A stretch of 64,000 nt of DNA, from contig RSEH01000029.1 of assembly GCA_006503475.1 (NCBI GenBank), positions 148,119 through 212,118 of the forward strand. Direction: 5' to 3'. The notes under the pieces are model-generated. The model saw only the letters and a list, made by a program, of their open reading frames with translations, did not search any database and was not told the origin of the DNA. The position numbers and the translations under genes were made by a program. Origin of the DNA: Stentor roeselii. Lineage: Eukaryota > Ciliophora > Heterotrichea > Heterotrichida > Stentoridae. Shown piece by piece: positions 1-64,000 of this stretch (the first letter of the stretch is position 1; every line of letters begins with the position of its first letter).

Positions 1-2535
1 TGCTATTTGAAGCCAAGCAGGTCCGCATTCAACAAGCAAAATTTTATACATAAGGTCTTCGATTTCCTGATATATCTGGCCAGGCACATTATTAACCAAA
101 GTCTTAAACAAAGCTTTCAATATATCCTGATAATGGATTAAAAGTCTATTCTCAGTAGCCTGATCATAAAATCGTCCCTCCTTATGACAATACTCTAAAC
201 TCGCTTCCAAAAATCCATAAAGACATTTCGCAGCTTCATAATGTTGAAGTCCGACTCCAGCTTTAGCCAAAACAACAACATTTTCAAAGACTTCAGTCCT
301 GACAACAGCAAGTTCCAAATGCACAATATTTCTACTGACCATTCCAAAGAAGTCCTCAGTGAGTTCAGGGTTATTCTCTAAAGCATCAACCGAGTTCAAA
401 ACAACTAAACAACTATTGACCAGGGTGTTAAAAACCTGAATCATAGTAGACTGATACATGTTTTCCTTCCCAAAAATCTTCACCAGTTGTTCAGCCATAT
501 ACAAATAAGACGAATGTTTAAATTGACTGAACTGTCCTACAATAATCTGCAAAAAGTCCTCTAAAAACTCAGCAAAAGCTTTAGATAGTTTTTTAATAGC
601 ATGTTTGACAATTCTACAGATTTCTTCAACAGCGTTATCTGACTTTTGAAAGTCTGAAACAAGTGACCTAAGAGTGGGCCACAAGTTTTTAAACAAGTTG
701 TAAACAAGTAGAGGTTCAATTGTCTTATCCTCAACAGTGACTTTGAAAATAATAGCGAGCTTATCACAATTATGTATCAAGACCTCCTCTGTAGGACTAT
801 TCAGAAGTCGTTCAGCGTAAACCCGTGCAAGTTCAAAAATATTTAAATGTTGTTGACTTCTCCAAATGACAGTAGCGATTCCTTCTAAAATCCCTTCATG
901 ACTGGAGGCAGGAAGACTTTCACACAAAGGCTGAATACTAAGCAAGACAGACGAGTGTCTTCCAAGTGCTTCATAGTTAATCATTAAAGTCCTTCTAAGC
1001 GCATAAGCCACTACCTTTCCTTTTACCCCCTTTTGAATACAAGCGACGAGATAATCAAAAACTGGTCGAAGTACAGTTTCACTTAATTCTTTTGAAGTAT
1101 TCTCTAAAATCGAGCAAATTGTCAAGTTTACCTGATTCACAGGCCATACCTGTGAACAAAGCTGAGAAAGGATCTGGTTCAGCTCGTCTGTCAGATCTTT
1201 TTTGTCACAAAGCTCTGCGATTGAAGCGGCACATCCTGCAATGGCTTCTATTTGACTGAATCTTTCATAATCTGATTGGGAAGGGTTTGAAAGAATTGAT
1301 GATAGATGAGCTTTTAAAGGACTTAGAAAGTTCTGGCAGGTTAGAATGTCGCAAATGTAAGAGATTATGATTGATATGTTGTATCTTAAACCTTCTGTTT
1401 CTTTTTCGATACCTGATTCGAGCTCTTCACGACTTAGCTGGAAATGATTTATGCAGATTGGAAGAAGACGGTTTAGAAGTGAGATGAAAAAGTCGCTTAT
1501 TGAGGATTTTTGTTGGGCTTCTAGTCCTGTGAATCGCTTGCATATTCCACGCCAGAACTGTGTCAGCTCGTAAATAGCTTCTGATGATTTTGTTGCACAG
1601 AGGTCCACTAGGACGTCGAGAATCACCTGAGACTTGCCGAGTAAGATCTGATCCATGTGGACTAGACCTAAGCTTGTGAAGATTTTTACATACCCTTCAA
1701 TCACTGAAAAATCCTGAACAGCCCTCAAAGCATCCTGCCTAATAGAAACCAAGAACCCAACAAGTGTCTTAACAGTCTCCTGATAAACCTGATAATCCTC
1801 AGTCAAATAAATGAGTTCACAAAGCACGCCACATCCCGTCTCAAAATGTTCCGGAGCCTTAACCGCCTCACAAGTCATGACCAACAAGCGACTTCCAGGC
1901 AGTACTTCCGCAACTTCTCTATCAACTCCAAAATGGACCCAAGCCAAAAAGACTTCCAAAACAAGTCTTGAATGAGAACCTGCGCATTCTTCAAGAAACT
2001 TGAAAATCTGGGTAGTTTGTTTTTCTAAAAAGCACTGCAAACTATTAACTTTCTCTGAATCAACAACAATTGACTGGTTGTTGACTTCTTCAGCGATGCA
2101 CTTAAGGACTTCCAAAAAGACCTGAGTTTGACTGGAGAAGACTGAAGCCAGTTCAGAAAGCATTGAAGCAGACCAGGTCTCTACAAGATGAACGGCGAGG
2201 ATTCCGATGCTTTGGGCGAGTTGTCTCATTACTTTTTCTTGCCCCGCGAACTTAAAGCACAGGCTCAGCAGGTTGGACTTGAATTGGTTGGTGTCGAGTT
2301 GTCTGATTTCTTCGAAGTCGAAGAGAAGTTTGGTTTTTAGAGTCTGCGCGTTGAAGATGTAAACGTACTCGGGTAGGCCTGGAGTCTCGAACAATTGACC
2401 TAGAACTGACCAGGGAGATGCGGACTTACGGTAGTGACCCAACCATCGGTCTGCTGATTTTATGTCTTCTGGATTTTTACTCGTGTAGAGACAGTGGATC
2501 GCGTTCAGCACCTTGTCGACTGAGAACTCTTCCAT
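1..2535 (-). CDS. Transportin-3/importin-13-like nuclear import receptor (3' end beyond window)
   Basis: A single open frame runs from ATG at 2535 to the window edge with no stop in the parts I translated (845 codons). The N-terminus contains DRWLGHYRKSASPW and, about 30 residues later, FNAQTLKTKLLFDFEEI. These match the TNPO3/importin-13 signature (WL-x-x-x-x-x-S...AW and FAAQT-x-K-x-K). The C-terminal half is helical, HEAT-like (KGKVVAYALRRTLMINYEALGR and later ELAVVRTEVFENVV) and aligns in order with the TNPO3 C-terminus. Human TNPO3 is about 923 residues, so roughly 80 residues are missing. Known role of the family: Ran-dependent import receptors carrying SR-type and other cargo into the nucleus. 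The start is set by the conserved N-terminus and an ATAAATG context. A divergent gene starts only 13 bp away. Confidence 0.85.
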   Translation of the reverse strand, partial: MEEFSVDKVLNAIHCLYTSKNPEDIKSADRWLGHYRKSASPWSVLGQLFETPGLPEYVYIFNAQTLKTKLLFDFEEIRQLDTNQFKSNLLSLCFKFAGQEKVMRQLAQSIGILAVHLVETWSASMLSELASVFSSQTQVFLEVLKCIAEEVNNQSIVVDSEKVNSLQCFLEKQTTQIFKFLEECAGSHSRLVLEVFLAWVHFGVDREVAEVLPGSRLLVMTCEAVKAPEHFETGCGVLCELIYLTEDYQVYQETVKTLVGFLVSIRQDALRAVQDFSVIEGYVKIFTSLGLVHMDQILLGKSQVILDVLVDLCATKSSEAIYELTQFWRGICKRFTGLEAQQKSSISDFFISLLNRLLPICINHFQLSREELESGIEKETEGLRYNISIIISYICDILTCQNFLSPLKAHLSSILSNPSQSDYERFSQIEAIAGCAASIAELCDKKDLTDELNQILSQLCSQVWPVNQVNLTICSILENTSKELSETVLRPVFDYLVACIQKGVKGKVVAYALRRTLMINYEALGRHSSVLLSIQPLCESLPASSHEGILEGIATVIWRSQQHLNIFELARVYAERLLNSPTEEVLIHNCDKLAIIFKVTVEDKTIEPLLVYNLFKNLWPTLRSLVSDFQKSDNAVEEICRIVKHAIKKLSKAFAEFLEDFLQIIVGQFSQFKHSSYLYMAEQLVKIFGKENMYQSTMIQVFNTLVNSCLVVLNSVDALENNPELTEDFFGMVSRNIVHLELAVVRTEVFENVVVLAKAGVGLQHYEAAKCLYGFLEASLEYCHKEGRFYDQATENRLLIHYQDILKALFKTLVNNVPGQIYQEIEDLMYKILLVECGPAWLQIA

Positions 2536-2548
2536 TTATTACACAATC
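2536..2548. promoter_or_regulatory. 13-bp spacer between two divergent start codons
   Basis: Only 13 bp separate the ATG of the minus-strand importin (2535) from the first ATG of the plus-strand gene (2549). Both 5' UTRs and any core promoter must lie in this spacer or overlap the opposite coding sequence. I see no separate promoter motif. Confidence 0.4.
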
Positions 2549-4678
2549 ATGGAGTCATCCGAAGAGTCATTCGAAATCCCTGAAGCCCATTCACAGCTGA
2601 CCAAAGCCATTCACTCATATCAAGACCTTCTCGAAAAATGCAAAAAGGTAACAAGACTAGGAAATTACCACAAATATTACCAAAAGCACCTAGTCAAACA
2701 TTGTGACAAACTAAAAGAATCCCAGATCTCAAAGGTCCAACTTCTAATATCTCCCGGTGTTGGAACAGACCACAACTTCAACCTTTTTCGTTTTTTAACT
2801 TCAAAACTTCCAAAGCTAAACCTTTCATTTCCCATCATCGACACACTAATCCTCAGTCCTCAAGATCAAAATTTCATTCGTAACGACCTTGAAGGAAAAT
2901 TTGAACAACACTCAAATCATTCAGCTGTTCAAGAGTTCTTCAAAAGACTCAGATTCGGCAACGATGGAATCCCTGTATGTCTTGCAAAGCCTGACAACGG
3001 TAAACTGCTTCTTTTTGATTCAGTTTTAAATGTTTCCAGGTTTCTTTTAGAGAACCCTTCTTTTGAAGGCTCTCTTCAGAGTTATGTGGCTTCAGCGCAT
3101 TTAAACATTATTCGAGTTCATTGGAAGGACTCAGGGCAGGTCAGAAGTTTTTTAATAAAAAAAAAAAATTTGCAGGTTTCAGGACTTGCAAAAGAACCGA
3201 TTAAAGTAAAAGTCACTAACAAGGTCTTTGCATCGACTGAAGCAAGTGAAGACGACTCGTTGAAGCCAGGGCAGACAGATGAAGAATGCTTAAACTACGC
3301 ATTTGGAGTAGTAAAAAAACATAAAAGAGCTCAATTACGACGTATTTCTTTTTTAAATGACAATACCACCCAAGAGCTTCCTTCAAGTAAATTATTTTCT
3401 ATTTATGAACACCCTGTCAATAGCTTTCCAAGTCTCAGCTCATTTTTAGAACAAGTCGCAAAAAAATGTAAAGATCTCAACGTCCACCCTTGGAATGCGG
3501 AAGAGCCTGAAACGCTTCATCTGAATGAAAAAGACGCTGAAAAGTTTTTAGTGCTTGGAACTGACCCGGAGCACTTGGAAGTGACTGAACTTAAAACAGT
3601 TTATCATCAAGTTTTCACTACTTTAATGAAAGTTGCAGCACTTGTCGACCGTCATTTGTTGAAACAAAAAAAATCATTAAAGGAAATTTCTTTAGACTTC
3701 CTCAAAGACCGTGATTGGCGACTGTTTAAAGTGCATGATATTAAAATCAATGAATCACTTGCAGACTTTCGAGAAATTTCAGCACCTTTCAACAAATTAA
3801 GCTTCAGTAGTTTTGTACCGCCTTTAAAGAACCAGAATAAAAAACTTGATATGCTTTGTGTGAAAATCAGAAATATTCCTTCTAAAAGACCAGACCCGCC
3901 TCTTCTTCATAAGCGGACAATGATGAGTACTCAAACCCCCATGCCTATCAGGTACCCGGTGATTAAAGAAAAGGCAAAAGGCTCAATTTCAGGACTTAGA
4001 GAAAAATTCGACAGTTTTTTAAAAAAAACTGAAGATTTACAAGTTTTCGACAACTTGAAACTCGACCAACAGAAACAAACTTTAATTGAAAATTATCTTG
4101 AAAGTTTCACAGGTTATGCTAAAAACTTGAAAGAAATCGAAGCGAAAAAATCACTGAACAACTCAGAAGTCTCTGCAAGTTTTAACAAAGAAATAAAAGG
4201 AAAAACTTCTAGTTTTAACTTAAAACCTGTGATGAAAGAATACAACTCGATGATGATCCACGTTCGAAGAGTTAATATGAAGAAGAAAAAACCTTTAATT
4301 GAGAATTACGGAGGAGAAGACTTTTTCCGCAATATTATTAAAAACTTCTGTCAACGGGTAGTGAGTTTAGAGAATATAAACAAGCGAGTCTCTGCAATGT
4401 CAAGAGAAGTATTTCACGGAATGTTTTTGAAAGGTTTAGGATGTGTGTTTAACTCAAATCTCACTTTAAACTTTCGACAACTAGTCCGACAACGACATAA
4501 AAATCTAGGAATCGATTCAGAGACCTACAAGAGTTTCTGTGGAATTTTCATGGTAGTCTTACAAGAAGCGAAGATATTACCCTCTGATTTAGAAGTGATC
4601 AACGACAACCTTTTATCTTTCTCAGGGTCAATTTGTTGTCCAGGGAAGAATTCAAAGCAAGTTGATCGAATATTGTAA
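2549..4678 (+). CDS. Large protein of unknown function (709 aa)
   Basis: I do not recognise this protein. It is lysine- and leucine-rich, looks soluble, and has no signal peptide or obvious membrane segment. Residues around 340-420 form a helical block (VYHQVFTTLMKVAALVDRHLL, then KEISLDFLKDRDWRLFKV). The C-terminal third is basic with coiled-coil propensity, ending in a more hydrophobic domain around CVFNSNLTLNFRQLVRQ. The frame extends upstream to a TTG at 2513, but the first ATG is at 2549; the upstream extension would overlap the importin start and has no support. The stop is 12 bp before the rhomboid gene. Codon endings shift from C/A-rich at the 5' end to T-rich near 3000. Confidence 0.75.
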   Translation: MESSEESFEIPEAHSQLTKAIHSYQDLLEKCKKVTRLGNYHKYYQKHLVKHCDKLKESQISKVQLLISPGVGTDHNFNLFRFLTSKLPKLNLSFPIIDTLILSPQDQNFIRNDLEGKFEQHSNHSAVQEFFKRLRFGNDGIPVCLAKPDNGKLLLFDSVLNVSRFLLENPSFEGSLQSYVASAHLNIIRVHWKDSGQVRSFLIKKKNLQVSGLAKEPIKVKVTNKVFASTEASEDDSLKPGQTDEECLNYAFGVVKKHKRAQLRRISFLNDNTTQELPSSKLFSIYEHPVNSFPSLSSFLEQVAKKCKDLNVHPWNAEEPETLHLNEKDAEKFLVLGTDPEHLEVTELKTVYHQVFTTLMKVAALVDRHLLKQKKSLKEISLDFLKDRDWRLFKVHDIKINESLADFREISAPFNKLSFSSFVPPLKNQNKKLDMLCVKIRNIPSKRPDPPLLHKRTMMSTQTPMPIRYPVIKEKAKGSISGLREKFDSFLKKTEDLQVFDNLKLDQQKQTLIENYLESFTGYAKNLKEIEAKKSLNNSEVSASFNKEIKGKTSSFNLKPVMKEYNSMMIHVRRVNMKKKKPLIENYGGEDFFRNIIKNFCQRVVSLENINKRVSAMSREVFHGMFLKGLGCVFNSNLTLNFRQLVRQRHKNLGIDSETYKSFCGIFMVVLQEAKILPSDLEVINDNLLSFSGSICCPGKNSKQVDRIL

Positions 4679-4690
4679 ATTAATCTATAA

Positions 4691-5530
4691 ATGAGACTTT
4701 TTCAAAGTGACCAAGATTTTAAAGACCAGGTCAAGTCTTACATGCCTGACTTCAACATCAGTTCATTTAACTTTAAAATAACTGTGATTTTCAACTAGGT
4801 AGGGCAAGTGCTTATCTTTCTGTTCACACTTTTATTAAGTGGAGACCCGAACAAGCCCTCGACATGTGCCTTGTTACTTTTAGGAGCAAAGGTAAAGTTT
4901 AACTAGTTCACTCCTCTTATCGTTGTTGACTATGAAGTCCTTCGTCTGGTGCTTCCAGTGATGCTACACGGCTCAGTGATGCATTTAGTGGTAATCTCAA
5001 GTAAGGGCAACATGTTTTTTCAACTGAGATTCGGCTTCTCCGCTGAAAAGTTCTACGGGACTAGAAGATACATCGCGATTTATCTACTTTCAGGATTAGG
5101 AGGGAATGTTTTAAGTGCTTACATGATGCCTGGAACAGTTTCGATCGGCGCTTCTTCTGCGATTTTTGGGATTATTGCAGTTTATGGAATTTACATCGCT
5201 TATAACTGGCATCACATGGGTCAAGGTCGAGATTGTATTTTGATTATTTATGGATCAATGGTCATTTACCAGTTCATTGAAAGTTTCTTCACACCCACCA
5301 TTGACCTCTATGGACATCTTGGAGGGTATCTTGTTGGAGGCTTTACTAGTCTCATGCTTTTGCATAGAGAAGAGTCTTCAAAAAAGTGGAATGCTTTAGT
5401 CGCCGCTTGTTTTGTCGCCTTTTGTCTTTATTTTGCAGTTTTTTTCGTTTTGCTCTTTGGAATTGATTTTAACTGCGACTCGGAATGTCATCCTTGCAAT
5501 GGACTTAAGTATAACCCGAACTTTACATAG
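4691..5530 (+). CDS. Rhomboid-family intramembrane serine protease (three 15-nt introns)
   Basis: The spliced product is 264 residues. Removing introns at 4784-4798, 4892-4906 and 4991-5005 joins four exons into a typical rhomboid: N-terminal membrane segment (VLIFLFTLLLSG), the L1 region, HLVGN (HxxxN motif), LSGLGGNVLSAY, catalytic serine in SIGASSAIFG, and catalytic histidine in YGHLGGYLVGG, then a last hydrophobic segment. The Ser-His dyad is intact, so it should be an active membrane protease cleaving transmembrane substrates. The first two introns are required: the first contains the in-frame TAG that would end the protein, and the second also ends in an in-frame TAG. The third has no stop, but its removal restores rhomboid spacing. 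A small membrane-protein gene begins 18 bp downstream. Confidence 0.88.
4784..4798 (+). other. 15-nt intron 1 of the rhomboid gene
   Basis: GTGATTTTCAACTAG. It contains the in-frame TAG that would otherwise end the protein after 35 codons. Removal keeps the frame. It has a GTG 5' end rather than the usual GTA, and A at position 10. Confidence 0.75.
4892..4906 (+). other. 15-nt intron 2 of the rhomboid gene
   Basis: GTAAAGTTTAACTAG, ending in an in-frame TAG. Removal joins LLLLGAK to FTPLIVVDYEVLRL, which fits the rhomboid N-terminal region. Confidence 0.85.
4991..5005 (+). other. Hidden in-frame 15-nt intron 3 of the rhomboid gene
   Basis: GTAATCTCAAGTAAG has no in-frame stop, so unspliced translation stays open and inserts five residues. 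Splicing gives HLVGNMFFQLRFG, the family's HxxxN motif with correct spacing; without splicing the motif is broken. Confidence 0.7.
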
Positions 5531-5548
5531 GTTAATAGATTGTTATAA

Positions 5549-5884
5549 ATGTTTGAACAGAGGCCACCTTCGAGAGGAACTGTTGTTATGGTCTTGTTGA
5601 TTGTTTTAGCACTTATGTTGCCCACTTTGATCTTTTCGAAGGGCTCTGAGAATACTGAACAGCAGACGAAAAATAGGAAAGAGATTTTGTAAGGATTATG
5701 AAGGAATTATTTGAAAAAAGCAACTAGGATGATGGTTAAGGAAAGGGATGTCATGGTGAGGGAGATTGAATTGATTTATTTGGAGAATCATGAAAATTTT
5801 ACTCAGAGTGTGGTTGATAAGCTTGACTTGAAATTTAAGAAAATCAAGGATTATTCTGAGACTATCAGCAAATATTTAGACTAA
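5549..5884 (+). CDS. Small single-pass membrane protein, unknown (106 aa, one intron)
   Basis: ATG at 5549 sits in a TATAAATG context. A short basic N-terminus is followed by a strong membrane segment (GTVVMVLLIVLALMLPTLIF) and a charged, probably helical tail. Unspliced, the frame hits TAA at 5690. Removing a 15-nt intron at 5689-5703 joins KEI to NYLKKATRMM and opens the frame to TAA at 5882-5884. The tail (KERDVMVREIELIYLEN, then KLDLKFKKIKDYSETI) has coiled-coil propensity. Size and topology would suit a tail-anchored or SNARE-like adaptor, but I see no diagnostic motif. Its stop lies 2 bp from the stop of the convergent kelch gene. Confidence 0.72.
5689..5703 (+). other. 15-nt intron in the small membrane-protein gene
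   Basis: GTAAGGATTATGAAG. It removes an in-frame TAA and restores a continuous reading frame of about 60 further codons. It ends AAG instead of TAG. Confidence 0.8.
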
Positions 5885-5886
5885 CT

Positions 5887-7191
5887 TTAATTAAAAAATG
5901 AATCAAAGAAGTCTTGGCTCTGCACAAGTTTAATCCTGTCAAGGTTCCCATTCACCAAGTTGAACTTATACAAAAACGAGTCACTCATAGCAAAATAAAA
6001 ACTAGTCCCTCTCTTAACAGGATAGCTCAAAAGTACAACCTCCTCTGAAAGTATATTCCTTTTCTCACTGAGTACCCATTGTTCACTATCCTTAACAAAA
6101 ACCTTATTTCCAAAAAGCAGATAAACAATACTTCCTTCCAAAAGCAGAATTTTAGCCCCTGAGTTAAGTTCCATAAGATTCTCATAACAATCCTTGCCAA
6201 TATCATAAAATAAAACCCCAAGTCGATACCCAGACACTAAAATTCCAGAGTCTTTAACAATAGCACAATTATAATCACTTCCAAAAGGCAAACAACAGAT
6301 ACTACTCCATTTATCCTCATAAACATTATACTTTTCACAATCAGAGTAAAGCGAACTAAGCATTCCTGAGCCTCCAAAAACATAAACAAAAGGTTTAAAA
6401 AACGCACAAACACCAACAGTGTACTTTTTATTAATTCCATCCGCTTTTTTCTCTACTTTCTTAAAATCCACATCAATAAAATACGTGCTCATCAACGGAG
6501 AATATAACCTGTTAAGTTGCCCACCATAGTGAAAAACCTTTCGCTGAGGAAGTTGACACCATCCTGCATAATCCCCAAAGAAATCTTCACTTTCCACTTC
6601 AAAAGACCTGGACTCCATACAAAGCAAGTCAAATTCGATTACTTTTTTCGAGTTTTTTTCAAACCAGACAAAACTCTTGAGAAGTTCGGAAGACTCTCGA
6701 GAAGGAACCAACTTCAAGTATATTGAAAAGTCTTGACTGAAGAAGTCAAAAAGCTCTGAGTCGAGTTTTGAACTGTTTAAAGGGTCGATTGTTAAGTCGA
6801 AGTCTTCTGTTTCTAGGAATTTTTGGTATATTGGGTTGGGAACTGAATTGGAATTGAGGACTGAAGTTAAATGATTCAGGGATTCAGATTTTTTATTGTT
6901 TAAATCGTTTAAGACTTGTCTTTGGTAGGTTAGTATTGAGTGGATTAACTCACTGCACTTTTTTGTGATTTTTTCTGTTAGTTGATGAAGGATTTCGTAG
7001 GTTTTTAATTGGCTTTTTATGAAGAGAGCTTTTTGTGAGTCGCTTAAGTGGGTGTAAAGATTTTGTAACTCGTGAGGACCTTTGGAAAGGCAGTGATCGG
7101 ATGAATGGGTCGGGCAGAGGTAGAGATTTGATGATTTGCATAAACATTGAAAACGAGCTGGCTCTTGACAGATGTCGTAAGAACAGATCAT
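5887..7191 (-). CDS. B-box-like zinc-finger / kelch-repeat protein (434 aa)
   Basis: The N-terminus has a Cys/His array C3-x4-C8-x7-C16-x-C18-x7-C26-x2-H29-x3-H33, then a further His, resembling a B-box cross-brace zinc site. A helical linker (about 60-150) follows, then a beta-propeller with kelch signatures (FVYVFGGSGMLSSLYSDCEKYNV, and FHYGG earlier). This layout recalls TRIM-like or kelch adaptors for protein-protein interaction, but there is no RING, so ligase activity cannot be claimed. The same zinc array and propeller recur at 53397 (intact) and 45045 (broken). ATG at 7191 is in a TATAAAAAAATG context. Confidence 0.7.
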   Translation of the reverse strand: MICSYDICQEPARFQCLCKSSNLYLCPTHSSDHCLSKGPHELQNLYTHLSDSQKALFIKSQLKTYEILHQLTEKITKKCSELIHSILTYQRQVLNDLNNKKSESLNHLTSVLNSNSVPNPIYQKFLETEDFDLTIDPLNSSKLDSELFDFFSQDFSIYLKLVPSRESSELLKSFVWFEKNSKKVIEFDLLCMESRSFEVESEDFFGDYAGWCQLPQRKVFHYGGQLNRLYSPLMSTYFIDVDFKKVEKKADGINKKYTVGVCAFFKPFVYVFGGSGMLSSLYSDCEKYNVYEDKWSSICCLPFGSDYNCAIVKDSGILVSGYRLGVLFYDIGKDCYENLMELNSGAKILLLEGSIVYLLFGNKVFVKDSEQWVLSEKRNILSEEVVLLSYPVKRGTSFYFAMSDSFLYKFNLVNGNLDRIKLVQSQDFFDSFFN

Positions 7192-7937
7192 TTTTTTATA
7201 GAAATGGGTTATTGAGGAATTTTTGGGAAATTTTTGTATTCTTTTAGGAGATTTTTTTTAGGTTGAAATTTTTAATGGTTTCATTTTACAGAGTACTTTT
7301 TAAATAACAATGAACTTAGTGATATTTTTACAGTAAATCTTGAATCTTTAAAGTATATATAGCCTTGATCATACTAATCAACTTCTAAAATCAACCATTA
7401 ATGAATCTTTGAAGTTATAAGCAAATATAACGTATTTATAATCTTATCTAACTGATAATAGCAAAAATATCTTTACGCTCTAAATTTAGAAAAAAATCTT
7501 GTCTTCAATATTTGACTGGACTTTTTTATCTGTTTTATTAGTTGTTTAAAATTTTCTTTCTGTGATGCCCAAATAATTCCTTAATCTAAAATTCTTCTCA
7601 AGGCTTTTCAAAAGGAAATGATATGTGCAACTATCGGTTCTGTAGGTATTTGATGAAGAAGTGAATATCCTTACCGAAAATAAATAGTTTTCCCTTGTCA
7701 TTATTCCTTTCAAATAAATCTTTTAGCATCTGAGGCTGAAAAGACCTAATCTTTTTAAACTCACAGTCTTCCTGATAATTTTATCTTAAAAATAAGATGT
7801 TCTAATAAATCTATTTATTCGATCAGTTTAAAAATATGACCTTCTCATAAAACTTTTCGCTAATTAACATATAAATAATATAGACATGTGCAAATAAGGA
7901 ATGATTTCATATGTTTTAAGAGCTTTTATAATAATAA
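7192..7937. other. AT-rich spacer between divergent genes
   Basis: About 750 bp without a supportable gene. The first 60 bp are G/T-rich on the plus strand, continuing the composition of the kelch gene's 5' end. The rest is AT-rich with many stops in all frames, and I see no repeat or RNA gene. Confidence 0.5.
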
Positions 7938-9533
7938 ATGAAGAAAAAAGACATTCCTCTGGATGACTGGCTCATGACTATTGGTAAGAAGTAATAAGTT
8001 AATCTATCTGGTACAGACCTAGATAGTTTCATTCAAACACAAAAGCAATATAAAAGAGTTTTTAAAGGGGAATTCAAAAAATTTAAATGTCCTAAATTTT
8101 CTAATCTGTTCAATCCTAATCATGTCTCTGTTTTGAATCATTTTTTCACATGTTCTTTGTTTAAAGGAATAAGAGAAAAACCTTGGAAACCTCATCTGAA
8201 GTTAATCATGTATTTCGGAAACCTTATAGATAAAAATCAATTTAATTGTCTAGAAATTCCTTGTTTTCAAGCAAAAAGTGGAATTTGGAAAGAAATCAAC
8301 GCTTGCTATCTTGAATGCTTTTTTGAAACATTTGAAACAGACATTTCTAGATCACAGTATAATTTAAATAGCTTGATAATGTTCACTGAAGAACTTAAAT
8401 CATCTGGAAACCACAAAAAAGCGAATTTTATTCAACAGAAATTTGAATTAGTTGAAAATATTTCACAAGTCTTTATAGAAAATAGCCGCAGTGATAAAGA
8501 ACAACAGAAAGATCATTCAATTGAAAAAAATAAAAAACAAAAAAAGACTTTAACTGTTGAACAAATTCATAAATCGATGCATTTTTATATTAATCGATTT
8601 GATATTTGCATTTATCAACTTATTGAAATTTTTTATCAAGATAATCTGATTTTACCTATTATTGTTAAAATTCTTGCATCGGGATTACCAAATCATGAGG
8701 ATAGCTGGAAATTTGGAATCAGTAGTTACTTAATGCACAGGTTTCCTGATATGAAATTTGATAAAATTACTAAAAAGAAACTAGAAAATTTACCACCGAG
8801 AATGTGTAGAGGACCTTCTCGAGAGTTTGGACCTTTGAATCCTAATTCAGAGATGAAATTACCTTTAAGTGAGGAACAGGTTATTTTTATTGGCTCAGTT
8901 GAGGATCTGAAATATGTTGATTTGAATAGCCAATTCATAAGTATAAGTGTAAAATCAAAAACCAGTCTTATCTTCAATAAAAATTTAGAGTCAATTATCC
9001 AAATAGCTACAGAGTCAAAAGTTTTTATTTTAGATTTACTCGTGTTGAATAAAGATCCAGCTCTTAATGAATTTCTAACAAATTTGTTTTCAGGAGAAAC
9101 TATTAAATTAGGTGTACCTTCCACAAACATATTACAAAAGATTAAAAATCACTATCCACATCTGGAATCATCTGTAAAGAACTTAAAAAATTTTATTGAT
9201 ATTTCTAGTGCTTATAAACGAGTTTATTTTAAAAATTGCTCAAAAATCTCTGATATATGCGAAGATATCTTTGGAATTCAAATGAGCAAATTTGAAAATA
9301 AATCGAATTGGGAGAATAGACCATTAAGAAAGTCTCAGCTACATCATGCTGCACTAGAGGTATTCATAAGCATAGAAATCTTTAAATCTATTTTGATTAA
9401 CTCTCAATTATCTCTAAGTGATTTCTTTTTACCTTTTAATGGAAAAATTAATCCAAGACCAAAAGTAATACCAAAAAAGAAATGCAAAATTTGTGATAGA
9501 GAAGATCACTTGGAAAATGATTGCATTTTTTAG
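7938..9533 (+). CDS. Catalytically dead DEDDy 3'-5' exonuclease paralogue with CCHC knuckle
   Basis: The spliced product is 521 residues after removing introns at 7984-7998 and 8357-8371. It aligns end to end with the gene at 13335 (shared blocks: ICIYQLIEIFY, REFGPLN, SNWENRPLRKSQLH, C-terminal CKIC-x4-H-x4-C zinc knuckle). The fold is that of EXD3/Mut-7-type DEDDy exonucleases. All catalytic positions are altered here: Exo I (DSE in the paralogue) reads SVKSK, Exo II has lost its acidic residues (GVPSTNILQKI), and Exo III YAALDA has become HAALEV. It should bind nucleic acid or partners without cleaving. The frame is open and non-catalytic motifs are conserved, so it looks like a retained pseudoenzyme rather than a decaying gene. 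Confidence 0.78.
7984..7998 (+). other. 15-nt intron 1 of the dead exonuclease gene
   Basis: GTAAGAAGTAATAAG contains the in-frame TAA just after codon 15. The position and phase match intron 1 of the paralogue at 13381. Confidence 0.85.
8357..8371 (+). other. Hidden in-frame 15-nt intron 2 of the dead exonuclease gene
   Basis: GTATAATTTAAATAG has no stop in the reading frame, so it is invisible to frame-based gene calls. It sits at the same position and phase (after RS, phase 2) as the frame-breaking intron 13748-13762 of the paralogue. Confidence 0.7.
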
Positions 9534-9599
9534 TTATTGTTAAGAAGTTAGTCTAATAAATATTCTGATCGATTAGAAAAATATTAATCTACCACCATT

Positions 9600-10000
9600 A
9601 TATTTTCAGATTCGATTCAAACCTTATGTCAATAATGGCTGAAATCTTTTCAAAATTCAACTCTAGAGCATCTGAAAGCTGGACATATTCAGTTCCTAGT
9701 CATACATTCCATAATCCCATTAAAAACCGAAATAAACTTTAAAACACCTAAAGATGTATCAATCTTTCAGTCAAATTAGGTCCTCTGAACAGTTTATCCG
9801 AACTACAAATAAAAATCTACAGTCTCAAAGCTTCTTAATAGATTCTCTGGAAGATCAAGAAAGTTTGACATCACAGTATTATTACCAATTAGACCTCTGA
9901 ATTTAATTCACAATTGCAAATTGATATTTTTAGAACATTTAAAGAATCCCAAGTAAATGTGACTGAGTTTTTTAAATCTTTGAAAAGAACCTTGTAATGA
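9600..10000 (+). pseudogene. Decayed third copy of the exonuclease gene
   Basis: Broken frames match the exonuclease paralogues in order: MAEIFSKFNSRASESW, then LGPLNSLSELQIKIY, SFLIDSLEDQ, then after a gap IRPL and QIDIFRTFKESQVNVTEFFKSL. These correspond to the MAMIVEILSE, FGPLNVLNELKL, VIFIDSV, ENRPL and QIEIFRKISESS...VQDFFEPF blocks of the gene at 13335. About 120-130 codons containing the nuclease core are deleted, and several stops and frameshifts separate the blocks. It lies directly after the dead paralogue, suggesting tandem duplication. Confidence 0.65.
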
Positions 10001-10161
10001 TCAACAATAAATAAAAGTATTTATTCCTCGATGATCATTTAGACATATCTGGCAATTACTATGTTAAAGTCTATTCTTAAATCTTTATCAGAATAAAGAC
10101 ACTTTATAAACCATTAAATTATGATTAATCAAACATCTAACATAACCTTACAACAAATACA

Positions 10162-12261
10162 TTAAAACGTCTGATAAATCTTAATTGCGTTGTAAACCAA
10201 TAACTTCAACCCCTCCACAGAAAGTCTTCTAGTAACCAATCTCTGAGTCGATAATTTCACAATCTCCTTAACCTTCAAAATCACTTTCAACTCATTTCGT
10301 TCCTCACTGCGACTGCCAAACAAAACTTCAGCAATTTTCCCAAAACTATAAATCAACGAAACTCGACAATTTCTCCCTTGAATCACTTCTGGAGCTTTAA
10401 ACTCATCTAAAATAAAATCCTGAGGCTTAAGGTCGATTTTCAATTGAAAAAACTGATCAAAAACCAAACAATCCAAATCAAAACAATTAATTTCTGAATT
10501 TTTTTTCAAAATACTTTCAACTAACCCAAACAATTGTCTAAAAACTTCTAATTTTTGCCCAAAATCTAAAAAATTCAAGAATTGCGAAAGTGGCTGTGAG
10601 GACCCCGAAGAGCAAATCAAGAAATCTTTCTCGTTGCTTCTGCAGATTCCAAAAAATTTCCTCAAGACGGCCTCTTGATTTGCTTGAGAAGCTCTGCAAA
10701 GAGCCCTGGCATTTTTTTTATGAATTTCAATGAGTTGATAATTTTCGAATAAAAGTCTTGTTTCATTTGCAGAAAATACCCTGGAGTCGTTTTCTAAGGT
10801 TTTTGAGTGAAACTTTCGAATTTCTTTCAGAACTGATCGCTTTGTTTTTCCCACTGCTTTAGAAATCCCTGATTTTTTCCTTTCGATTACTTCTGAGAGA
10901 CAGATTTCGTAGTTAAAAACAGGTTTTTCTTCATTCCAGATGAAATTATTGAGAGGAAAGTGATTTTTTATAAATGTGATGCCGATTGATGCGAGTTCTT
11001 CTATCAGCTCGTTGATACTTTCAACAATAAGACCTGGGTTTTCATTTACCATTTCAGCGAATGTCAAGAAGTTGTTGGGAACTGCGCAAGTCACGAGATG
11101 GTCTTTCAGGTTTAACTGAATTTTTCGGTGATTGAAGCGATTTGATAGAAAAAAGTCTTTTTTCATGTTGAGAGCAGTTTTTAGGTCTTGAAGGACTTTT
11201 AAGGAAGAAGGTGAAGATTGGTAGTTTTTGTATGTGAAACGAGGAATCACTTTCAATGACTTTCCTAATTCTATCAATTCTTCGAGGTCTTTGAAATTGT
11301 TTGAAAGGATTTGGATGAATTGAGGAATGTGGAGGTTTAACGTGTCTAGATCTTTTTGCATCATCGGGATTGTTGACATGTTTTCCTTTGTGAGAAGTGA
11401 GGAATGGTAGGAAAACTGGAAGGTTATCTTTGATTGAAAGGAAAAAAAACCTTGGTGAAGGGTTTTGTTTATTTGAATCAGGTATTTTTTTAGGTTTTTT
11501 ATTTCAAAAGACCCTAACACCTCACTTTTTAGGAAATCTTCATGGTTTAATGAGTACTTCAGTGAAATCACTCCAGAAGTCACTGAAATTTCAACTAAAA
11601 CCCTTCTAAAACTACTCATATGTGAATTGATCTCAAAGAAACTCAACACCCCGTCTTTCACTGTCACTAAAGGTTTTTTTCTCCTTTGAAACTCAATCTC
11701 GATACATTTTAACAAAAACTTATCAAAATTCTCAATATTTTCCCCAAACTCAATAAAAGATCTCATAAAATCCGAAACTAAGACTTGTTCCGTTTCGACT
11801 ATTTTTGAAATTTTATAAGAAAAATCACTGAAATTCTCAAATAGTGAATAATTCAAGTTTCTCGCTGCATAAACCACTTTTTTCCAAGAGCCGGTGACGA
11901 AGAAGTCAAGTCTTTTCTCAGTTTTATCAAAATACGCTCTTTGAATTTGAAGTTCTGGAAGATTATCAGGAAAAAAGTCAATTTTTTGTGTTTGATAAGC
12001 GGAATTGACCAAATGACTTGAAAGATGCTCGGAAAGGTCCTCAGTGCTTCGATAAGAAAGAAATTTGTAAAGCATGTGAGTTCCTGTATATGAAACTTCT
12101 TGGACTGGAACATTCGTAATCACTTCAGAAGAATTCAAAGAAATTGAATATCTCAGAAAACTTGTTGAATTGAAAAGAGCTTCTGACTTGATTGGATGAT
12201 TTGACTTCGAGATTTTTAGTTTTGCCAGGTATGACTTGTTTTCTGTTGTTGAGATATGCAT
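10162..12261 (-). CDS. Unknown 699-aa protein with C-terminal kinase-like fold
   Basis: I do not recognise the N-terminal 500 residues, which show mixed alpha/beta character. Near the C-terminus a row of motifs recalls protein kinase subdomains: CFDLDCLVFD where HRDLK-x-x-NIL would be, FKAPEVIQGR (the APE motif, about residues 621-630), then LIYSFGKIAEVLFG (kinase DIYSFG-x-x-x-E-x-x-x-G). The catalytic-loop asparagine and the DFG motif are not recognisable, so if this is a kinase domain it is a pseudokinase. This is a motif-order argument only. The gene sits between the dead and active exonuclease copies on the opposite strand. Confidence 0.65.
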   Translation of the reverse strand: MHISTTENKSYLAKLKISKSNHPIKSEALFNSTSFLRYSISLNSSEVITNVPVQEVSYTGTHMLYKFLSYRSTEDLSEHLSSHLVNSAYQTQKIDFFPDNLPELQIQRAYFDKTEKRLDFFVTGSWKKVVYAARNLNYSLFENFSDFSYKISKIVETEQVLVSDFMRSFIEFGENIENFDKFLLKCIEIEFQRRKKPLVTVKDGVLSFFEINSHMSSFRRVLVEISVTSGVISLKYSLNHEDFLKSEVLGSFEIKNLKKYLIQINKTLHQGFFSFQSKITFQFSYHSSLLTKENMSTIPMMQKDLDTLNLHIPQFIQILSNNFKDLEELIELGKSLKVIPRFTYKNYQSSPSSLKVLQDLKTALNMKKDFFLSNRFNHRKIQLNLKDHLVTCAVPNNFLTFAEMVNENPGLIVESINELIEELASIGITFIKNHFPLNNFIWNEEKPVFNYEICLSEVIERKKSGISKAVGKTKRSVLKEIRKFHSKTLENDSRVFSANETRLLFENYQLIEIHKKNARALCRASQANQEAVLRKFFGICRSNEKDFLICSSGSSQPLSQFLNFLDFGQKLEVFRQLFGLVESILKKNSEINCFDLDCLVFDQFFQLKIDLKPQDFILDEFKAPEVIQGRNCRVSLIYSFGKIAEVLFGSRSEERNELKVILKVKEIVKLSTQRLVTRRLSVEGLKLLVYNAIKIYQTF

Positions 12262-13334
12262 TCAAGGAGTATTTTATATAGAATAAATGGAAACTTTGAA
12301 ATTGTAGGGAAAATTATTATAGGTTTTTTGGTTTTTTTCTTTTTAAGTGGGTTGAAGTTGTAGGAGGATTGAGGATTGAGAGGTTAGGAATGAATCTGTG
12401 GAGATAGGCAAGTTGAATTAAATGATTGGATGGTTCGTTTAAGGTCTTTTTGATTGGATGAAATTTTAGAGTTTTTGGTTTATAGTTTTCTTTAAGTGAT
12501 TTTCATGTTAAATTTAAATCTCTAAGCTTATTCTTTGGATTGTTCTTTTATGAGATATTCTGAGTGGTCTGATCATGATAATAAGGAATAAGAATGACTT
12601 TTCTTTTCATGGTACTAAAATGAGAAAATCTCTTGAAGATTGAAATAAATGAACAGTAGCATATCAGAATAAACTAAAATATCATCTATTGAATAATCTT
12701 GGTAACTTTCAGGTGCCATGACTCTGAAGTAAATGAAGAAATTTTAAATTCTTTAAAGTTTATACTTCTTGCAGGACCATAAATTTATGAAAGTAAGAAG
12801 ACTCAAAGTAAAGGTAAGTTCTTAAATCCTGACAGTCAACAGTATAACATTAGTTTCAAATGTTTCTTTATATTTCCTGGAAAATTCTTTAAATTACTTT
12901 AGTTTATTAGAATGTTGAATTCTAAAAAGTGTTTTTTTATATAACCTTGAAAAAACACTATTAAATTGAATTTAAGCTGATGGGAGAATGGAGATATTTT
13001 TTATAAGCGAAAATATAAGGTAAATTTTAGGGATTTTCATTAATGCATCCATTGAAATGCTTTAGATAATTAAAATGAGGAGAAAGTTCAAGGAGTATTG
13101 ATTAAATTCATCTTTAGTTCATATCTAATAATTAAACAAATCTTTCAAAATCATTGAAATTATTTCCTAACAATTACACCTAACTTTAAGTGCAACTAAT
13201 CTATTTAAAATTAAAAATTCTTAACAAAGTGCCTTAAATCTATAAAATACAAATAAATCTAAGTAAAGTAAACAATATAAACATCAAAAACTCTAATCTA
13301 ATCTTACCATGAAATAAAGACAGCCTTTATAAAT
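12262..13334. other. AT-rich spacer between divergent genes
   Basis: About 1.07 kb. The part next to the minus-strand gene (12300-12480) is strongly G/T-rich on the plus strand, while the part before the exonuclease gene (13190-13334) is C/A-rich. I see no gene, RNA or repeat. Confidence 0.5.
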
Positions 13335-14936
13335 ATGCCAAAGGGAAAAGTTTCTCTAGACACTTGGCTGACATCAATAGGTAAATTCTACTCAGTTTCT
13401 TTGCCATCCTCCGATCTAGAAGAATTTCTTAAAAGAAACACCCTAGATGCAAATATCTTAAAAAAAAAATCAATCATATGTCCGAACTTTTCTCAAGATT
13501 TCAAAATATCACACTCATCAATGTTAACAAAGATCTTCACAAGTTCCCTATTCCACCCTAACACCCTAGTAAAAAAAAAGACATTAAAAAACCTTTTCAA
13601 GTACCTTTCAAACCTTTTAAAAGAATTCCAAATCGACTCACTAACCCTTCCTTGTTTTCAGCTCGAATCAGACATCTGGAAAAGTTTAGACCCAATATTT
13701 TTAAAACCTTTTCTAAAGTACTTCAAAACAACAATCACCAGATCAGAGTAATTTTTAAAAAGTGTAAAAATTTACGCTGCCGAGCTTTTGTTAAACGAAT
13801 CTAAATCAAAAGCGATTCAATACGGGTTAATTTTTTCCTTTCTGGTAAGTTCCAGTCAGTCCTTCCTAGAAAAACTCTTCGACTTGAAACTCGACCCAAA
13901 TCTTCAAATCGCTCTTCAAACCGAGCAAGAGAAAAAAAAGCGAAAAGTCATTCCAGAAGAAGCGATTCATAGAAGTTTAAATTTTCACATCTGGAAAGAC
14001 GATATCTGCATATACCAACTCATAGAGATCTTTTACAAAGAACCTCCAATCATGGCAATGATAGTCGAGATACTCTCAGAAGCACCTCCAAGTCGAAAGC
14101 ACAGATGGAAGCTGGGCATCGCTAGTTTCATCCTTCATCGATTCCCTGAAGTAGAAGTTTCTGACAAGGTAAAATCAAAACTTCACTCAGTCCCTGCCCG
14201 AAGATGCGCAGGAACCTTTAAAGACTTTGGACCTTTAAATGTCTTAAATGAACTGAAACTTTCTATTGAAGAGTCGCAAGTGATTTTCATTGATTCTGTA
14301 AAAATTTTGGAAAATGTTCAGGTCCCAGGTGGTTTTATTGGCCTTGACTCGGAGTGGAGGTCGAATATTTTCCAGAATCGAGATAATCCTGTCTCTATTC
14401 TTCAAGTTGCATTTGAGGACAGGGTTCTCATCATTGACCTCCTCGCCCTCAATAAAGAACCTGCACTTGATACTTTCCTTTCACAGTTATTCGAAGGAAA
14501 TTCAATAAAAATAGGAGTTTCTTTTGATGAAGATCTGGTAAAAATAAAAAAACATTATCCTCATTTAAAAGCTGCTCAAAAAAAAATCGAGAAATTAGTG
14601 GATTTAATTGAAGCTTATAAAAGAGTTTATTTGGAAGCACCTGGAGGACTTGCTGGTCTTTGCTACAAGACTCTAGGAATGAGACTTAGTAAATATGAAC
14701 AAAGGTCAAACTGGGAAAATAGACCTTTAAGAAGGTCACAATTGCATTATGCAGCTCTTGACGCTTTTGTGCAAATAGAAATTTTTCGTAAAATTTCTGA
14801 AAGTTCCGGAATTCCAGTTCAAGACTTCTTCGAGCCTTTCACGGGAAAATCATCTAAAGGTAGTAAATTCGAAGATGTGAAAAGATGCAAGATTTGTTTC
14901 AAAGATGACCACATTGAAGAAAACTGCAGATTTTAA
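13335..14936 (+). CDS. DEDDy 3'-5' exonuclease (EXD3/Mut-7-like) with CCHC knuckle
   Basis: The spliced product is 523 residues after removing introns at 13381-13395 and 13748-13762. Exo I is intact (IGLDSEWR), Exo II is IGVSFDEDLVKI, and Exo III is LHYAALDAF (Tyr and Asp present). The C-terminus carries a zinc knuckle, CKIC-x4-H-x4-C. The domain order resembles the Mut-7/EXD3 group, known in animals for trimming small-RNA 3' ends with Argonautes; a similar role here is inference only. Paralogues lie at 7938 (dead) and 9600 (decayed). The start is fixed by the paralogue sharing L-D-x-W-L-x-x-I just before intron 1. The stop is 29 bp from the stop of the convergent gene. Confidence 0.85.
13381..13395 (+). 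other. 15-nt intron 1 of the active exonuclease gene
   Basis: GTAAATTCTACTCAG. It has no in-frame stop but the position and phase equal the frame-breaking intron at 7984 in the paralogue. It ends CAG. Confidence 0.78.
13748..13762 (+). other. 15-nt intron 2 of the active exonuclease gene
   Basis: GTAATTTTTAAAAAG contains the TAA that would end the frame. Splicing joins TITRS to DVKIYAAELL and continues the alignment with the paralogue. Confidence 0.82.
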
Positions 14937-14965
14937 TAAAAAGATCATCATTATTACTTCTTATC

Positions 14966-15976
14966 CTAAAATACTCGGCATTCATAATAAGACTTGACCA
15001 AATCTTTCATTTCGCTTCCTTGATTCGGCCTGCTTCTCATGGCTTCCTTGATTTTATTTGAGTACTCAACTTCAAGCGTGTCTAGATTCCTGATCATCTC
15101 TCTCATATCGTACAACTCGCGATGTTCTCCAAGTCGAGAAAATCTTTTCACAAACATAGTGTCCGGAAGTAGGTAAATTTCACTTTCCTTCTGAGAAGTG
15201 ATAAACTTAAAAACTTCATCATTTTTCGCTTTTTCTCTTGTTTCTAAAAGTGTTTTCACGTATTTCTGACAAGGAAAAATTTCAGTTTTTTCACAAAGTT
15301 CAAATAAATTAAGATACATGGTGAGATCTTCGTATTCCTTTTTCATAAGTTCACTTTTCAAGTACTTGGCATCTTCTCTTAACCAAAGTCCATAATCCTT
15401 GGTTTCCTGGCCTTCGACAAAGGTTTTGAATATCTGGTACTTCATGTACATCACTAAAAACTTGTGATTTTTGTAAACTTTGTTCAGTTTAAATATCTTG
15501 AAGATCTTTTCAAAGGTGTCAAGTCCTCCTCTTCTCAATGCATAAAGTGCTGCAGAGTAAAAACCTGTAATAATCGCGTAGTCTTGCTTGCTTAAATACG
15601 GCTCTCTTGATGCAGGGTCGTATGTACCTTCTCCTGGAATTCTTATATAAAGATAATCTTGCCCTACTTTTCTTAGTCTTCCTAAGTAGTTAATTCCACA
15701 TTCAAAGAAAGTACTTTTTTCTAAGAAAACTTCGAATTCAGGAGAATCTTTTATTCGACCTTCGAATTTAGAAACGACCAAGTTGCTGTCATGGCGAAAT
15801 TTCAAAGTCTTTTTATCGGCTTTGTAAAGATTTTGCACTTCGATTAGTTTTAGCTCTAGAAGTGACTTGAAGTCGGTTTTAATCACGTCGTTGATTTCAG
15901 GATTTGGAGACATTGACCTCATAAGCTCTGAGGTGCTGATGGTTGGGTTGAACCTGTGAAGAACTTCGATGTCCAT
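14966..15976 (-). CDS. Unknown conserved-looking protein (336 aa)
   Basis: I do not recognise the family. Most of the protein has a globular, alpha-rich profile with a central block CGINYLGRL-x-x-x-x-x-YLYIRIPGEGTYDPAS-x-EPYLSK. No signal peptide, membrane segment or catalytic signature is evident. A frameshifted paralogue follows directly upstream on the same strand at 16202-17254, sharing the CGINY, PGEGT-[FY]-DPAS, EPYLSK and NHKFLV blocks and the C-terminal C-x-[IV]-F end. Conservation of those blocks in the broken copy shows this is a real protein family with at least two members here. ATG at 15976 has an ATAAATG context. Confidence 0.75.
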   Translation of the reverse strand: MDIEVLHRFNPTISTSELMRSMSPNPEINDVIKTDFKSLLELKLIEVQNLYKADKKTLKFRHDSNLVVSKFEGRIKDSPEFEVFLEKSTFFECGINYLGRLRKVGQDYLYIRIPGEGTYDPASREPYLSKQDYAIITGFYSAALYALRRGGLDTFEKIFKIFKLNKVYKNHKFLVMYMKYQIFKTFVEGQETKDYGLWLREDAKYLKSELMKKEYEDLTMYLNLFELCEKTEIFPCQKYVKTLLETREKAKNDEVFKFITSQKESEIYLLPDTMFVKRFSRLGEHRELYDMREMIRNLDTLEVEYSNKIKEAMRSRPNQGSEMKDLVKSYYECRVF

Positions 15977-16201
15977 TTATATTGATTTTTTTAGATGGAC
16001 TTGGAGGTTGAGGAATTTTTTAAGAGTGATGAGATTTTTTGGGGTTTAGGAGATTTAAGGAGTTTAGGTTTTTGGATTTTAGCTTGGGTGGTTTTTTTTT
16101 TGGTGGTTTTTTAGGGTTGTGGATTGGAGGTGATTTTTTTGAGGTTTTTAGGGTGATTGGAGGTGTATTGGATTTTGTTAAAGATAGAGAATTTAATTTT
16201 A

Positions 16202-17254
16202 CTAAAAGATAGAGCATTTATGATAAGGTCGTACCAAGTGTCTCATTTCTCTGTTTTGAAGATTTCTATTTCTTGTCGCTTCACTTAAATCATTCAAGTA
16301 CTTAGCTTCTATTTCATTCAAATCACTTATCATTATCCTGATATCATAAAATTTGCAAGGAAGTTTTATTTTCTCTTTATCATGAGATGAACGTTGGTCT
16401 ACTTTCTTCAGGAATCATTTTCTCAAGAAACTCTGGCTTAGGCACTAAATAAATACTTTCTTCACTTTTTCTCATGATCGCCTTAAAAAATTCATGATTT
16501 TTCGCATTATCCCTGATCTGAAGAAGCTTTTTAACATACTTCTGACTAGGAAAAATTTGATTTTTTTCACAAAGATTCTCTTTAAGGATATAAAGATAAA
16601 GAGTTAAATCTTCATATTGTTTCCTGATTAATATTCTATAGTCATTTATATTCTCCATCAGCCAATCGCCATAATTTTTTGGTTTCTGCCCGTTAACAAA
16701 AGCAGTTTCTATCTGATATTTAATATACTGTACTAAAAACTTGTGATTTTTGAAGGTTTTGTTTTGTTTAAATATATTAAAAATCGTTTCAAAGCCTCCT
16801 TTTGATCCTCTATTCAATGCCAAAAGAGCTGATAAATAAAACCAGTGATAATTGTAAAGTCCTTCTTGCTTAGATAAGGTTCTATTGATGCTGGGTCGAA
16901 TGTACCTTCTCCAGGGACTCTTATGTAGCATTGTCTATTACCTTCTAGCTTAAGTTTTCCCATGTAGTTGATTCCACAGTCAAAAATAGTTCTTTTTTTG
17001 AAAGTTAACTCGAAACTATTTGTGTCTTCTAATTTTATTTCGGATTTAGAGACTATTAAATTGCTTTCATGTCGGAAAATCATAGATCTTCCTTTTATAG
17101 TATAAAGATTTTCTACATTCTCCAGATTTAATTCCACGAGCTGCTCATATTTCGCATCTATTATTTCTGTGAATTGAGAATTAGGGGTCATTGGCACTTT
17201 CAGAATTTTATTATTTGTTCCAAAATTAAGCTCTTGAAGAGTTTTTAAGTTCAT
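16202..17254 (-). pseudogene. Frameshifted paralogue of the 14966 gene (two compensating shifts)
   Basis: It aligns over its full length with the intact paralogue but in three pieces. The first frame (from ATG 17254) stops making sense after FTIITGF. The match continues one base back as YLSALLALNRG, where the sequence has four T instead of five. A second shift in the opposite direction near RPTFIS restores the first frame, which continues DKEKIKLPCKFYDIRIMISDL to a TAG at 16202-16204, matching the paralogue's C-terminus. The two shifts are -1 and +1, leaving the ends in frame. It is either a recent pseudogene or homopolymer sequencing error. The 16010-16170 stretch downstream is a nearly C-free G/T-rich tract. 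Confidence 0.7.
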
Positions 17255-17332
17255 TATTATCGAAGAACATGAAAAACCTTAAAAATATAGAATAAATTAA
17301 TATTCCAAGAATTCAAAACTCATAAAAAACCA

Positions 17333-18973
17333 TTATTTAGATTTAACCTTCTCAGCGACTCTTGTGAACCTCCTCGAATCTCGATTACTGAGACCATTCC
17401 ATCTTTTACAAACACTTTCCAAATACTTATCAAAAAACAATACAAGTTCCTTCATCAAATAAAACTTTCCGTCTGCATCAGTTTCTTCCTTTTCCATCGC
17501 AAAATACTGATGAACCCTTGAAATCTCTTCTTTAGTCTCATTCATAAGCATGAAAATAACCTGAACATCTTTCGTCCTGCTCTTGACAAACTCTTTAATA
17601 AACTTTGAACACCCTTCACCGAATTCCAAACTTGAAAACTTGCAAAATTCTTTAAAAAACTCTTCATAACTCTCCATTAAACTGTTAAAACTACAGCTTG
17701 AAACTTCTTTAAGTAAAACATGTTCAGACTTATGAAAAATATGAGGATTTCCAGTCAAATTGAAAAATTCTTCAATTAACACCTCAAGAAGATTGCTTCC
17801 ATCAACAGGAGACTTGACACTTGACAAACCATTTAAAATCGAGATGTCAAAACCTTTAGCCTGACCATATTTCGCATTATTTTCATTAAGTTCATTTCCA
17901 AAAACAAGCACAACATTCAAAAAAAGCTGAAGTCGCTTATTACTCCTAATCTTCACACATATTTTTTTCCAATTTTCAAAACAACTCTGAAGATCTTTAA
18001 AGTTTTCCCCAAACTGAAACTTAAAAACAGCACATTCAAGAAAAGAAGGTAAAAAAGTCATTTTTGATAATTGATGTAAAAAATTCTCATTTACACTCAA
18101 TTTTTCTCCACAGTTTTTCATTGATTCTAGTTTTTTTACCTCGTCTTCAGAAGGTAAGACCCTTGAAAGAGCCTTGACGATTTCAGGCGAATCAAGTAAA
18201 TCATTCACATTTGTTTCAAGTTTTTTAACAACTGAGTCTAAAGGCATGGCGAAAACGCGAACAGCTGAAGAGACTAAAATTTCTCTATTGTAGTCCAGGA
18301 CTTTTGTTTTAGTTTCTCTGCGTGCGAAGCACGCAGTGGGAATTGATTTACTTGCTGAGATTGGGAACTTGTTTAATGAACTTTCTCTTATTTTTAATGG
18401 CTGAAGGCCTTCGAAGACACTTTCAGAGATTTTTTCAAGTTTTTTCCAGAAGAGAGGACGAAACTTGCTTTTTGGTCTTGCAGGACTTGAAGAAGATATC
18501 GGCGCTGGTGATGGAGGAGGTGGAGGGGCTTTTCCTGGGGTTTTACTTGGAATTTTTGAAAGGGTTGATGATTGGATGGGGACTGGCGATGCAAGATGAT
18601 GAGTTGAATGCGTCGCTGATGGAATCTTTGAAGATGTTTGAATTGAAGACAATGAAAAAGAGTCTGAAATAATTGAATCGTTTTCTGGATGAAGTTCTTC
18701 TGAAGGCTCTGTTAAAAAATTTAACTGTCGATTTTTTAGACCTGAAAAAATCTTTTGAAAGTTCTGGGCTTTTAAGGTCTCTTCCATTTCTTCTAGTTGC
18801 TTTACCATGAGGAGGTTTTCTTGTTTTAAGGAAATGTTTTCGTCGAGAACTTCTTCGATTTTGTCTAGAGCTTCTTCGGAGATCTCGAAATTTTGGATTT
18901 CTTCAAAGATTTCTTCGTATTCTTTCGCTTTTTCCTCGATTTCCGTGAATCCTTCAGGGTCGTTAAAGTCCAT
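17333..18973 (-). CDS. Formin (short FH1 plus FH2 domain, 546 aa)
   Basis: Residues 1-75 form an acidic coiled coil, followed by a Ser/Thr-rich linker, a short FH1 (KAPPPPPSPAP, about 145-155) and an FH2 domain to near the C-terminus. FH2 hallmarks are FRPLFWKKLE (lasso/linker start), LPSEDEVKKLES, and GNELNENNAKYGQAKGF, which matches the conserved GN-x-x-N-x-x-x-x-x-G-x-A-x-GF motif. Formins nucleate and elongate unbranched actin filaments in the cytoplasm or cortex. There is no GBD/FH3 region and FH1 is minimal, so Rho-type autoinhibition and profilin use may be reduced. It is divergent from the coiled-coil gene at 19176 across about 200 bp. Confidence 0.9.
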   Translation of the reverse strand: MDFNDPEGFTEIEEKAKEYEEIFEEIQNFEISEEALDKIEEVLDENISLKQENLLMVKQLEEMEETLKAQNFQKIFSGLKNRQLNFLTEPSEELHPENDSIISDSFSLSSIQTSSKIPSATHSTHHLASPVPIQSSTLSKIPSKTPGKAPPPPPSPAPISSSSPARPKSKFRPLFWKKLEKISESVFEGLQPLKIRESSLNKFPISASKSIPTACFARRETKTKVLDYNREILVSSAVRVFAMPLDSVVKKLETNVNDLLDSPEIVKALSRVLPSEDEVKKLESMKNCGEKLSVNENFLHQLSKMTFLPSFLECAVFKFQFGENFKDLQSCFENWKKICVKIRSNKRLQLFLNVVLVFGNELNENNAKYGQAKGFDISILNGLSSVKSPVDGSNLLEVLIEEFFNLTGNPHIFHKSEHVLLKEVSSCSFNSLMESYEEFFKEFCKFSSLEFGEGCSKFIKEFVKSRTKDVQVIFMLMNETKEEISRVHQYFAMEKEETDADGKFYLMKELVLFFDKYLESVCKRWNGLSNRDSRRFTRVAEKVKSK

Positions 18974-19175
18974 TTATGAGTCATTAGCCTTATTTGATAA
19001 ATTTTAGGAATTTTAATCAATCATATTAAAGATTTTTTCTAATTTTAAAGTTTTTCATCAAATTTTACCAAAAACATAAAAAAAGTCTTATTTGTTGAAA
19101 AACTTCTGAAAAATCACAAAATTCGAATTGCCACAAGTACTTCCAAAAGAAACTAAATATTTCCTTATAATTTAA

Positions 19176-22100
19176 ATGGAAGACCGCAACACTCGAGTGT
19201 CAGAATCCCCTGACCTGTTAAATCAACTACGAGAAAAAATAAGAATTCAAGCAACCCGTTTACGAAGTTTAGAGCAATACCGTATTCTCTGTGAACAACG
19301 TATCAGTGAAATAAGCCCGGGCCATCAATTTCCAGTCCGAGCCGAGGATCTCGGAACAGGTCTTTCCGCGTCTTTATCCCAAGAGTTGACCCAAGCAAAG
19401 CAAAAAATTTCTCGACTCGAGCAACAACTTCAGTCCTCTTCAATAAAAGTACCTTTAGGCGAAAACTACACATTTCCTCCACCGACGACACAGTTATCAC
19501 TCGCTCAGTTACAAGAGTTATATTCAGCGATTTATTATCAACATCATGACTTGCTTAAAGAAAAAAGCGCAGTCGAGGAAAGTCTTAGAGCGGAAATGCT
19601 TACTTGTGAAGAGCAAAGGGCTTATATTGAAGTTTTGAAACAAACACTTGAAAGTAACTTGCAGGACTTGGGACTTAGTGGCAGGAATTTTCAGGAGTTC
19701 TTGGCAAGACCTGATGGAAAACTGGAAAAAAATGAGAAAAATGAGAAAATTGAAATGAACTATTCTCAGGAAATTTTAGAGATTAAAGAACTTTTAAAGG
19801 TTAAAATTCAGGAATGTGAAGTTTTGGTTAAGGAAAGGGAAAAAGCTGATAAACATTTGAAGGAAGCTGCTGAAGCTTTACAGTATGCTGAGGAAGAAGT
19901 TGAAAGGCTTGAAGAGGAAAAAGAGTCTTTACTTGATTATATTGATGAGAATAGTAGGAAGGAAAAAGAACATCAGGAAGTTATTGAGAAATTGAATAGT
20001 AGATGTGAAGGACTTGAAAGTCAGGTTAATCAGTCTATGCAAGGACTTCAGTCTGAAGCTTCTGCCCGACGAGACTTCGAAAGCGAAAAACAATCCGAAA
20101 TCGATAATTACCGTTCACAACTCCAAACCCTGACCCACAAAAACGAGACCTTACAGGTCAACAACACAACCCTATCCAACATGCTAAAAGAAACCCAAAG
20201 CGAGCTAGACACCTTAAAACAACAACACGAATCAAGCTTAAAAGAACTTTCAACAATCCGAAAATCAATATCCTCAAGCGACTCCAAACTAGAAGAAGCA
20301 TTAAAAACCTCTCAAAAGTACCAAGAAACCATAAAAGAACTCGATTCCAAGTTAATAAAATCCGAAAAAGACTTAAAAACCTTCAAAGAAAGAAAACTAA
20401 AAGAAATCGAAAATGACTTCCAAGTCCAAACCGATCAACTTTCGCAAGAAATCCAGGAACTAAGACTCGAGCTTCAACAATCAAAAGACAAAGAACAACT
20501 TCTATTAAAAGACTTAACCGATTCCCGAAAAAAACTTAAAAAATTCCTGCAAGACTCTGAAAAAAATCAAATCATGGCCAATCAATCCGGTCAAGACCTT
20601 CTGAGTTTAAAGCAACAACTCGAAGCAAGTCAAATAGAACTTCGACAAGCTTCATTTGAAAAAGACAAACTTTTATCAGACCTGCAAAGACTTGACTTTG
20701 ATTTAAAGTCATCGAAAACTTCGAGTCTTTTACTTGAAGAAGAACTTTCTTCTGCTAAAAATAAACTTGAGGACCAGGCACGAAACTTAAAAAATCTTTC
20801 AGACGCTTCTCGTGAAAAGGAAAATAAATTACAAAACTCTTGTTTTGAACTTGACAACCTTAAAAAAAACCTCCAGGTGGTCTTGAAAGACCTGGAAAGT
20901 GAAAGAAACTTAAAAGTCCAGTACTACGAAGAAGTCATCAAACTAAAAAAAGCCCAAACCTCACTTTCACAGTCAGGTTCAACTGTAGAGCAATGCAAGA
21001 AGTTTATAGAAGATTTCGCTTGTAACTTCGGAGCAATTTCCGCTGCTTCTAACAATTTCTCACAAGTTGTCTCTAGTCAGTTCAAAGATATCGTGTTTAA
21101 ATCAAATGAATCTACAAATATCGACTTACAGACTTGGATTCAATGCGCTTGTGAAGAGTTAGAAGCTCTTATCAGAAGACTTGCAGAATATCGACAAGAT
21201 TTAACGATGACTGCTCAGAAACTTCAAAATACTCAACATCGACTTGACAGTCTTTCCCTTGACGAAGGCGCTTTAAGGGACCGGGAAAGAAGTTTAAGGA
21301 TGCAAGTTGAACAACTTTCTTTAGATAAAGAAAAACTTCAAACTGATCGAGAAGTTTTAAATGCGAAAGTCCAAAACTTGCAAAGTGAACTCGCTGCGGT
21401 AAAGAAAGATGTCCAGGTCGGGAATGAGGAAAGTCAAAGGTTGAGAGACCAGCTGAACTACACATCAACAGAAACTATTCAATGGAGAAATACTGCGGAA
21501 TCAGATATTTTCGCTATTCGAGCAGTTGAAGAAAAAGCGAATCTTCTGCTAAAAGAAAAAAAAGAACTTGAAACTCTTTTGTCTAAACTTCAAAGTGCAG
21601 TACCGTCTTCAGACCTTCAAAGAATTTTCTTGGAATTGATGAAAATTCACTCAGAACTCGAAGTAGTTAATAGAGAAAGACTTAGAATTGAAAACCAGCT
21701 ACTAAGAAGTGAAAGTGAAATGAGAAGTCTTTCAAGAAACCATCAACAAGACAAGGCGCTTTTCGTGAGAAAAGAAGTGGAATCACTTCGAAGTCAACTT
21801 TGCAATTGTGACTCACAAATCATGAGTTTCAAGCGAAGAGCACTGTCATTAGACGAAGAACTGAAAGAAACAGAAAAGATTGAACGACGCAGGTCAGTCC
21901 TTAACTTGGAAAATGAGAAAAGTTACGTTCTTGACTATCAAAAAGACATCTTTGACGTGAAGAGAAGACAAGACAGCACTGACAAGGCAGCTTCAGGCCT
22001 TCTTGGATATGAAAGTCTTGAAGACCGGCCAGTCCTTTCTTACTTCGACAAACTAAGAAGAGCGAAAAATTTAGTAAGTGATTTACGAGAACAAGAGTAG
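19176..22100 (+). CDS. Long coiled-coil protein (974 aa)
   Basis: Almost the whole protein after residue 60 is heptad-rich coiled coil (Glu/Lys/Leu/Gln). A short N-terminal segment (LREKIRIQATRLRSLEQYRI, then ISPGHQFPVRAEDLG) may form a separate helical cap. Near residues 605-640 is a less charged break (CNFGAISAASNNFSQVVS). This architecture is common among centrosome/basal-body or cytoskeletal scaffolds, and ciliates have many. I cannot name the family. The stop TAG is 9 bp before the start of the next gene on the same strand. The wobble composition flips from T/G-rich (19600-20040) to C/A-rich (20060-20560) within the coil. Confidence 0.82.
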   Translation: MEDRNTRVSESPDLLNQLREKIRIQATRLRSLEQYRILCEQRISEISPGHQFPVRAEDLGTGLSASLSQELTQAKQKISRLEQQLQSSSIKVPLGENYTFPPPTTQLSLAQLQELYSAIYYQHHDLLKEKSAVEESLRAEMLTCEEQRAYIEVLKQTLESNLQDLGLSGRNFQEFLARPDGKLEKNEKNEKIEMNYSQEILEIKELLKVKIQECEVLVKEREKADKHLKEAAEALQYAEEEVERLEEEKESLLDYIDENSRKEKEHQEVIEKLNSRCEGLESQVNQSMQGLQSEASARRDFESEKQSEIDNYRSQLQTLTHKNETLQVNNTTLSNMLKETQSELDTLKQQHESSLKELSTIRKSISSSDSKLEEALKTSQKYQETIKELDSKLIKSEKDLKTFKERKLKEIENDFQVQTDQLSQEIQELRLELQQSKDKEQLLLKDLTDSRKKLKKFLQDSEKNQIMANQSGQDLLSLKQQLEASQIELRQASFEKDKLLSDLQRLDFDLKSSKTSSLLLEEELSSAKNKLEDQARNLKNLSDASREKENKLQNSCFELDNLKKNLQVVLKDLESERNLKVQYYEEVIKLKKAQTSLSQSGSTVEQCKKFIEDFACNFGAISAASNNFSQVVSSQFKDIVFKSNESTNIDLQTWIQCACEELEALIRRLAEYRQDLTMTAQKLQNTQHRLDSLSLDEGALRDRERSLRMQVEQLSLDKEKLQTDREVLNAKVQNLQSELAAVKKDVQVGNEESQRLRDQLNYTSTETIQWRNTAESDIFAIRAVEEKANLLLKEKKELETLLSKLQSAVPSSDLQRIFLELMKIHSELEVVNRERLRIENQLLRSESEMRSLSRNHQQDKALFVRKEVESLRSQLCNCDSQIMSFKRRALSLDEELKETEKIERRRSVLNLENEKSYVLDYQKDIFDVKRRQDSTDKAASGLLGYESLEDRPVLSYFDKLRRAKNLVSDLREQE

Positions 22101-22109
22101 TAATTAATA

Positions 22110-23150
22110 ATGATTACCAATAATGAAACAGGAAAAGTCCCGAAACTTTCAATTGAAGTCCCTGAAAATGAAATCAACGAGTCATTTCCTCCAGTTTTCG
22201 CAGGAAGATTCAACCTTGGAAGACTTTCCCCCTTCGCTCGTACGCCGAAGGCAAGGACTAGAACTGAAACTAGTTCAATAAGCAAGAGCTTTTCAGTGAC
22301 TCCGAAGATAATGAAGAAGTCGCATAAGGTGCCTTTGGTGTTTATCATCAACTCGAATAACTTGAAGGAAAAAGGAGCGATAGACACAACTGCTGAGACT
22401 GAAGATTATTCGAAATCAGAAAGGTTCAGCTTGATTTACAAGGACCACTTGTATCAGACTTATAAGTCGCTCAGGCTTGTAAGGGACTTGCGGCCTGTGG
22501 ACATTCAGCAGCTTCGGTCAAAACGAGTGACTCTTGCAAGACGCAGGGGGTACGAGTATAAAAAAACAGTCATTTTTGACTTGGATGAAACTTTAGTTCA
22601 TTGTTGTGATGATAACTCGGCAGATGCTACTGTTGTTCTTCCTGTTAGGACACCTAATGGGGAAAGTATTGATGTTTCTATTTGTGTTAGACCTTTTGCT
22701 GTTGAATGTTTGAGGCAGGTTAGTCAGAACTATGAAGTTATTATTTTTACTGCTTCTTATCAGTATTATGCTGATGCGATTTTAGATTATTTGGACCCTG
22801 AACATGATATGATTCATCATCGGTTTTATAGACAACATTGCATTTTGATGGATGGGTTTTATATCAAGGACCTTAGAATTTTCGCTAATAGGAAAATCAA
22901 GGATATGATCATTGTTGATAACTTGGCGCATTCTTTTGCTTATCAGATTGATAATGGAGTTCCTATCATCTCTTGGGTTGACTATGAGCATGACATCGAA
23001 CTGCATGGACTGATCTATTATTTGAACCGCCTGGTCAAGGTTGATGATATCCGAGAAGCCAACAAAGAAACTTTTCGCCTAAGAGATTTTGTGGAAGAGT
23101 TTAACAGAGAAACGAATAAATCTGTTGTTATTAATTCAGATATTGATTAA
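22110..23150 (+). CDS. FCP1/SCP-type (CTD small phosphatase-like) phosphatase
   Basis: The protein has 346 residues. Residues about 1-145 are a disordered basic N-terminus. The catalytic domain begins KKTVIFDLDETLVHCC, with the DxDxT nucleophile loop of haloacid-dehalogenase phosphatases. It continues through VRPFAVECLRQVSQ, VIIFTASYQYYADAILDYLDP and MIIVDNLAHSFAYQ-x-x-NGVPI, the SCP/NIF signature. Substrates of the family include RNA polymerase II CTD and other phosphoserine proteins; the actual substrate is unknown here. A close paralogue lies at 26705 on the opposite strand. It converges on the GIY-YIG gene with 3 bp between stops. Confidence 0.9.
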   Translation: MITNNETGKVPKLSIEVPENEINESFPPVFAGRFNLGRLSPFARTPKARTRTETSSISKSFSVTPKIMKKSHKVPLVFIINSNNLKEKGAIDTTAETEDYSKSERFSLIYKDHLYQTYKSLRLVRDLRPVDIQQLRSKRVTLARRRGYEYKKTVIFDLDETLVHCCDDNSADATVVLPVRTPNGESIDVSICVRPFAVECLRQVSQNYEVIIFTASYQYYADAILDYLDPEHDMIHHRFYRQHCILMDGFYIKDLRIFANRKIKDMIIVDNLAHSFAYQIDNGVPIISWVDYEHDIELHGLIYYLNRLVKVDDIREANKETFRLRDFVEEFNRETNKSVVINSDID

Positions 23151-23153
23151 TTC

Positions 23154-23552
23154 TCACCCCCTTTCAGGACAATCTGAAATGTAATGGCCCCTGTTATAAC
23201 AGTTGAAGCAAAGCGACTCATCATGGGCCAAGTGCATCAAAATGCTGATAGTTTCCTGTTCAGTAAGAGTCACCCGAGCATGAATATGTCCTCTAACTTT
23301 GTCAATTCCGTAGTTTTTCATATATTTTAATGTCAGGTTCGATTCAAGAACCATTGCTTCATCCTTGGTAGGAATATCGTAGAAGAGAATAGGTTTTACG
23401 CTATCGTCAGGCTTGTGAATCTTCGTCCATTCTGCGCCTTCTGCTTTGAAGTGCTTTTGAAGGCGGGTTTCTAGAGACTTTTGAGGCGTGTTCCCCACGT
23501 AGATGTGGTCGTCTTTGAGGAACAGGACGTAAACACTCCATAAGTTAGACAT
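23154..23552 (-). CDS. GIY-YIG nuclease-like domain with CCHC zinc knuckle (132 aa)
   Basis: The protein opens VYVLFLKDDHIYVG, a GIY-YIG core with Tyr8 and Tyr18. Arg30 in LETRLQKH and Glu70 in VLESNLTLKY fit the catalytic Arg and metal-binding Glu. The tail holds C115-x2-C118-x4-H123-x4-C128, a zinc knuckle typical of RNA or ssDNA binding. With this fusion and small size it could be an RNA/DNA processing nuclease; the nuclease call rests on four visible active-site residues. The stop is TGA (23154-23156), direct evidence that TGA terminates here. Confidence 0.82.
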   Translation of the reverse strand: MSNLWSVYVLFLKDDHIYVGNTPQKSLETRLQKHFKAEGAEWTKIHKPDDSVKPILFYDIPTKDEAMVLESNLTLKYMKNYGIDKVRGHIHARVTLTEQETISILMHLAHDESLCFNCYNRGHYISDCPERG

Positions 23553-23567
23553 AATAGTTTTTACAGA

Positions 23568-25181
23568 TTAATCTAGATTTAGTAAGACTTTCATCCAGTC
23601 TGAAGCCTTTTTCACCATTTCTAGACTTTCTTTTATACCCCCTTTGAAACAGAAATTTAAGCCGCCATGAGAGGCTCCTGAGAAAATTGATAGTTTTACG
23701 TCTTTACCGATGTTTAATAGCTTTTCTGTGAATCTCCAACATTCGTCGTGAAATGGATCTTCGGTGCCTACCATTATTCTGATTGGTGGAAGTCTTTCGA
23801 GGATTTCTTTTTCCATTAACCCTGGAGAGATAAGAGGATGATGAACATCCTGCCAATTCCCAAGGTAAGACTCAAGACACAATTTTAAAAAAGTATGAGG
23901 AACCAGCAAGTCTTCCAAAGCATGAAGCAAAGACGGAGAATAAAAGTCTTTATCCAGATTAAGAGCAGGATAAGGCAAAACAATCCCCTTAGGAGGATGC
24001 ATTCCATGTTTCAAGATCAAATAAGTAAGTGCCAACGCCAAATTTCCCCCAGCAGAGTCTCCAACAATAACATAATCCTCTAGCTGAACTCCAAGTTGAC
24101 TCTGTCCAAAATGAAAAAGCCAGTTCCAAACCTGCCAAACATCATCAAGCGCTGCAGGAAAAGGATGTGCAGGAGCAAGTCGATAGTCAATTGAAAAAAC
24201 AGGTACTTTCAAGTCTTCTGCCCAATGATTTGTGTAGACCTGATGCGAAGCTGAGGACATTGTCACAAATCCTCCTCCATGCACATGAATCACAAGTTTT
24301 TTATGAGGATAAAACGAGGGAAATCTTTGACTGCTTAGAAGTCGGACCATCACATGATTCGACATGTCTTGCATTGGATTAGTTTCGTACTTTGGACTTA
24401 CTTCAAGCAGTGATGGAACTTCGAGAACATGAGAAACAACTCGAGGAAAATAAAAAACTTCATCAAATTTGATTTTTTTCATAATTATTTTAGAAAGTTT
24501 TCGGATTGATTTGGTTTCTAGGATGTTTAGCAAGTAGGTTACTGTTTCTAGTTTAGGTGTTGAGTTTAATAGGTGAGCTTTTCGAAGGGCTTTTTGTTTT
24601 TGCATCATGAAGTAGAGAGAACCTAGTCCTAGCATCATTATGTTTTTTTTTGTATGCTTTTTGTGACCTTTTTTGTTTATGTAGGCTAGGCTTGATGCGA
24701 TTTTTGTGAAGAGTTTTGAGTATTTTTTCATGATTTTTTCTCGTTTGTCTAAGTGGTGGAATTCTGCTGATTGACTCAAAATTAACCATCTTGGGTCGGT
24801 TTTGTCTAAGGCAAATAGGTCATCTGGTGGGTAGCTGACCACTGATTCAAAGTACTCTAAAATAGTGAACAAACGGGTTGTGTATATTTTTATATTATCT
24901 TCGTGATGCTCTTTCAAAAAGCCTTTCCATTCAGAGGAGTCATCTGAGAGCACTTTAAGGTAGTCTAAAGTTTTTGAGTAATAAGTGGAAGTGATTTGGT
25001 AGTTTAATGAGGAAAGAAGAGAACCCTGGAACAGATCTTCGATTTTCGCTTTGAATGTTAGAAGCATGAGCTTTAGATCAGGTACTAAGTGAGGCTTCGA
25101 CGGTGATTCTATTGAGCTCGAAGCTTTTAGAAGATTATTGATTATCTCGAGGGAGGCCACAAGAGTTTGCTTCAGACTCAT
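23568..25181 (-). CDS. Hormone-sensitive-lipase-like alpha/beta hydrolase (537 aa)
   Basis: The C-terminal hydrolase has the HSL oxyanion motif HGGGF (301-305), nucleophile Ser376 in GDSAGGN, Asp475 in GTEDPFHDE and His505 in GASHGGLNF: a complete triad in HSL order. The N-terminal 240 residues are helical and resemble the HSL N-terminal domain in position and length. There is a basic, partly hydrophobic segment (HKKHTKKNIMMLGLGSLYFMM) that could contact membranes or lipid droplets. Likely reaction: hydrolysis of acylglycerol or steryl esters. The ATG at 25181 is unambiguous. Codon wobble alternates strongly between T/G- and C/A-ending blocks along the gene. Confidence 0.88.
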   Translation of the reverse strand: MSLKQTLVASLEIINNLLKASSSIESPSKPHLVPDLKLMLLTFKAKIEDLFQGSLLSSLNYQITSTYYSKTLDYLKVLSDDSSEWKGFLKEHHEDNIKIYTTRLFTILEYFESVVSYPPDDLFALDKTDPRWLILSQSAEFHHLDKREKIMKKYSKLFTKIASSLAYINKKGHKKHTKKNIMMLGLGSLYFMMQKQKALRKAHLLNSTPKLETVTYLLNILETKSIRKLSKIIMKKIKFDEVFYFPRVVSHVLEVPSLLEVSPKYETNPMQDMSNHVMVRLLSSQRFPSFYPHKKLVIHVHGGGFVTMSSASHQVYTNHWAEDLKVPVFSIDYRLAPAHPFPAALDDVWQVWNWLFHFGQSQLGVQLEDYVIVGDSAGGNLALALTYLILKHGMHPPKGIVLPYPALNLDKDFYSPSLLHALEDLLVPHTFLKLCLESYLGNWQDVHHPLISPGLMEKEILERLPPIRIMVGTEDPFHDECWRFTEKLLNIGKDVKLSIFSGASHGGLNFCFKGGIKESLEMVKKASDWMKVLLNLD

Positions 25182-26070
25182 TTTTATGGAATGGTGGAAT
25201 ATTACTTGAATATTTGTTGAAAATATTTTTCTAGAAGGTAATCTGATGATTTATTTTTTAAGATGTTAGTTTTGCAATCAGAGATTAATTTATATTAATT
25301 ATAAGCATGTTAGTTTGTTAAGGATCTTGATTTTCTTTAATTTCGTATGAATAATCAAAGATTACTTATCAACTTTACATATAAATTTAACTATTTTTTA
25401 AATTTTTTTCTATGTATAGAGATTTTATCAAATTTCAGGTTAAATACTCTTTTTGTCTTATTTCTATTTACCGTTAAATTTTACTTCAAAACTTTAAAAG
25501 TTTAGCATATCTTTTAAATGTTTATTCGTTAAGAGTTTAAGAAAATTTCGATATCTCTTCATTCCAAAAGAAGTAATTAACCATTTTGCAGTTTGACTTT
25601 AAATTGATCAAGATGAACTATAATAATTTACAAATATCTCTAGTAGCACTTGCTTCTGATCTTGTTAATTTCTTTGTAGACATAAAGAGCCATTTGAAGA
25701 GCGCAAATAAGATTTATTCGATGTCTTTAGGGTCAATAAGGTGAAGTTCCAAATCTTATCCTCCAATTAGCAGTAAATTTATCCATTGAGAATCATGTCA
25801 TTAAGAAACTTAGCAAACGCCATTTTACAATAACAATAAAATATTCTTTTCTAGAGAATAAATAAGTTCGTCTTTATCGATGATCTACAAAAGAGATCTA
25901 AGTAAAACCCGTCATTCACAACTTAGCATTAAAATCCACTTAAGACATCACTAAGAAACTGAGAATATAACAAGAGAGATAATTTTACTTGACATGTGTA
26001 GTTGATAGGCAAAGTTGTGAGTTTAAATGACATTTTTGCTTTTATCCTTTTTTCTTAGATATAATCCAAT
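25182..26070. other. AT-rich spacer between divergent genes
   Basis: About 890 bp. It holds one small ATG frame at 25613-25744 (43 codons, beginning MNYNNLQISLVALASD) with slightly higher GC than its surroundings. I cannot tell whether it is a microgene, a relic or chance. No repeat or RNA gene was recognised. Confidence 0.4.
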
Positions 26071-26679
26071 ATGAGCAACTTTCAAATAGATCAAGTTTTA
26101 GACTCCATCGGCGAAAAGCGACTAAGAAACGGACTCCCCTTCCAAACCCATCCAATTTTTGACATGTGCCAAGAAATTAAAGCAGAAAACCTTGAAACCC
26201 CCCCAGACATAAACCAAGTCTTCAACATCAAAGAATCACTTTCCAAATTCACTGAAAACTTTTCAAATCAATCCTTCCTGACTGAAAACTTTTCCTTAAA
26301 AGGCGGAGCAAAAAAAAAGTCAAAAAAAAAATCAACATCTTCAAATCCTTCAAAAAAACTAAAAACTTCTGAAATCAAAGAAAAGTCTTCAAAACTCTCA
26401 GCGACCTTCAGTCCGAAAATGAAGAAAAAGTCGAGTTCATTGACAGAGCCTGCAGTAGACCTGAGTCTTTACACAAGTCCAAGCAAGACAATAAACTCTT
26501 CAAGTCCAAGAAAGAGCCCGCGCAGTCCATCATTGCGAAAAGTGATTTTTAACCTAGACCAAAACATGGTCCTCGAGTTCAACAAGAAAAAAATAATAAG
26601 CCGAGCAAAAATCACTCCAAAGAAAAAGTCAAGCAAAGGAATCTTAAAAGTTCGCACAAGTCCAAGACGGAATTCTTAG
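26071..26679 (+). CDS. Basic Ser/Lys-rich protein with candidate PP1-docking motifs (202 aa)
   Basis: After a short N-terminal segment the protein is disordered and Lys/Ser-rich, with SP-type phosphorylation sites (SSPRKSPRSPS). RKVIF at 156-160 matches the RVxF docking consensus of protein phosphatase 1 and GILK at 190-193 matches the SILK consensus ([GS]IL[RK]). In known PP1 regulators SILK usually precedes RVxF; here the order is reversed. This suggests a PP1-interacting nuclear or chromatin protein, but both motifs are short. The stop is 26 bp from the convergent phosphatase gene. Confidence 0.65.
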   Translation: MSNFQIDQVLDSIGEKRLRNGLPFQTHPIFDMCQEIKAENLETPPDINQVFNIKESLSKFTENFSNQSFLTENFSLKGGAKKKSKKKSTSSNPSKKLKTSEIKEKSSKLSATFSPKMKKKSSSLTEPAVDLSLYTSPSKTINSSSPRKSPRSPSLRKVIFNLDQNMVLEFNKKKIISRAKITPKKKSSKGILKVRTSPRRNS

Positions 26680-26704
26680 TCCTTAAAATAATCAACAGAA
26701 AGAA

Positions 26705-27931
26705 TTATTTATAACCACTACTCATTTCGTTGTTGTTTATTATGAATTCATTCATATAGTCCTCATAAAACGTCCGTAAATGGAAAGTCTCAAAGTTGAC
26801 TTCTCGTATATCTTCAACTTCGACTAGAGACTTGAGATAATCGATGAGATTCAGCATTTCTCTGTCATCTCTGTCATCATGCCAGGAAATTATCGGGATT
26901 CCGTTGTCGACTTGATAAGCGAAGCTATAAGCAGCGTTATCAACAATGACCACATCGCTAAGGTTGCGATCGGCGAAAATCCGCAGGTCTTTAATGTAAA
27001 TTCCGTTCATATTGATGCAGTTGTCCCTGAAGAACCTTTGATGAATCAGTTCTCCAGTAGGGTCGAGGTAGTCAAGGACGACATTAGCGTAGCATTGATG
27101 AGAAGCAGTGAACACGAAGACCTCGAAGTACTTGTTGACTTCCTTCAAACACTCCTGCGCGAAAGGGCGAATGTTGATGCCAGCGTTGATGACTTCTCCA
27201 TTGGGAAAAGTCACGGGTAAAAAGACGTCAGGCCTCATTTCTTCTGGGTTTTCACAGCAATGGACTAAAGTTTCATCCAGGTCAAAGACAAGCGTTTTTT
27301 TCCCTTCATACCCAGCCCTTCGAGGGACCTTTGCCATTTTTTCCCGTAATTGATCCAAATCCACTGGCGGAAGCGAGTTCACAATTTTCAAGGCTTGGAA
27401 GGTCTGGAAAAGGTGCTCGTTGTAAATCTCTTCCTTGTTGCGACTCACGGCTGCTGGCACTTGGGTCACTACCACGTTTATGTTCGGAAAACTACCAGCG
27501 CCTGGCTTCAGAGTCTTTAATGGATTCGTCGTTTTTGGCCTCATTATCAGTTTTTTGGATTTCTTTTGTTGGGATGGCGTTTTAGGCTTTGTGTTCGTCG
27601 AGTTTCTTAAAGGCTTTGGACTTAATGCTTTACTTGAAAATTTTGATTTGGTTTTCACGGTTTCTGGAGGAAATAGAAAGATTTTTCCTTTTGGAGTTGG
27701 AGAGTAGATCTTTTTGGTAATTTCTGAAGCGGGAGTTTTCACCCTTGTCACTGATTTGGTCACGGTTTTTATGTGTCGATGTTTCGGGGAGTTCTTTGGG
27801 AACTCGTTTTGAGTGGGTGTCTCATCCTCAGCAGGAAGGTCAATAGTCAATTTTTTTCCCTTCGAAATGAGTTTTTTTTTAGGTGGTCGTGGCGAGCCAA
27901 GGAGTTTTTTCGACGATGACTTTACGTTCAT
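26705..27931 (-). CDS. FCP1/SCP-type phosphatase paralogue (408 aa)
   Basis: The catalytic domain KKTLVFDLDETLVHCC through VVIVDNAAYSFAYQVDNGIPI matches the gene at 22110 almost block for block. The N-terminal 170 residues are disordered, Lys/Thr/Pro-rich and different from the paralogue. The frame is open upstream for another 55 codons, but the first ATG with proper context (AAAATGAACGT) is at 27931; the upstream extension would overlap the Nudix start region. The paralogous pair, 4.6 kb apart in opposite orientation, points to a local inverted duplication with divergence of the N-terminal targeting region. Confidence 0.88.
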   Translation of the reverse strand: MNVKSSSKKLLGSPRPPKKKLISKGKKLTIDLPAEDETPTQNEFPKNSPKHRHIKTVTKSVTRVKTPASEITKKIYSPTPKGKIFLFPPETVKTKSKFSSKALSPKPLRNSTNTKPKTPSQQKKSKKLIMRPKTTNPLKTLKPGAGSFPNINVVVTQVPAAVSRNKEEIYNEHLFQTFQALKIVNSLPPVDLDQLREKMAKVPRRAGYEGKKTLVFDLDETLVHCCENPEEMRPDVFLPVTFPNGEVINAGINIRPFAQECLKEVNKYFEVFVFTASHQCYANVVLDYLDPTGELIHQRFFRDNCINMNGIYIKDLRIFADRNLSDVVIVDNAAYSFAYQVDNGIPIISWHDDRDDREMLNLIDYLKSLVEVEDIREVNFETFHLRTFYEDYMNEFIINNNEMSSGYK

Positions 27932-27982
27932 TTTTATTGTTAAATTTAGATTAAAATTTAAAAGAAACGGTCTTTGGTAAAT
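27932..27982. promoter_or_regulatory. 51-bp divergent spacer (phosphatase / Nudix)
   Basis: This AT-rich spacer separates the start codons at 27931 (minus) and 27983 (plus). Both promoters must be within it or in coding sequence. Confidence 0.35.
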
Positions 27983-28555
27983 ATGCAGAAAACTATTCTT
28001 CACGAAGGAAAATGGATAAAAATTTGCTCTAAGCCTGTAGTAGGCAGAAGTGGAATTATAAGCACTTGGGAGTTCGTTGAAAGAAAAGAAAGTCACGAAG
28101 AAGGAGACTCTGTAGATATCGTCGCATTATACAAAGACTACCTAGTTTTAATCGCTTCTTTCAGGTACCCAGTTCAAAGCTTTGTCCTTGAGTTCCCCGC
28201 AGGTCTGACTGAAGGAGCCTCTGCACAACAGACAGCCTTGAAAGAACTAAAAGAAGAAACCGGTTTCATCGCCTTCGAAGAAAACATCAAAGAAGTCTCT
28301 CCAGTCCTCTTCACGGACCCTTGGAAAAGCACAGAAACGACGCGACTTGTAGTGGTTGAAGTTCCAGACATCTTAGAAAACGAGTCCCCAGAGCAATCGC
28401 TGGAAGACGAAGAAATAATCATCGTGGAACTAGTAAAACTCCAAGGACTATGCGAAAACATCATCGACCTCGCCCAACGCAAATCCTACGGAATCGACGT
28501 AAGACTCTACCTCTTCGCCAAAGGAATGCAAGACTCTTCTAACTATTCCCCTTAA
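27983..28555 (+). CDS. Nudix hydrolase, ADP-sugar pyrophosphatase-like (190 aa)
   Basis: The frame contains PAGLTEGAS-x6-KELKEETGF, a Nudix box with the metal-binding core [RK]E-x2-EE-x-G. The box is one residue shorter than the usual 23 and its first Glu is not evident. Upstream, FRYPVQSFVLEFPAG matches the NUDT5/ADP-ribose pyrophosphatase arrangement (R-x-P-V...E-x-PAG). Family role: hydrolysis of ADP-ribose and related nucleoside diphosphate sugars in the cytosol. The first ATG is at 27983; the frame extends to an upstream TTG with no support. Confidence 0.85.
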   Translation: MQKTILHEGKWIKICSKPVVGRSGIISTWEFVERKESHEEGDSVDIVALYKDYLVLIASFRYPVQSFVLEFPAGLTEGASAQQTALKELKEETGFIAFEENIKEVSPVLFTDPWKSTETTRLVVVEVPDILENESPEQSLEDEEIIIVELVKLQGLCENIIDLAQRKSYGIDVRLYLFAKGMQDSSNYSP

Positions 28556-28605
28556 TTTCTTCAATATCCACCCAGCCTACTATTCTGAACTATTCCTCTA
28601 AATAA

Positions 28606-29223
28606 ATGGAAGCCAGGCAAAAAGCAATCAAACTTCACCTAAAGCGACTTAACCTCCCAGCTTCTCTGATTGATGAAGCAACGTTCATCGCTTTGAACTG
28701 CAGCAAAAATCTTACAAAACTCACGAAAATCTGCGCTGCTATCGGACTGATCAACGCGTGTTCAAGTCGAGGAATCCCTGAAACTGTTGGATCAATCTGC
28801 GAAAAACTTGGAATTAAATATCGCAACCTTTCAAAACATTTTTCTAGAATGAAAGTCGTGCCAACTTCAGCACCCTGCAGAAAAATCGCGAAATTGGAAG
28901 AAATGCTGGAGAAAGTCGATGCTGATGAGGAAATAAGAGACAAAGCTTACGCTTTGATGTCAGAAAAAACTGGTTTCACTGCTCTTAAAGCGGTGGGAAA
29001 AGCACTTTCAGGCTGTCATGGCCTTAGTTTGCTAGCTCAGCAAGTGAACCACTTGCTGCCAGCTAAGCGTAATAAAAATGATTTAGAAAAACATGCTGAG
29101 GTCAGAATTTTAAAGATTCTCGAAGGACAAGACCTGCAAGAAGAGACGATTTTGGACCTGTCAATGTTGGACGTGCAGGGAACTGTGATGGACAAAGAAC
29201 TCGCAATTTCTTATTTAAGATAA
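28606..29223 (+). CDS. Helical protein, possibly TFIIB-like cyclin fold (205 aa)
   Basis: The central segment KICAAIGLINACSSRGIPETVGSICEKLGIKYRNLSKHF resembles a TFIIB-type cyclin repeat (aliphatic helix, RG-x-P, then a short helix ending in a recognition-like segment). There is no zinc ribbon and no clear second repeat, so the assignment is weak. The rest is helical and charged. The gene is the first of three closely spaced plus-strand genes (8 and 15 bp gaps), but ciliate genes of this type are normally separate units. ATG is in AATAAATGG context. Confidence 0.6.
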   Translation: MEARQKAIKLHLKRLNLPASLIDEATFIALNCSKNLTKLTKICAAIGLINACSSRGIPETVGSICEKLGIKYRNLSKHFSRMKVVPTSAPCRKIAKLEEMLEKVDADEEIRDKAYALMSEKTGFTALKAVGKALSGCHGLSLLAQQVNHLLPAKRNKNDLEKHAEVRILKILEGQDLQEETILDLSMLDVQGTVMDKELAISYLR

Positions 29224-29231
29224 TCAAATAA

Positions 29232-29750
29232 ATGGACATTGATTACAAAGCCTTTCTTTCTCTCCTCAGCGCTAAAAATAAAGCACAGGTCAAAACCATT
29301 CTGAGACTCGCCGCAAGGACCCCGAGGCCCAGGGTGTTAAATGAAATTCAAGAAGAACTCGAAATTACTGACAAGGACTTTAACACCCTGCTGGAAAACT
29401 TGACGAAACTCGAAATGCTTTTCATGCGAGGGCAAAATCTGGAGTTTCCACCTGACTTTCATGGTAATTTGAAAAGTTTAATTGAAACCTGCCTTGAAGA
29501 ACTCTCAGCGATACTTGTTCGTGAAAGTCCTCAGCCGAGTCTTCCCAAGTACGAAGGACTTGACTGGAGAATAGACATTCGTGCAGGCAACTCGAGTGTA
29601 GAAAAAGCTGCGAAGATGCCTAAAGCGGTGTTGGAGCTGAAAATCCAAGGGAAAAAAGAAGTCGTTGAACTGAGCAAGGAAAGAGTTCAGGGACTTTTAG
29701 ACGTGTTGGGCAAGGTGAAGGAACAACTGGACGCTCTGGCTGACAACTAG
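29232..29750 (+). CDS. COMMD-family protein (172 aa)
   Basis: The last 65 residues form a COMM domain: GLDWRIDIRAGNSS with the invariant Trp, then VLELKIQGKKEVVELSKERVQGLLDVLGKVKEQLDAL. The N-terminal part is the usual helical HN domain. COMMD proteins assemble as the Commander complex with CCDC22/CCDC93 and support endosomal recycling. I cannot assign which COMMD (1-10) it is. It ends 15 bp before the EF-hand gene. Confidence 0.85.
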   Translation: MDIDYKAFLSLLSAKNKAQVKTILRLAARTPRPRVLNEIQEELEITDKDFNTLLENLTKLEMLFMRGQNLEFPPDFHGNLKSLIETCLEELSAILVRESPQPSLPKYEGLDWRIDIRAGNSSVEKAAKMPKAVLELKIQGKKEVVELSKERVQGLLDVLGKVKEQLDALADN

Positions 29751-29765
29751 CTTATAAATTTAAAT

Positions 29766-30263
29766 ATGGCACGTGGTGGTTCATATAAGTCCATGCCCGA
29801 CATGAGCAAAATTAAACATTTCACTGAAGACGACGTGCTCCTCATCAAAGACGGGTTTGATATCTTTGATCACGGCAAACAGCTCATTGATTTGAAAGAA
29901 ATTTTAGAATTTACTGATAAAATCCAGGGTTTTGATAAGTTTCCCACTGTTTACAACCTCATCGCGAAAATTGCTGAAGCGAATCCGAAAGGAGTAAATT
30001 TCAAGACTTTTTTAGAAACTTTTCATGGGTATCTTGGAAATGCTGAAACTAAGAATGGCCTGCAGAAGTTGTTTGAAACGATTGACTTTGATGAAAACCA
30101 GTTTTTGGACAGGGAAAGACTTAAAAGTCTTGCGAAGGAAATCGGAGAAAAAGTCACGGATGAACAGATTGATTACTTGATTGAAGAAGGGTACAATTGT
30201 CCCACTGGAAAGGTGGATCAAGATGCTTTTGTTAGAATGATGCTTAAGGCCTCTGGCAGATAG
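29766..30263 (+). CDS. Calmodulin/centrin-like EF-hand protein with degenerate loops (165 aa)
   Basis: The size and four-helix-pair layout match calmodulin/centrin (basic N-terminal tail, two EF pairs). Loop 1 (DIFDHGKQLIDL) lacks ligands. Loop 3, DFDENQFLDRER, keeps D1, D3, N5 and D9 but has Gln at 6 and Arg at 12. Loop 4 (NCPTGKVDQDAF) lacks acidic residues at the key positions. Calcium binding is therefore doubtful. It may be a structural light-chain-like subunit in the cytoskeleton. Confidence 0.8.
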   Translation: MARGGSYKSMPDMSKIKHFTEDDVLLIKDGFDIFDHGKQLIDLKEILEFTDKIQGFDKFPTVYNLIAKIAEANPKGVNFKTFLETFHGYLGNAETKNGLQKLFETIDFDENQFLDRERLKSLAKEIGEKVTDEQIDYLIEEGYNCPTGKVDQDAFVRMMLKASGR

Positions 30264-30306
30264 TTAGAATCCCATATTAAAACGAAAGAGTTTTTTAGAG
30301 TTTTTA

Positions 30307-30429
30307 ATGGAAGGGAAATGGATTTGGTGTGTTTCCAACGGAGAGATGTTTAGCTACTCCCTGGATATGGACGAGAATAAGGCGTTGCATACTTCTTGTT
30401 ATGCTAAGGCAAAGGCTTCTGCCATCTGA
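30307..30429 (+). CDS. Possible microprotein (40 aa)
   Basis: ATG at 30307 in TTTAATGG context opens a 40-codon frame to TGA, with GC content and codon use like the neighbouring genes and unlike the AT-rich DNA after it. It begins MEGKWIWCVSNGEMFSYS and contains no recognised motif. It could be a true small gene or the relic of a longer one. Confidence 0.35.
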   Translation: MEGKWIWCVSNGEMFSYSLDMDENKALHTSCYAKAKASAI

Positions 30430-30648
30430 TTTTTTATTAAAGACTTGAATTTAATTTACCTGAAGAGGTAAACTTTTTCAAAGAAATAGAAAAATCTGAG
30501 GTATTTTTTTATTCTCTTTTAAATATTCAATAATCTTTAACTCCAACAATTAATATCACCAATAAATTGCAAATCTAAATTTTACCTTAACAAAAAATCT
30601 ATCCAGCTTAAATAAAAACTCTCATATTTAACAGATCAGTACCCAGTA

Positions 30649-31506
30649 ATGAGCAAACGCAAACAACAACAACTGATCCTCCCATCAAAGCAGACCAAAT
30701 CCCTTCCAGACATTCTGAATTTCCCAAACCCAGAAATCCAAATCCTAAGCTGGAACATAAACGGTTTGCGTTCCTGGATCCAAAAACCCGGAACTCGTGC
30801 TTTCATAACAAATCAATCCTTAGACCTAGTATGTTTAAACGAGACAAAGCTTCAAGAAAAGCACATTCCCGAGATATCCCTTTTACTTCCAGAGTACCGT
30901 TACCAGTTCTGGACATGCAGCACTAAAAAGCTGGGTTATTCAGGAGTATCAATCCTCAGCAAAGTAAAGCCATTATCCGTATCCTACAATCTTCCTGGTC
31001 ACCCAGAAGAAGGCCGACTGATCCAAGCCGACTTCGAGTCATTCAGCCTGGTGGCGACTTACGTTCCGAATTCAATGAGCCGCTTCGAGTACCGCGTCCA
31101 AGAATGGGACCGGGACTTAAGAGCCTATCTGGAAAAATTGAAAGAAACAAGAAACGTTGTTTGGATCGGCGACTTGAACGTGATCAACCTTGATATCGAC
31201 GTTTATCGACTCGAAGGCAATGAGGACTGTGCAGGCGGCACTCGTGAAGAACGCGCGAGTTTTCATGAAACTTTAACCCGAGGCTTCTGCGACTGCTTCC
31301 GCGAACTGCACCCGACTGAAAGGAAGTACTCCTGGTTCAACGTCAAGCGAAAAACTGCAAAGGAAAGAAATGAAGGGTGGAGATTTGACATGGCAGTCGT
31401 CAGTGCCCAGATGATGGCGAAGGTGAAGGACTGTCTGATCTTTGACGACGTGGCAGGAAGTGACCATTACCCAATAAAGTTAATCCTGGAGAATTCTGTA
31501 CAATAG
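30649..31506 (+). CDS. APE1/ExoIII-type AP endonuclease (285 aa)
   Basis: All active-site motifs are present: Asn36 in WNINGLR, Glu65 in LNETKLQ, Tyr138 in TYVPNS, Asp175 and Asn177 in GDLNV, Asp247 in GWRFDM, and Asp272-His273 in GSDHYPIKL. The length and YVPN form fit eukaryotic APE1 rather than APE2. Role: cleaving the backbone at abasic sites in base excision repair, nucleus or mitochondria. A basic, disordered 28-residue N-terminus precedes the domain, possibly nuclear targeting. The stop is 3 bp from the convergent gene's stop. Confidence 0.92.
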   Translation: MSKRKQQQLILPSKQTKSLPDILNFPNPEIQILSWNINGLRSWIQKPGTRAFITNQSLDLVCLNETKLQEKHIPEISLLLPEYRYQFWTCSTKKLGYSGVSILSKVKPLSVSYNLPGHPEEGRLIQADFESFSLVATYVPNSMSRFEYRVQEWDRDLRAYLEKLKETRNVVWIGDLNVINLDIDVYRLEGNEDCAGGTREERASFHETLTRGFCDCFRELHPTERKYSWFNVKRKTAKERNEGWRFDMAVVSAQMMAKVKDCLIFDDVAGSDHYPIKLILENSVQ

Positions 31507-31509
31507 TAA

Positions 31510-33861
31510 TTAAATATCATCCAACAAATCAAGAAGCTCTTTGAATAAATCAAGCAAGACCAAGTCACCCAAGTCGTTCGTGCTTTGGGCTTGCTCGTCT
31601 TCGTAGTCAAGCCACTCAGGTTCTTCTGCCTTGACGTCGAAACAAAGCAACTGGCTCATGGACTCTTCTCGAACTGTTTGAAGCTTGTCCTGGTCCTTCC
31701 TGTGAAAATGTTTCTGAAAAGCTCCTCCTTTGAGCTCCACCCAACTTTTCATCTTTTCTTCTGATTTTTTTAACACCCTGCTCAACTCGCCTTCTCCAAA
31801 GAGAAGTCTTGAATGTGGAATCCAAGGGTCAGGGACTCCTTTTAATCCAAATGGCCGAAGATAGTTAAAAGTTTCGTTCACACAGTCGAATAGCATTTGA
31901 ATGTAAAATTTTCGTAACCAGAACTTGTCGCAGTCCATCTTTTTTTGAACGAATTCGCAGATTTCTTGAGGAATCATCTCGTCGAGAACTCGGAATTTTG
32001 TGAGTTCTCCGATGTTGCTGCTTTGAAGCAATTGTAACTTTTCTAGAGGGTCGATAAAAGCAGGAGTGTTTACGATGTCTAGTACTTCAGCTTCTGTCTT
32101 TTTGAACTCTGAAAAAAGGACTTTGAGGAATTTTAAGAGGTAGTCGGAAGAAGGGTCTACGCAAAGCTCGTTGTTGATGAATTGGATTCGAGATTCAAAT
32201 AGTTTTACTTCGTTTTCAATTATCTCTGAAACGATTTCTGTTAGATTAATAGAAACTTCAGGAGTTGTTATTGGAATTTTGTACTCTGGGTCTGAAGTTA
32301 TTGAGTTTTGTTTTGACTCTGATGTCAGTTCTTCGAATTGTCGCATCAGAGATGAAGAGATGTCCAGGTCACTTTGGTTGGCGTCTTCTAAAGTATAACA
32401 GCCGCAAGCTTGAAGAAAGTCTTGAATATCCTTCGAAGAGCTTTTAAAAACGGGTTTTTCCAAAGAGTCTGACTGAAAAGAATGCTTAGCCTCTTCAACA
32501 GGAGGTTGATTTACTTTTTCCTCTGATCCAGATTGACTCGATTCAAAAGTACAAGTGACAAGCGGTGTATTGATATTCTCAATATCCAGGTCCTTGGGCC
32601 GTTTAAGTTGAAAGCTCGAAGACGAGAGAAGAGTCACATTATTACTTGACTTCTCAGCCAGTTTCATTTCTTCAGGTTTTTGAAACAAATCACGAAACTG
32701 TCCAGGCCGAAGCAAAGAAGTCAAATTTCGTCGATGAGAACTTTTAATAATCAAAGACTCGTCAAAATCAGGACAAGCTGTCGGAGTTTCTTTTCTTTTC
32801 TTGATAAGATTTCGAAACCAGCCCTGGATTTTACTTGCTGCCTGGTCCTTCGAGAGACTCGTGGGAGTCTTCCGTAGCTTTAAACGATTGATCACTGGGT
32901 TCAGGTCTTCTGGCTTTGCAAGAGGTTGTCGCTTGGTTTTTTTTATTTTCAGCTTTTTTGGGGTTTTTCGCTTTGTTGTTGGAAGAGTTGAGGCTGGACG
33001 CTCAGTGTTCACAATTTTCAGTCTTTTTAATAACGGCTTTTTTTTCTTTTCGAATCGATCTGCTGTTTTGAAGATCTCCGCGTTGCTTAATAGGTCGAAC
33101 CCGTTGCTGGTGACGTCGAAGGTTTTCATTGTGGTTTTTTTTGACCTGTGGGTTTTTTTCTCTTCTTTTTTCTTTTTGGAAGAGGTTTTGACCTTCTTTG
33201 AGTCCAAGTTGTTCAAGTCGATTGATTTGAACTGTTTTTTGAGGTGAAGGATGTTTAAATCGACTGACTTTATTGGTTTTTTTCGGATTAGGTGGGGTTT
33301 TGACTTGATTTTTAATTCTTTCGCTTCGCCAGAGGCAGACTTATCATCAATGACGATTTTTTTTGCCTTGGACTCGTTTTTACCCTTGGAGGCAAGTTTT
33401 GAACTTTTTGAATTTTTCGTCTTTTTCACTTTACTCGAAGGCTTGGCCTTGAAAGTCTTCGGGTTATCTGAAAGTTTAACGAGAGGTCCTTTGTGCTCTT
33501 TCAAGAGGTTGCTGCAGAATTCAGAAAGTCCAGTTTTTATGTTTTTTTCACTTTTGAAGTAACTTTTGCTAGCTTTGTTAATTTTCACTTTGGAATCAGC
33601 ACGCAAAGGCGACTTTCTCAAATTTTCTTTATCAGTCTGAAGACTTTTCAAGCTTTTCGAGCGAAAAGGTGATTTGCTGTATTTAAACCTAAGACGAGAA
33701 GTAGAGTTTTTATCATTCAAGGCACTTTTACAGCGAATCGGTGAGATTTTTGGAGGTTTTAACGCGAAAGACGAGTGAATTTTCCTTCGAAGCGAATTAA
33801 CCGACAAGACCTGTTGACTGAGACTTTCAGGTAGTCCGAGTGATTCCTTATTTTGGTTCAT
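31510..33861 (-). CDS. IQ-motif protein with DUF4378-like C-terminus (783 aa)
   Basis: The N-terminal 330 residues are extremely Lys/Ser-rich and disordered. An IQ motif (AASKIQGWFRNLIKKRK, about residue 345) suggests calmodulin binding. The last 220 residues resemble DUF4378, a C-terminal domain shared by plant TRM/LONGIFOLIA-type and ciliate microtubule-associated proteins: KFYIQMLFDCVNETFNYLRP, then an acidic helical end (LVLLDLFKELLDLLDDI). A cytoskeletal role is likely but inferred. It shares a 12-bp divergent spacer with the coiled-coil gene at 33874. Confidence 0.75.
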   Translation of the reverse strand: MNQNKESLGLPESLSQQVLSVNSLRRKIHSSFALKPPKISPIRCKSALNDKNSTSRLRFKYSKSPFRSKSLKSLQTDKENLRKSPLRADSKVKINKASKSYFKSEKNIKTGLSEFCSNLLKEHKGPLVKLSDNPKTFKAKPSSKVKKTKNSKSSKLASKGKNESKAKKIVIDDKSASGEAKELKIKSKPHLIRKKPIKSVDLNILHLKKQFKSIDLNNLDSKKVKTSSKKKKEEKKTHRSKKTTMKTFDVTSNGFDLLSNAEIFKTADRFEKKKKPLLKRLKIVNTERPASTLPTTKRKTPKKLKIKKTKRQPLAKPEDLNPVINRLKLRKTPTSLSKDQAASKIQGWFRNLIKKRKETPTACPDFDESLIIKSSHRRNLTSLLRPGQFRDLFQKPEEMKLAEKSSNNVTLLSSSSFQLKRPKDLDIENINTPLVTCTFESSQSGSEEKVNQPPVEEAKHSFQSDSLEKPVFKSSSKDIQDFLQACGCYTLEDANQSDLDISSSLMRQFEELTSESKQNSITSDPEYKIPITTPEVSINLTEIVSEIIENEVKLFESRIQFINNELCVDPSSDYLLKFLKVLFSEFKKTEAEVLDIVNTPAFIDPLEKLQLLQSSNIGELTKFRVLDEMIPQEICEFVQKKMDCDKFWLRKFYIQMLFDCVNETFNYLRPFGLKGVPDPWIPHSRLLFGEGELSRVLKKSEEKMKSWVELKGGAFQKHFHRKDQDKLQTVREESMSQLLCFDVKAEEPEWLDYEDEQAQSTNDLGDLVLLDLFKELLDLLDDI

Positions 33862-33873
33862 TTTTAACTATAA
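33862..33873. promoter_or_regulatory. 12-bp spacer between divergent start codons
   Basis: Start codons at 33861 (minus) and 33874 (plus) are separated by 12 AT-rich bp only. It is a second example, besides 2536-2548, of a near-zero bidirectional promoter. Confidence 0.4.
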
Positions 33874-34854
33874 ATGCAGAGGTCGTTTTACTCATCAGGG
33901 TACCTGTCGAACGGCAACATTTCTCGTGAGTCGTACTCGTCTCCGACTCGTTCAGGGCAGTACTCTTCCACCTTTTTACGAGAACTGGAAAAGCACCACG
34001 ACCGTTCCATTCAAATCGCGAACGACCGTCTCAAGTCACAAGAGTTGCAACACGAGCGCAACCTGGACAACCTGCGAAGTCAAATCTCGAGTTTAAAGCA
34101 GCAGCTGGAGCACAACGAACGTTCTTACACCCGCGAAGAGCAGCGTCTCGAAGAAGACTACAACTACCGGCTTAACATCTTGCAGAGAGAAAGCGACTTG
34201 AAGACTCGCCCGGTCCTTACGCAGATTGCGGAATATGAGAAGAATATTGAAAGGGCGACACTTAGTCATAACTCTGAACTGCGGGAACTCACAAGAGCTG
34301 TGCAAGAACTCAAACAGGAAAATTTGTCGTTAAGGCCAAGGGTTGAAGTACTCAAAGCTGAATTGGATACGCTTAAGAATAAACTTTATAAAGAAAGCCA
34401 GCAGGAGCTGGCTTTGATTGAACAGGAGAAAAAGGAAATTACCAGAAATCATCATATTGAACTTGAGGCTATCAGTGAAAGTCACCGAAAGTCTGTTAGT
34501 GGATTGCATAGGGTTCTTGATACTCGTGATTCACGCATTGAAGAGCTGCAGAAGGAACTGGCTGCGAAGAAACAGGGACTTAATGAACTTATTTTGAACT
34601 CGGAAAGTGAAATTCGTAGACTTGAAGAAGGACTTCAAACTGCTAGACTCACTTTGAATAAGCAGGAAAGGGAAATGATGACTATTCACTCTGCCATGAA
34701 TGAGGCTAAAAAAGAAGCCAAAGTACTGCAGAATGAAAAAACTGCCATGGAGTCGGATATTGGGTCTACCAAAAAGGAAAATGAGTATTTCAAGACTGAA
34801 ATTAAAAGACTTGAAAGACTTGTTTATGGAAAAGGATCTCCCAGAAGGGTGTAA
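33874..34854 (+). CDS. Coiled-coil protein (326 aa)
   Basis: A 35-residue Ser/Tyr/Gly-rich head (SSGYLSNGNISRESYSSPTR) precedes a continuous coiled coil of about 280 residues ending KGSPRR. The head-plus-rod design resembles intermediate-filament-like or striated-fibre proteins, but no family signature was seen. Charge periodicity is strong and there is no membrane segment. Confidence 0.78.
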   Translation: MQRSFYSSGYLSNGNISRESYSSPTRSGQYSSTFLRELEKHHDRSIQIANDRLKSQELQHERNLDNLRSQISSLKQQLEHNERSYTREEQRLEEDYNYRLNILQRESDLKTRPVLTQIAEYEKNIERATLSHNSELRELTRAVQELKQENLSLRPRVEVLKAELDTLKNKLYKESQQELALIEQEKKEITRNHHIELEAISESHRKSVSGLHRVLDTRDSRIEELQKELAAKKQGLNELILNSESEIRRLEEGLQTARLTLNKQEREMMTIHSAMNEAKKEAKVLQNEKTAMESDIGSTKKENEYFKTEIKRLERLVYGKGSPRRV

Positions 34855-35104
34855 GGAAGAATTTAATATTTTAGGAGATTGTTTATGATGAGATTAGTTT
34901 AGAACTGTAACTGTTTGAAATAATTTTTATGAAATCAAACAGATTTTAGATTATTTCAATTTTTCATTCAATAATAATTAAGATTGCAATAACTTTCACT
35001 TTTTCCCTCTAAAATCAATAAATCACTAAAATTAGCTCTCAGTCCTCATCATTCAAAATTTTCGAAATTCCTGAATACCTAAAAAGATTAAAAAACTCAT
35101 AATC

Positions 35105-35812
35105 CTAGTTATGAAAATTAAAGCAAATCGCAGACTGATTCCTTCTTTCATTATAAGTCTTAGCATGACTCGAGAGTTCTTTAACCTGACTAACGGCAGA
35201 GTAATTAATCCTCTGACTAGTCGGTTTACAAGTGACAGGTTCCGGTCGAGACCCATCCAGATAGTTAAGCACGAAAGGCATCTGATCCTTTTGAGTTCCA
35301 ACAAACTTAAGCTGTTTCTTGACTTCCACCTCATTAGACCTGTCATTATTAAAAACATTGCTTTTCATAGTCTGATAGTACTGATTATCCCTGGTCTTCA
35401 CACAATTTGTCTCATTCTGTGAAAAAACAGTAGAATCTCTTACTTTCGAGTACTGTTCCCTGTTCTTGCTGTAGTTCTGAGGAGCCAGGGAAGGATGGTC
35501 CTGGGTGATTGGATTTCGATTCACAGGAATGCATTCAGCCCGCTTTCCTGCATTCGCAGTCGTCACCACCCTCGCCTCTGAGTCAAACTTGAAAGACCCG
35601 TTGCCCTTCGTTGAATAAGCCCCCCGCGCCAAGCCTCTAGGCTTGGCGTCTGAAGGGAATTCAGTCTCTTTAAGCGAAATTCCACTTTGCGTTATCGGGT
35701 CACGTTCTGTCCTGCTAGTCTTTCCTTTCGGCCCGTCAAAGAGCTTTTTGCTGATTTCACGCTCGAGGTTCAGCAAGTAGACTGGCTTCGGAGCTGCTTT
35801 CTTGTCGCCCAT
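35105..35812 (-). CDS. Low-complexity polar protein, unknown (235 aa)
   Basis: The protein is polar, with imperfect internal repeats RDPITQSG (about 38-45) and RNPITQDH (about 99-106), and many Asn, Gln, Ser and Lys residues. No catalytic or membrane motif is visible. Short recurring polar motifs like these occur in ciliary microtubule-associated proteins, which is only a suggestion. The clear ATG at 35812 lies 28 bp downstream of the stop of the next minus-strand gene. Confidence 0.65.
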   Translation of the reverse strand: MGDKKAAPKPVYLLNLEREISKKLFDGPKGKTSRTERDPITQSGISLKETEFPSDAKPRGLARGAYSTKGNGSFKFDSEARVVTTANAGKRAECIPVNRNPITQDHPSLAPQNYSKNREQYSKVRDSTVFSQNETNCVKTRDNQYYQTMKSNVFNNDRSNEVEVKKQLKFVGTQKDQMPFVLNYLDGSRPEPVTCKPTSQRINYSAVSQVKELSSHAKTYNERRNQSAICFNFHN

Positions 35813-35840
35813 GATTGAATAATAAGGCAGATTTTATTAT

Positions 35841-37178
35841 TTAGAACCTTTTTAAAAATTTTCTAACACCCTGGGACTTTGGCTTGACTTGGTAGAGACT
35901 TTGGATGTACTCGAAGTTCAGCTGGGTCTCGATCCACATGTGCCACTTGTGGAATGGGATGTTTTCTGATATCGCTTTTTGAAAGAGTGTCGCGTGGGGA
36001 ATCACGCATATTGTGTCCATGTGGGGAGAATTTAACTTAACTGCTTGAACGGTGAGGATGAAGTATTGCTCAGTGGGGTCCTTTTTTATCTCCTTGCCTT
36101 TGGAAGGTATTTCTATGAATGGGTATGTGATGGTCTCGAAGAACTCTGGGTAGATCTGAGGCCTGAAGTTAGGAGTGTAAGTGTTTCGCTTTTCATGTGA
36201 TTTTAAAGTGTTTTGAGGAGAGAAAAACTCTTCATCGGACTCGTCACTTTTACCACTTTCGGTTTCTTTTAAACACTGAAGTTCATATAAAAGTGAATTG
36301 GACTCTTGGGCACTTCCACTGTTTTTCGTTCTCTGGTCTTCCAGGACTTTAGCTTCTTCTTCAAGTTGCTCAATGGTTTCCATGAGTTTCGTGACTTTTT
36401 CCAAGAGTTTTTCATTGTTACTCTTGGCTTGGTTGTATTTTTTTTCAAGTTTTTCGTTATTATCAAGGACGATTCTTTGCACACGTTCACTTTCCCTGAG
36501 TTTATCAACAGTTCTTTTGTGTTTATTGCAGAGGTTCTGATAGTTTTCCTTAGTTTGAATCAACTCGCGTTCGTTTTTTTCCTTTTCAGCTTGAAATTTT
36601 GTGGATTTCTTTTCAAGTTCGACACAATTTTCTACATTTGAGTTACTTTTGTATTTCTCTAGTTCAGACTGAAACGAGTTCTGCATTTCAAAAAGTTCCT
36701 TTTCAAAACTGTCGCCAGTCAAAAAGCTTTCATCAGAAGGTTTTGCTTGGCCTCTTTGGAAGTCAACAGCGAGTTTCATGAGTTCATTTTCAGTCTGAGC
36801 CAAAGTACTAGTCGCGCGTTCGTATTTTATGTCTTTTTCTTCTAACAAGGCCTGGCAGGTTCTTAGTTCTTGACTCAGCGCCCGACACTCGTTAATTAGA
36901 TTCAACTCGTTCGTTTCGAGTTTTACTATTTTTCTTTGGAGGTCTTCGTTGCTGTCCAGCAGGTATTTCGCGATTTCTAACGCGACTTGCAGTTCTCTTT
37001 CTTTTTCTGAAAGGTAGCTTATCGCGTCTTTTAACTCGTCAAGTGGAGATTGTTTGTGTTGGTTTGATTTCGCTCGTCTTTGAAGGTATGGGATGTTGAT
37101 TTGGGCGGAGATGTCTTGAAGCATTAGGCGTAAACCGGTTGAGTCAACTTCTGAGGATTTGAGGACTGATTTACTCAT
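35841..37178 (-). CDS. Coiled-coil protein with CC1-box-like segment (445 aa)
   Basis: Residues about 45-310 form a coiled coil. At 58-80, EKERELQVALEIAKYLLDSNEDL resembles the CC1 box of dynein activating adaptors (E-K-x-x-D/E-L-x-x-A-A-x-I-G-x-x-LL-x-x-N), with ALEIA in place of the usual AARIG. The C-terminal 110 residues form a compact domain (YFILTVQAVKLNSPHMDTICVIPHATLF, then HKWHMWIETQLNF). It could link cargo to dynein, but the key Gly of the box is absent, so this is tentative. Confidence 0.68.
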   Translation of the reverse strand: MSKSVLKSSEVDSTGLRLMLQDISAQINIPYLQRRAKSNQHKQSPLDELKDAISYLSEKERELQVALEIAKYLLDSNEDLQRKIVKLETNELNLINECRALSQELRTCQALLEEKDIKYERATSTLAQTENELMKLAVDFQRGQAKPSDESFLTGDSFEKELFEMQNSFQSELEKYKSNSNVENCVELEKKSTKFQAEKEKNERELIQTKENYQNLCNKHKRTVDKLRESERVQRIVLDNNEKLEKKYNQAKSNNEKLLEKVTKLMETIEQLEEEAKVLEDQRTKNSGSAQESNSLLYELQCLKETESGKSDESDEEFFSPQNTLKSHEKRNTYTPNFRPQIYPEFFETITYPFIEIPSKGKEIKKDPTEQYFILTVQAVKLNSPHMDTICVIPHATLFQKAISENIPFHKWHMWIETQLNFEYIQSLYQVKPKSQGVRKFLKRF

Positions 37179-37702
37179 TTATAGTTTTATGAATGTTATG
37201 GGATTAAACAACTTTTATATTGAATATAATAGGATCAAGCGTTTGGATGGTTTGGATTGAGTGGCAAATTTGGTTTTTAAGAAGGTTTGGATTAAGAGAT
37301 TTGGGTTAATTTGGGAAGTTTTAGATGTTAAATTAGTTTGATAATGAGGATTACCGATTTTATTATAGAGTGACTTTAACTTGTCTATCATCTTTTAATT
37401 TTTCAACAAAGTTGTTTATATTAAAATTTAATTGTTACAAAAAATTAATTGGGTGAAACTCAGCTCAATCATTCAATCGATAATTAATAAGTCACTAATA
37501 CTATTATGAAAGAATATTATGAATCATTTATGTATACAGTTAATAAAATAATTATTAAGGTAGTAAACTCAAAACTTCCAAGAGAAGAAAGTTAATCCTT
37601 ACTTTCTATCATAAATTACCATAAACTGTATTTCTCAAGCAATTATCCTGCATAATCTTCCAGTCCTTCAATCATTCCATTCATCTCACCAGTTAGTTAA
37701 AA
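37179..37702. other. AT-rich spacer between divergent genes
   Basis: About 520 bp. The side next to the minus gene is G/T-rich on the plus strand (37220-37320) and the side next to the plus gene is C/A-rich (37620-37690). No gene seen. Confidence 0.5.
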
Positions 37703-38080
37703 ATGACTCAAATTTCAAATAAAGAAAACTCTTCAAATCGTCTGAGCATAGAAGAAAAAGTTTTAGATCTCATGGGTTTTTGGGAGAGCTACAAGGAAAA
37801 CTGCCCTCCTCCTCTGAGTAAATCACGGAGCATAAATAAAAACCTAGAAAAATTGAGAAGCTTAAAAAAAACGAGTTCAACAAAACAAGACCAAAGCAGT
37901 CCCAGACTTGTTTTTCCGAAGAAGCTGTCAATAAAGCGAAAGACTTCAGTTCTTATCACTGGGGAGTTGTTGGAAAAGTTCGAGAAATGCCGCTCTGACT
38001 TGCATAACGACTTAAAACACAAAAAGAAAACCGTTCTAAGGTCAAGAGACTGGAACCGGGACAGGAGTGCCAAGAAGTGA
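37703..38080 (+). CDS. Small basic protein, unknown (125 aa)
   Basis: The protein is Lys/Ser-rich with a short N-terminal helix (IEEKVLDLMGFWESYKENC) followed by a disordered basic region. The stop is TGA, 5 bp before the stop of the convergent Brr6-like gene. Codon use looks like a real gene. No family recognised. Confidence 0.6.
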   Translation: MTQISNKENSSNRLSIEEKVLDLMGFWESYKENCPPPLSKSRSINKNLEKLRSLKKTSSTKQDQSSPRLVFPKKLSIKRKTSVLITGELLEKFEKCRSDLHNDLKHKKKTVLRSRDWNRDRSAKK

Positions 38081-38085
38081 TTTAA

Positions 38086-38682
38086 CTATTTGAATCTTAA
38101 TAAATATATGAAGACTGCGCCAAGGGCAATCATTCCGAGTGTGTTGAGTTTTAAATGATCGAAGAAACTTCGAAGGATCGAAGCTACCATCGACATGACT
38201 ATTTCTGTGTAGTAAACTGAGTTAGGGTCTCTCATCATGCACTTTTCCCATTCTAAACATTGGGCTTCGGTCAATGGAACTCTGTCTTCACAACTGTTAA
38301 TAATGTATTGTCTTGAACATTCATTGATTACTAATGTGAGTTCGTTTACCTCCTGATGGACACGGATTTTTATTTCAGATATGATTGCAAACAAAATGAA
38401 GCTGAAGCAAACTAATAAAATCAATCTCCAAGCATCTGAAAACCAAGATTTTGTTGGACTTCTTTCCTTGTTTTTATCGACAAGTGACTGAAATTTTTCT
38501 ATGAATTTATTCTTAACGACCCCTCGATTGTGCCTCTTTGCTATGGCAGGTGCATTAATTTTATTCTGTGTCTTATTCTTTAATGCATCTTCAAGTGCCT
38601 GATTGTTTAAAATCTCTTCAGTGGTAATCATTTCATGCAATGTTTCGACTCTTTCTAACATTGTATTATTAATAAAAATCAT
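38086..38682 (-). CDS. Brr6/Brl1-type nuclear-envelope protein (198 aa)
   Basis: Two membrane segments (about 84-103 and 178-196) flank a lumenal domain with four cysteines, C122, C131, C142 and C148, arranged C-x8-C-x10-C-x5-C within INECSRQYIINSC and CLEWEKCMMRDP. This is the disulfide signature of the Brl1/Brr6 family, which acts in nuclear pore assembly and lipid homeostasis in organisms with closed mitosis; ciliates fit that pattern. The start could also be the internal Met8 (38661). Confidence 0.85.
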   Translation of the reverse strand: MIFINNTMLERVETLHEMITTEEILNNQALEDALKNKTQNKINAPAIAKRHNRGVVKNKFIEKFQSLVDKNKERSPTKSWFSDAWRLILLVCFSFILFAIISEIKIRVHQEVNELTLVINECSRQYIINSCEDRVPLTEAQCLEWEKCMMRDPNSVYYTEIVMSMVASILRSFFDHLKLNTLGMIALGAVFIYLLRFK

Positions 38683-38744
38683 AGTTTCTAATATAAACTC
38701 TACTAGAATTCATTCTTGTATAAAACATTATATAGTGGAAATAA

Positions 38745-39284
38745 ATGGACAGAAGTAGCGCTTCTTATGGACTAGTCAGTAAACCCAAAGACGATCTTTT
38801 CATTCCTCGATCTTTGAGTCCTGCTATGTCCAAAGATGTCAGTCCTCTCAAAAAGCTTTCTGAATGGAAATCCAAGCTTTTCATTTCAAACTATCGAAGT
38901 TTTTCTAAAAAAGTTGGAATGAAAAAGGTGAGATTTGATTACGAGAACTACTTCAACCCTAAGAAAAGTCCGAAAATCCAGAAAGCCCCAGAAAAACTTC
39001 TCACCATTTCGAAGGAAAACTTTGTTTCTAGTAAAATTCGCCAATCTCCTGCACGGTTTTGCAGTATTCAGAGAAGTGGAGAAGCCCGGCGGAAGACACC
39101 TGATCAAACTTTAGACCTGCTGCTTTTGAAAGAGATTAACTTACAAAATTCGAACAAAAAGCTTGACTTGGAAAAGTTTTATTTTGAAAAATTTGTCAAT
39201 TCTCAGTCTCCAACAAATTACGAAAGTCAGGTTGATAGATTTTTTGTGTCTCAAAAGAAGAAACACGTGACTTTTTGTTTATAA
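38745..39284 (+). CDS. Basic disordered protein with RVxF-like motifs (179 aa)
   Basis: A mostly disordered protein with Ser-Pro sites. KKVRF at 60-64 and KHVTF at 173-177, just before the C-terminus, both match the PP1 RVxF docking consensus. No other domain is visible. It shows the same two-docking-site logic as the unrelated protein at 26071. Confidence 0.6.
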   Translation: MDRSSASYGLVSKPKDDLFIPRSLSPAMSKDVSPLKKLSEWKSKLFISNYRSFSKKVGMKKVRFDYENYFNPKKSPKIQKAPEKLLTISKENFVSSKIRQSPARFCSIQRSGEARRKTPDQTLDLLLLKEINLQNSNKKLDLEKFYFEKFVNSQSPTNYESQVDRFFVSQKKKHVTFCL

Positions 39285-39711
39285 ACACACACAGTAATTA
39301 ATCATTTGTTATAGGCATCTTCATCTTTATTATTCCTACCATTTGTAATTATTCTCCATTCCCTTCATATTTGTAATAGTCGAATGAAATAGGTCTACAA
39401 GCTTGATTAGTTTAATTTTGTAAGATTCTTCTGAGTCTTCTATGTGAATTCGACATTTGTCATTCTATTCAATATCTACAATAGTTAACTATCCTATATA
39501 ATGATGGAGATCCATAAAATTATTTTTACACGAAAGTGAAACATCAAAGATTTAAGATAATCAGTGAATATCTTTCTTAGAAGCCTATATTAAAACAATT
39601 ATTATTCACGGCAGAATTAATAAAAACTCTGATTTAAATAACCCTTCATCAACATCATGTTTCTTTAAAACTATTTCATCTTCCAGACCTTTACCTTTGT
39701 TAAATTCTAAA
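39285..39711. other. Spacer without recognised gene
   Basis: About 430 AT-rich bp with stops in all frames. No RNA gene, repeat or conserved block noticed. Confidence 0.5.
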
Positions 39712-40443
39712 ATGTCTCGAATTCCTCCTCCTCCCCCTCCACCTCCGCCCCCATCGAAACTTCCAAGCAAGCCTCCTTCATTCCTAGTGCCGATGAAGGC
39801 AACAGGAGAGTCCATCGAATCAGAGCTAAAGTCAAGAATAGCGAAAACTGAAGACAGATTTCTAGATAGCGCAACGAGTCTTTACGGTTTCGAGATGCCA
39901 GAAGACACTTCTTCATTTAGCAGATGCTCGATATGCAAGTCAAAAGTGAAAAATCAGCAGGCTCATAATAACAGCCACGCAACACAAGTGTTTCCATGGC
40001 TTTATTTGGGTTCCAAGGAAAGTGCATCAGAGATTAACGAACTTAACTTCTGGGGAATCACGACGATAATGAATTGTACAAGCGAGGTAAGCAACTCATT
40101 CTCAGGTCAGTTCAATTACCACACTATCGCCATCACAGGGGGAGCTAGCAACATTTCTCAAATAAACGAAGCTAGTTATATCCTAGAGAGTCTAAGACTC
40201 GACGGAAAAGTTGTCCTAGTTCACTGCGTGCAGGGAGTCAACAGAGCCGCAGGAGTAATTTTAAGCTACTTGATGACTTTTTCAGGTCTTCCTCTACGAG
40301 ACGCTTATTGTTTCCTAAAAGAAAAAAGGACCAGCATCCGTCTAAAGCGTTACCTTCTTCAAGAAATAATAGAAATCGAGCTAGGTTTATTCGGAGTGAA
40401 CAGCCTGGACCTGTTCGAGCTATGCGAGAACGAAAACGACTAA
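39712..40443 (+). CDS. Dual-specificity phosphatase-like protein with proline tract and zinc site (243 aa)
   Basis: After MSRI comes a run of 10 prolines, then a small zinc-binding candidate C72-x2-C75-x9-H85-x3-H89, then a DSP domain: FPWLYLGSKESA, and the P-loop HCVQGVNR with Cys172 and Arg178. The residue after Arg is Ala instead of the usual Ser/Thr, and the Asp general acid expected near residue 140 (TIAITGGASN) is not visible, so turnover may be low or the protein may act as a phospho-binding module. The proline run could bind profilin, SH3 or WW-type partners. The start is the first ATG; the frame extends five codons upstream to a TTG. Confidence 0.82.
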   Translation: MSRIPPPPPPPPPPSKLPSKPPSFLVPMKATGESIESELKSRIAKTEDRFLDSATSLYGFEMPEDTSSFSRCSICKSKVKNQQAHNNSHATQVFPWLYLGSKESASEINELNFWGITTIMNCTSEVSNSFSGQFNYHTIAITGGASNISQINEASYILESLRLDGKVVLVHCVQGVNRAAGVILSYLMTFSGLPLRDAYCFLKEKRTSIRLKRYLLQEIIEIELGLFGVNSLDLFELCENEND

Positions 40444-40480
40444 CATGTAAACTCGCTTCTTCTAACTAGAGTCATATTAA

Positions 40481-41860
40481 ATGGTGATTTTCATTCTGAT
40501 GTTCACCAGCGCACTTGCTGGGGTCAAAGTCAAAGTCGTGGAACCCCCTGATCTGAAAAATTCACTTCCAAACAACGGAGTTTTAACTTCCACCCTCGCG
40601 AACTTCGGCAACCCGCCCTACGGAAGCTACATCCTTGGAAGGGTCCACAAGTACCCTGGCAAGGTCAAGGGCGGCTGCTCGGCGCTGGACCCTGTCAAGT
40701 TCGAAGACGAGACCAACACTTACAGCCACCCGATTCTCCTTCTTGACAGAGGCAACTGCTCCTTCGTCGTCAAAGCTCGTCATGCTCAGTCTATTGGGGC
40801 TCAGGCACTCATTATTATTGACAACTCAGATGAAAACGTCAATAAAATCGTTATGGTTGATGACGGCACTGCAGGAAATATTTTCATTCCAACCATGATG
40901 ATTTCCAAAGCGGACGGAGAAGTTATTAAAAATTTCATCAGCGCTCATCATAATAAACATGTCAGAATGCAACTGAGCTTCGATGTGCCCAACCCTGACA
41001 ACCGCGTCGAGTATGAATTTTGGATGTCTCCTGAAAACCATGAGTTGCAGGTCTTTTTGGCGGATTTCGCCAAACATGCGAAAGCGCTGAAAGACAAAAC
41101 GTTTTTCGTTCCTCATTTCGGGATCTGGTACTCGGTTGAAAGACAACGGGAAGGGTTCAAAACTAAGCATAAGGACTGTCTTGGCGCTGGCAGGTACTGC
41201 GCCTTTGACCCTGACTATAACGGCGATAAGAATGGAGGCGATATAATGAGAGAAGTCCTTAGACAAATCTGCATTTTTTCTGAGATTCATCATCAAGACG
41301 CTCATAATAACCCGAATTTGAAGACTATTTGGTGGGATTATGTTTCGCAGTATCATAAATGTGACCTGCTTGATGAAGACTGCAGTAAAAGGATCATTAA
41401 AAGCATCGGAATTAAACAGACTGAAGTTGATCAGTGCTTTCAAGCATCGGTTGATGGGAAGAATATTGAAATGGATCCTAATTATTTGCTTGAGAATGAG
41501 AGGAAACTTATGAAAGAACGTGGCGCTTGGTTCTTTCCTACCATTTTTATCAATGGAGTACCTTATCGTGGAGACTTGGAAGCTGATGAAGTACTTAAGA
41601 TGATTTGTGCTGGGTTCAAAAAACAGCCTCAATACTGTGTCGAGTACTTCGACCAGAAAGAGGGCAAAAAGAGTGAGGAAGGAATCAGCGCAGGAACTGT
41701 ACTTCTTATCATGTTCTTCGCGTTGGTCGCTTTTCTGGTTATTTTGTTCTTTTATAGGAAGTGGCTCAGAAGAGACATGAATTATAGGATGAAGGCGGAA
41801 GTCAGTGCGGCTGTTAATCAATATATTGCTCTTACAGACCAAAGTTTGAACAGAGATTAG
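40481..41860 (+). CDS. Plant-type vacuolar sorting receptor-like protein (459 aa)
   Basis: A signal peptide (MVIFILMFTSALAG) is followed by a PA domain (about 40-160; PILLLDRGNCSFVVKARHAQ), a Cys-containing middle domain with FFVPHFGIWYS and WFFPTIFINGVPYRG, a membrane segment (TVLLIMFFALVAFLVILFFY), and a cytosolic tail ending QYIALTDQ. The YIAL motif (YxxPhi) sits where plant VSRs have YMPL, the clathrin/AP sorting signal. Family role: carrying hydrolases from Golgi/TGN to lysosome-like or vacuolar compartments. The last 160 bp plus downstream DNA have been duplicated into 44444-44822. Confidence 0.88.
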   Translation: MVIFILMFTSALAGVKVKVVEPPDLKNSLPNNGVLTSTLANFGNPPYGSYILGRVHKYPGKVKGGCSALDPVKFEDETNTYSHPILLLDRGNCSFVVKARHAQSIGAQALIIIDNSDENVNKIVMVDDGTAGNIFIPTMMISKADGEVIKNFISAHHNKHVRMQLSFDVPNPDNRVEYEFWMSPENHELQVFLADFAKHAKALKDKTFFVPHFGIWYSVERQREGFKTKHKDCLGAGRYCAFDPDYNGDKNGGDIMREVLRQICIFSEIHHQDAHNNPNLKTIWWDYVSQYHKCDLLDEDCSKRIIKSIGIKQTEVDQCFQASVDGKNIEMDPNYLLENERKLMKERGAWFFPTIFINGVPYRGDLEADEVLKMICAGFKKQPQYCVEYFDQKEGKKSEEGISAGTVLLIMFFALVAFLVILFFYRKWLRRDMNYRMKAEVSAAVNQYIALTDQSLNRD

Positions 41861-42510
41861 TTAATTAGATTATTATTGAAATTTTGAAAATATTAGAAAG
41901 AATAGATCCAGAAAATTTGGATTTTTTGGATAGATGAATGAAATAAAGAACTATTCACATTTCTTTTAATAAATTCACGAGGTATTAATTATTATTGAAG
42001 ATTTTAAAAATGAAATTGCATATATTATTTATGCATTTTAGTTAAATTTTAAAAAATGTTTGAGAGTTTTCCAAGTTTTATATAGTTTTGATTATCTCAA
42101 AAGATTTCTGATCATTATTAAAGTTGGTACATTTTTTAGGTTCATTAAAGTTGGGTATAGATATATTAGGTTAATTTATCTTGATCATTATATTTAAACA
42201 ACAATTTAAATTTTGTATTTCTCGTAAGTTTAAGTTGGTTACAATTTAATTGAATTATTAGAATCATTAAATGATTTGAGCATAAATCAAAACTTGAATC
42301 AGAACATATTTCATTTTATACATTTATTTGTAGACAAAAATATGTAGGCTAATTAATAAAATTATAGACAAATATAAAAAGAATCGATTTCTTCAATATA
42401 ATCAGAGGTTTCTTTCCCGAATAGAGTACTTCTTTAATTTTTCAAGTTATAGTTTCCAAAAACAATATCCAATTATCTGGATTAGATATTTTTCATTTTC
42501 TTATAAAAAT
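41861..42510. other. Duplicated AT-rich spacer with the 5' flank of metalloprotease copy A
   Basis: This very AT-rich sequence belongs to the duplication: 41861-42095 matches 44588-44822 and 42096-42510 matches 46459-46873 nearly base for base. No gene of its own was seen. The strong conservation of the last 400 bp between copies includes the likely promoter. Confidence 0.6.
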
Positions 42511-44355
42511 ATGTATTGTGATATGTTGGAACTAGTAAAGAGTCTTCTCGATTCCAAAAACTACAAAGATTTTTGTACAGAGCATCTCTCTGAAATCCAG
42601 AGTCATTCAAATGAAACTTCTTTAAAAAATCATAGCCCATATAACATTAAAAAGGCTGAAATAATTATATGTTCAATAGAATGCCTAGAATTGAATGCTA
42701 AAGACTTCGGACTGATTCTTGATTCAGTAATTGTGCTACAAAAACACTCTCGCATAAGTTTTTCCCAACAAGAGATTGATTCTTTCTTGAAAAATTTGAT
42801 TTTTTTTAAAGTTAATAGTTTCGGGGGTGAATACTTTGACATCAATAAAGAGAGACAATGCTTTGAAATGTTATATACCTATTTTAAAAAAAATCCTCAA
42901 GTACGTAAAATAATATTGAAAATTAAATATATATTATCCAATGTGAGTGATCTTATTCAAGAAATCGGACAAGGAGATTTTGAAGGCGTTCACAGAAATA
43001 TGAAGATTATAAATAATTTAGAAAGAGATATAAAATCAGGTTTATTGGTTAAAATTGAAGCTTTATTAATGAATAAAATTAAAAAATTTCCTGAAAACAA
43101 ACAACTTATAGAAACAATAGAATTAATCAATGAAATCGAAGGCATAAGAAACCAATACCCTTTAAGCTTAAAACTATGCACTGAAATCAACCATTTGTTT
43201 CCAAACTTTTTATGTCAGGAATCGGTGAACATAAATTTATGCTCTTCAATTATAAGAAATTTTATAAATAATTACAACGAAGAAATCCAAACAAAGTCTC
43301 AACAGTATTTACAGTTTTCAATTGAAGATGATAATATGGATCAGTACGATATTCTCTGCTTGAGACTTCTTTATAATTTACTTAGCTCTCATGACATTAT
43401 TACATCAATTTTCAGTAGTGAATTGAATTATAAAAAGGCCACCCAATATTTTAACCCATTGAACATGTTGATAAGTATTTCCAGATATCCTAAAAATATT
43501 CAATTATTCTTACTTCACTCAATCGACTATGATAAAGATACAGAAAAACAGCTAAAATATATAACTTTATTAGAAGAAAAACCTCTTTTTTCATTTTGCC
43601 TAAGTGATAAAAATGACTGGAGAGACTCATTTATTGAATCTGTTTTTGAAGAACCTTATTACGGATATTTTAGAGAAATTTATAAATTTCATAGAAATAA
43701 ACAGGAACCATTTATTGATGATGATTTTAAAAGTAAATTAGCACATCTCATAAGTTCGACTACAATTATAGAAGTTCCGGACTATATTTCTGGTATAACT
43801 CTCAGAAATCTTTCGATTTTTATAAAATACTATAGTAATGCTAAGACTGCAAAAGGATGCACTTTTTACACTTTGATTCATGAACTTAGCCATGCTGTAA
43901 GAAGAATAGATTGCTTAACATATGAAAAAACTGCAGAAAATCTTAGCAATAGTGAAAAATTTTTAATTTTTTCTGAATACAGTTTTAATAAGGAATTGAG
44001 GTACAGATTTACAGGGTGTATATCAAATAGAAAAAGTACCCGTAAGATTAATAAAGAAATTGAAGACAACTCTCGTAAGTTTGTTGTATTGAATGAAGAA
44101 TTAGAAGGAGGAAGAAGTACTGAAAAAGTTCTATTCGGAGAGTGTTTTAATGATCTTAATGAAAGTGCAGCAGAATTTTTGTTATCATGCAAGGGTTTAT
44201 CAATTTTAGAATTTCAAAAAATATTAAAAGAAAAAAACAACTCTTTTCCAAATGAGTCAAGAGATAAACTTAGAATGAGAGTTGATCAAAGGTCTAAACT
44301 TGGAGGGTGTGGATCTGATTTCGCAAGATGGTCTAAAGAATTTTTAGGTAAGTAA
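42511..44355 (+). CDS. HExxH metalloprotease-like protein, copy A (614 aa)
   Basis: I do not recognise this family beyond its zinc site. Residues 457-461 read HELSH (HExxH) in TFYTLIHELSHAVRR, and 94 residues on Glu551 lies in LNESAAEFLL, a spacing and NE-x-x-x-[DE] form typical of gluzincin third ligands (thermolysin-like). The N-terminal 400 residues are helical with no signal peptide or membrane segment, so action in the cytosol or nucleus is likely. The partner at 46874 is nearly identical. The ATG at 42511 is conserved in both copies. Codon use is far more AT-rich than in the first 42 kb. Confidence 0.78.
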   Translation: MYCDMLELVKSLLDSKNYKDFCTEHLSEIQSHSNETSLKNHSPYNIKKAEIIICSIECLELNAKDFGLILDSVIVLQKHSRISFSQQEIDSFLKNLIFFKVNSFGGEYFDINKERQCFEMLYTYFKKNPQVRKIILKIKYILSNVSDLIQEIGQGDFEGVHRNMKIINNLERDIKSGLLVKIEALLMNKIKKFPENKQLIETIELINEIEGIRNQYPLSLKLCTEINHLFPNFLCQESVNINLCSSIIRNFINNYNEEIQTKSQQYLQFSIEDDNMDQYDILCLRLLYNLLSSHDIITSIFSSELNYKKATQYFNPLNMLISISRYPKNIQLFLLHSIDYDKDTEKQLKYITLLEEKPLFSFCLSDKNDWRDSFIESVFEEPYYGYFREIYKFHRNKQEPFIDDDFKSKLAHLISSTTIIEVPDYISGITLRNLSIFIKYYSNAKTAKGCTFYTLIHELSHAVRRIDCLTYEKTAENLSNSEKFLIFSEYSFNKELRYRFTGCISNRKSTRKINKEIEDNSRKFVVLNEELEGGRSTEKVLFGECFNDLNESAAEFLLSCKGLSILEFQKILKEKNNSFPNESRDKLRMRVDQRSKLGGCGSDFARWSKEFLGK

Positions 44356-44443
44356 TTTTTTATTAATTAAGATTTTGTTATACCTTAGTGAAAGTTATCC
44401 AAGAATTGTTGGAAATTGAACAATGAAGTACAAAGCATTACTT

Positions 44444-44587
44444 ACTTCTTATCATGTTCTTCGCGTTGGTTGCTTTTCTGGTTATTTTGTTCTTTTATAG
44501 GAAGTGGCTCAGAAGAGATATGAATTATAGAATGAAGGCGGAAGTCAATATATTGCTCTTACAGACCAAAGTTTGAACAGAGATTAG
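44444..44587 (+). pseudogene. Duplicated 3' tail of the sorting-receptor gene
   Basis: It matches 41701-41860 (the end of the membrane segment and cytosolic tail). A 16-bp deletion removes the segment just before YIAL and breaks the frame, although the terminal TAG is retained. No upstream receptor sequence is present, so it is a dead fragment. Confidence 0.85.
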
Positions 44588-45044
44588 TTAATTAGATGAT
44601 TATTGAAATTTTGAAAATATTAGAAAGATAAGATCCAGAAATTTTGAATTTTTTGGATAGATGAATGAAATGAAGGACTATTCGCATTTATTTTAATAAA
44701 TTCACGAGGTATTAATTATTATTGAGGATTTTAAAAATGAAATTGCATATATTATTTATGCATTTAAGTTAAATTCTAAAAATTTTTAGGGTTTTCCAAG
44801 GTGTTTTATAGTTTTGATTATTTTTAAAAAAAAATCCACATTTTACTAAATCAAAGCACTTAAAATCCGAGATAAGAATATGCTGATGGGAGAATGAGCA
44901 TCAAATGAGATGTCTACTAAAACAATTTTTAGCTGATCGAATTACAAATTTCCCCTGTATTCAAGCTACTCTGAATGTAATAAATTCATATTTAATATAT
45001 TGAATATCTGTAATAGATTAATTTCTACAATTTTCAAGTTATAA

Positions 45045-46334
45045 ATGTCTGCTCAATGCTTTGTTTTAGGATGCTATGAAAGGCCTGTATCTGGTTGCTG
45101 CTGTTCAGCTTTAATCTTTATGTGTGATTATCACACGTCTAATCACCTCTATTCATATGGAAAGCATATTCCGAAAAGACTTATTTATGAAAGCTCAAAT
45201 AGCAATCACATCCTTATAGATTCGCATGAAGCCAGAATAAAATTACTTAGAGTAAGTATCATTTCGGAAAAACTTCACACGAGTATTAAGATTAAGCAAC
45301 TTCTTGAAGAAAAGAATAGCAAGATTAAAGGATTTAAAAGAGAGATATATAATTTAAATGAGAATCTAAAAATGTTAACCAGTTTTAAAAACCAAAGAAA
45401 TGATAAAATTTCTTTACTGCCAAAAAATCGTCACAAGTAAAAGCTGATGTTTTTCAATCAGCTAGCCGTAAAGATTCATTATTTATTAAAACTCAATCAA
45501 TGACAACATTCATAAAATCAGCCAAAGATGATAGAGGACTTGATACAAACTTTGGTATAAAAACATGCAAGATTCTACAAAGACCAACTACTAATGACGA
45601 CAATTACATAATTATTTTCAACTCTTATCTTGGGAAAACGGTTCAAACTATTGATTTAGATAATTTTGAGAGAAAAAACATTGATTTGAAGATAAATGAA
45701 ATAGTGAATAACTGCTTATGTTGCAAGGTAGGTGAAAATAAGTACTTTGTCTACGGAGGTTACAGTCCTTATCTTTCATCTTGAACATAATTGATATTGA
45801 AAAAAAAACAACTGAATCTCTTCCTTCTCATAATGAAATGAGTCATGTTGGAGGATGCTTTTTTCAGGGAGAAGTCTATGTTTTTGGTGGAAAGTTTCAC
45901 AGAGCTACAGCAGAATGTAAGAAGTTCAATTTGAAGCAAAAGATTAGGAATAATATTCAAATACTTCCTGAAATTAGTCACTGCACAAGTGCATTTTCTT
46001 CAAACAACACTATCTATATCACTGGCTATCATCTCTCAAAGATTCTGACTTATTTCTCAAAAACGATAGATATTCACAGCTTGATTTCGAGATCAAGGGA
46101 AATTGTTACAAATATCTCATTGAAAACTGGCTTGTTTGCTTTGAAAATTTTTTATTTGAAATCAGTGAAGATGAAATTTTGATTAAGAGACAATGTATTA
46201 GTGAATATGCGAATTGTTTGAACTCTTCAGCTTATTTTAAGAGAGGAAGGTTTATTTATTTTGTTCATATGGTGCCAAAAATTTATCGAATTTGTACTCA
46301 GGACAAGAAAATTGCATTGATTAATTTAAATTAG
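45045..46334 (+). pseudogene. Frameshifted B-box-like / kelch gene
   Basis: ATG at 45045 (TATAAATG context) begins a zinc array C5-x4-C10 and CCC with DYH-x3-H like the intact paralogues at 5887 and 53397. The frame is then broken three times: in an A-run near 45427, near 45768 (after YGGYSP), and near 46120. Joined in three frames, the remainder gives kelch blades (YFVYGGYSP; VYVFGGKFH) and an end ALINLN at TAG 46332-46334. Each shift is in the same direction (consistent with a 1-nt loss) and the three sum to one codon. None fits a 15-16 nt intron. Confidence 0.7.
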
Positions 46335-46873
46335 GATAAATAAATGATGTTTCTGATTGTTTCATATCTAAAATAATTTGAGTAGCTTAGCTTTGAACCA
46401 AGAATCAATTTACTTTAAGTGATCATATGCAGATTTATTTTGAAAGAAGAATTCTAAACTCAAAAGATTTCTGATGATTATTAAAGTTGGTAAATATATA
46501 AGGTTCATTAAAGTTGGGTATAGATATATTAGGTTAATTAATCTTGATCATTATATTTAAACAACAATTTAAATTTTTTATTTCTCGTAAGTTTAAGTTG
46601 ATTACAATTTAATTGAATTATTAGAATCACTAAATGATTTGAGCATAAATCAAAACTTGAATCAGAACATATTTCATTTTATACATTTATTTGTAGACAA
46701 AAATATCTAGGCTAATTGATAAAATTATAGACAAATATAAAAAAAATCGATTTCTTCAATAACATTAGAAGTTTCTTTCCCGAATAGAGTGCTTCTTTAA
46801 TTTTTCAAGTTATAATTACCAAAAACAATATCAAATTATCTGGATTAGATATTTTTCATTTTCTTATAAAAAT

Positions 46874-48706
46874 ATGTATTCCGATATATTGGAACTAGTA
46901 AAGAGTCTTCTCGATTCCAAAAACTACAAAGATTTTTGTACAGAGCATCTCTCTGAAATCCAGAGTCATTCAAATGAAGCTTCTTTAAAAAATCATAGCC
47001 CATATAGCATTAAAAAGGCTGAAATAATTATATGTTCAATAGAATGCCTAGAATTGAATGCTAAAGACTTCGGACTGATTCTTGATTCAGTAATTGTACT
47101 ACAAAATCACTCTCGCATAAGTTTTTCCCAACAAGAGATTGATTCTTTCTTGAAAAATTTGATTTTTTTTAAAGTTAATAGTTTCGGGGGTGAATACTTT
47201 GACATTAATAAAGAGAGACAATGCTTCGAAATGTTATATACCGGTTTAAAAAAAAATCCTCAAGTACGTAAAATAATATTGAAAATTAAATATATATTAT
47301 CCAATGTGATTACTTTTATTCAAGAAATGGAACAAGGAGATTTTGAAGGCGTTCACAGAAATATGAAGATTATAAATAATTTAGAAAGAGATATAAAATC
47401 AGGTTTATTGGTTAAAATTGAAGCTTTATTAATGAATAAAATTAAAAAATTTCCTGAAAACAAACAACTTATAGAAACAATAGAATTAATCAATGAAATC
47501 GAAGGCATAAGAAACCAATACCCTTTAAGCTTAAAACTATGCACTGAAATCAACCATTTGTTTCCAAACTTTTTATGTCAGGAATCGGTGAACATAAATT
47601 TATGCTCTTCAATTATAAGAAATTTTATAAATAATTACAACGAAGAAATCCAAACAAAGTCTCAACAGTATTTACAGTTTTCAATTGAAGATGATAATAT
47701 GGATCAGTACGATATTCTCTGCTTGAGACTTCTTTATAATTTACTTAGCTCTCATGACATTATTACATCAATTTTCAGTAGTGAATTGAATTATAAAAAG
47801 GCCACCCAATATTTTAACCCATTGAACATGTTGATAAGTATTTCCAGATATCCTAAAAATATTCAATTATTCTTACTTCACTCAATCGACTATGATAAAG
47901 ATACAGAAAAACAGCTAAAATATATAACTTTATTAGAAGAAAAACCTCTTTTTTCATTTTGCCTAAGTGATAAAAATGACTGGAGAGACTCATTTATTGA
48001 ATCTGTTTTTGAAGAACCTTATTACGGATATTTTAGAGAAATTTATAAATTTCATAGAAATAAACAGGAACCATTTATTGATGATGATTTTAAAAGTAAA
48101 TTAGCACATCTCATAAGTTCGACTACAATTATAGAAGTTCCGGACTATATTACTGGTATAACTCTCAGAAGTCTTTCGATTTTTGTAAAATACTATAGTA
48201 ATGCTAAGACTGCAAAAGGATGCACTTTTTACACTTTGATTCATGAACTTAGCCATGCTGTAAGAAGAATAGATTGCTTAACATATGAAAAGGCAGAAAA
48301 TCTTAGAAATAGTGAAAAATTTTTAATTTTTTCTGAATACAGTTTTAATAAGGAATTGAGGTACAGATTTACAGGGTGTATATCAAATAGAAAAAGTACA
48401 CGTGAGATTAATAAGGAAATTGAAGACTCTTCTCGTGAGTTTGCAGTATTGAATGAAGAGTTACAAGAAGGAAGAAGTACTGAAAAAGTTCTATTCGGAG
48501 AGTGTTTTAATGATCTTAATGAAAGTGCAGCAGAATTTTTGTTATCGTGCAAGGGTTTATCAATTTTAGAATTTCAAAAAATATTAAAAGAAAAAAACAA
48601 CTCTTTTCCAAATGAGTCAAGAGGAAAACTTAGAGTTAGCATCAATAAACTTGTACAGTGTGGATCTAATTTTGCAAGATGGTCTAAAGAATTTTTAGGT
48701 AAGTAA
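46874..48706 (+). CDS. HExxH metalloprotease-like protein, copy B (610 aa)
   Basis: It is nearly identical to copy A, with HELSH and NESAAEFLL intact. Differences cluster in the first 150 residues, in a short region after the zinc helix (loss of one codon; KSTRE versus KSTRK) and at the C-terminus (VSINKLVQCGSNF versus MRVDQRSKLGGCGSDF). The middle 820 bp (47332-48151) appear identical to copy A even at silent positions. Both copies have open frames and the same start, so both are probably functional. The duplicated upstream 400 bp implies similar regulation. Confidence 0.78.
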   Translation: MYSDILELVKSLLDSKNYKDFCTEHLSEIQSHSNEASLKNHSPYSIKKAEIIICSIECLELNAKDFGLILDSVIVLQNHSRISFSQQEIDSFLKNLIFFKVNSFGGEYFDINKERQCFEMLYTGLKKNPQVRKIILKIKYILSNVITFIQEMEQGDFEGVHRNMKIINNLERDIKSGLLVKIEALLMNKIKKFPENKQLIETIELINEIEGIRNQYPLSLKLCTEINHLFPNFLCQESVNINLCSSIIRNFINNYNEEIQTKSQQYLQFSIEDDNMDQYDILCLRLLYNLLSSHDIITSIFSSELNYKKATQYFNPLNMLISISRYPKNIQLFLLHSIDYDKDTEKQLKYITLLEEKPLFSFCLSDKNDWRDSFIESVFEEPYYGYFREIYKFHRNKQEPFIDDDFKSKLAHLISSTTIIEVPDYITGITLRSLSIFVKYYSNAKTAKGCTFYTLIHELSHAVRRIDCLTYEKAENLRNSEKFLIFSEYSFNKELRYRFTGCISNRKSTREINKEIEDSSREFAVLNEELQEGRSTEKVLFGECFNDLNESAAEFLLSCKGLSILEFQKILKEKNNSFPNESRGKLRVSINKLVQCGSNFARWSKEFLGK

Positions 48707-48780
48707 TTTATTATTAATTAGGATTTTATATCTTAGAGAAAGAAATCGAAGAATTGTTGGAAATTTAACAATGAAGTACC

Positions 48781-49852
48781 AGACATTTTCGTCTAAATGA
48801 AGGAATTTGCGATAAAATATAAAGAAATTGAAGAAAACAGATCCTAAATCATTAATTTAAATTTTTCGTTGTGAAAGAAAAACTTTGAAAATTGGAACTT
48901 TGATCAAACTAGTGAAAACATTTATTTCAAAGGTTATTGGCTTTGAAAAAGGATTATATTGAAAAATCCTTGCAGTAAGCACGAAATATCTATTTTTATT
49001 GATAATTTTATTTAAAAGAGGTTTTATCGCACATAAGTTATTTTGTAGGCCAATAATAAAAACCTCAAGAATTGGTCGAGCATATTTTCTCACAATGGTG
49101 GGTTCATCAACTAGTAATAAACTGACTTTTTTATCATTAAGAGATATGCAAGGCTGTTTAAATTAGAGAAGTCTGCTTTAAATGTGATTTAATTATTCAG
49201 ATAGTTCTATACTATGACCGATTGAGTTTTAGGAAATATTGAAGATTAGAATAAAAAATCACAGCACTAAACAAAATTACATAGTTCAACCTGAATATAA
49301 TATTAACTTGCAATCGTAGCTCCAAAATTAAGAATTTCAGCTCAAGATGCTCTTAGCCATTAATCTATTTAGCAAAGTACCAAAAATAGTTCATCCATAA
49401 GTAGCAAAAAATATCATTACAGCACTTTGCATTAAACAATGATAGCAACCCTGAGTACTGTGGAACATCCTATCGAGAGGTTCATATTGTAAATATTGAA
49501 AGGATGATATCAGTCAAATTTTCTTCTAAAAATCTCGTTCTATAAATTCGTCAAATATTTACCCAAATAATCATAAGAATTCTTATTAATTGTTATTTCT
49601 TAGTTGATTTAATAACTTTTATAAGTCAAGATTGTCAACTAATAAAGAATTTATCTATAGAACATTAATAATTCATTTTGAATGAGAAAAGGAGAAAATT
49701 TTTAAATAAGTTAACTTTTCTTATTTTAATATCAAGTTTTAAATTTCAAAATTCTTACAATAAACATTTTATTCTTACTAATTAAGGGTTATTTAAGATA
49801 GCCAGTTCTAAATTTAAGTGATAATAAAACAAAATCTTTAAATCGTTATTAA
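48781..49852. other. AT-rich spacer
   Basis: About 1.07 kb with stops throughout all frames. A 78-codon frame on the minus strand (48857-49093) has no paralogue or motif and looks like chance. No repeat or RNA gene noticed. Confidence 0.5.
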
Positions 49853-51818
49853 TCATAAAATCAAATCTTCTTTTGTCAATCTAAACTCTCTTTTTGTATT
49901 CATATATTTTAGTCCTTTCAACCTTTCTATTTTTACCTCCTTTTCTTCTTTTGTCGTATTCAATATACTAAAACCTGAATAAGTACCTTTCAAAACTATA
50001 TAATCAACACATCTGAACCAAAATAATTGATAACTAAGAAAATGACTGATTTTCCTCATAATTTTTAAGTTATTCCAAACAAACACATCACATGCATCAT
50101 CCATGAAAAGAAAACAATTCTTTCTAAACTTTCCAACCTTTATTTGTCTATTGTGAGTCAATAAAATCTTTGAATTTCTTAAATCTTGTACAATTGATTT
50201 TTCATTTTCAATCATATCACTCGAATAGCACATCACTTCCCAATTTGTTCTTACAAATCGAACTGGAAAAACTCCAAAAAAATACTTTTTCTTTATTTCC
50301 AAACAATCAGTTTCAACACAATAAATAAGTCCATTCCCAGTTCCACACAAAATAACTGTATTTTCAAATACTAAATATAAAACTGTACTTTCAAATGACC
50401 TGCAACAAATATGAGATTTCGAACTCAGACTATATAAGTAAACTCTTCCAAAACCAAAAACAATCAGCTTCAGTTTGATAGAAATTGAGAAATTGAATGA
50501 ATCTATTATTGTCTGGTTTGTTGTTTTTATTGTTTTTTGAGATGAAAGATCGAAACATTCAATGTTTTTCAATACAGCACTTGAATAGAGTTTATTTTTG
50601 AGTAGTTTTACACATAAAACTGGTTGTTTGAAATGATCAAGTACTATTAAAAGTGAAAACGAGGATAAACTCCACACTTTTATAGTGCGATCTTGAGATC
50701 CTGAAACAAATTTTGCAGTTTTTAAGCAGGTGTCTATTGAATTTATTGGTTTTGAATGTGCTTTGAAAGTTTTGAAGAGTTGAAATTGTTTTAAAACTTG
50801 AATAAATCCATCTTCATGCCCAGTTATTAAAGTATCAGTTTCTTCTATAAGACTACTACACTTTAGTTGTTTTCTATATTGTTTGATGATAAAAGGAGAC
50901 TTATGTTCAAGTTTGAACTTTTGAATGGATCCTTGATAGGTTGAGCAGATGAAAAACTGATCATTTTGGACGAATCTTGCAAACATAACTGTGGAATTAG
51001 AATTAATTTGAAATACCAAAGTAATTTTAAAAATTCTCCAAATTTGATACATCCTTGTTGTGATCCACTTAAAAAGTATTGAGAGTTTACCGAAATCATC
51101 AAAGAGAAGATTGGCCCATTAAAAGTTTTTAAGTATTTTTTGAGTTTTTTTGTTTTCAAATCGAAAAGACATATTGTTGAATCGAAGGAACCAGTGATGC
51201 ATAAATTTGATTTTATATCAATTGCTTTTACACTTGATTCATTATAAGTGAAAGATGCAATTTGATTAAAACTCTCAAGACTAAATATTCTGACAGTTCC
51301 ACATTCGCTTCCGACCACAATTACTTTTAGATTTTCTTCTATCGAAATTGAAAATGTTCGAGACATATGAGTCTTTAAAAAGAGAGTGAAACTCTTATGA
51401 ATATTTTTTTTGAGATATTTGAAGTATGTTATTTCTTTAATACACTCTCGATCAAATAGTAATTTTATCTGCTTAAAAAGAACTAAATATTTTGAATTTT
51501 CATAAGTTGAGTTTCTGAGAGATATTATTGATCTATTTAATGCTTTATTATTTCTTTTAATTATTCTAATTGTATAATTTTTAAGCACGAATATAAGACA
51601 CAGAAATTTAGGTAAAGTTGAATGTTTGATGACTTTATAAATTTAATTCTTTTTTTAGTATTAGCTTGGGTGTTTTGATTTACTATTTTATTTTTTTTAA
51701 CTTCTGAAACAATATGATTTAGTGGATTCAGTATATGAGCTCTTAATTCCGAAGATTTTATAGTTTTTTCTTGACAAATACATTTATAGACCTTTTTATC
51801 GAATATCACCTTGATCAT
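49853..51818 (-). pseudogene. WD40-repeat gene with two frameshifts
   Basis: Three overlapping minus-strand frames form one protein. The first (from ATG 51818) carries a C-x-C...H-x-x-x-x-x-x-H cluster (KCICQEKTIKSSELRAHILN). The second has WD40 blades (GSECGTVRIFSLES, TGSFDSTICLFDLKT, SGSQQGCIK). The third continues with IWRIF and SGSQDRTIKVWSL. The joins lie near 51570 and 51055; the latter is a missing A in ATCAAATTTGG where IKIW would need one more A. Both shifts are consistent with single-base losses. WD40 propellers are interaction platforms; no specific partner is evident. Assembly error is possible. Confidence 0.7.
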
Positions 51819-52285
51819 ATTTATTATAATGGAATATTTAACTAAGTTTATGCAAAAAAAAATGAAATTTTTTACCTAAAGAGATTATTCTTATATTTAT
51901 TTCTAAAACCTAAGTGTCTACTTAAAGATAACTATTTAATAAATCTTATTCTTTTTCATAAGGAGTTCTCTATGCTAAATAAGTACTACACCAATATTTT
52001 TATGTTTTATTAAGTTTTTAAGTGATCCTCAAAAAAAAAAAACTGATTTGATTAAATTTACATCATTATTTGACGATTTTTTATTTAAGTGCAATAAACA
52101 ATAAATCAAAAGCTAAGTAAATAATTAGAAAAGAAATTTTCTGTATACTTACCAATTAATACTTAAAATCTTTAGATTACTTCAATTTGAAGAAAGTACT
52201 ACTATCTATCAATTTTAAACTAACTAGATAGTATCTGAAGATATTTATATATGCTCTATTATAGAAGGTTGAATTATTTTAGTTT
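51819..52285. other. AT-rich spacer
   Basis: About 470 bp, extremely AT-rich, no supportable feature. Confidence 0.5.
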
Positions 52286-52959
52286 TCAATTATCTTGAGT
52301 CGCGAGTTCTCCAGCTACTAGTTCAAACTGTTCAGCTGGAGGTTCGCTTTGTCCAGAGCTTCTTTGACCTTGACGAAAATCTTCAGCTGGAAGAACTCTT
52401 CCTGGGTCTGGGTCCTGGATACTCCTCATCCGCGTGTTGAGAGTCGATTCGTAGTCACTCATGTCGAAGACCTTCGACGACTTCGGGCCAGGAAGTTTTT
52501 GGTTAAATCTTAGTTTTTTCTAAGGTTTCTCTTATATACTCAGCGGCAGGAACCGCGTCCTTGATTTTGAGTTTTTTTTTCCTCGGATTTCGTGTCCACA
52601 GGAAAATCAGCGAAAATCTATAGAATTTCTTTTCGATCTTTTCATTGTCGGCAAGTTGGATCTGCTTGAGGGCCAAACGTTCAGTTATCTGAAGCATTCG
52701 TTGTTCAAAGATGAAATGTTTCCATTGTTCACCTTCTTCTTCGCCTTGACCAAAGCACTGCGGCAGAACTCGAATAAGTTCATTTAAACCTTTTTGTTGA
52801 AAGATAGAAACCATCACTTCTTTAAGTCTTCTGAAAAGTGGTTTAGGATCTTTGTCATTCTGATGAGGTCTTTTTGAAACAACTCGAATGGAAATTTTTG
52901 GCTTAAAGGGTTTAACGTCCTGAACTCGAAACTGTCTTAACTTTCTTTGATTTTCTCAT
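52286..52959 (-). pseudogene. Gene relic of normal codon composition
   Basis: This minus-strand stretch has balanced GC unlike its flanks. From ATG 52959 the frame breaks after one codon or so. A shifted frame then reads ENQRKLRQFRVQDVKPF and runs through VMVSIFQQKGLNELIRVL to EYIRETLEKT, where an A-run shift leads to RFNQKLPGPKSSKVFD and on to TGA at 52286-52288 (ELATQDN). The joined product would be about 220 residues, helical and polar. I do not recognise it. It looks like a once-normal gene decaying within the AT-rich region. Confidence 0.5.
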
Positions 52960-53396
52960 TTTGGATTAATTCAGTGTCACTTTATTATTGTGCTTTTTTA
53001 TACTGAGTTTAGTTGTTTGAGGATAAAAACTCTAAGTTTGTAACTTTGGTTAATTTGCAGGAAAGACTTAAAATCAACCAGACACAAAATGTGGTGGCAT
53101 AGATTGGAAGAATTGTCATTTATTTTTCAAATTAGGCAGGCACAAAGTCAGAATAGTGAGCATCATGAAATAATAAATTAGATAAATGAATAATATTCAA
53201 ATAATTAACTACGAGTATAATTAAGTTATCTAATTAACATAATCTTATGTAATATTGTAGTATTTCTTTATAAGAATATGGAAATTATAAGTATTTGATA
53301 AAGGATATTTGAAAACTTACTTTTAGAGACTTGCACATGATTTATGAAATATTCGAAATTCTTTGATAATATTTTTAACCCCCCCCCTAAATAAAA
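52960..53396. other. AT-rich spacer with a C9 run upstream of the kelch gene
   Basis: No gene seen. A run of nine C at 53379-53387, 9 bp before ATG 53397, stands out because the surrounding DNA is about 80% A+T. Confidence 0.5.
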
Positions 53397-54671
53397 ATGA
53401 AGTGCTTTCAGAGTGGTTGTAATACGAGCCCTAACTTTTTCTGTACATGTCGAAAGAAAATAGAATACTGTTGCAGTTTCCATATGGCTTATCATCTAGG
53501 CCAGCCAGGAGATAAAAAACACAAGTTTTTTTCAACCCTTAAAAATTTGGATGCTAGTAATAGAGTTCCCATCATTGAAAAGCTTAAAGAGTCAATCTCT
53601 GAATTCAAGCAACTAAAAATCAAAGTCTTCGAAATTTCAATTGCCTTCACCACCTTAACCATTGAGTGTGTAAAAAAACTAGATGAAATCATTAATTATA
53701 ACAAAAGGTTGCTAAAAGATTCAATATCATATAGTCAAATCAACATCACAGTTTCATATAATAAAAAATACCGAGAAAATAACCTTAGTCTTGAAATGCT
53801 TCAGCTTAATAAAAAAGAACAATTTAAAGGCATAAACTTCGATGCATTCATTATAAATGTTAATAATTTCCAAAATTTACTGAAGAACACTCAAGAAAAA
53901 TTTGTCAAACCTTATAATGATACTTTTTTATATTACTTCATAGATAATACCAAATGTTTGGTAAAGTTCAATACAAAAATTTATTCCCATTTCAAGAAAA
54001 AAATTAATGATATTCAGCGTGTTGGAAGAAGAGCATCTGTATACTGTTTAAATGATGGGAATATATTTTGCTATGGTGGTGGCCACGAAAAATCAATATC
54101 ATCTACTTTTTACGTTAATCAAAATACTTTTACTGTGACTCGTTTACCAAATGGCAAAAGCAGGCATAGTGCGAGACCTGTTATATTAAGAGATAGAATT
54201 TACGTTTTCGGAGGATGGAGTGACAAGTGCTTGAATTCGGCTGATTATTTTGATATTAAGGCTGAGAAATGGACTGAAGTAGCCCAATTGCCAAGTCCTC
54301 AATCGGATACCAGCTCAATAAAAATCAAATCCGAAATAATAATCACAGGTTGCTATAATTTCTTTCAATCTTATAGCGTAGATCTAAATCAATATAAAGA
54401 TCTTAAGTCAGGAATCAAAATCAACAGCAATAACATTTTATTAAAAAATAAAGATTTTATCTTCGTTCTTTGCAAAAAGATTTACTATTGCAAAAAGACG
54501 AAACTAAAAAATTGGATCAGCCATCCTTGTAAAACTTTATCCTTTGATATGAATAGTTCTATACCTGTTATAAGAGACAATAAGGCTTATTTCATTGATG
54601 AGGATTATCGAATCTTCATGTTTAATTTTGATGATTTGAGCTTCATTATTATTGGCAAAGGAAAAATTTAG
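53397..54671 (+). CDS. B-box-like zinc-finger / kelch-repeat protein (424 aa)
   Basis: The N-terminal array C3-x4-C8-x7-C16-x-C18-x6-C25-x3-H29-x3-H33-x8-H42 matches the gene at 5887. A helical linker (about 50-190) and a propeller follow, with kelch blades NIFCYGGGHEKS (about 221-232) and RIYVFGGWSDKCLNSADYFD (about 266-285), each with the GG and downstream Tyr/Trp. The frame is intact, unlike the copy at 45045. Composition is AT-rich like its surroundings. Possible role: adaptor binding partners through the propeller; no enzymatic motif seen. Confidence 0.78.
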   Translation: MKCFQSGCNTSPNFFCTCRKKIEYCCSFHMAYHLGQPGDKKHKFFSTLKNLDASNRVPIIEKLKESISEFKQLKIKVFEISIAFTTLTIECVKKLDEIINYNKRLLKDSISYSQINITVSYNKKYRENNLSLEMLQLNKKEQFKGINFDAFIINVNNFQNLLKNTQEKFVKPYNDTFLYYFIDNTKCLVKFNTKIYSHFKKKINDIQRVGRRASVYCLNDGNIFCYGGGHEKSISSTFYVNQNTFTVTRLPNGKSRHSARPVILRDRIYVFGGWSDKCLNSADYFDIKAEKWTEVAQLPSPQSDTSSIKIKSEIIITGCYNFFQSYSVDLNQYKDLKSGIKINSNNILLKNKDFIFVLCKKIYYCKKTKLKNWISHPCKTLSFDMNSSIPVIRDNKAYFIDEDYRIFMFNFDDLSFIIIGKGKI

Positions 54672-56492
54672 CATAATTAAAGCTAGTTTTAGAATTTAAT
54701 CAATGAGAGTCTTCATTATTTTTTTGATAATTTGAGTTTGATCTTTGCTGCTTATTGGGAAATTTAGTGTAACTAATTGGTGGAGTTTAAAACCAAACGC
54801 AATTAATTAAAGTAAACTTATGCAAATTAAGATGCTTAAGCCTTAGCCTAAGAAATTGAATTTCCGATTAATATGTTGGAGTCTATTGATTAAGAAAGTT
54901 TCTTTTGAAATTTGAACTTAAAAATTTATGGATAGAAGCTTACTCATAAGAAAACCAATATTTCATTTGTGTTCTTTGAATATAAAATAATTTTAATATA
55001 GTAAATAAAAATACCTTATTACTTGATTGTGATATTATTTATATTATTTCAGTTTCAGGTAGAATATTGATAAGAATTCAGTAAATTTTATTTGTTAGAA
55101 ACTGTTGTTTCTGAAGAAATATGAAATCGGCTAAGATTTTCTTTAATTATTTACCTTTCGATTTATTTTTACTGATTTTTCAAATTTTGAACTTATGATA
55201 ATGATTTAGGATGCATAAATTCAAGTTGATTTATCTTTTTTTAAAAATTAATTTCCTTAATTTACAATTTTTAGAACTTACTGGATTATCTGGATCTCTA
55301 TATTTTGCCCATTTATTTTGAATATATCAAACAATCATTCATCTCAGTTAGCAGAATAAATCGAATCTCGAAAGAAAAGAGACAATATTTCATTTCATAA
55401 GGATTAAAATAAGATATAAGAATATAGAATCCAATATAAATCTGACGATAATAATTGCTGCATACATCGCCATAGCGGTATACTTATCATATTTAACACC
55501 AGTTACCTCCTCTGTTTGCTTGTAATTTAAGTTTATAATATTTTTTCATGGAAATTTTAATGATGATGCATAATATTGTATCTATTTGAATACTTAAATA
55601 AAAGGTTATACCTCTGAAATCTTTTACTTTGGAGTTTTTATATTTCTAATAGATTAACTTTTAGATATTCAATCTCTTTGTACAAACTTATTAAGGTTTT
55701 AGAGTCTCTTTAATCTAATTATAGAAGCAAATAACTTTAATGAGTTAGCTTAGCTGGATTATAAAAGACTTTTATATAAAATAATTAGGGAATACTGCGG
55801 ATAATAATTCAATAAATTTGAAAATTTGAAAATTAGTTTTGATCTAGTCTTTATGAAATTTATTAGTGTTTTTCACAATTTAAACTTTTTTTAAAAAATT
55901 ATATTCAGCATGTTATATATCTTTTTATGTCATCTATTTCATCTTTATTATGATTCTTAAAATATTGAATCTTTATAAAATATCTTTTTTATCAAAAATA
56001 TAAAATGTGTCTTTAAGTGATAATATCAAATTACCATAGAAATTAGGTTAAGTATTACATAGAATAAAATAAGGATATTAAAAAAAATAATATTCTACTT
56101 TTCCACTAGGAAAAATTAAGAAAGTCGAATCTAGTGTTTAATTCAAAACTATTTTTTAAGGATTTAACAAATAATTAAGATATATTTCGTGAATGTAAAA
56201 GAAATTGAAATGAAGTTTTATAAAATAAAATCTTATGTTTCAAAGTATGCCATGGGATTATTTAAATTATCTAAAAGGATAGATCCATGCAATTTAAAAC
56301 TATTGAGATTAGGTTATTTCGAGATTTTACTCAATTTTACAATACATCTTTTTGAGAAAATAGACTACTGAGTAAGTTTGTAAATTACAATCTTTAAGGT
56401 ATAAGCACAATAAAGATACTATATAATAACAAAACCTAAGAGAAATTCTTAAATATTCTATATTCTTCCCATTTCACCATTGTTCTTTATAA
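54672..56492. other. Long AT-rich spacer with one coding-like island
   Basis: About 1.8 kb, mostly stop-rich. An island at 55352-55525 is open for 57 codons ending in TAA and encodes a clear membrane segment (LTIIIAAYIAIAVYLSYL, about codons 31-48) with locally higher GC; it has no ATG and may be the 3' relic of a membrane-protein gene. A 60-codon frame at 56189-56371 without a good ATG is probably chance. Confidence 0.4.
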
Positions 56493-59400
56493 ATGTTGTT
56501 AAGCCTGGCATTCTTCATCTCTGTCTTCCATAAAACAAAGAGTGAATTTCAGTGCCCGTTTCCTTCTTGCACAAAACAAAAGCTAGGAAACAATGAATGT
56601 GATCATATATGTAACAACATTCTGTGTAATTTCGATTCATATGCAGATTCAGATGGTCTTTCCAATTCCGAACTGTTCAGCGCATCTGATTGTCTTGTTT
56701 TCTGCATGTTCAGAGGCTGCACAATGGACCTTCTAACCAATGACCATTGCGACGAGGTCTGCAACAACAAAGACTGCGCATACGACCTTGGCCTTTGCGG
56801 GGTATGCGCCAATGGGTGCTTCGAGGAAGAACTTTTAAACCAGAAGTGTGACAGAGACGGCCCTTGTTACACTTCAAACTGCGAATATGACGCTGAAGAG
56901 TGTAACTTTTGTGTCGATGGATGCGGAAAGACTGATATTTCAAAAGAAAATTGCGAAAATGACTTATGCAGGAATGAATTGTGTGAAGATATACTTGGAA
57001 ATCATTGCTTTGATTACTGTGACAAAGGATGCTTAAGGTCGCAGGTCGCTGATGGGAACTGCGATGAGAAATGCTATACTGAGTTGTGTGGATATGATGG
57101 AGGGGACTGCGACTGCTCTCTTGGATGCAATTATCAGGAAATGATCGCAGATTGTAGAGGAGAGTTTGACTCTTGCAATAATTTGCAGTGTAATTATAAG
57201 GATTTTACTTGTGTTGATTACCAATGTGCGCCTGGATGTTATGTTGGCATGCTTTTGAATGGGTATTGTGATGAACAATGCTTAACGTTTGAGTGCAAAT
57301 TTGATCGTGGATATTGTGAGTGTTCCGCATTCTGTAGTATGTATTTAAAAGGTAATTATTTTATTACGTATGCTGAAATACAAAATGTTGAAGATTGCTA
57401 CTCGCCTGGATGTTGGTATAACATTCAAGACCAGCCTGATAATTTCACAAGAAGATCAATAATATTGAGCATCTTTCTTGCTTTTGACTATAGTTTTTTC
57501 AATGTAGACAACCTTCCAGAAGGCTGTAGTGTTTCCGATCTTCAAAAATACGACTCTCTAGACGGTGAAAAATGTGATATAACTTCTCCATGCTACTCAA
57601 AAGAGGCACTATGGTGCATGGGTCGCAGTAACAACGACATACAAAACTGTTTAAGATCCTCAAATGAAACATGCGGAATATGTGATGGTGTTTTTGTCGA
57701 CCATGAATGCGTTGACACTTTGACCTCATGTCCAGATGAGTATTCCGAGATCAAAAACCTGACAGATTTATTTTCGATAGACTCCTCAACTTTCATTTGG
57801 TGTGAACAAGATCCTTGGAACGTTTACCCTCCTATAACTGAAATCTATGTGAATTCAAGTGTTCAGCCGATACTTTTAGGAGACGGATCCAAGGAAAACC
57901 CATTCCTTTCTTTATATCAAGCGCTTCGGACGGTTTCTAGTACAAATACTCGAATCATTCTTTATCCAGGGGATTTTATTTATCAGTGCGATGAACTTTT
58001 TTTGAATGAAAGTAAAAACGGTCCTTTGAATTCAGAGGGTCTTGAAACCCTCATCATTGAAGGCTTGGATCCTCAGAACCCTTCAGTTATTTTTTGGTCT
58101 CAAGAAAATTACGAGACTTTAGACTATCTTCCTATTAAATGGGCAGGAAAAGAAATCATTTTAAAGAACCTGGAATTTAACGGAATAAATATTTTAGAGC
58201 CAACTAACAGCAAACTTAGCGAAGAAGGGTATGATGAATATTGTCCGAGCTTTCATATTTTCGCCTATACAAACCACAGCAAATTTATTTCCACAGATAA
58301 AAACAATATCATAAAAAAAAACCTTTTTTTCACTGCCATTAATAAAATGTACGAATGCTTGAGATATGAAGAATATATTTTCTTCCAGTTTAACGGAGTT
58401 GCAACTTTAAAAAATGTCACGTTCAGAAACTTTCGCAATCAGTTCAAGGTTTTCATTCAGTCTTCTCGCGATTTATTACTTCAAAATGTGAATTTCTTTA
58501 AAATGCAACCAAGTAGCTATGGAGTGGTTATTGAAGTGTTACATATTGATGGATATGTTGACTTCGTTTTTAATGAAGGCAGAGTTGAAGACTTAAACTC
58601 GGGGTATAATATTAATGATGATTTGAAAACTGGAGGATTTTTAAAAGCCACGAGTATAACCACTGTTAAAATTACTGGAGTTGAATTTAATTTTAATCTG
58701 GTGTATAGTAGCACTGAATCACTTCTTAATTCTGCATTAATCAGAGTCAATAGAATTACTGGAAAGTTTTTTATTGATAACTGCACGTTCAGTAATATGT
58801 ATCTCAACTCTTTGATTGATTTTGATGCGTCAGGCATGGCCTATGATGATTTTATTGACATTACAGAACTTGATATTATTCAGTTTCAACAGATTTATTT
58901 TCAATTATCTAATTCAAATTTTGAAAGTATTTACACATCTACTTATTTTATCAGACTTATGTCTGATACAATTTCTCAAAATATAAAAATTTTTGATAAT
59001 TCTTTCGAATCAGTCTGCTCAGCCGGGTCATCTATAATTTCCTTGATTTATAATGGAATATTAAAGAAAATTGATACAGTTGGAGATTATGTGAGAGTTA
59101 CTTCAAATGAACATTTAATATATCTACCTCAAAGAACACTAGAATTATATCGTATGAATTTTTTAAATGTCTCTTCCGGAGAATATGTCATTTACATCAA
59201 AGGAAGCCCAAATGTGAGTGTAAAGCAAATAAAAATAGATAAACTTTTAGATGGAAATCGAGACACAATATCTTTAATAATTGGCAACTTCAAAATAAAA
59301 GATAAATATTTATCAATTATCCCAAGATCAGACCAAATTGGGGATTTAAAATGTTCTGGTTCAATTAAGGTCATCGAATCATACAATGTGAACTTTGAGG

Positions 59401-61742
59401 AAACTTTCGTTAAAAAAAGTCATTGTTCAAGTGATTCTCCTCATTCAGGTCTTATCTTTGAGTCAATCACTGGAAGTTTGAATCTAACTTCAGCAAGTTT
59501 TTTGAATATAAATTCCTCTAATGCCGCAGCTAGTTTACTATCATTTACCAGTATTGCCTGCCCGATAAAAATTCAAAGTATTTACATGAGTCAGATCAAT
59601 AATTCTGCAGGAAGCATCATCGAGTTCTACAGATGCTCGATAATCAACATCAGCAATTTTGAATCATATGATTTTATTGTTAAAAATTCAGCTTTGATTT
59701 CAGTATCAGATTTCAAATTATTTACTATGAAAGACACCATTTCGAACTCAATTAAAAATTTCTACGGAACTTCTGGGTTTTTAATGCTAATTGTTTCTAG
59801 TAATATCCAATCAACAATAAACATTAAAAATACTAAGATTGAGGATTTAGATGTGATTGGCGGTGACTCAGGGCTTTTTATGATCGAGTCATTCAGTGGG
59901 TCGCAGGCTCACAACATTTATATCCAAAATGTAAGTTTCAAGGAAATTTCAGCTTCCCGTGGAGTTTTTCTATATTTATCTAAAAAACTGTCTATAAATG
60001 ACTCTTTGATATCAGAGATTAGAGGAAGCAATAACAGAAATTCAATCTCCATGATTTACGACTCTCATACTAATGGAATTTTAAAGATTTCTGATGTTAA
60101 GTTTGTTGAAAATGAATTTATTTTTTATCCTGGAATTTTAACTGAATATCAAGGCTCTGGACTCCAGCTTGAATTGAATGACTTTGTGGTTTCGAACAGC
60201 TCAAAGGCTGATGTTGTTTTTCAATTCACAGGAAAAAATTTAGATCAGATTTATTTAAAGGCCTCAAATGTCTTAGTGAGTAATATTTCTATTTATCTTG
60301 GTAGTGGCTTTGCGAGAACTATGAAAGTTGATGGAGTTAATTTGACTGTTGATGGACTCAATGTTAGCTTGATGAGCACAACGGCTGAAATTCTCAATGG
60401 AGCCCTTGAAATAAAAAACGGTAATTTTCATTATTTAACTGATTATATGATAAAATCTCAAGATAGAGGAGCTTTTATATGCAGTTCTTGCAATGTTTAC
60501 AATAACTCTGGAACTTTATTCAGTATAAGTGGAGGAAGTTTTATAATTCTCAATGAATCTAAAATTTTCAATAATGTTTATTCAGGATCAAAAGGCATTA
60601 TATTTGAAATAGATTCGTCAGGTATGAAAAGAAATCTTGTTAAAAAAACAATCATTAGAGACAACATATCATTTAACAGTAAATTAATAGAATTAACAAA
60701 CACAAAATTAGATATGATTGATTCAGTTTATGTAGAAAACTATGCAGAAACATCGACTTTTTCTGGAATAATGACTTATGGAACTGATTTATCCATAAAA
60801 AATACAACATTTTCTGTCAACAAAGGAAAACCGGTTGGGTCTTTAATATATTCAGCTTTATATGGAAATCTATCTCTAATAAATTCTCAGTTTTTTGATA
60901 GTCATTCTGAAATTACTGGCGGCATTTTAACAGTAGATGAGTGTATAGGTCTATATATATCGGGTTGCATTTTCAAAAATAATACTTCTATCAACAAAGG
61001 AGGAGCTATTAAATCAACAAAAACTCCAACTAGAATAATTGATTCTATCTTTGAAGGAAACAGTGCTTTAGAAGGGTCTGATTTGCACCTTTCAGAAAGT
61101 GAAGTTTTAGTGGTAAACTCAAGTTTTATCAAATCAAAATCAAAATCATTAAGCCAACAATTTTCTCTGTTTATTTCAGGAGGAAATATAACCCTTGATT
61201 GTGTAACTATCAGTGATCTCGAAAATTACATCTCAGGACTTTATAGTGAGAATCTTAATCAAATTATGATTACAGGCAGCATTTTTTCTAATATTTCAGG
61301 AAAAGAATTTGGAGCCAGCTACTTTACAGGAGGCAAAACAAATGGCAGGGTAGTTATAAATAATTCAGTCTTCAAAAACAACTTTTCATTCAGAAATGGA
61401 GGAGGCTTGTGTCTGAGGAATATGAAACTAATTGTGAATGATTCGATTTTTATATATAATGAAGTTGATGAAGATGGCGGAGGGATTTATTTTGAAGCGC
61501 CTGATTGCATTAGTTGCAATTTCGATATTTTAGGAAGGACTGATATTCAACATAATGTTGCTAAGAGAAATGGAGGAGGAATCAGATGGTTGAACTTTAA
61601 GCCGAATATTGGGAATTATACTGTCATTGAAAATAACTCTGCAGATTATGGAAATAATATTGCAGGCATGCCTGCTTATTTAGGACTATCGGGAAGGTTA
61701 TTGATTAAAGTGAATGCCAGCGATGAAAGTATTTCAGAATAA
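56493..61742 (+). CDS. Giant secreted LNR / beta-helix surface protein (1749 aa)
   Basis: A signal peptide (MLLSLAFFISVFHKTKSEF) is followed by about 280 residues of Cys-rich Lin-12/Notch-type repeats (e.g. CDEVCNNKDCAYDLGLC, CDEKCYTELCGYDGGDC: C-x3-C-x3-C-x4-D...C). A second Cys cluster (about 335-415) leads to a long parallel beta-helix of Asn/Ser/Ile-rich coils (about 450-1735). The last part has POMP-like turns (GGAI with F-x-x-N; NGGGL, DGGGIYF, NGGGIRW). No membrane anchor is seen at the C-terminus, although comparable ciliate surface proteins usually have one, so it is secreted, or truncated at the TAA. Possible role in cell surface recognition, adhesion or matrix. Confidence 0.8.
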   Translation: MLLSLAFFISVFHKTKSEFQCPFPSCTKQKLGNNECDHICNNILCNFDSYADSDGLSNSELFSASDCLVFCMFRGCTMDLLTNDHCDEVCNNKDCAYDLGLCGVCANGCFEEELLNQKCDRDGPCYTSNCEYDAEECNFCVDGCGKTDISKENCENDLCRNELCEDILGNHCFDYCDKGCLRSQVADGNCDEKCYTELCGYDGGDCDCSLGCNYQEMIADCRGEFDSCNNLQCNYKDFTCVDYQCAPGCYVGMLLNGYCDEQCLTFECKFDRGYCECSAFCSMYLKGNYFITYAEIQNVEDCYSPGCWYNIQDQPDNFTRRSIILSIFLAFDYSFFNVDNLPEGCSVSDLQKYDSLDGEKCDITSPCYSKEALWCMGRSNNDIQNCLRSSNETCGICDGVFVDHECVDTLTSCPDEYSEIKNLTDLFSIDSSTFIWCEQDPWNVYPPITEIYVNSSVQPILLGDGSKENPFLSLYQALRTVSSTNTRIILYPGDFIYQCDELFLNESKNGPLNSEGLETLIIEGLDPQNPSVIFWSQENYETLDYLPIKWAGKEIILKNLEFNGINILEPTNSKLSEEGYDEYCPSFHIFAYTNHSKFISTDKNNIIKKNLFFTAINKMYECLRYEEYIFFQFNGVATLKNVTFRNFRNQFKVFIQSSRDLLLQNVNFFKMQPSSYGVVIEVLHIDGYVDFVFNEGRVEDLNSGYNINDDLKTGGFLKATSITTVKITGVEFNFNLVYSSTESLLNSALIRVNRITGKFFIDNCTFSNMYLNSLIDFDASGMAYDDFIDITELDIIQFQQIYFQLSNSNFESIYTSTYFIRLMSDTISQNIKIFDNSFESVCSAGSSIISLIYNGILKKIDTVGDYVRVTSNEHLIYLPQRTLELYRMNFLNVSSGEYVIYIKGSPNVSVKQIKIDKLLDGNRDTISLIIGNFKIKDKYLSIIPRSDQIGDLKCSGSIKVIESYNVNFEETFVKKSHCSSDSPHSGLIFESITGSLNLTSASFLNINSSNAAASLLSFTSIACPIKIQSIYMSQINNSAGSIIEFYRCSIINISNFESYDFIVKNSALISVSDFKLFTMKDTISNSIKNFYGTSGFLMLIVSSNIQSTINIKNTKIEDLDVIGGDSGLFMIESFSGSQAHNIYIQNVSFKEISASRGVFLYLSKKLSINDSLISEIRGSNNRNSISMIYDSHTNGILKISDVKFVENEFIFYPGILTEYQGSGLQLELNDFVVSNSSKADVVFQFTGKNLDQIYLKASNVLVSNISIYLGSGFARTMKVDGVNLTVDGLNVSLMSTTAEILNGALEIKNGNFHYLTDYMIKSQDRGAFICSSCNVYNNSGTLFSISGGSFIILNESKIFNNVYSGSKGIIFEIDSSGMKRNLVKKTIIRDNISFNSKLIELTNTKLDMIDSVYVENYAETSTFSGIMTYGTDLSIKNTTFSVNKGKPVGSLIYSALYGNLSLINSQFFDSHSEITGGILTVDECIGLYISGCIFKNNTSINKGGAIKSTKTPTRIIDSIFEGNSALEGSDLHLSESEVLVVNSSFIKSKSKSLSQQFSLFISGGNITLDCVTISDLENYISGLYSENLNQIMITGSIFSNISGKEFGASYFTGGKTNGRVVINNSVFKNNFSFRNGGGLCLRNMKLIVNDSIFIYNEVDEDGGGIYFEAPDCISCNFDILGRTDIQHNVAKRNGGGIRWLNFKPNIGNYTVIENNSADYGNNIAGMPAYLGLSGRLLIKVNASDESISE

Positions 61743-64000
61743 ATTTCCGAAGAAAAACATAGATTAGATTAATAAGATTATTATTTCTTTTATTGTGTTG
61801 CATTCAAGAAAATCCATCAGATAATTCTCATAATATTTTAGAGGACATTAAAATTATCTCCTGTCTTGATGCACCTTAACTATTCAGTGGAGAAGTTCGA
61901 TTCATTTTTTTAATTTGAAATTTATAATTTTTACTAACTTATTTAACTCTAATTTTATATTTTCTTATTTTCCCCGTCGACTTTTTCTTACATTTTTACT
62001 TTTTAATTATATCAGTTTCGGAAGAGTAATTTCCCTTCATATAAAATATAGTAAGCTGTCTTCTTCGCTGCTAAAGAATGCTCAAGTGTTTGAAAGTTCT
62101 TTTTCAAATATTTTCATTTGAATGTTTGATGAATTATCAGTTTTTTTTTCCACCTTGCATGTTTATATGTTGGATATGCTTTATTTTAATTTTTATATAT
62201 TCAAAACCGATTATAAAAATTTAGAATAAAGATCTTATAAGGACTTAAACTCTTTTTTTTTTGTTAGCTGAGCATCATTCAATTACTTTTAAAATATCTT
62301 GAAGATGTGAATCTAAATATTCAACTTTAGGGGTTAAAATATTCAATTTTAATCATTATGTTGATAAAATAAGTGAATCTGAACTGTTTCTATGATTGTA
62401 GTAAGTTAAAAAGTACTCAGAGACTATAGCCTGCATTTTTTTTTTCGACAAAATGAAGATATTTAAACTCTCCATCATATTTATTATTAAATTTTACAGC
62501 GATTTACAGTTTTATATAGTCCCTTAACATCAGATGATTTTTATATTCAACTTGTGAAATTTTCATGATTTTCGAGCATTATTCAGTGTTTAGCGCAAGC
62601 CTAAAAAAAATTATTTAAGTTAAAAAGTTTAAATAATCCTCTCAAATTTCCAAATATATGTATCCAAAGATTAAACTAAATCTATATTACATTACTAACT
62701 ATCCCAAGATTGAAAATTCTGTTTCAGATTATAACTATTATAAACTGAGCTGAATTTAAGTGCATAAACATGCTCTATGGAAAGCTGATAAGCGAAAATG
62801 TATCTAAGTTTTCAAAGGGTTAAGACTGGGCCTAGATCTCATTTCAAAAATAAAATCACTGCAATATTCCTGATCTAGATAAAGATGAATCAAATAACCT
62901 TCATTCAAAGGATTTAAAAAATACCAACAAAATAAAAAAATGACTGAAATGGACTTTTAGCCATTTCCATCTAATAATCCAAAATGATGGAAATTGAATT
63001 TTAGCCTTTCCAAAAAAATATCAAAATTATCTAAAATGGACTCTTAAGGAAAATAATCCTCATAAATGATAATTCTGGCTTTCAGTCAATTTTGTTCTAT
63101 GAGGTCATATAGCTAAATTGTACCCATTGAAGATGAAACTAAAAAGATTGCTTTAAAGTTTACTAATTATTTATTATTCCATCAGTAAATCAGACACTTC
63201 TCAACTAAAGGTACCTTATTCAATTTTGATAATCCGATTCTTCAGGATATCAAAAGTCTACTAGCAATCAATTTATTTCATTTTCAGGTTTAAATTATAT
63301 GCCTCTATCATCGAAAAGCCTATTGAAAATAGGTATTGTCTATCTTAATAGAGCCACTTCAAAGCTTTTGATGGAGTTTACTCAGGATTGTATCATTAAT
63401 TTTAAGACTATCATTCTCAAATTGCTATAGCCACTTACATACGCTGTTTGATTTGCTTAAAAAAGCTAGAGGATAAGAAAGACTCATTTAGTCCTATAAG
63501 AATTGCTGTAAAACTGGCATCGATTTCAATAATCCTAAATCTTTAAATTTTTTACAACAATAAAATACTCTAAATGTCAGCTTTTGATATAAACGTGTTA
63601 CTTAGTTGCTAAATGGCTTAATTATTTATATATATGAAAGCCGTTATATAGAGTTTGACAAGCGCATGAAGCTATTAAATATTATTCAAGGTAAAAAGAT
63701 AAAAGGCACCTCACGAATCAAATTCAATAGGACTATCAATAGAGCGTCTTTAGTTTTACATATTATAGAACTAATAAACAATATTCAAATCGATCAATAA
63801 TTTAGATAGGATTTTAAGATATAAACAGATTTATTAATCATAATCATCAAAAAAGAAAATTATATAGTTCGCTAAGAAATCAATCCGCTAATTTCTTATT
63901 GCCAGATTAAAATAAATCTTTTTTTCAAACGTTTTATAAGCATATCAATGATGATTCTTAATAAAAATAAATTCAATTTTATGATTTGATATCTTTTATT
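61743..64000. other. AT-rich region without supportable genes
   Basis: About 2.26 kb. The first 150 bp still give short frames that might be the decayed end of the giant gene. A block at 62935-63065 repeats related phrases (tggacttttagcc, ttgaattttagcc, tggactcttaagg) next to atttcca/tggaaat words, like a degenerate short repeat. Frames at 61915 and 63606 lack ATG support or motifs. No RNA gene noticed. Confidence 0.4.

Follow-up and report, generated by a model that had tools for sequence, protein, structure and literature searches.

A large gene family of putative intracellular zincins concentrated towards contig ends in Stentor roeselii

Gluzincins and minigluzincins combine an HExxH motif with a conserved downstream Glu, and both features are also present in the protein family described here, two members of which lie in a 64,000-nucleotide stretch of Stentor roeselii contig RSEH01000029.1 (positions 148,119 to 212,118, the whole of the DNA analysed, hereafter the window). 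Proabylysin (PDB 4jiu), a minigluzincin, gave a weak and non-significant profile match around HELAH (E 0.15 and 0.21), spanning little beyond HExxH. Eukaryotic proteins of fungi with E-x-G...E-x(2)-LFG after HExxH would have the same motif order as the family.

The searched family libraries gave no match above cut-off for family members. The YgjP-like profile reached E 3.5e-5 at best, scoring 23.7 bits in one member (L031) and 15 in another (L074) against a Pfam cut-off of 26; it has HExxH in common with the family, and only about 50 residues at the profile end were matched. HExxH is also what the family has in common with SprT-like (1 of 18 members, E 0.017) and WLM (13.2 bits, under the Pfam cut-off of 26), both of which appeared as weak matches of single members. 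These weak matches, which stood among unrelated ones, may be due to HExxH alone. A literature search returned no title naming the zincin-like family among the matches listed.

Outside the genome, no relative was found in a set of 5.8 billion proteins, for which the best 7994-7995 word-sharing candidates were scored per search, and scans of viral contigs gave no family relative. The scan of prokaryote contigs found one place, in a gammaproteobacterial metagenome-assembled genome (L053), where a segment with Glu comes after HELVHYLQ (BLASTP E 1e-5, 60 columns). In a single hhalign comparison, L053 matched the family profile with a probability of 86% over the predicted strand and the HExxH helix, the alignment ending at HExxH-x(2). 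By eye, it differs from the family in having neither G-x(3)-E-x(3)-FG nor the family N-terminal part, and it carries a sub-threshold match to DUF6647. Judged on its sequence, L053 could with equal probability be a distant relative or an analogue.

The two window genes are found on the forward strand, at 42511..44355 (copy 1, 614 aa) and 46874..48706 (copy 2, 610 aa). The original prediction had described them as near-identical proteins of 610-614 aa, and both ORFs are indeed present, with 95% identity. The HELSH motif is encoded on the forward strand at 43879..43893 in copy 1 (H457-H461) and at 48242-48256 in copy 2, likewise from residue 457; the two His and the Glu of HExxH by which zincins are recognised are present in both copies. 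NESAAEFLL begins at residue 550 of the first copy and 549 of the second, and E551 of copy 1 (codon 44161..44163, forward strand) lies 94 residues after H457, exactly as had been noted when E551 was proposed as the third zinc ligand. The zincin-like domain is C-terminal (approximately residues 405-614 of copy 1), and the N-terminal part has no Pfam match. Searches of the window genes against Pfam, NCBIfam, PHROGs and PDB sequences gave no convincing match; DUF4344, a "putative metallopeptidase" (E 0.054-0.069), was rejected because its match falls at residues 194-267, outside HExxH. The expected lack of a signal peptide was borne out, as neither copy has a hydrophobic N-terminal stretch (within the first 40 aa, the top Kyte-Doolittle mean over 19 residues is -0.14 in copy 1 and -0.01 in copy 2).

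About 61 places in the S. roeselii genome, fragments included, match the zincin-like family, so that the term "tandem pair", correct for the two neighbouring copies, understated the case. Family members are concentrated towards contig ends (n=40 placed for the test), and one family frame begins approximately 0.4 kb from telomere repeats. In one member (L066), a single ORF of 1326 aa encodes a WD40 propeller with the zincin-like domain behind it. In three others, the domain stands behind Pkinase-like regions (L028, E 2.6e-5; L056, E 6.8e-7; L058, E 0.024), all under the Pfam cut-off and in which neither HRD nor DFG is recognisable by eye.

We consider it probable that the window genes belong to a large family of intracellular zincins, undescribed and subtelomeric, that evolves by birth and death and whose activity would be proteolytic. 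The two genes would be recent tandem, partly gene-converted members of this expanded family, turning over near telomeres. The left duplication unit (41700..44442, forward strand) includes the tail of a PA/VSR-type gene, a spacer and copy 1; the right unit (44443..48790, forward strand) is approximately 1.6 kb longer because it contains a kelch-like piece upstream of copy 2. The repeat at 41700-42060 corresponds to 44443-44787 and that at 42096-42395 to 46459-46758, with a start-to-start spacing of 2743/2727 to the left of the kelch-like piece and 4363/4360 to its right.

The gene between the copies is a broken B-box-like/kelch gene (45045..46182, forward strand; ORFs of 131, 94 and 133 aa), with a kelch match under the Pfam cut-off and a weak resemblance to the kelch gene at 53397-54671. 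Downstream of copy 2, and convergent with it, lies a WD40 gene split over two frames (49853..51588, reverse strand), which is a member of a large WD40 family of the same genome (at least 64 places, with 66 of 1226 candidates scored). The claim that the surrounding genes decay is correct for these two genes and does not extend to the PA/VSR-type gene upstream of copy 1, which is intact. The case for the WD40 neighbour as a fixed partner is weak, since a WD40-family gene occurs within 3 kb at 4 of the 61 family places.

Conservation was assessed on 41 aligned members and 164 columns, the columns of E538 and E551 being scored in 38 members. E458 and R465 are invariant (41/41), while H457 is present in 38/41 members and H461 in 34/41. 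The ten most conserved columns are G428, E458, R465, G543, C600, G534, E538, F568, F542 and H457, and H461 ranks 15th. A conserved set of His, Glu, Arg and Gly residues of this kind is typical of a metal site, as in zincins. E538 belongs to the motif E-x-G-x(3)-E-x(3)-F/W-G and is kept in 37/38 members, the exception being L072, which has HELGH without E538. Together with HExxH-x(3)-R and a C-terminal Cys, this motif is, as far as seen, the family's own. In the window it reads GRSTEKVLFG, at 44110..44139 in copy 1 (G534, E538, F542 and G543; E538 codon at 44122-44124) and at 48470-48499 in copy 2, where E537 is the counterpart of E538, both on the forward strand. On these sequence patterns, E538 is the best candidate for the third ligand, and a gluzincin-type site with a third ligand other than E551 appears supported. 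In intact members, the zinc would be held by H457, H461 and E538; E458 would act as the general base, and R465 would have a role in structure or substrate binding. The C-terminal zincin domain may be the effector, and the variable N-terminal part (the region without Pfam match, the kinase-like region without catalytic motifs or the WD40 propeller) may choose or sense the target.

Selection on the family, as originally predicted, is evident from five older paralogue pairs, with dN/dS of 0.29-0.41, a sign of purifying selection; the value of 0.57 for the window pair is weak evidence of constraint. In four of the five older pairs dN/dS was also split by domain. The zincin part was lower than, or about equal to, the N-terminal part in three of them (0.09 vs 0.37, 0.22 vs 0.40 and 0.36 vs 0.37), and higher in the C258/C411 pair (0.35 vs 0.29). 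A copy lacking a zinc His is present in three of these four pairs, and the lowest value comes from the pair in which both copies are intact.

Relatives lacking the motif, named beforehand as counter-evidence, do exist to a degree: 10/41 members are without a zinc His, and the nine of them in the tree lost it nine separate times, each on a tip beside intact relatives, so that the intact motif was held along the inner branches. Such losses, with E458 present in all 41 members, are unexpected for a plain protease family. They are consistent with a zincin fold that serves chiefly as a non-catalytic binding or regulatory module, in which loss of the zinc site is tolerated or selected. Coherently with this explanation, changes strike the His (3 at H457 and 7 at H461) rather than the Glu (0 at E458 and 1 at E538), with a binomial P of 0.012 that is post hoc and counts in the fragment L026 and the decaying L030; furthermore, the branch dN/dS of C411 (HELAY) is 0.32 vs 0.42 in its intact sister. 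However, the losses are limited to tips, and both His are present in 31/41 members. Moreover, C453 (HELAN) has a branch dN/dS of 1.31 and stops within its matches, and one C339 copy (HELAN) has 0.50, compared with 0.25 and 0.29 in their respective sisters, which suggests that part of the His losses are ordinary decay. We consider a chiefly non-catalytic module unlikely, and favour a family of intracellular zincins with recurrent losses.

A different reading, in which the family has another fold and function and HExxH is there by chance or for structural reasons, is quite improbable. The motif is short, no library match exceeded its cut-off, and the structure model, built from the two window copies only, had a pLDDT of only 34.6, too low for use; against this, H457, E458, H461, R465, G534, E538 and G543 all stand within the top 15 of 164 columns, among members whose identity reaches down to about 20%.

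A thermolysin-type gluzincin with E551 as third ligand, for which NESAAEFLL has a suitable spacing and form in each window copy, can be nearly discarded, since this column is Glu in only 2/38 members, both of them the window copies, and ranks 104th of 164, whereas E538 lies 13 residues upstream in 37/38. The thermolysin family (M4) was also rejected, as NES is not conserved and no Peptidase_M4 occurs among the Pfam/NCBIfam matches. The statement that both copies keep every zinc ligand consequently survives for HExxH and fails for E551, which is no family feature. Similarly, the idea of an undescribed gluzincin-like family holds in that this is an HExxH family unnamed in the searched libraries and probably gluzincin-like, with the proposed third ligand replaced.

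If intracellular zincins are the right reading, a heterotrich of the Stentor type, a model among ciliates, has a large lineage-specific zincin-type set left unnamed by Pfam, NCBIfam and PDB-sequence searches. With its birth and death near telomeres, its zinc His lost repeatedly in copies whose sisters are intact, and WD40 or kinase-like regions fused to the domain, it would make a clean case for studying pseudoprotease origins, and the family would open the question of the purpose of an intracellular zincin repertoire. One answer, by analogy with NLR-type genes of immunity or self-recognition and to which we give a low probability, is a fast-evolving subtelomeric receptor-effector repertoire of a unicellular eukaryote, in which a common zincin effector would be fused or adjacent to changing sensors (WD40, pseudokinase and N-terminal regions), and recurrent zinc-dead copies would act as decoys or regulators.

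Lastly, no excess of 15-nt GTA...TAG introns was seen in the window, nor by a splice-join test; inspection by eye shows two introns of 15 nt in the rhomboid gene.

The two open reading frames at 42511-44355 and 46874-48706 of the forward strand, read in the standard code, encode proteins of 614 and 610 aa, and their motifs are as the original prediction described them: HELSH at residue 457 in both copies, and NESAAEFLL at residue 550 in copy 1 and 549 in copy 2. Over the 610 codons compared, identity between the copies is 95.1% for the proteins and 97.3% for the DNA. Because their flanks are also common (41700-42060 is repeated at 44443-44787, 95%, and 42096-42395 at 46459-46758, 96%), the duplicated unit starts inside the tail of the PA/VSR-type gene upstream of copy 1 (Pfam VSR_TRX, E 5.6e-36, plus PA). 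The second unit is ~1.6 kb longer because of pieces of a B-box-like/kelch gene at 45045-46182; such genes recur in the window, at 53397-54671 and 5887-7191. The 49 differences in 1830 nt are unevenly distributed, with an 820-nt identical run from codon 153, a length reached in 0/20000 shuffles. The likely cause of this run is gene conversion; it may also be an assembly artefact.

The pair is real and its original interpretation partly supported, but to consider it by itself was too narrow: it belongs to a large family whose members lie preferentially near contig ends. Protein searches of the 44.4-Mb assembly (522 contigs), with family members and one kinase-zincin member as queries, gave 76 kept rows, repeats of a kept place and rows hitting the kinase-like part alone being excluded, which merged into 61 places on 54 contigs, including some fragments and some matches to the N-terminal part only. 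The median distance to the contig end was 0.14 of the half-length, against 0.5 expected (KS P 9e-7; the 40 of 61 places on contigs of known length), and on contigs of at least 60 kb, 21/28 places are no more than 20 kb from an end, against 8.7 expected. As contig ends may also mark assembly-breaking repeats, telomere-adjacent cases weigh more: the C40 member L034 (frame 449-2608) begins ~0.4 kb from telomere repeats, which run to base 75, and a member on C5 is ~3 kb away from such repeats. The unit, CCCTAACA, is known from heterotrichs; when doubled, it has 660 matches vs 0 for the reversed control. Among the ~100 matches listed, those on the contigs of known length C5, C9, and C40 sit at contig ends, as do those on C26, C48, and C56, which begin at most 8 bases from base 1. 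The window is the end part of its contig, C206 (212118 bases), and no telomere repeat was seen in its last 400 bases.

The domain alignment comprised 41 members out of the 61 places. The shortened members L026, L038, and L039 have no residues in its later columns, and the pieces L005, L023, L035, L042, L044, L052, L060, and L069 fall outside the count, although L052, L060, and L069 each display an HExxH. In copy 1 numbering, E458 and R465 are present in 41/41 members, G428 in 39/39, C600 in 38/38, G534 in 37/38, E538 in 37/38 (I in L072), F542 in 35/38 (W in three), and E532 in 33/38. E551, originally proposed as the third zinc ligand, is kept in 2/38 members and is therefore not the family's ligand. 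Judged by conservation alone, E538 is the best candidate. The spacer between HExxH and E538 is highly variable in length; at the extreme, one subfamily (e.g. L033, L034, L036, and L041) carries a long insert rich in Lys and Glu. The structure predicted from the two window copies had a pLDDT of 34.6, too low to inform on the fold.

The zinc ligands are repeatedly lost within the family. H457 is conserved in 38/41 members (R in two, Y in one) and H461 in 34/41 (N in three, Y in three, Q in one), so that 10/41 are without one or the other. On the tree of 36 members (the short L026, L038, L039, L046, and L062 were omitted), the nine His-less members included require nine changes (bootstrap 9-9), all of them on terminal branches, with no clustering of the His-less state (500/500 shuffles as low or lower). 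Changes at the zinc site number 10 for His and 1 for Glu (binomial P 0.012, post hoc and counting L026, a fragment, and L030, which is decaying). Long stop-to-stop frames are found in the His-less L014 (580 aa), L021 (598), L025 (595), L027 (572), and L036 (767). Branch dN/dS was computed by parsimony against an outgroup, and the His loss may fall anywhere along its branch: L014 has 0.32 (sister 0.42), and is thus a His-less copy without sign of relaxation; L021 has 0.50 (sister 0.29); L030, whose gene matches are interrupted by stops, has 1.31 (sister 0.25), and is thus decaying. An intact pair gave 0.35 and 0.44.

The selection originally proposed for the window copies is evident across the family, with dN/dS of 0.29-0.41 between paralogues, but weak for the window pair alone, at 0.57 (N-terminal part 0.78, zincin domain 0.50). 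The other pairs, named by contig, gave 0.31 for C258/C411 (N-terminal 0.29, zincin 0.35), 0.29 for C104/C53 (0.37 and 0.09), 0.33 for C339a/C339b (0.40 and 0.22), 0.38 for C168/C165 (0.37 and 0.36), and 0.41 for C339a/C168.

Among wholly scanned members, Pfam found nothing near cut-off in the N-terminal parts except in L028, L056, L058, and L066. The first three carry a Pkinase-like region, always below cut-off (E 2.6e-5, 6.8e-7, and 0.024, respectively), which looks like a pseudokinase because the HRD positions (by eye HGF, HGF, and HGS) and the DFG positions (NFF, NYF, and DLL, the last retaining the D) are altered. L066 (G000:C183:15300-19300, 2-3979) is one 1326-aa frame in which a long WD40-repeat region is followed by a terminal zincin domain. 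These kinase-like and WD40 fusions suggest an effector-plus-sensor reading of the family. WD40 genes form a family of their own in this genome, at no fewer than 64 places (at least), several beginning within ~30 bases of a contig start; a broken copy lies at 49853-51588 of the window.

The zincin part had nothing above curated cut-off in Pfam and NCBIfam; the best Pfam E value among the members scanned, 3.5e-5 to YgjP-like, came from one scan reported without bits. PHROGs gave a single weak match of no assigned function there (E 0.03), and the best PDB sequence matches were 21nr (E 0.04, one three-member profile) and 4cv5 (E 0.087, broad profile). No relatives outside the genome emerged from a 5.8-billion-protein set (best 7994-7995 candidates scored). 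Absence from other eukaryotes does not follow, since the eukaryote share of this set is unstated and the other collections searched, prokaryotic genomes and viral contigs, are silent on them. L053 (1672-2526), a 285-aa HExxH protein from a gammaproteobacterial MAG, has an N-terminal stretch resembling DUF3579 (E 1.4e-5). It has HELVHYLQ and a Glu segment in common with one member (BLASTP E 1e-5), and its alignment to the family profile spans the predicted strand and HExxH helix (hhalign probability 86%). Its likeness to the family may reflect a distant relationship or analogy.

As regards introns, PMC9505925 gives the standard code and introns of 15-16 nt for Stentor coeruleus. Two 15-nt introns, GTAAAGTTTAACTAG and GTAATCTCAAGTAAG, are visible by eye at 4860-5010, in a gene that by eye is rhomboid-like; numerical tests across the window found no excess of 15-nt introns. 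Taken together, the standard code, these two introns, and the CCCTAACA repeats suggest a heterotrich akin to Stentor. Among the other genes, 56493-61742 is a 1749-aa frame with a signal-like start, repeated Cys-rich stretches, and then a long repetitive-looking region, and 8133-9533 and 13788-14936 are related genes, 3'-5' exonuclease-like by eye, with a C-terminal C-x2-C-x4-H-x4-C.
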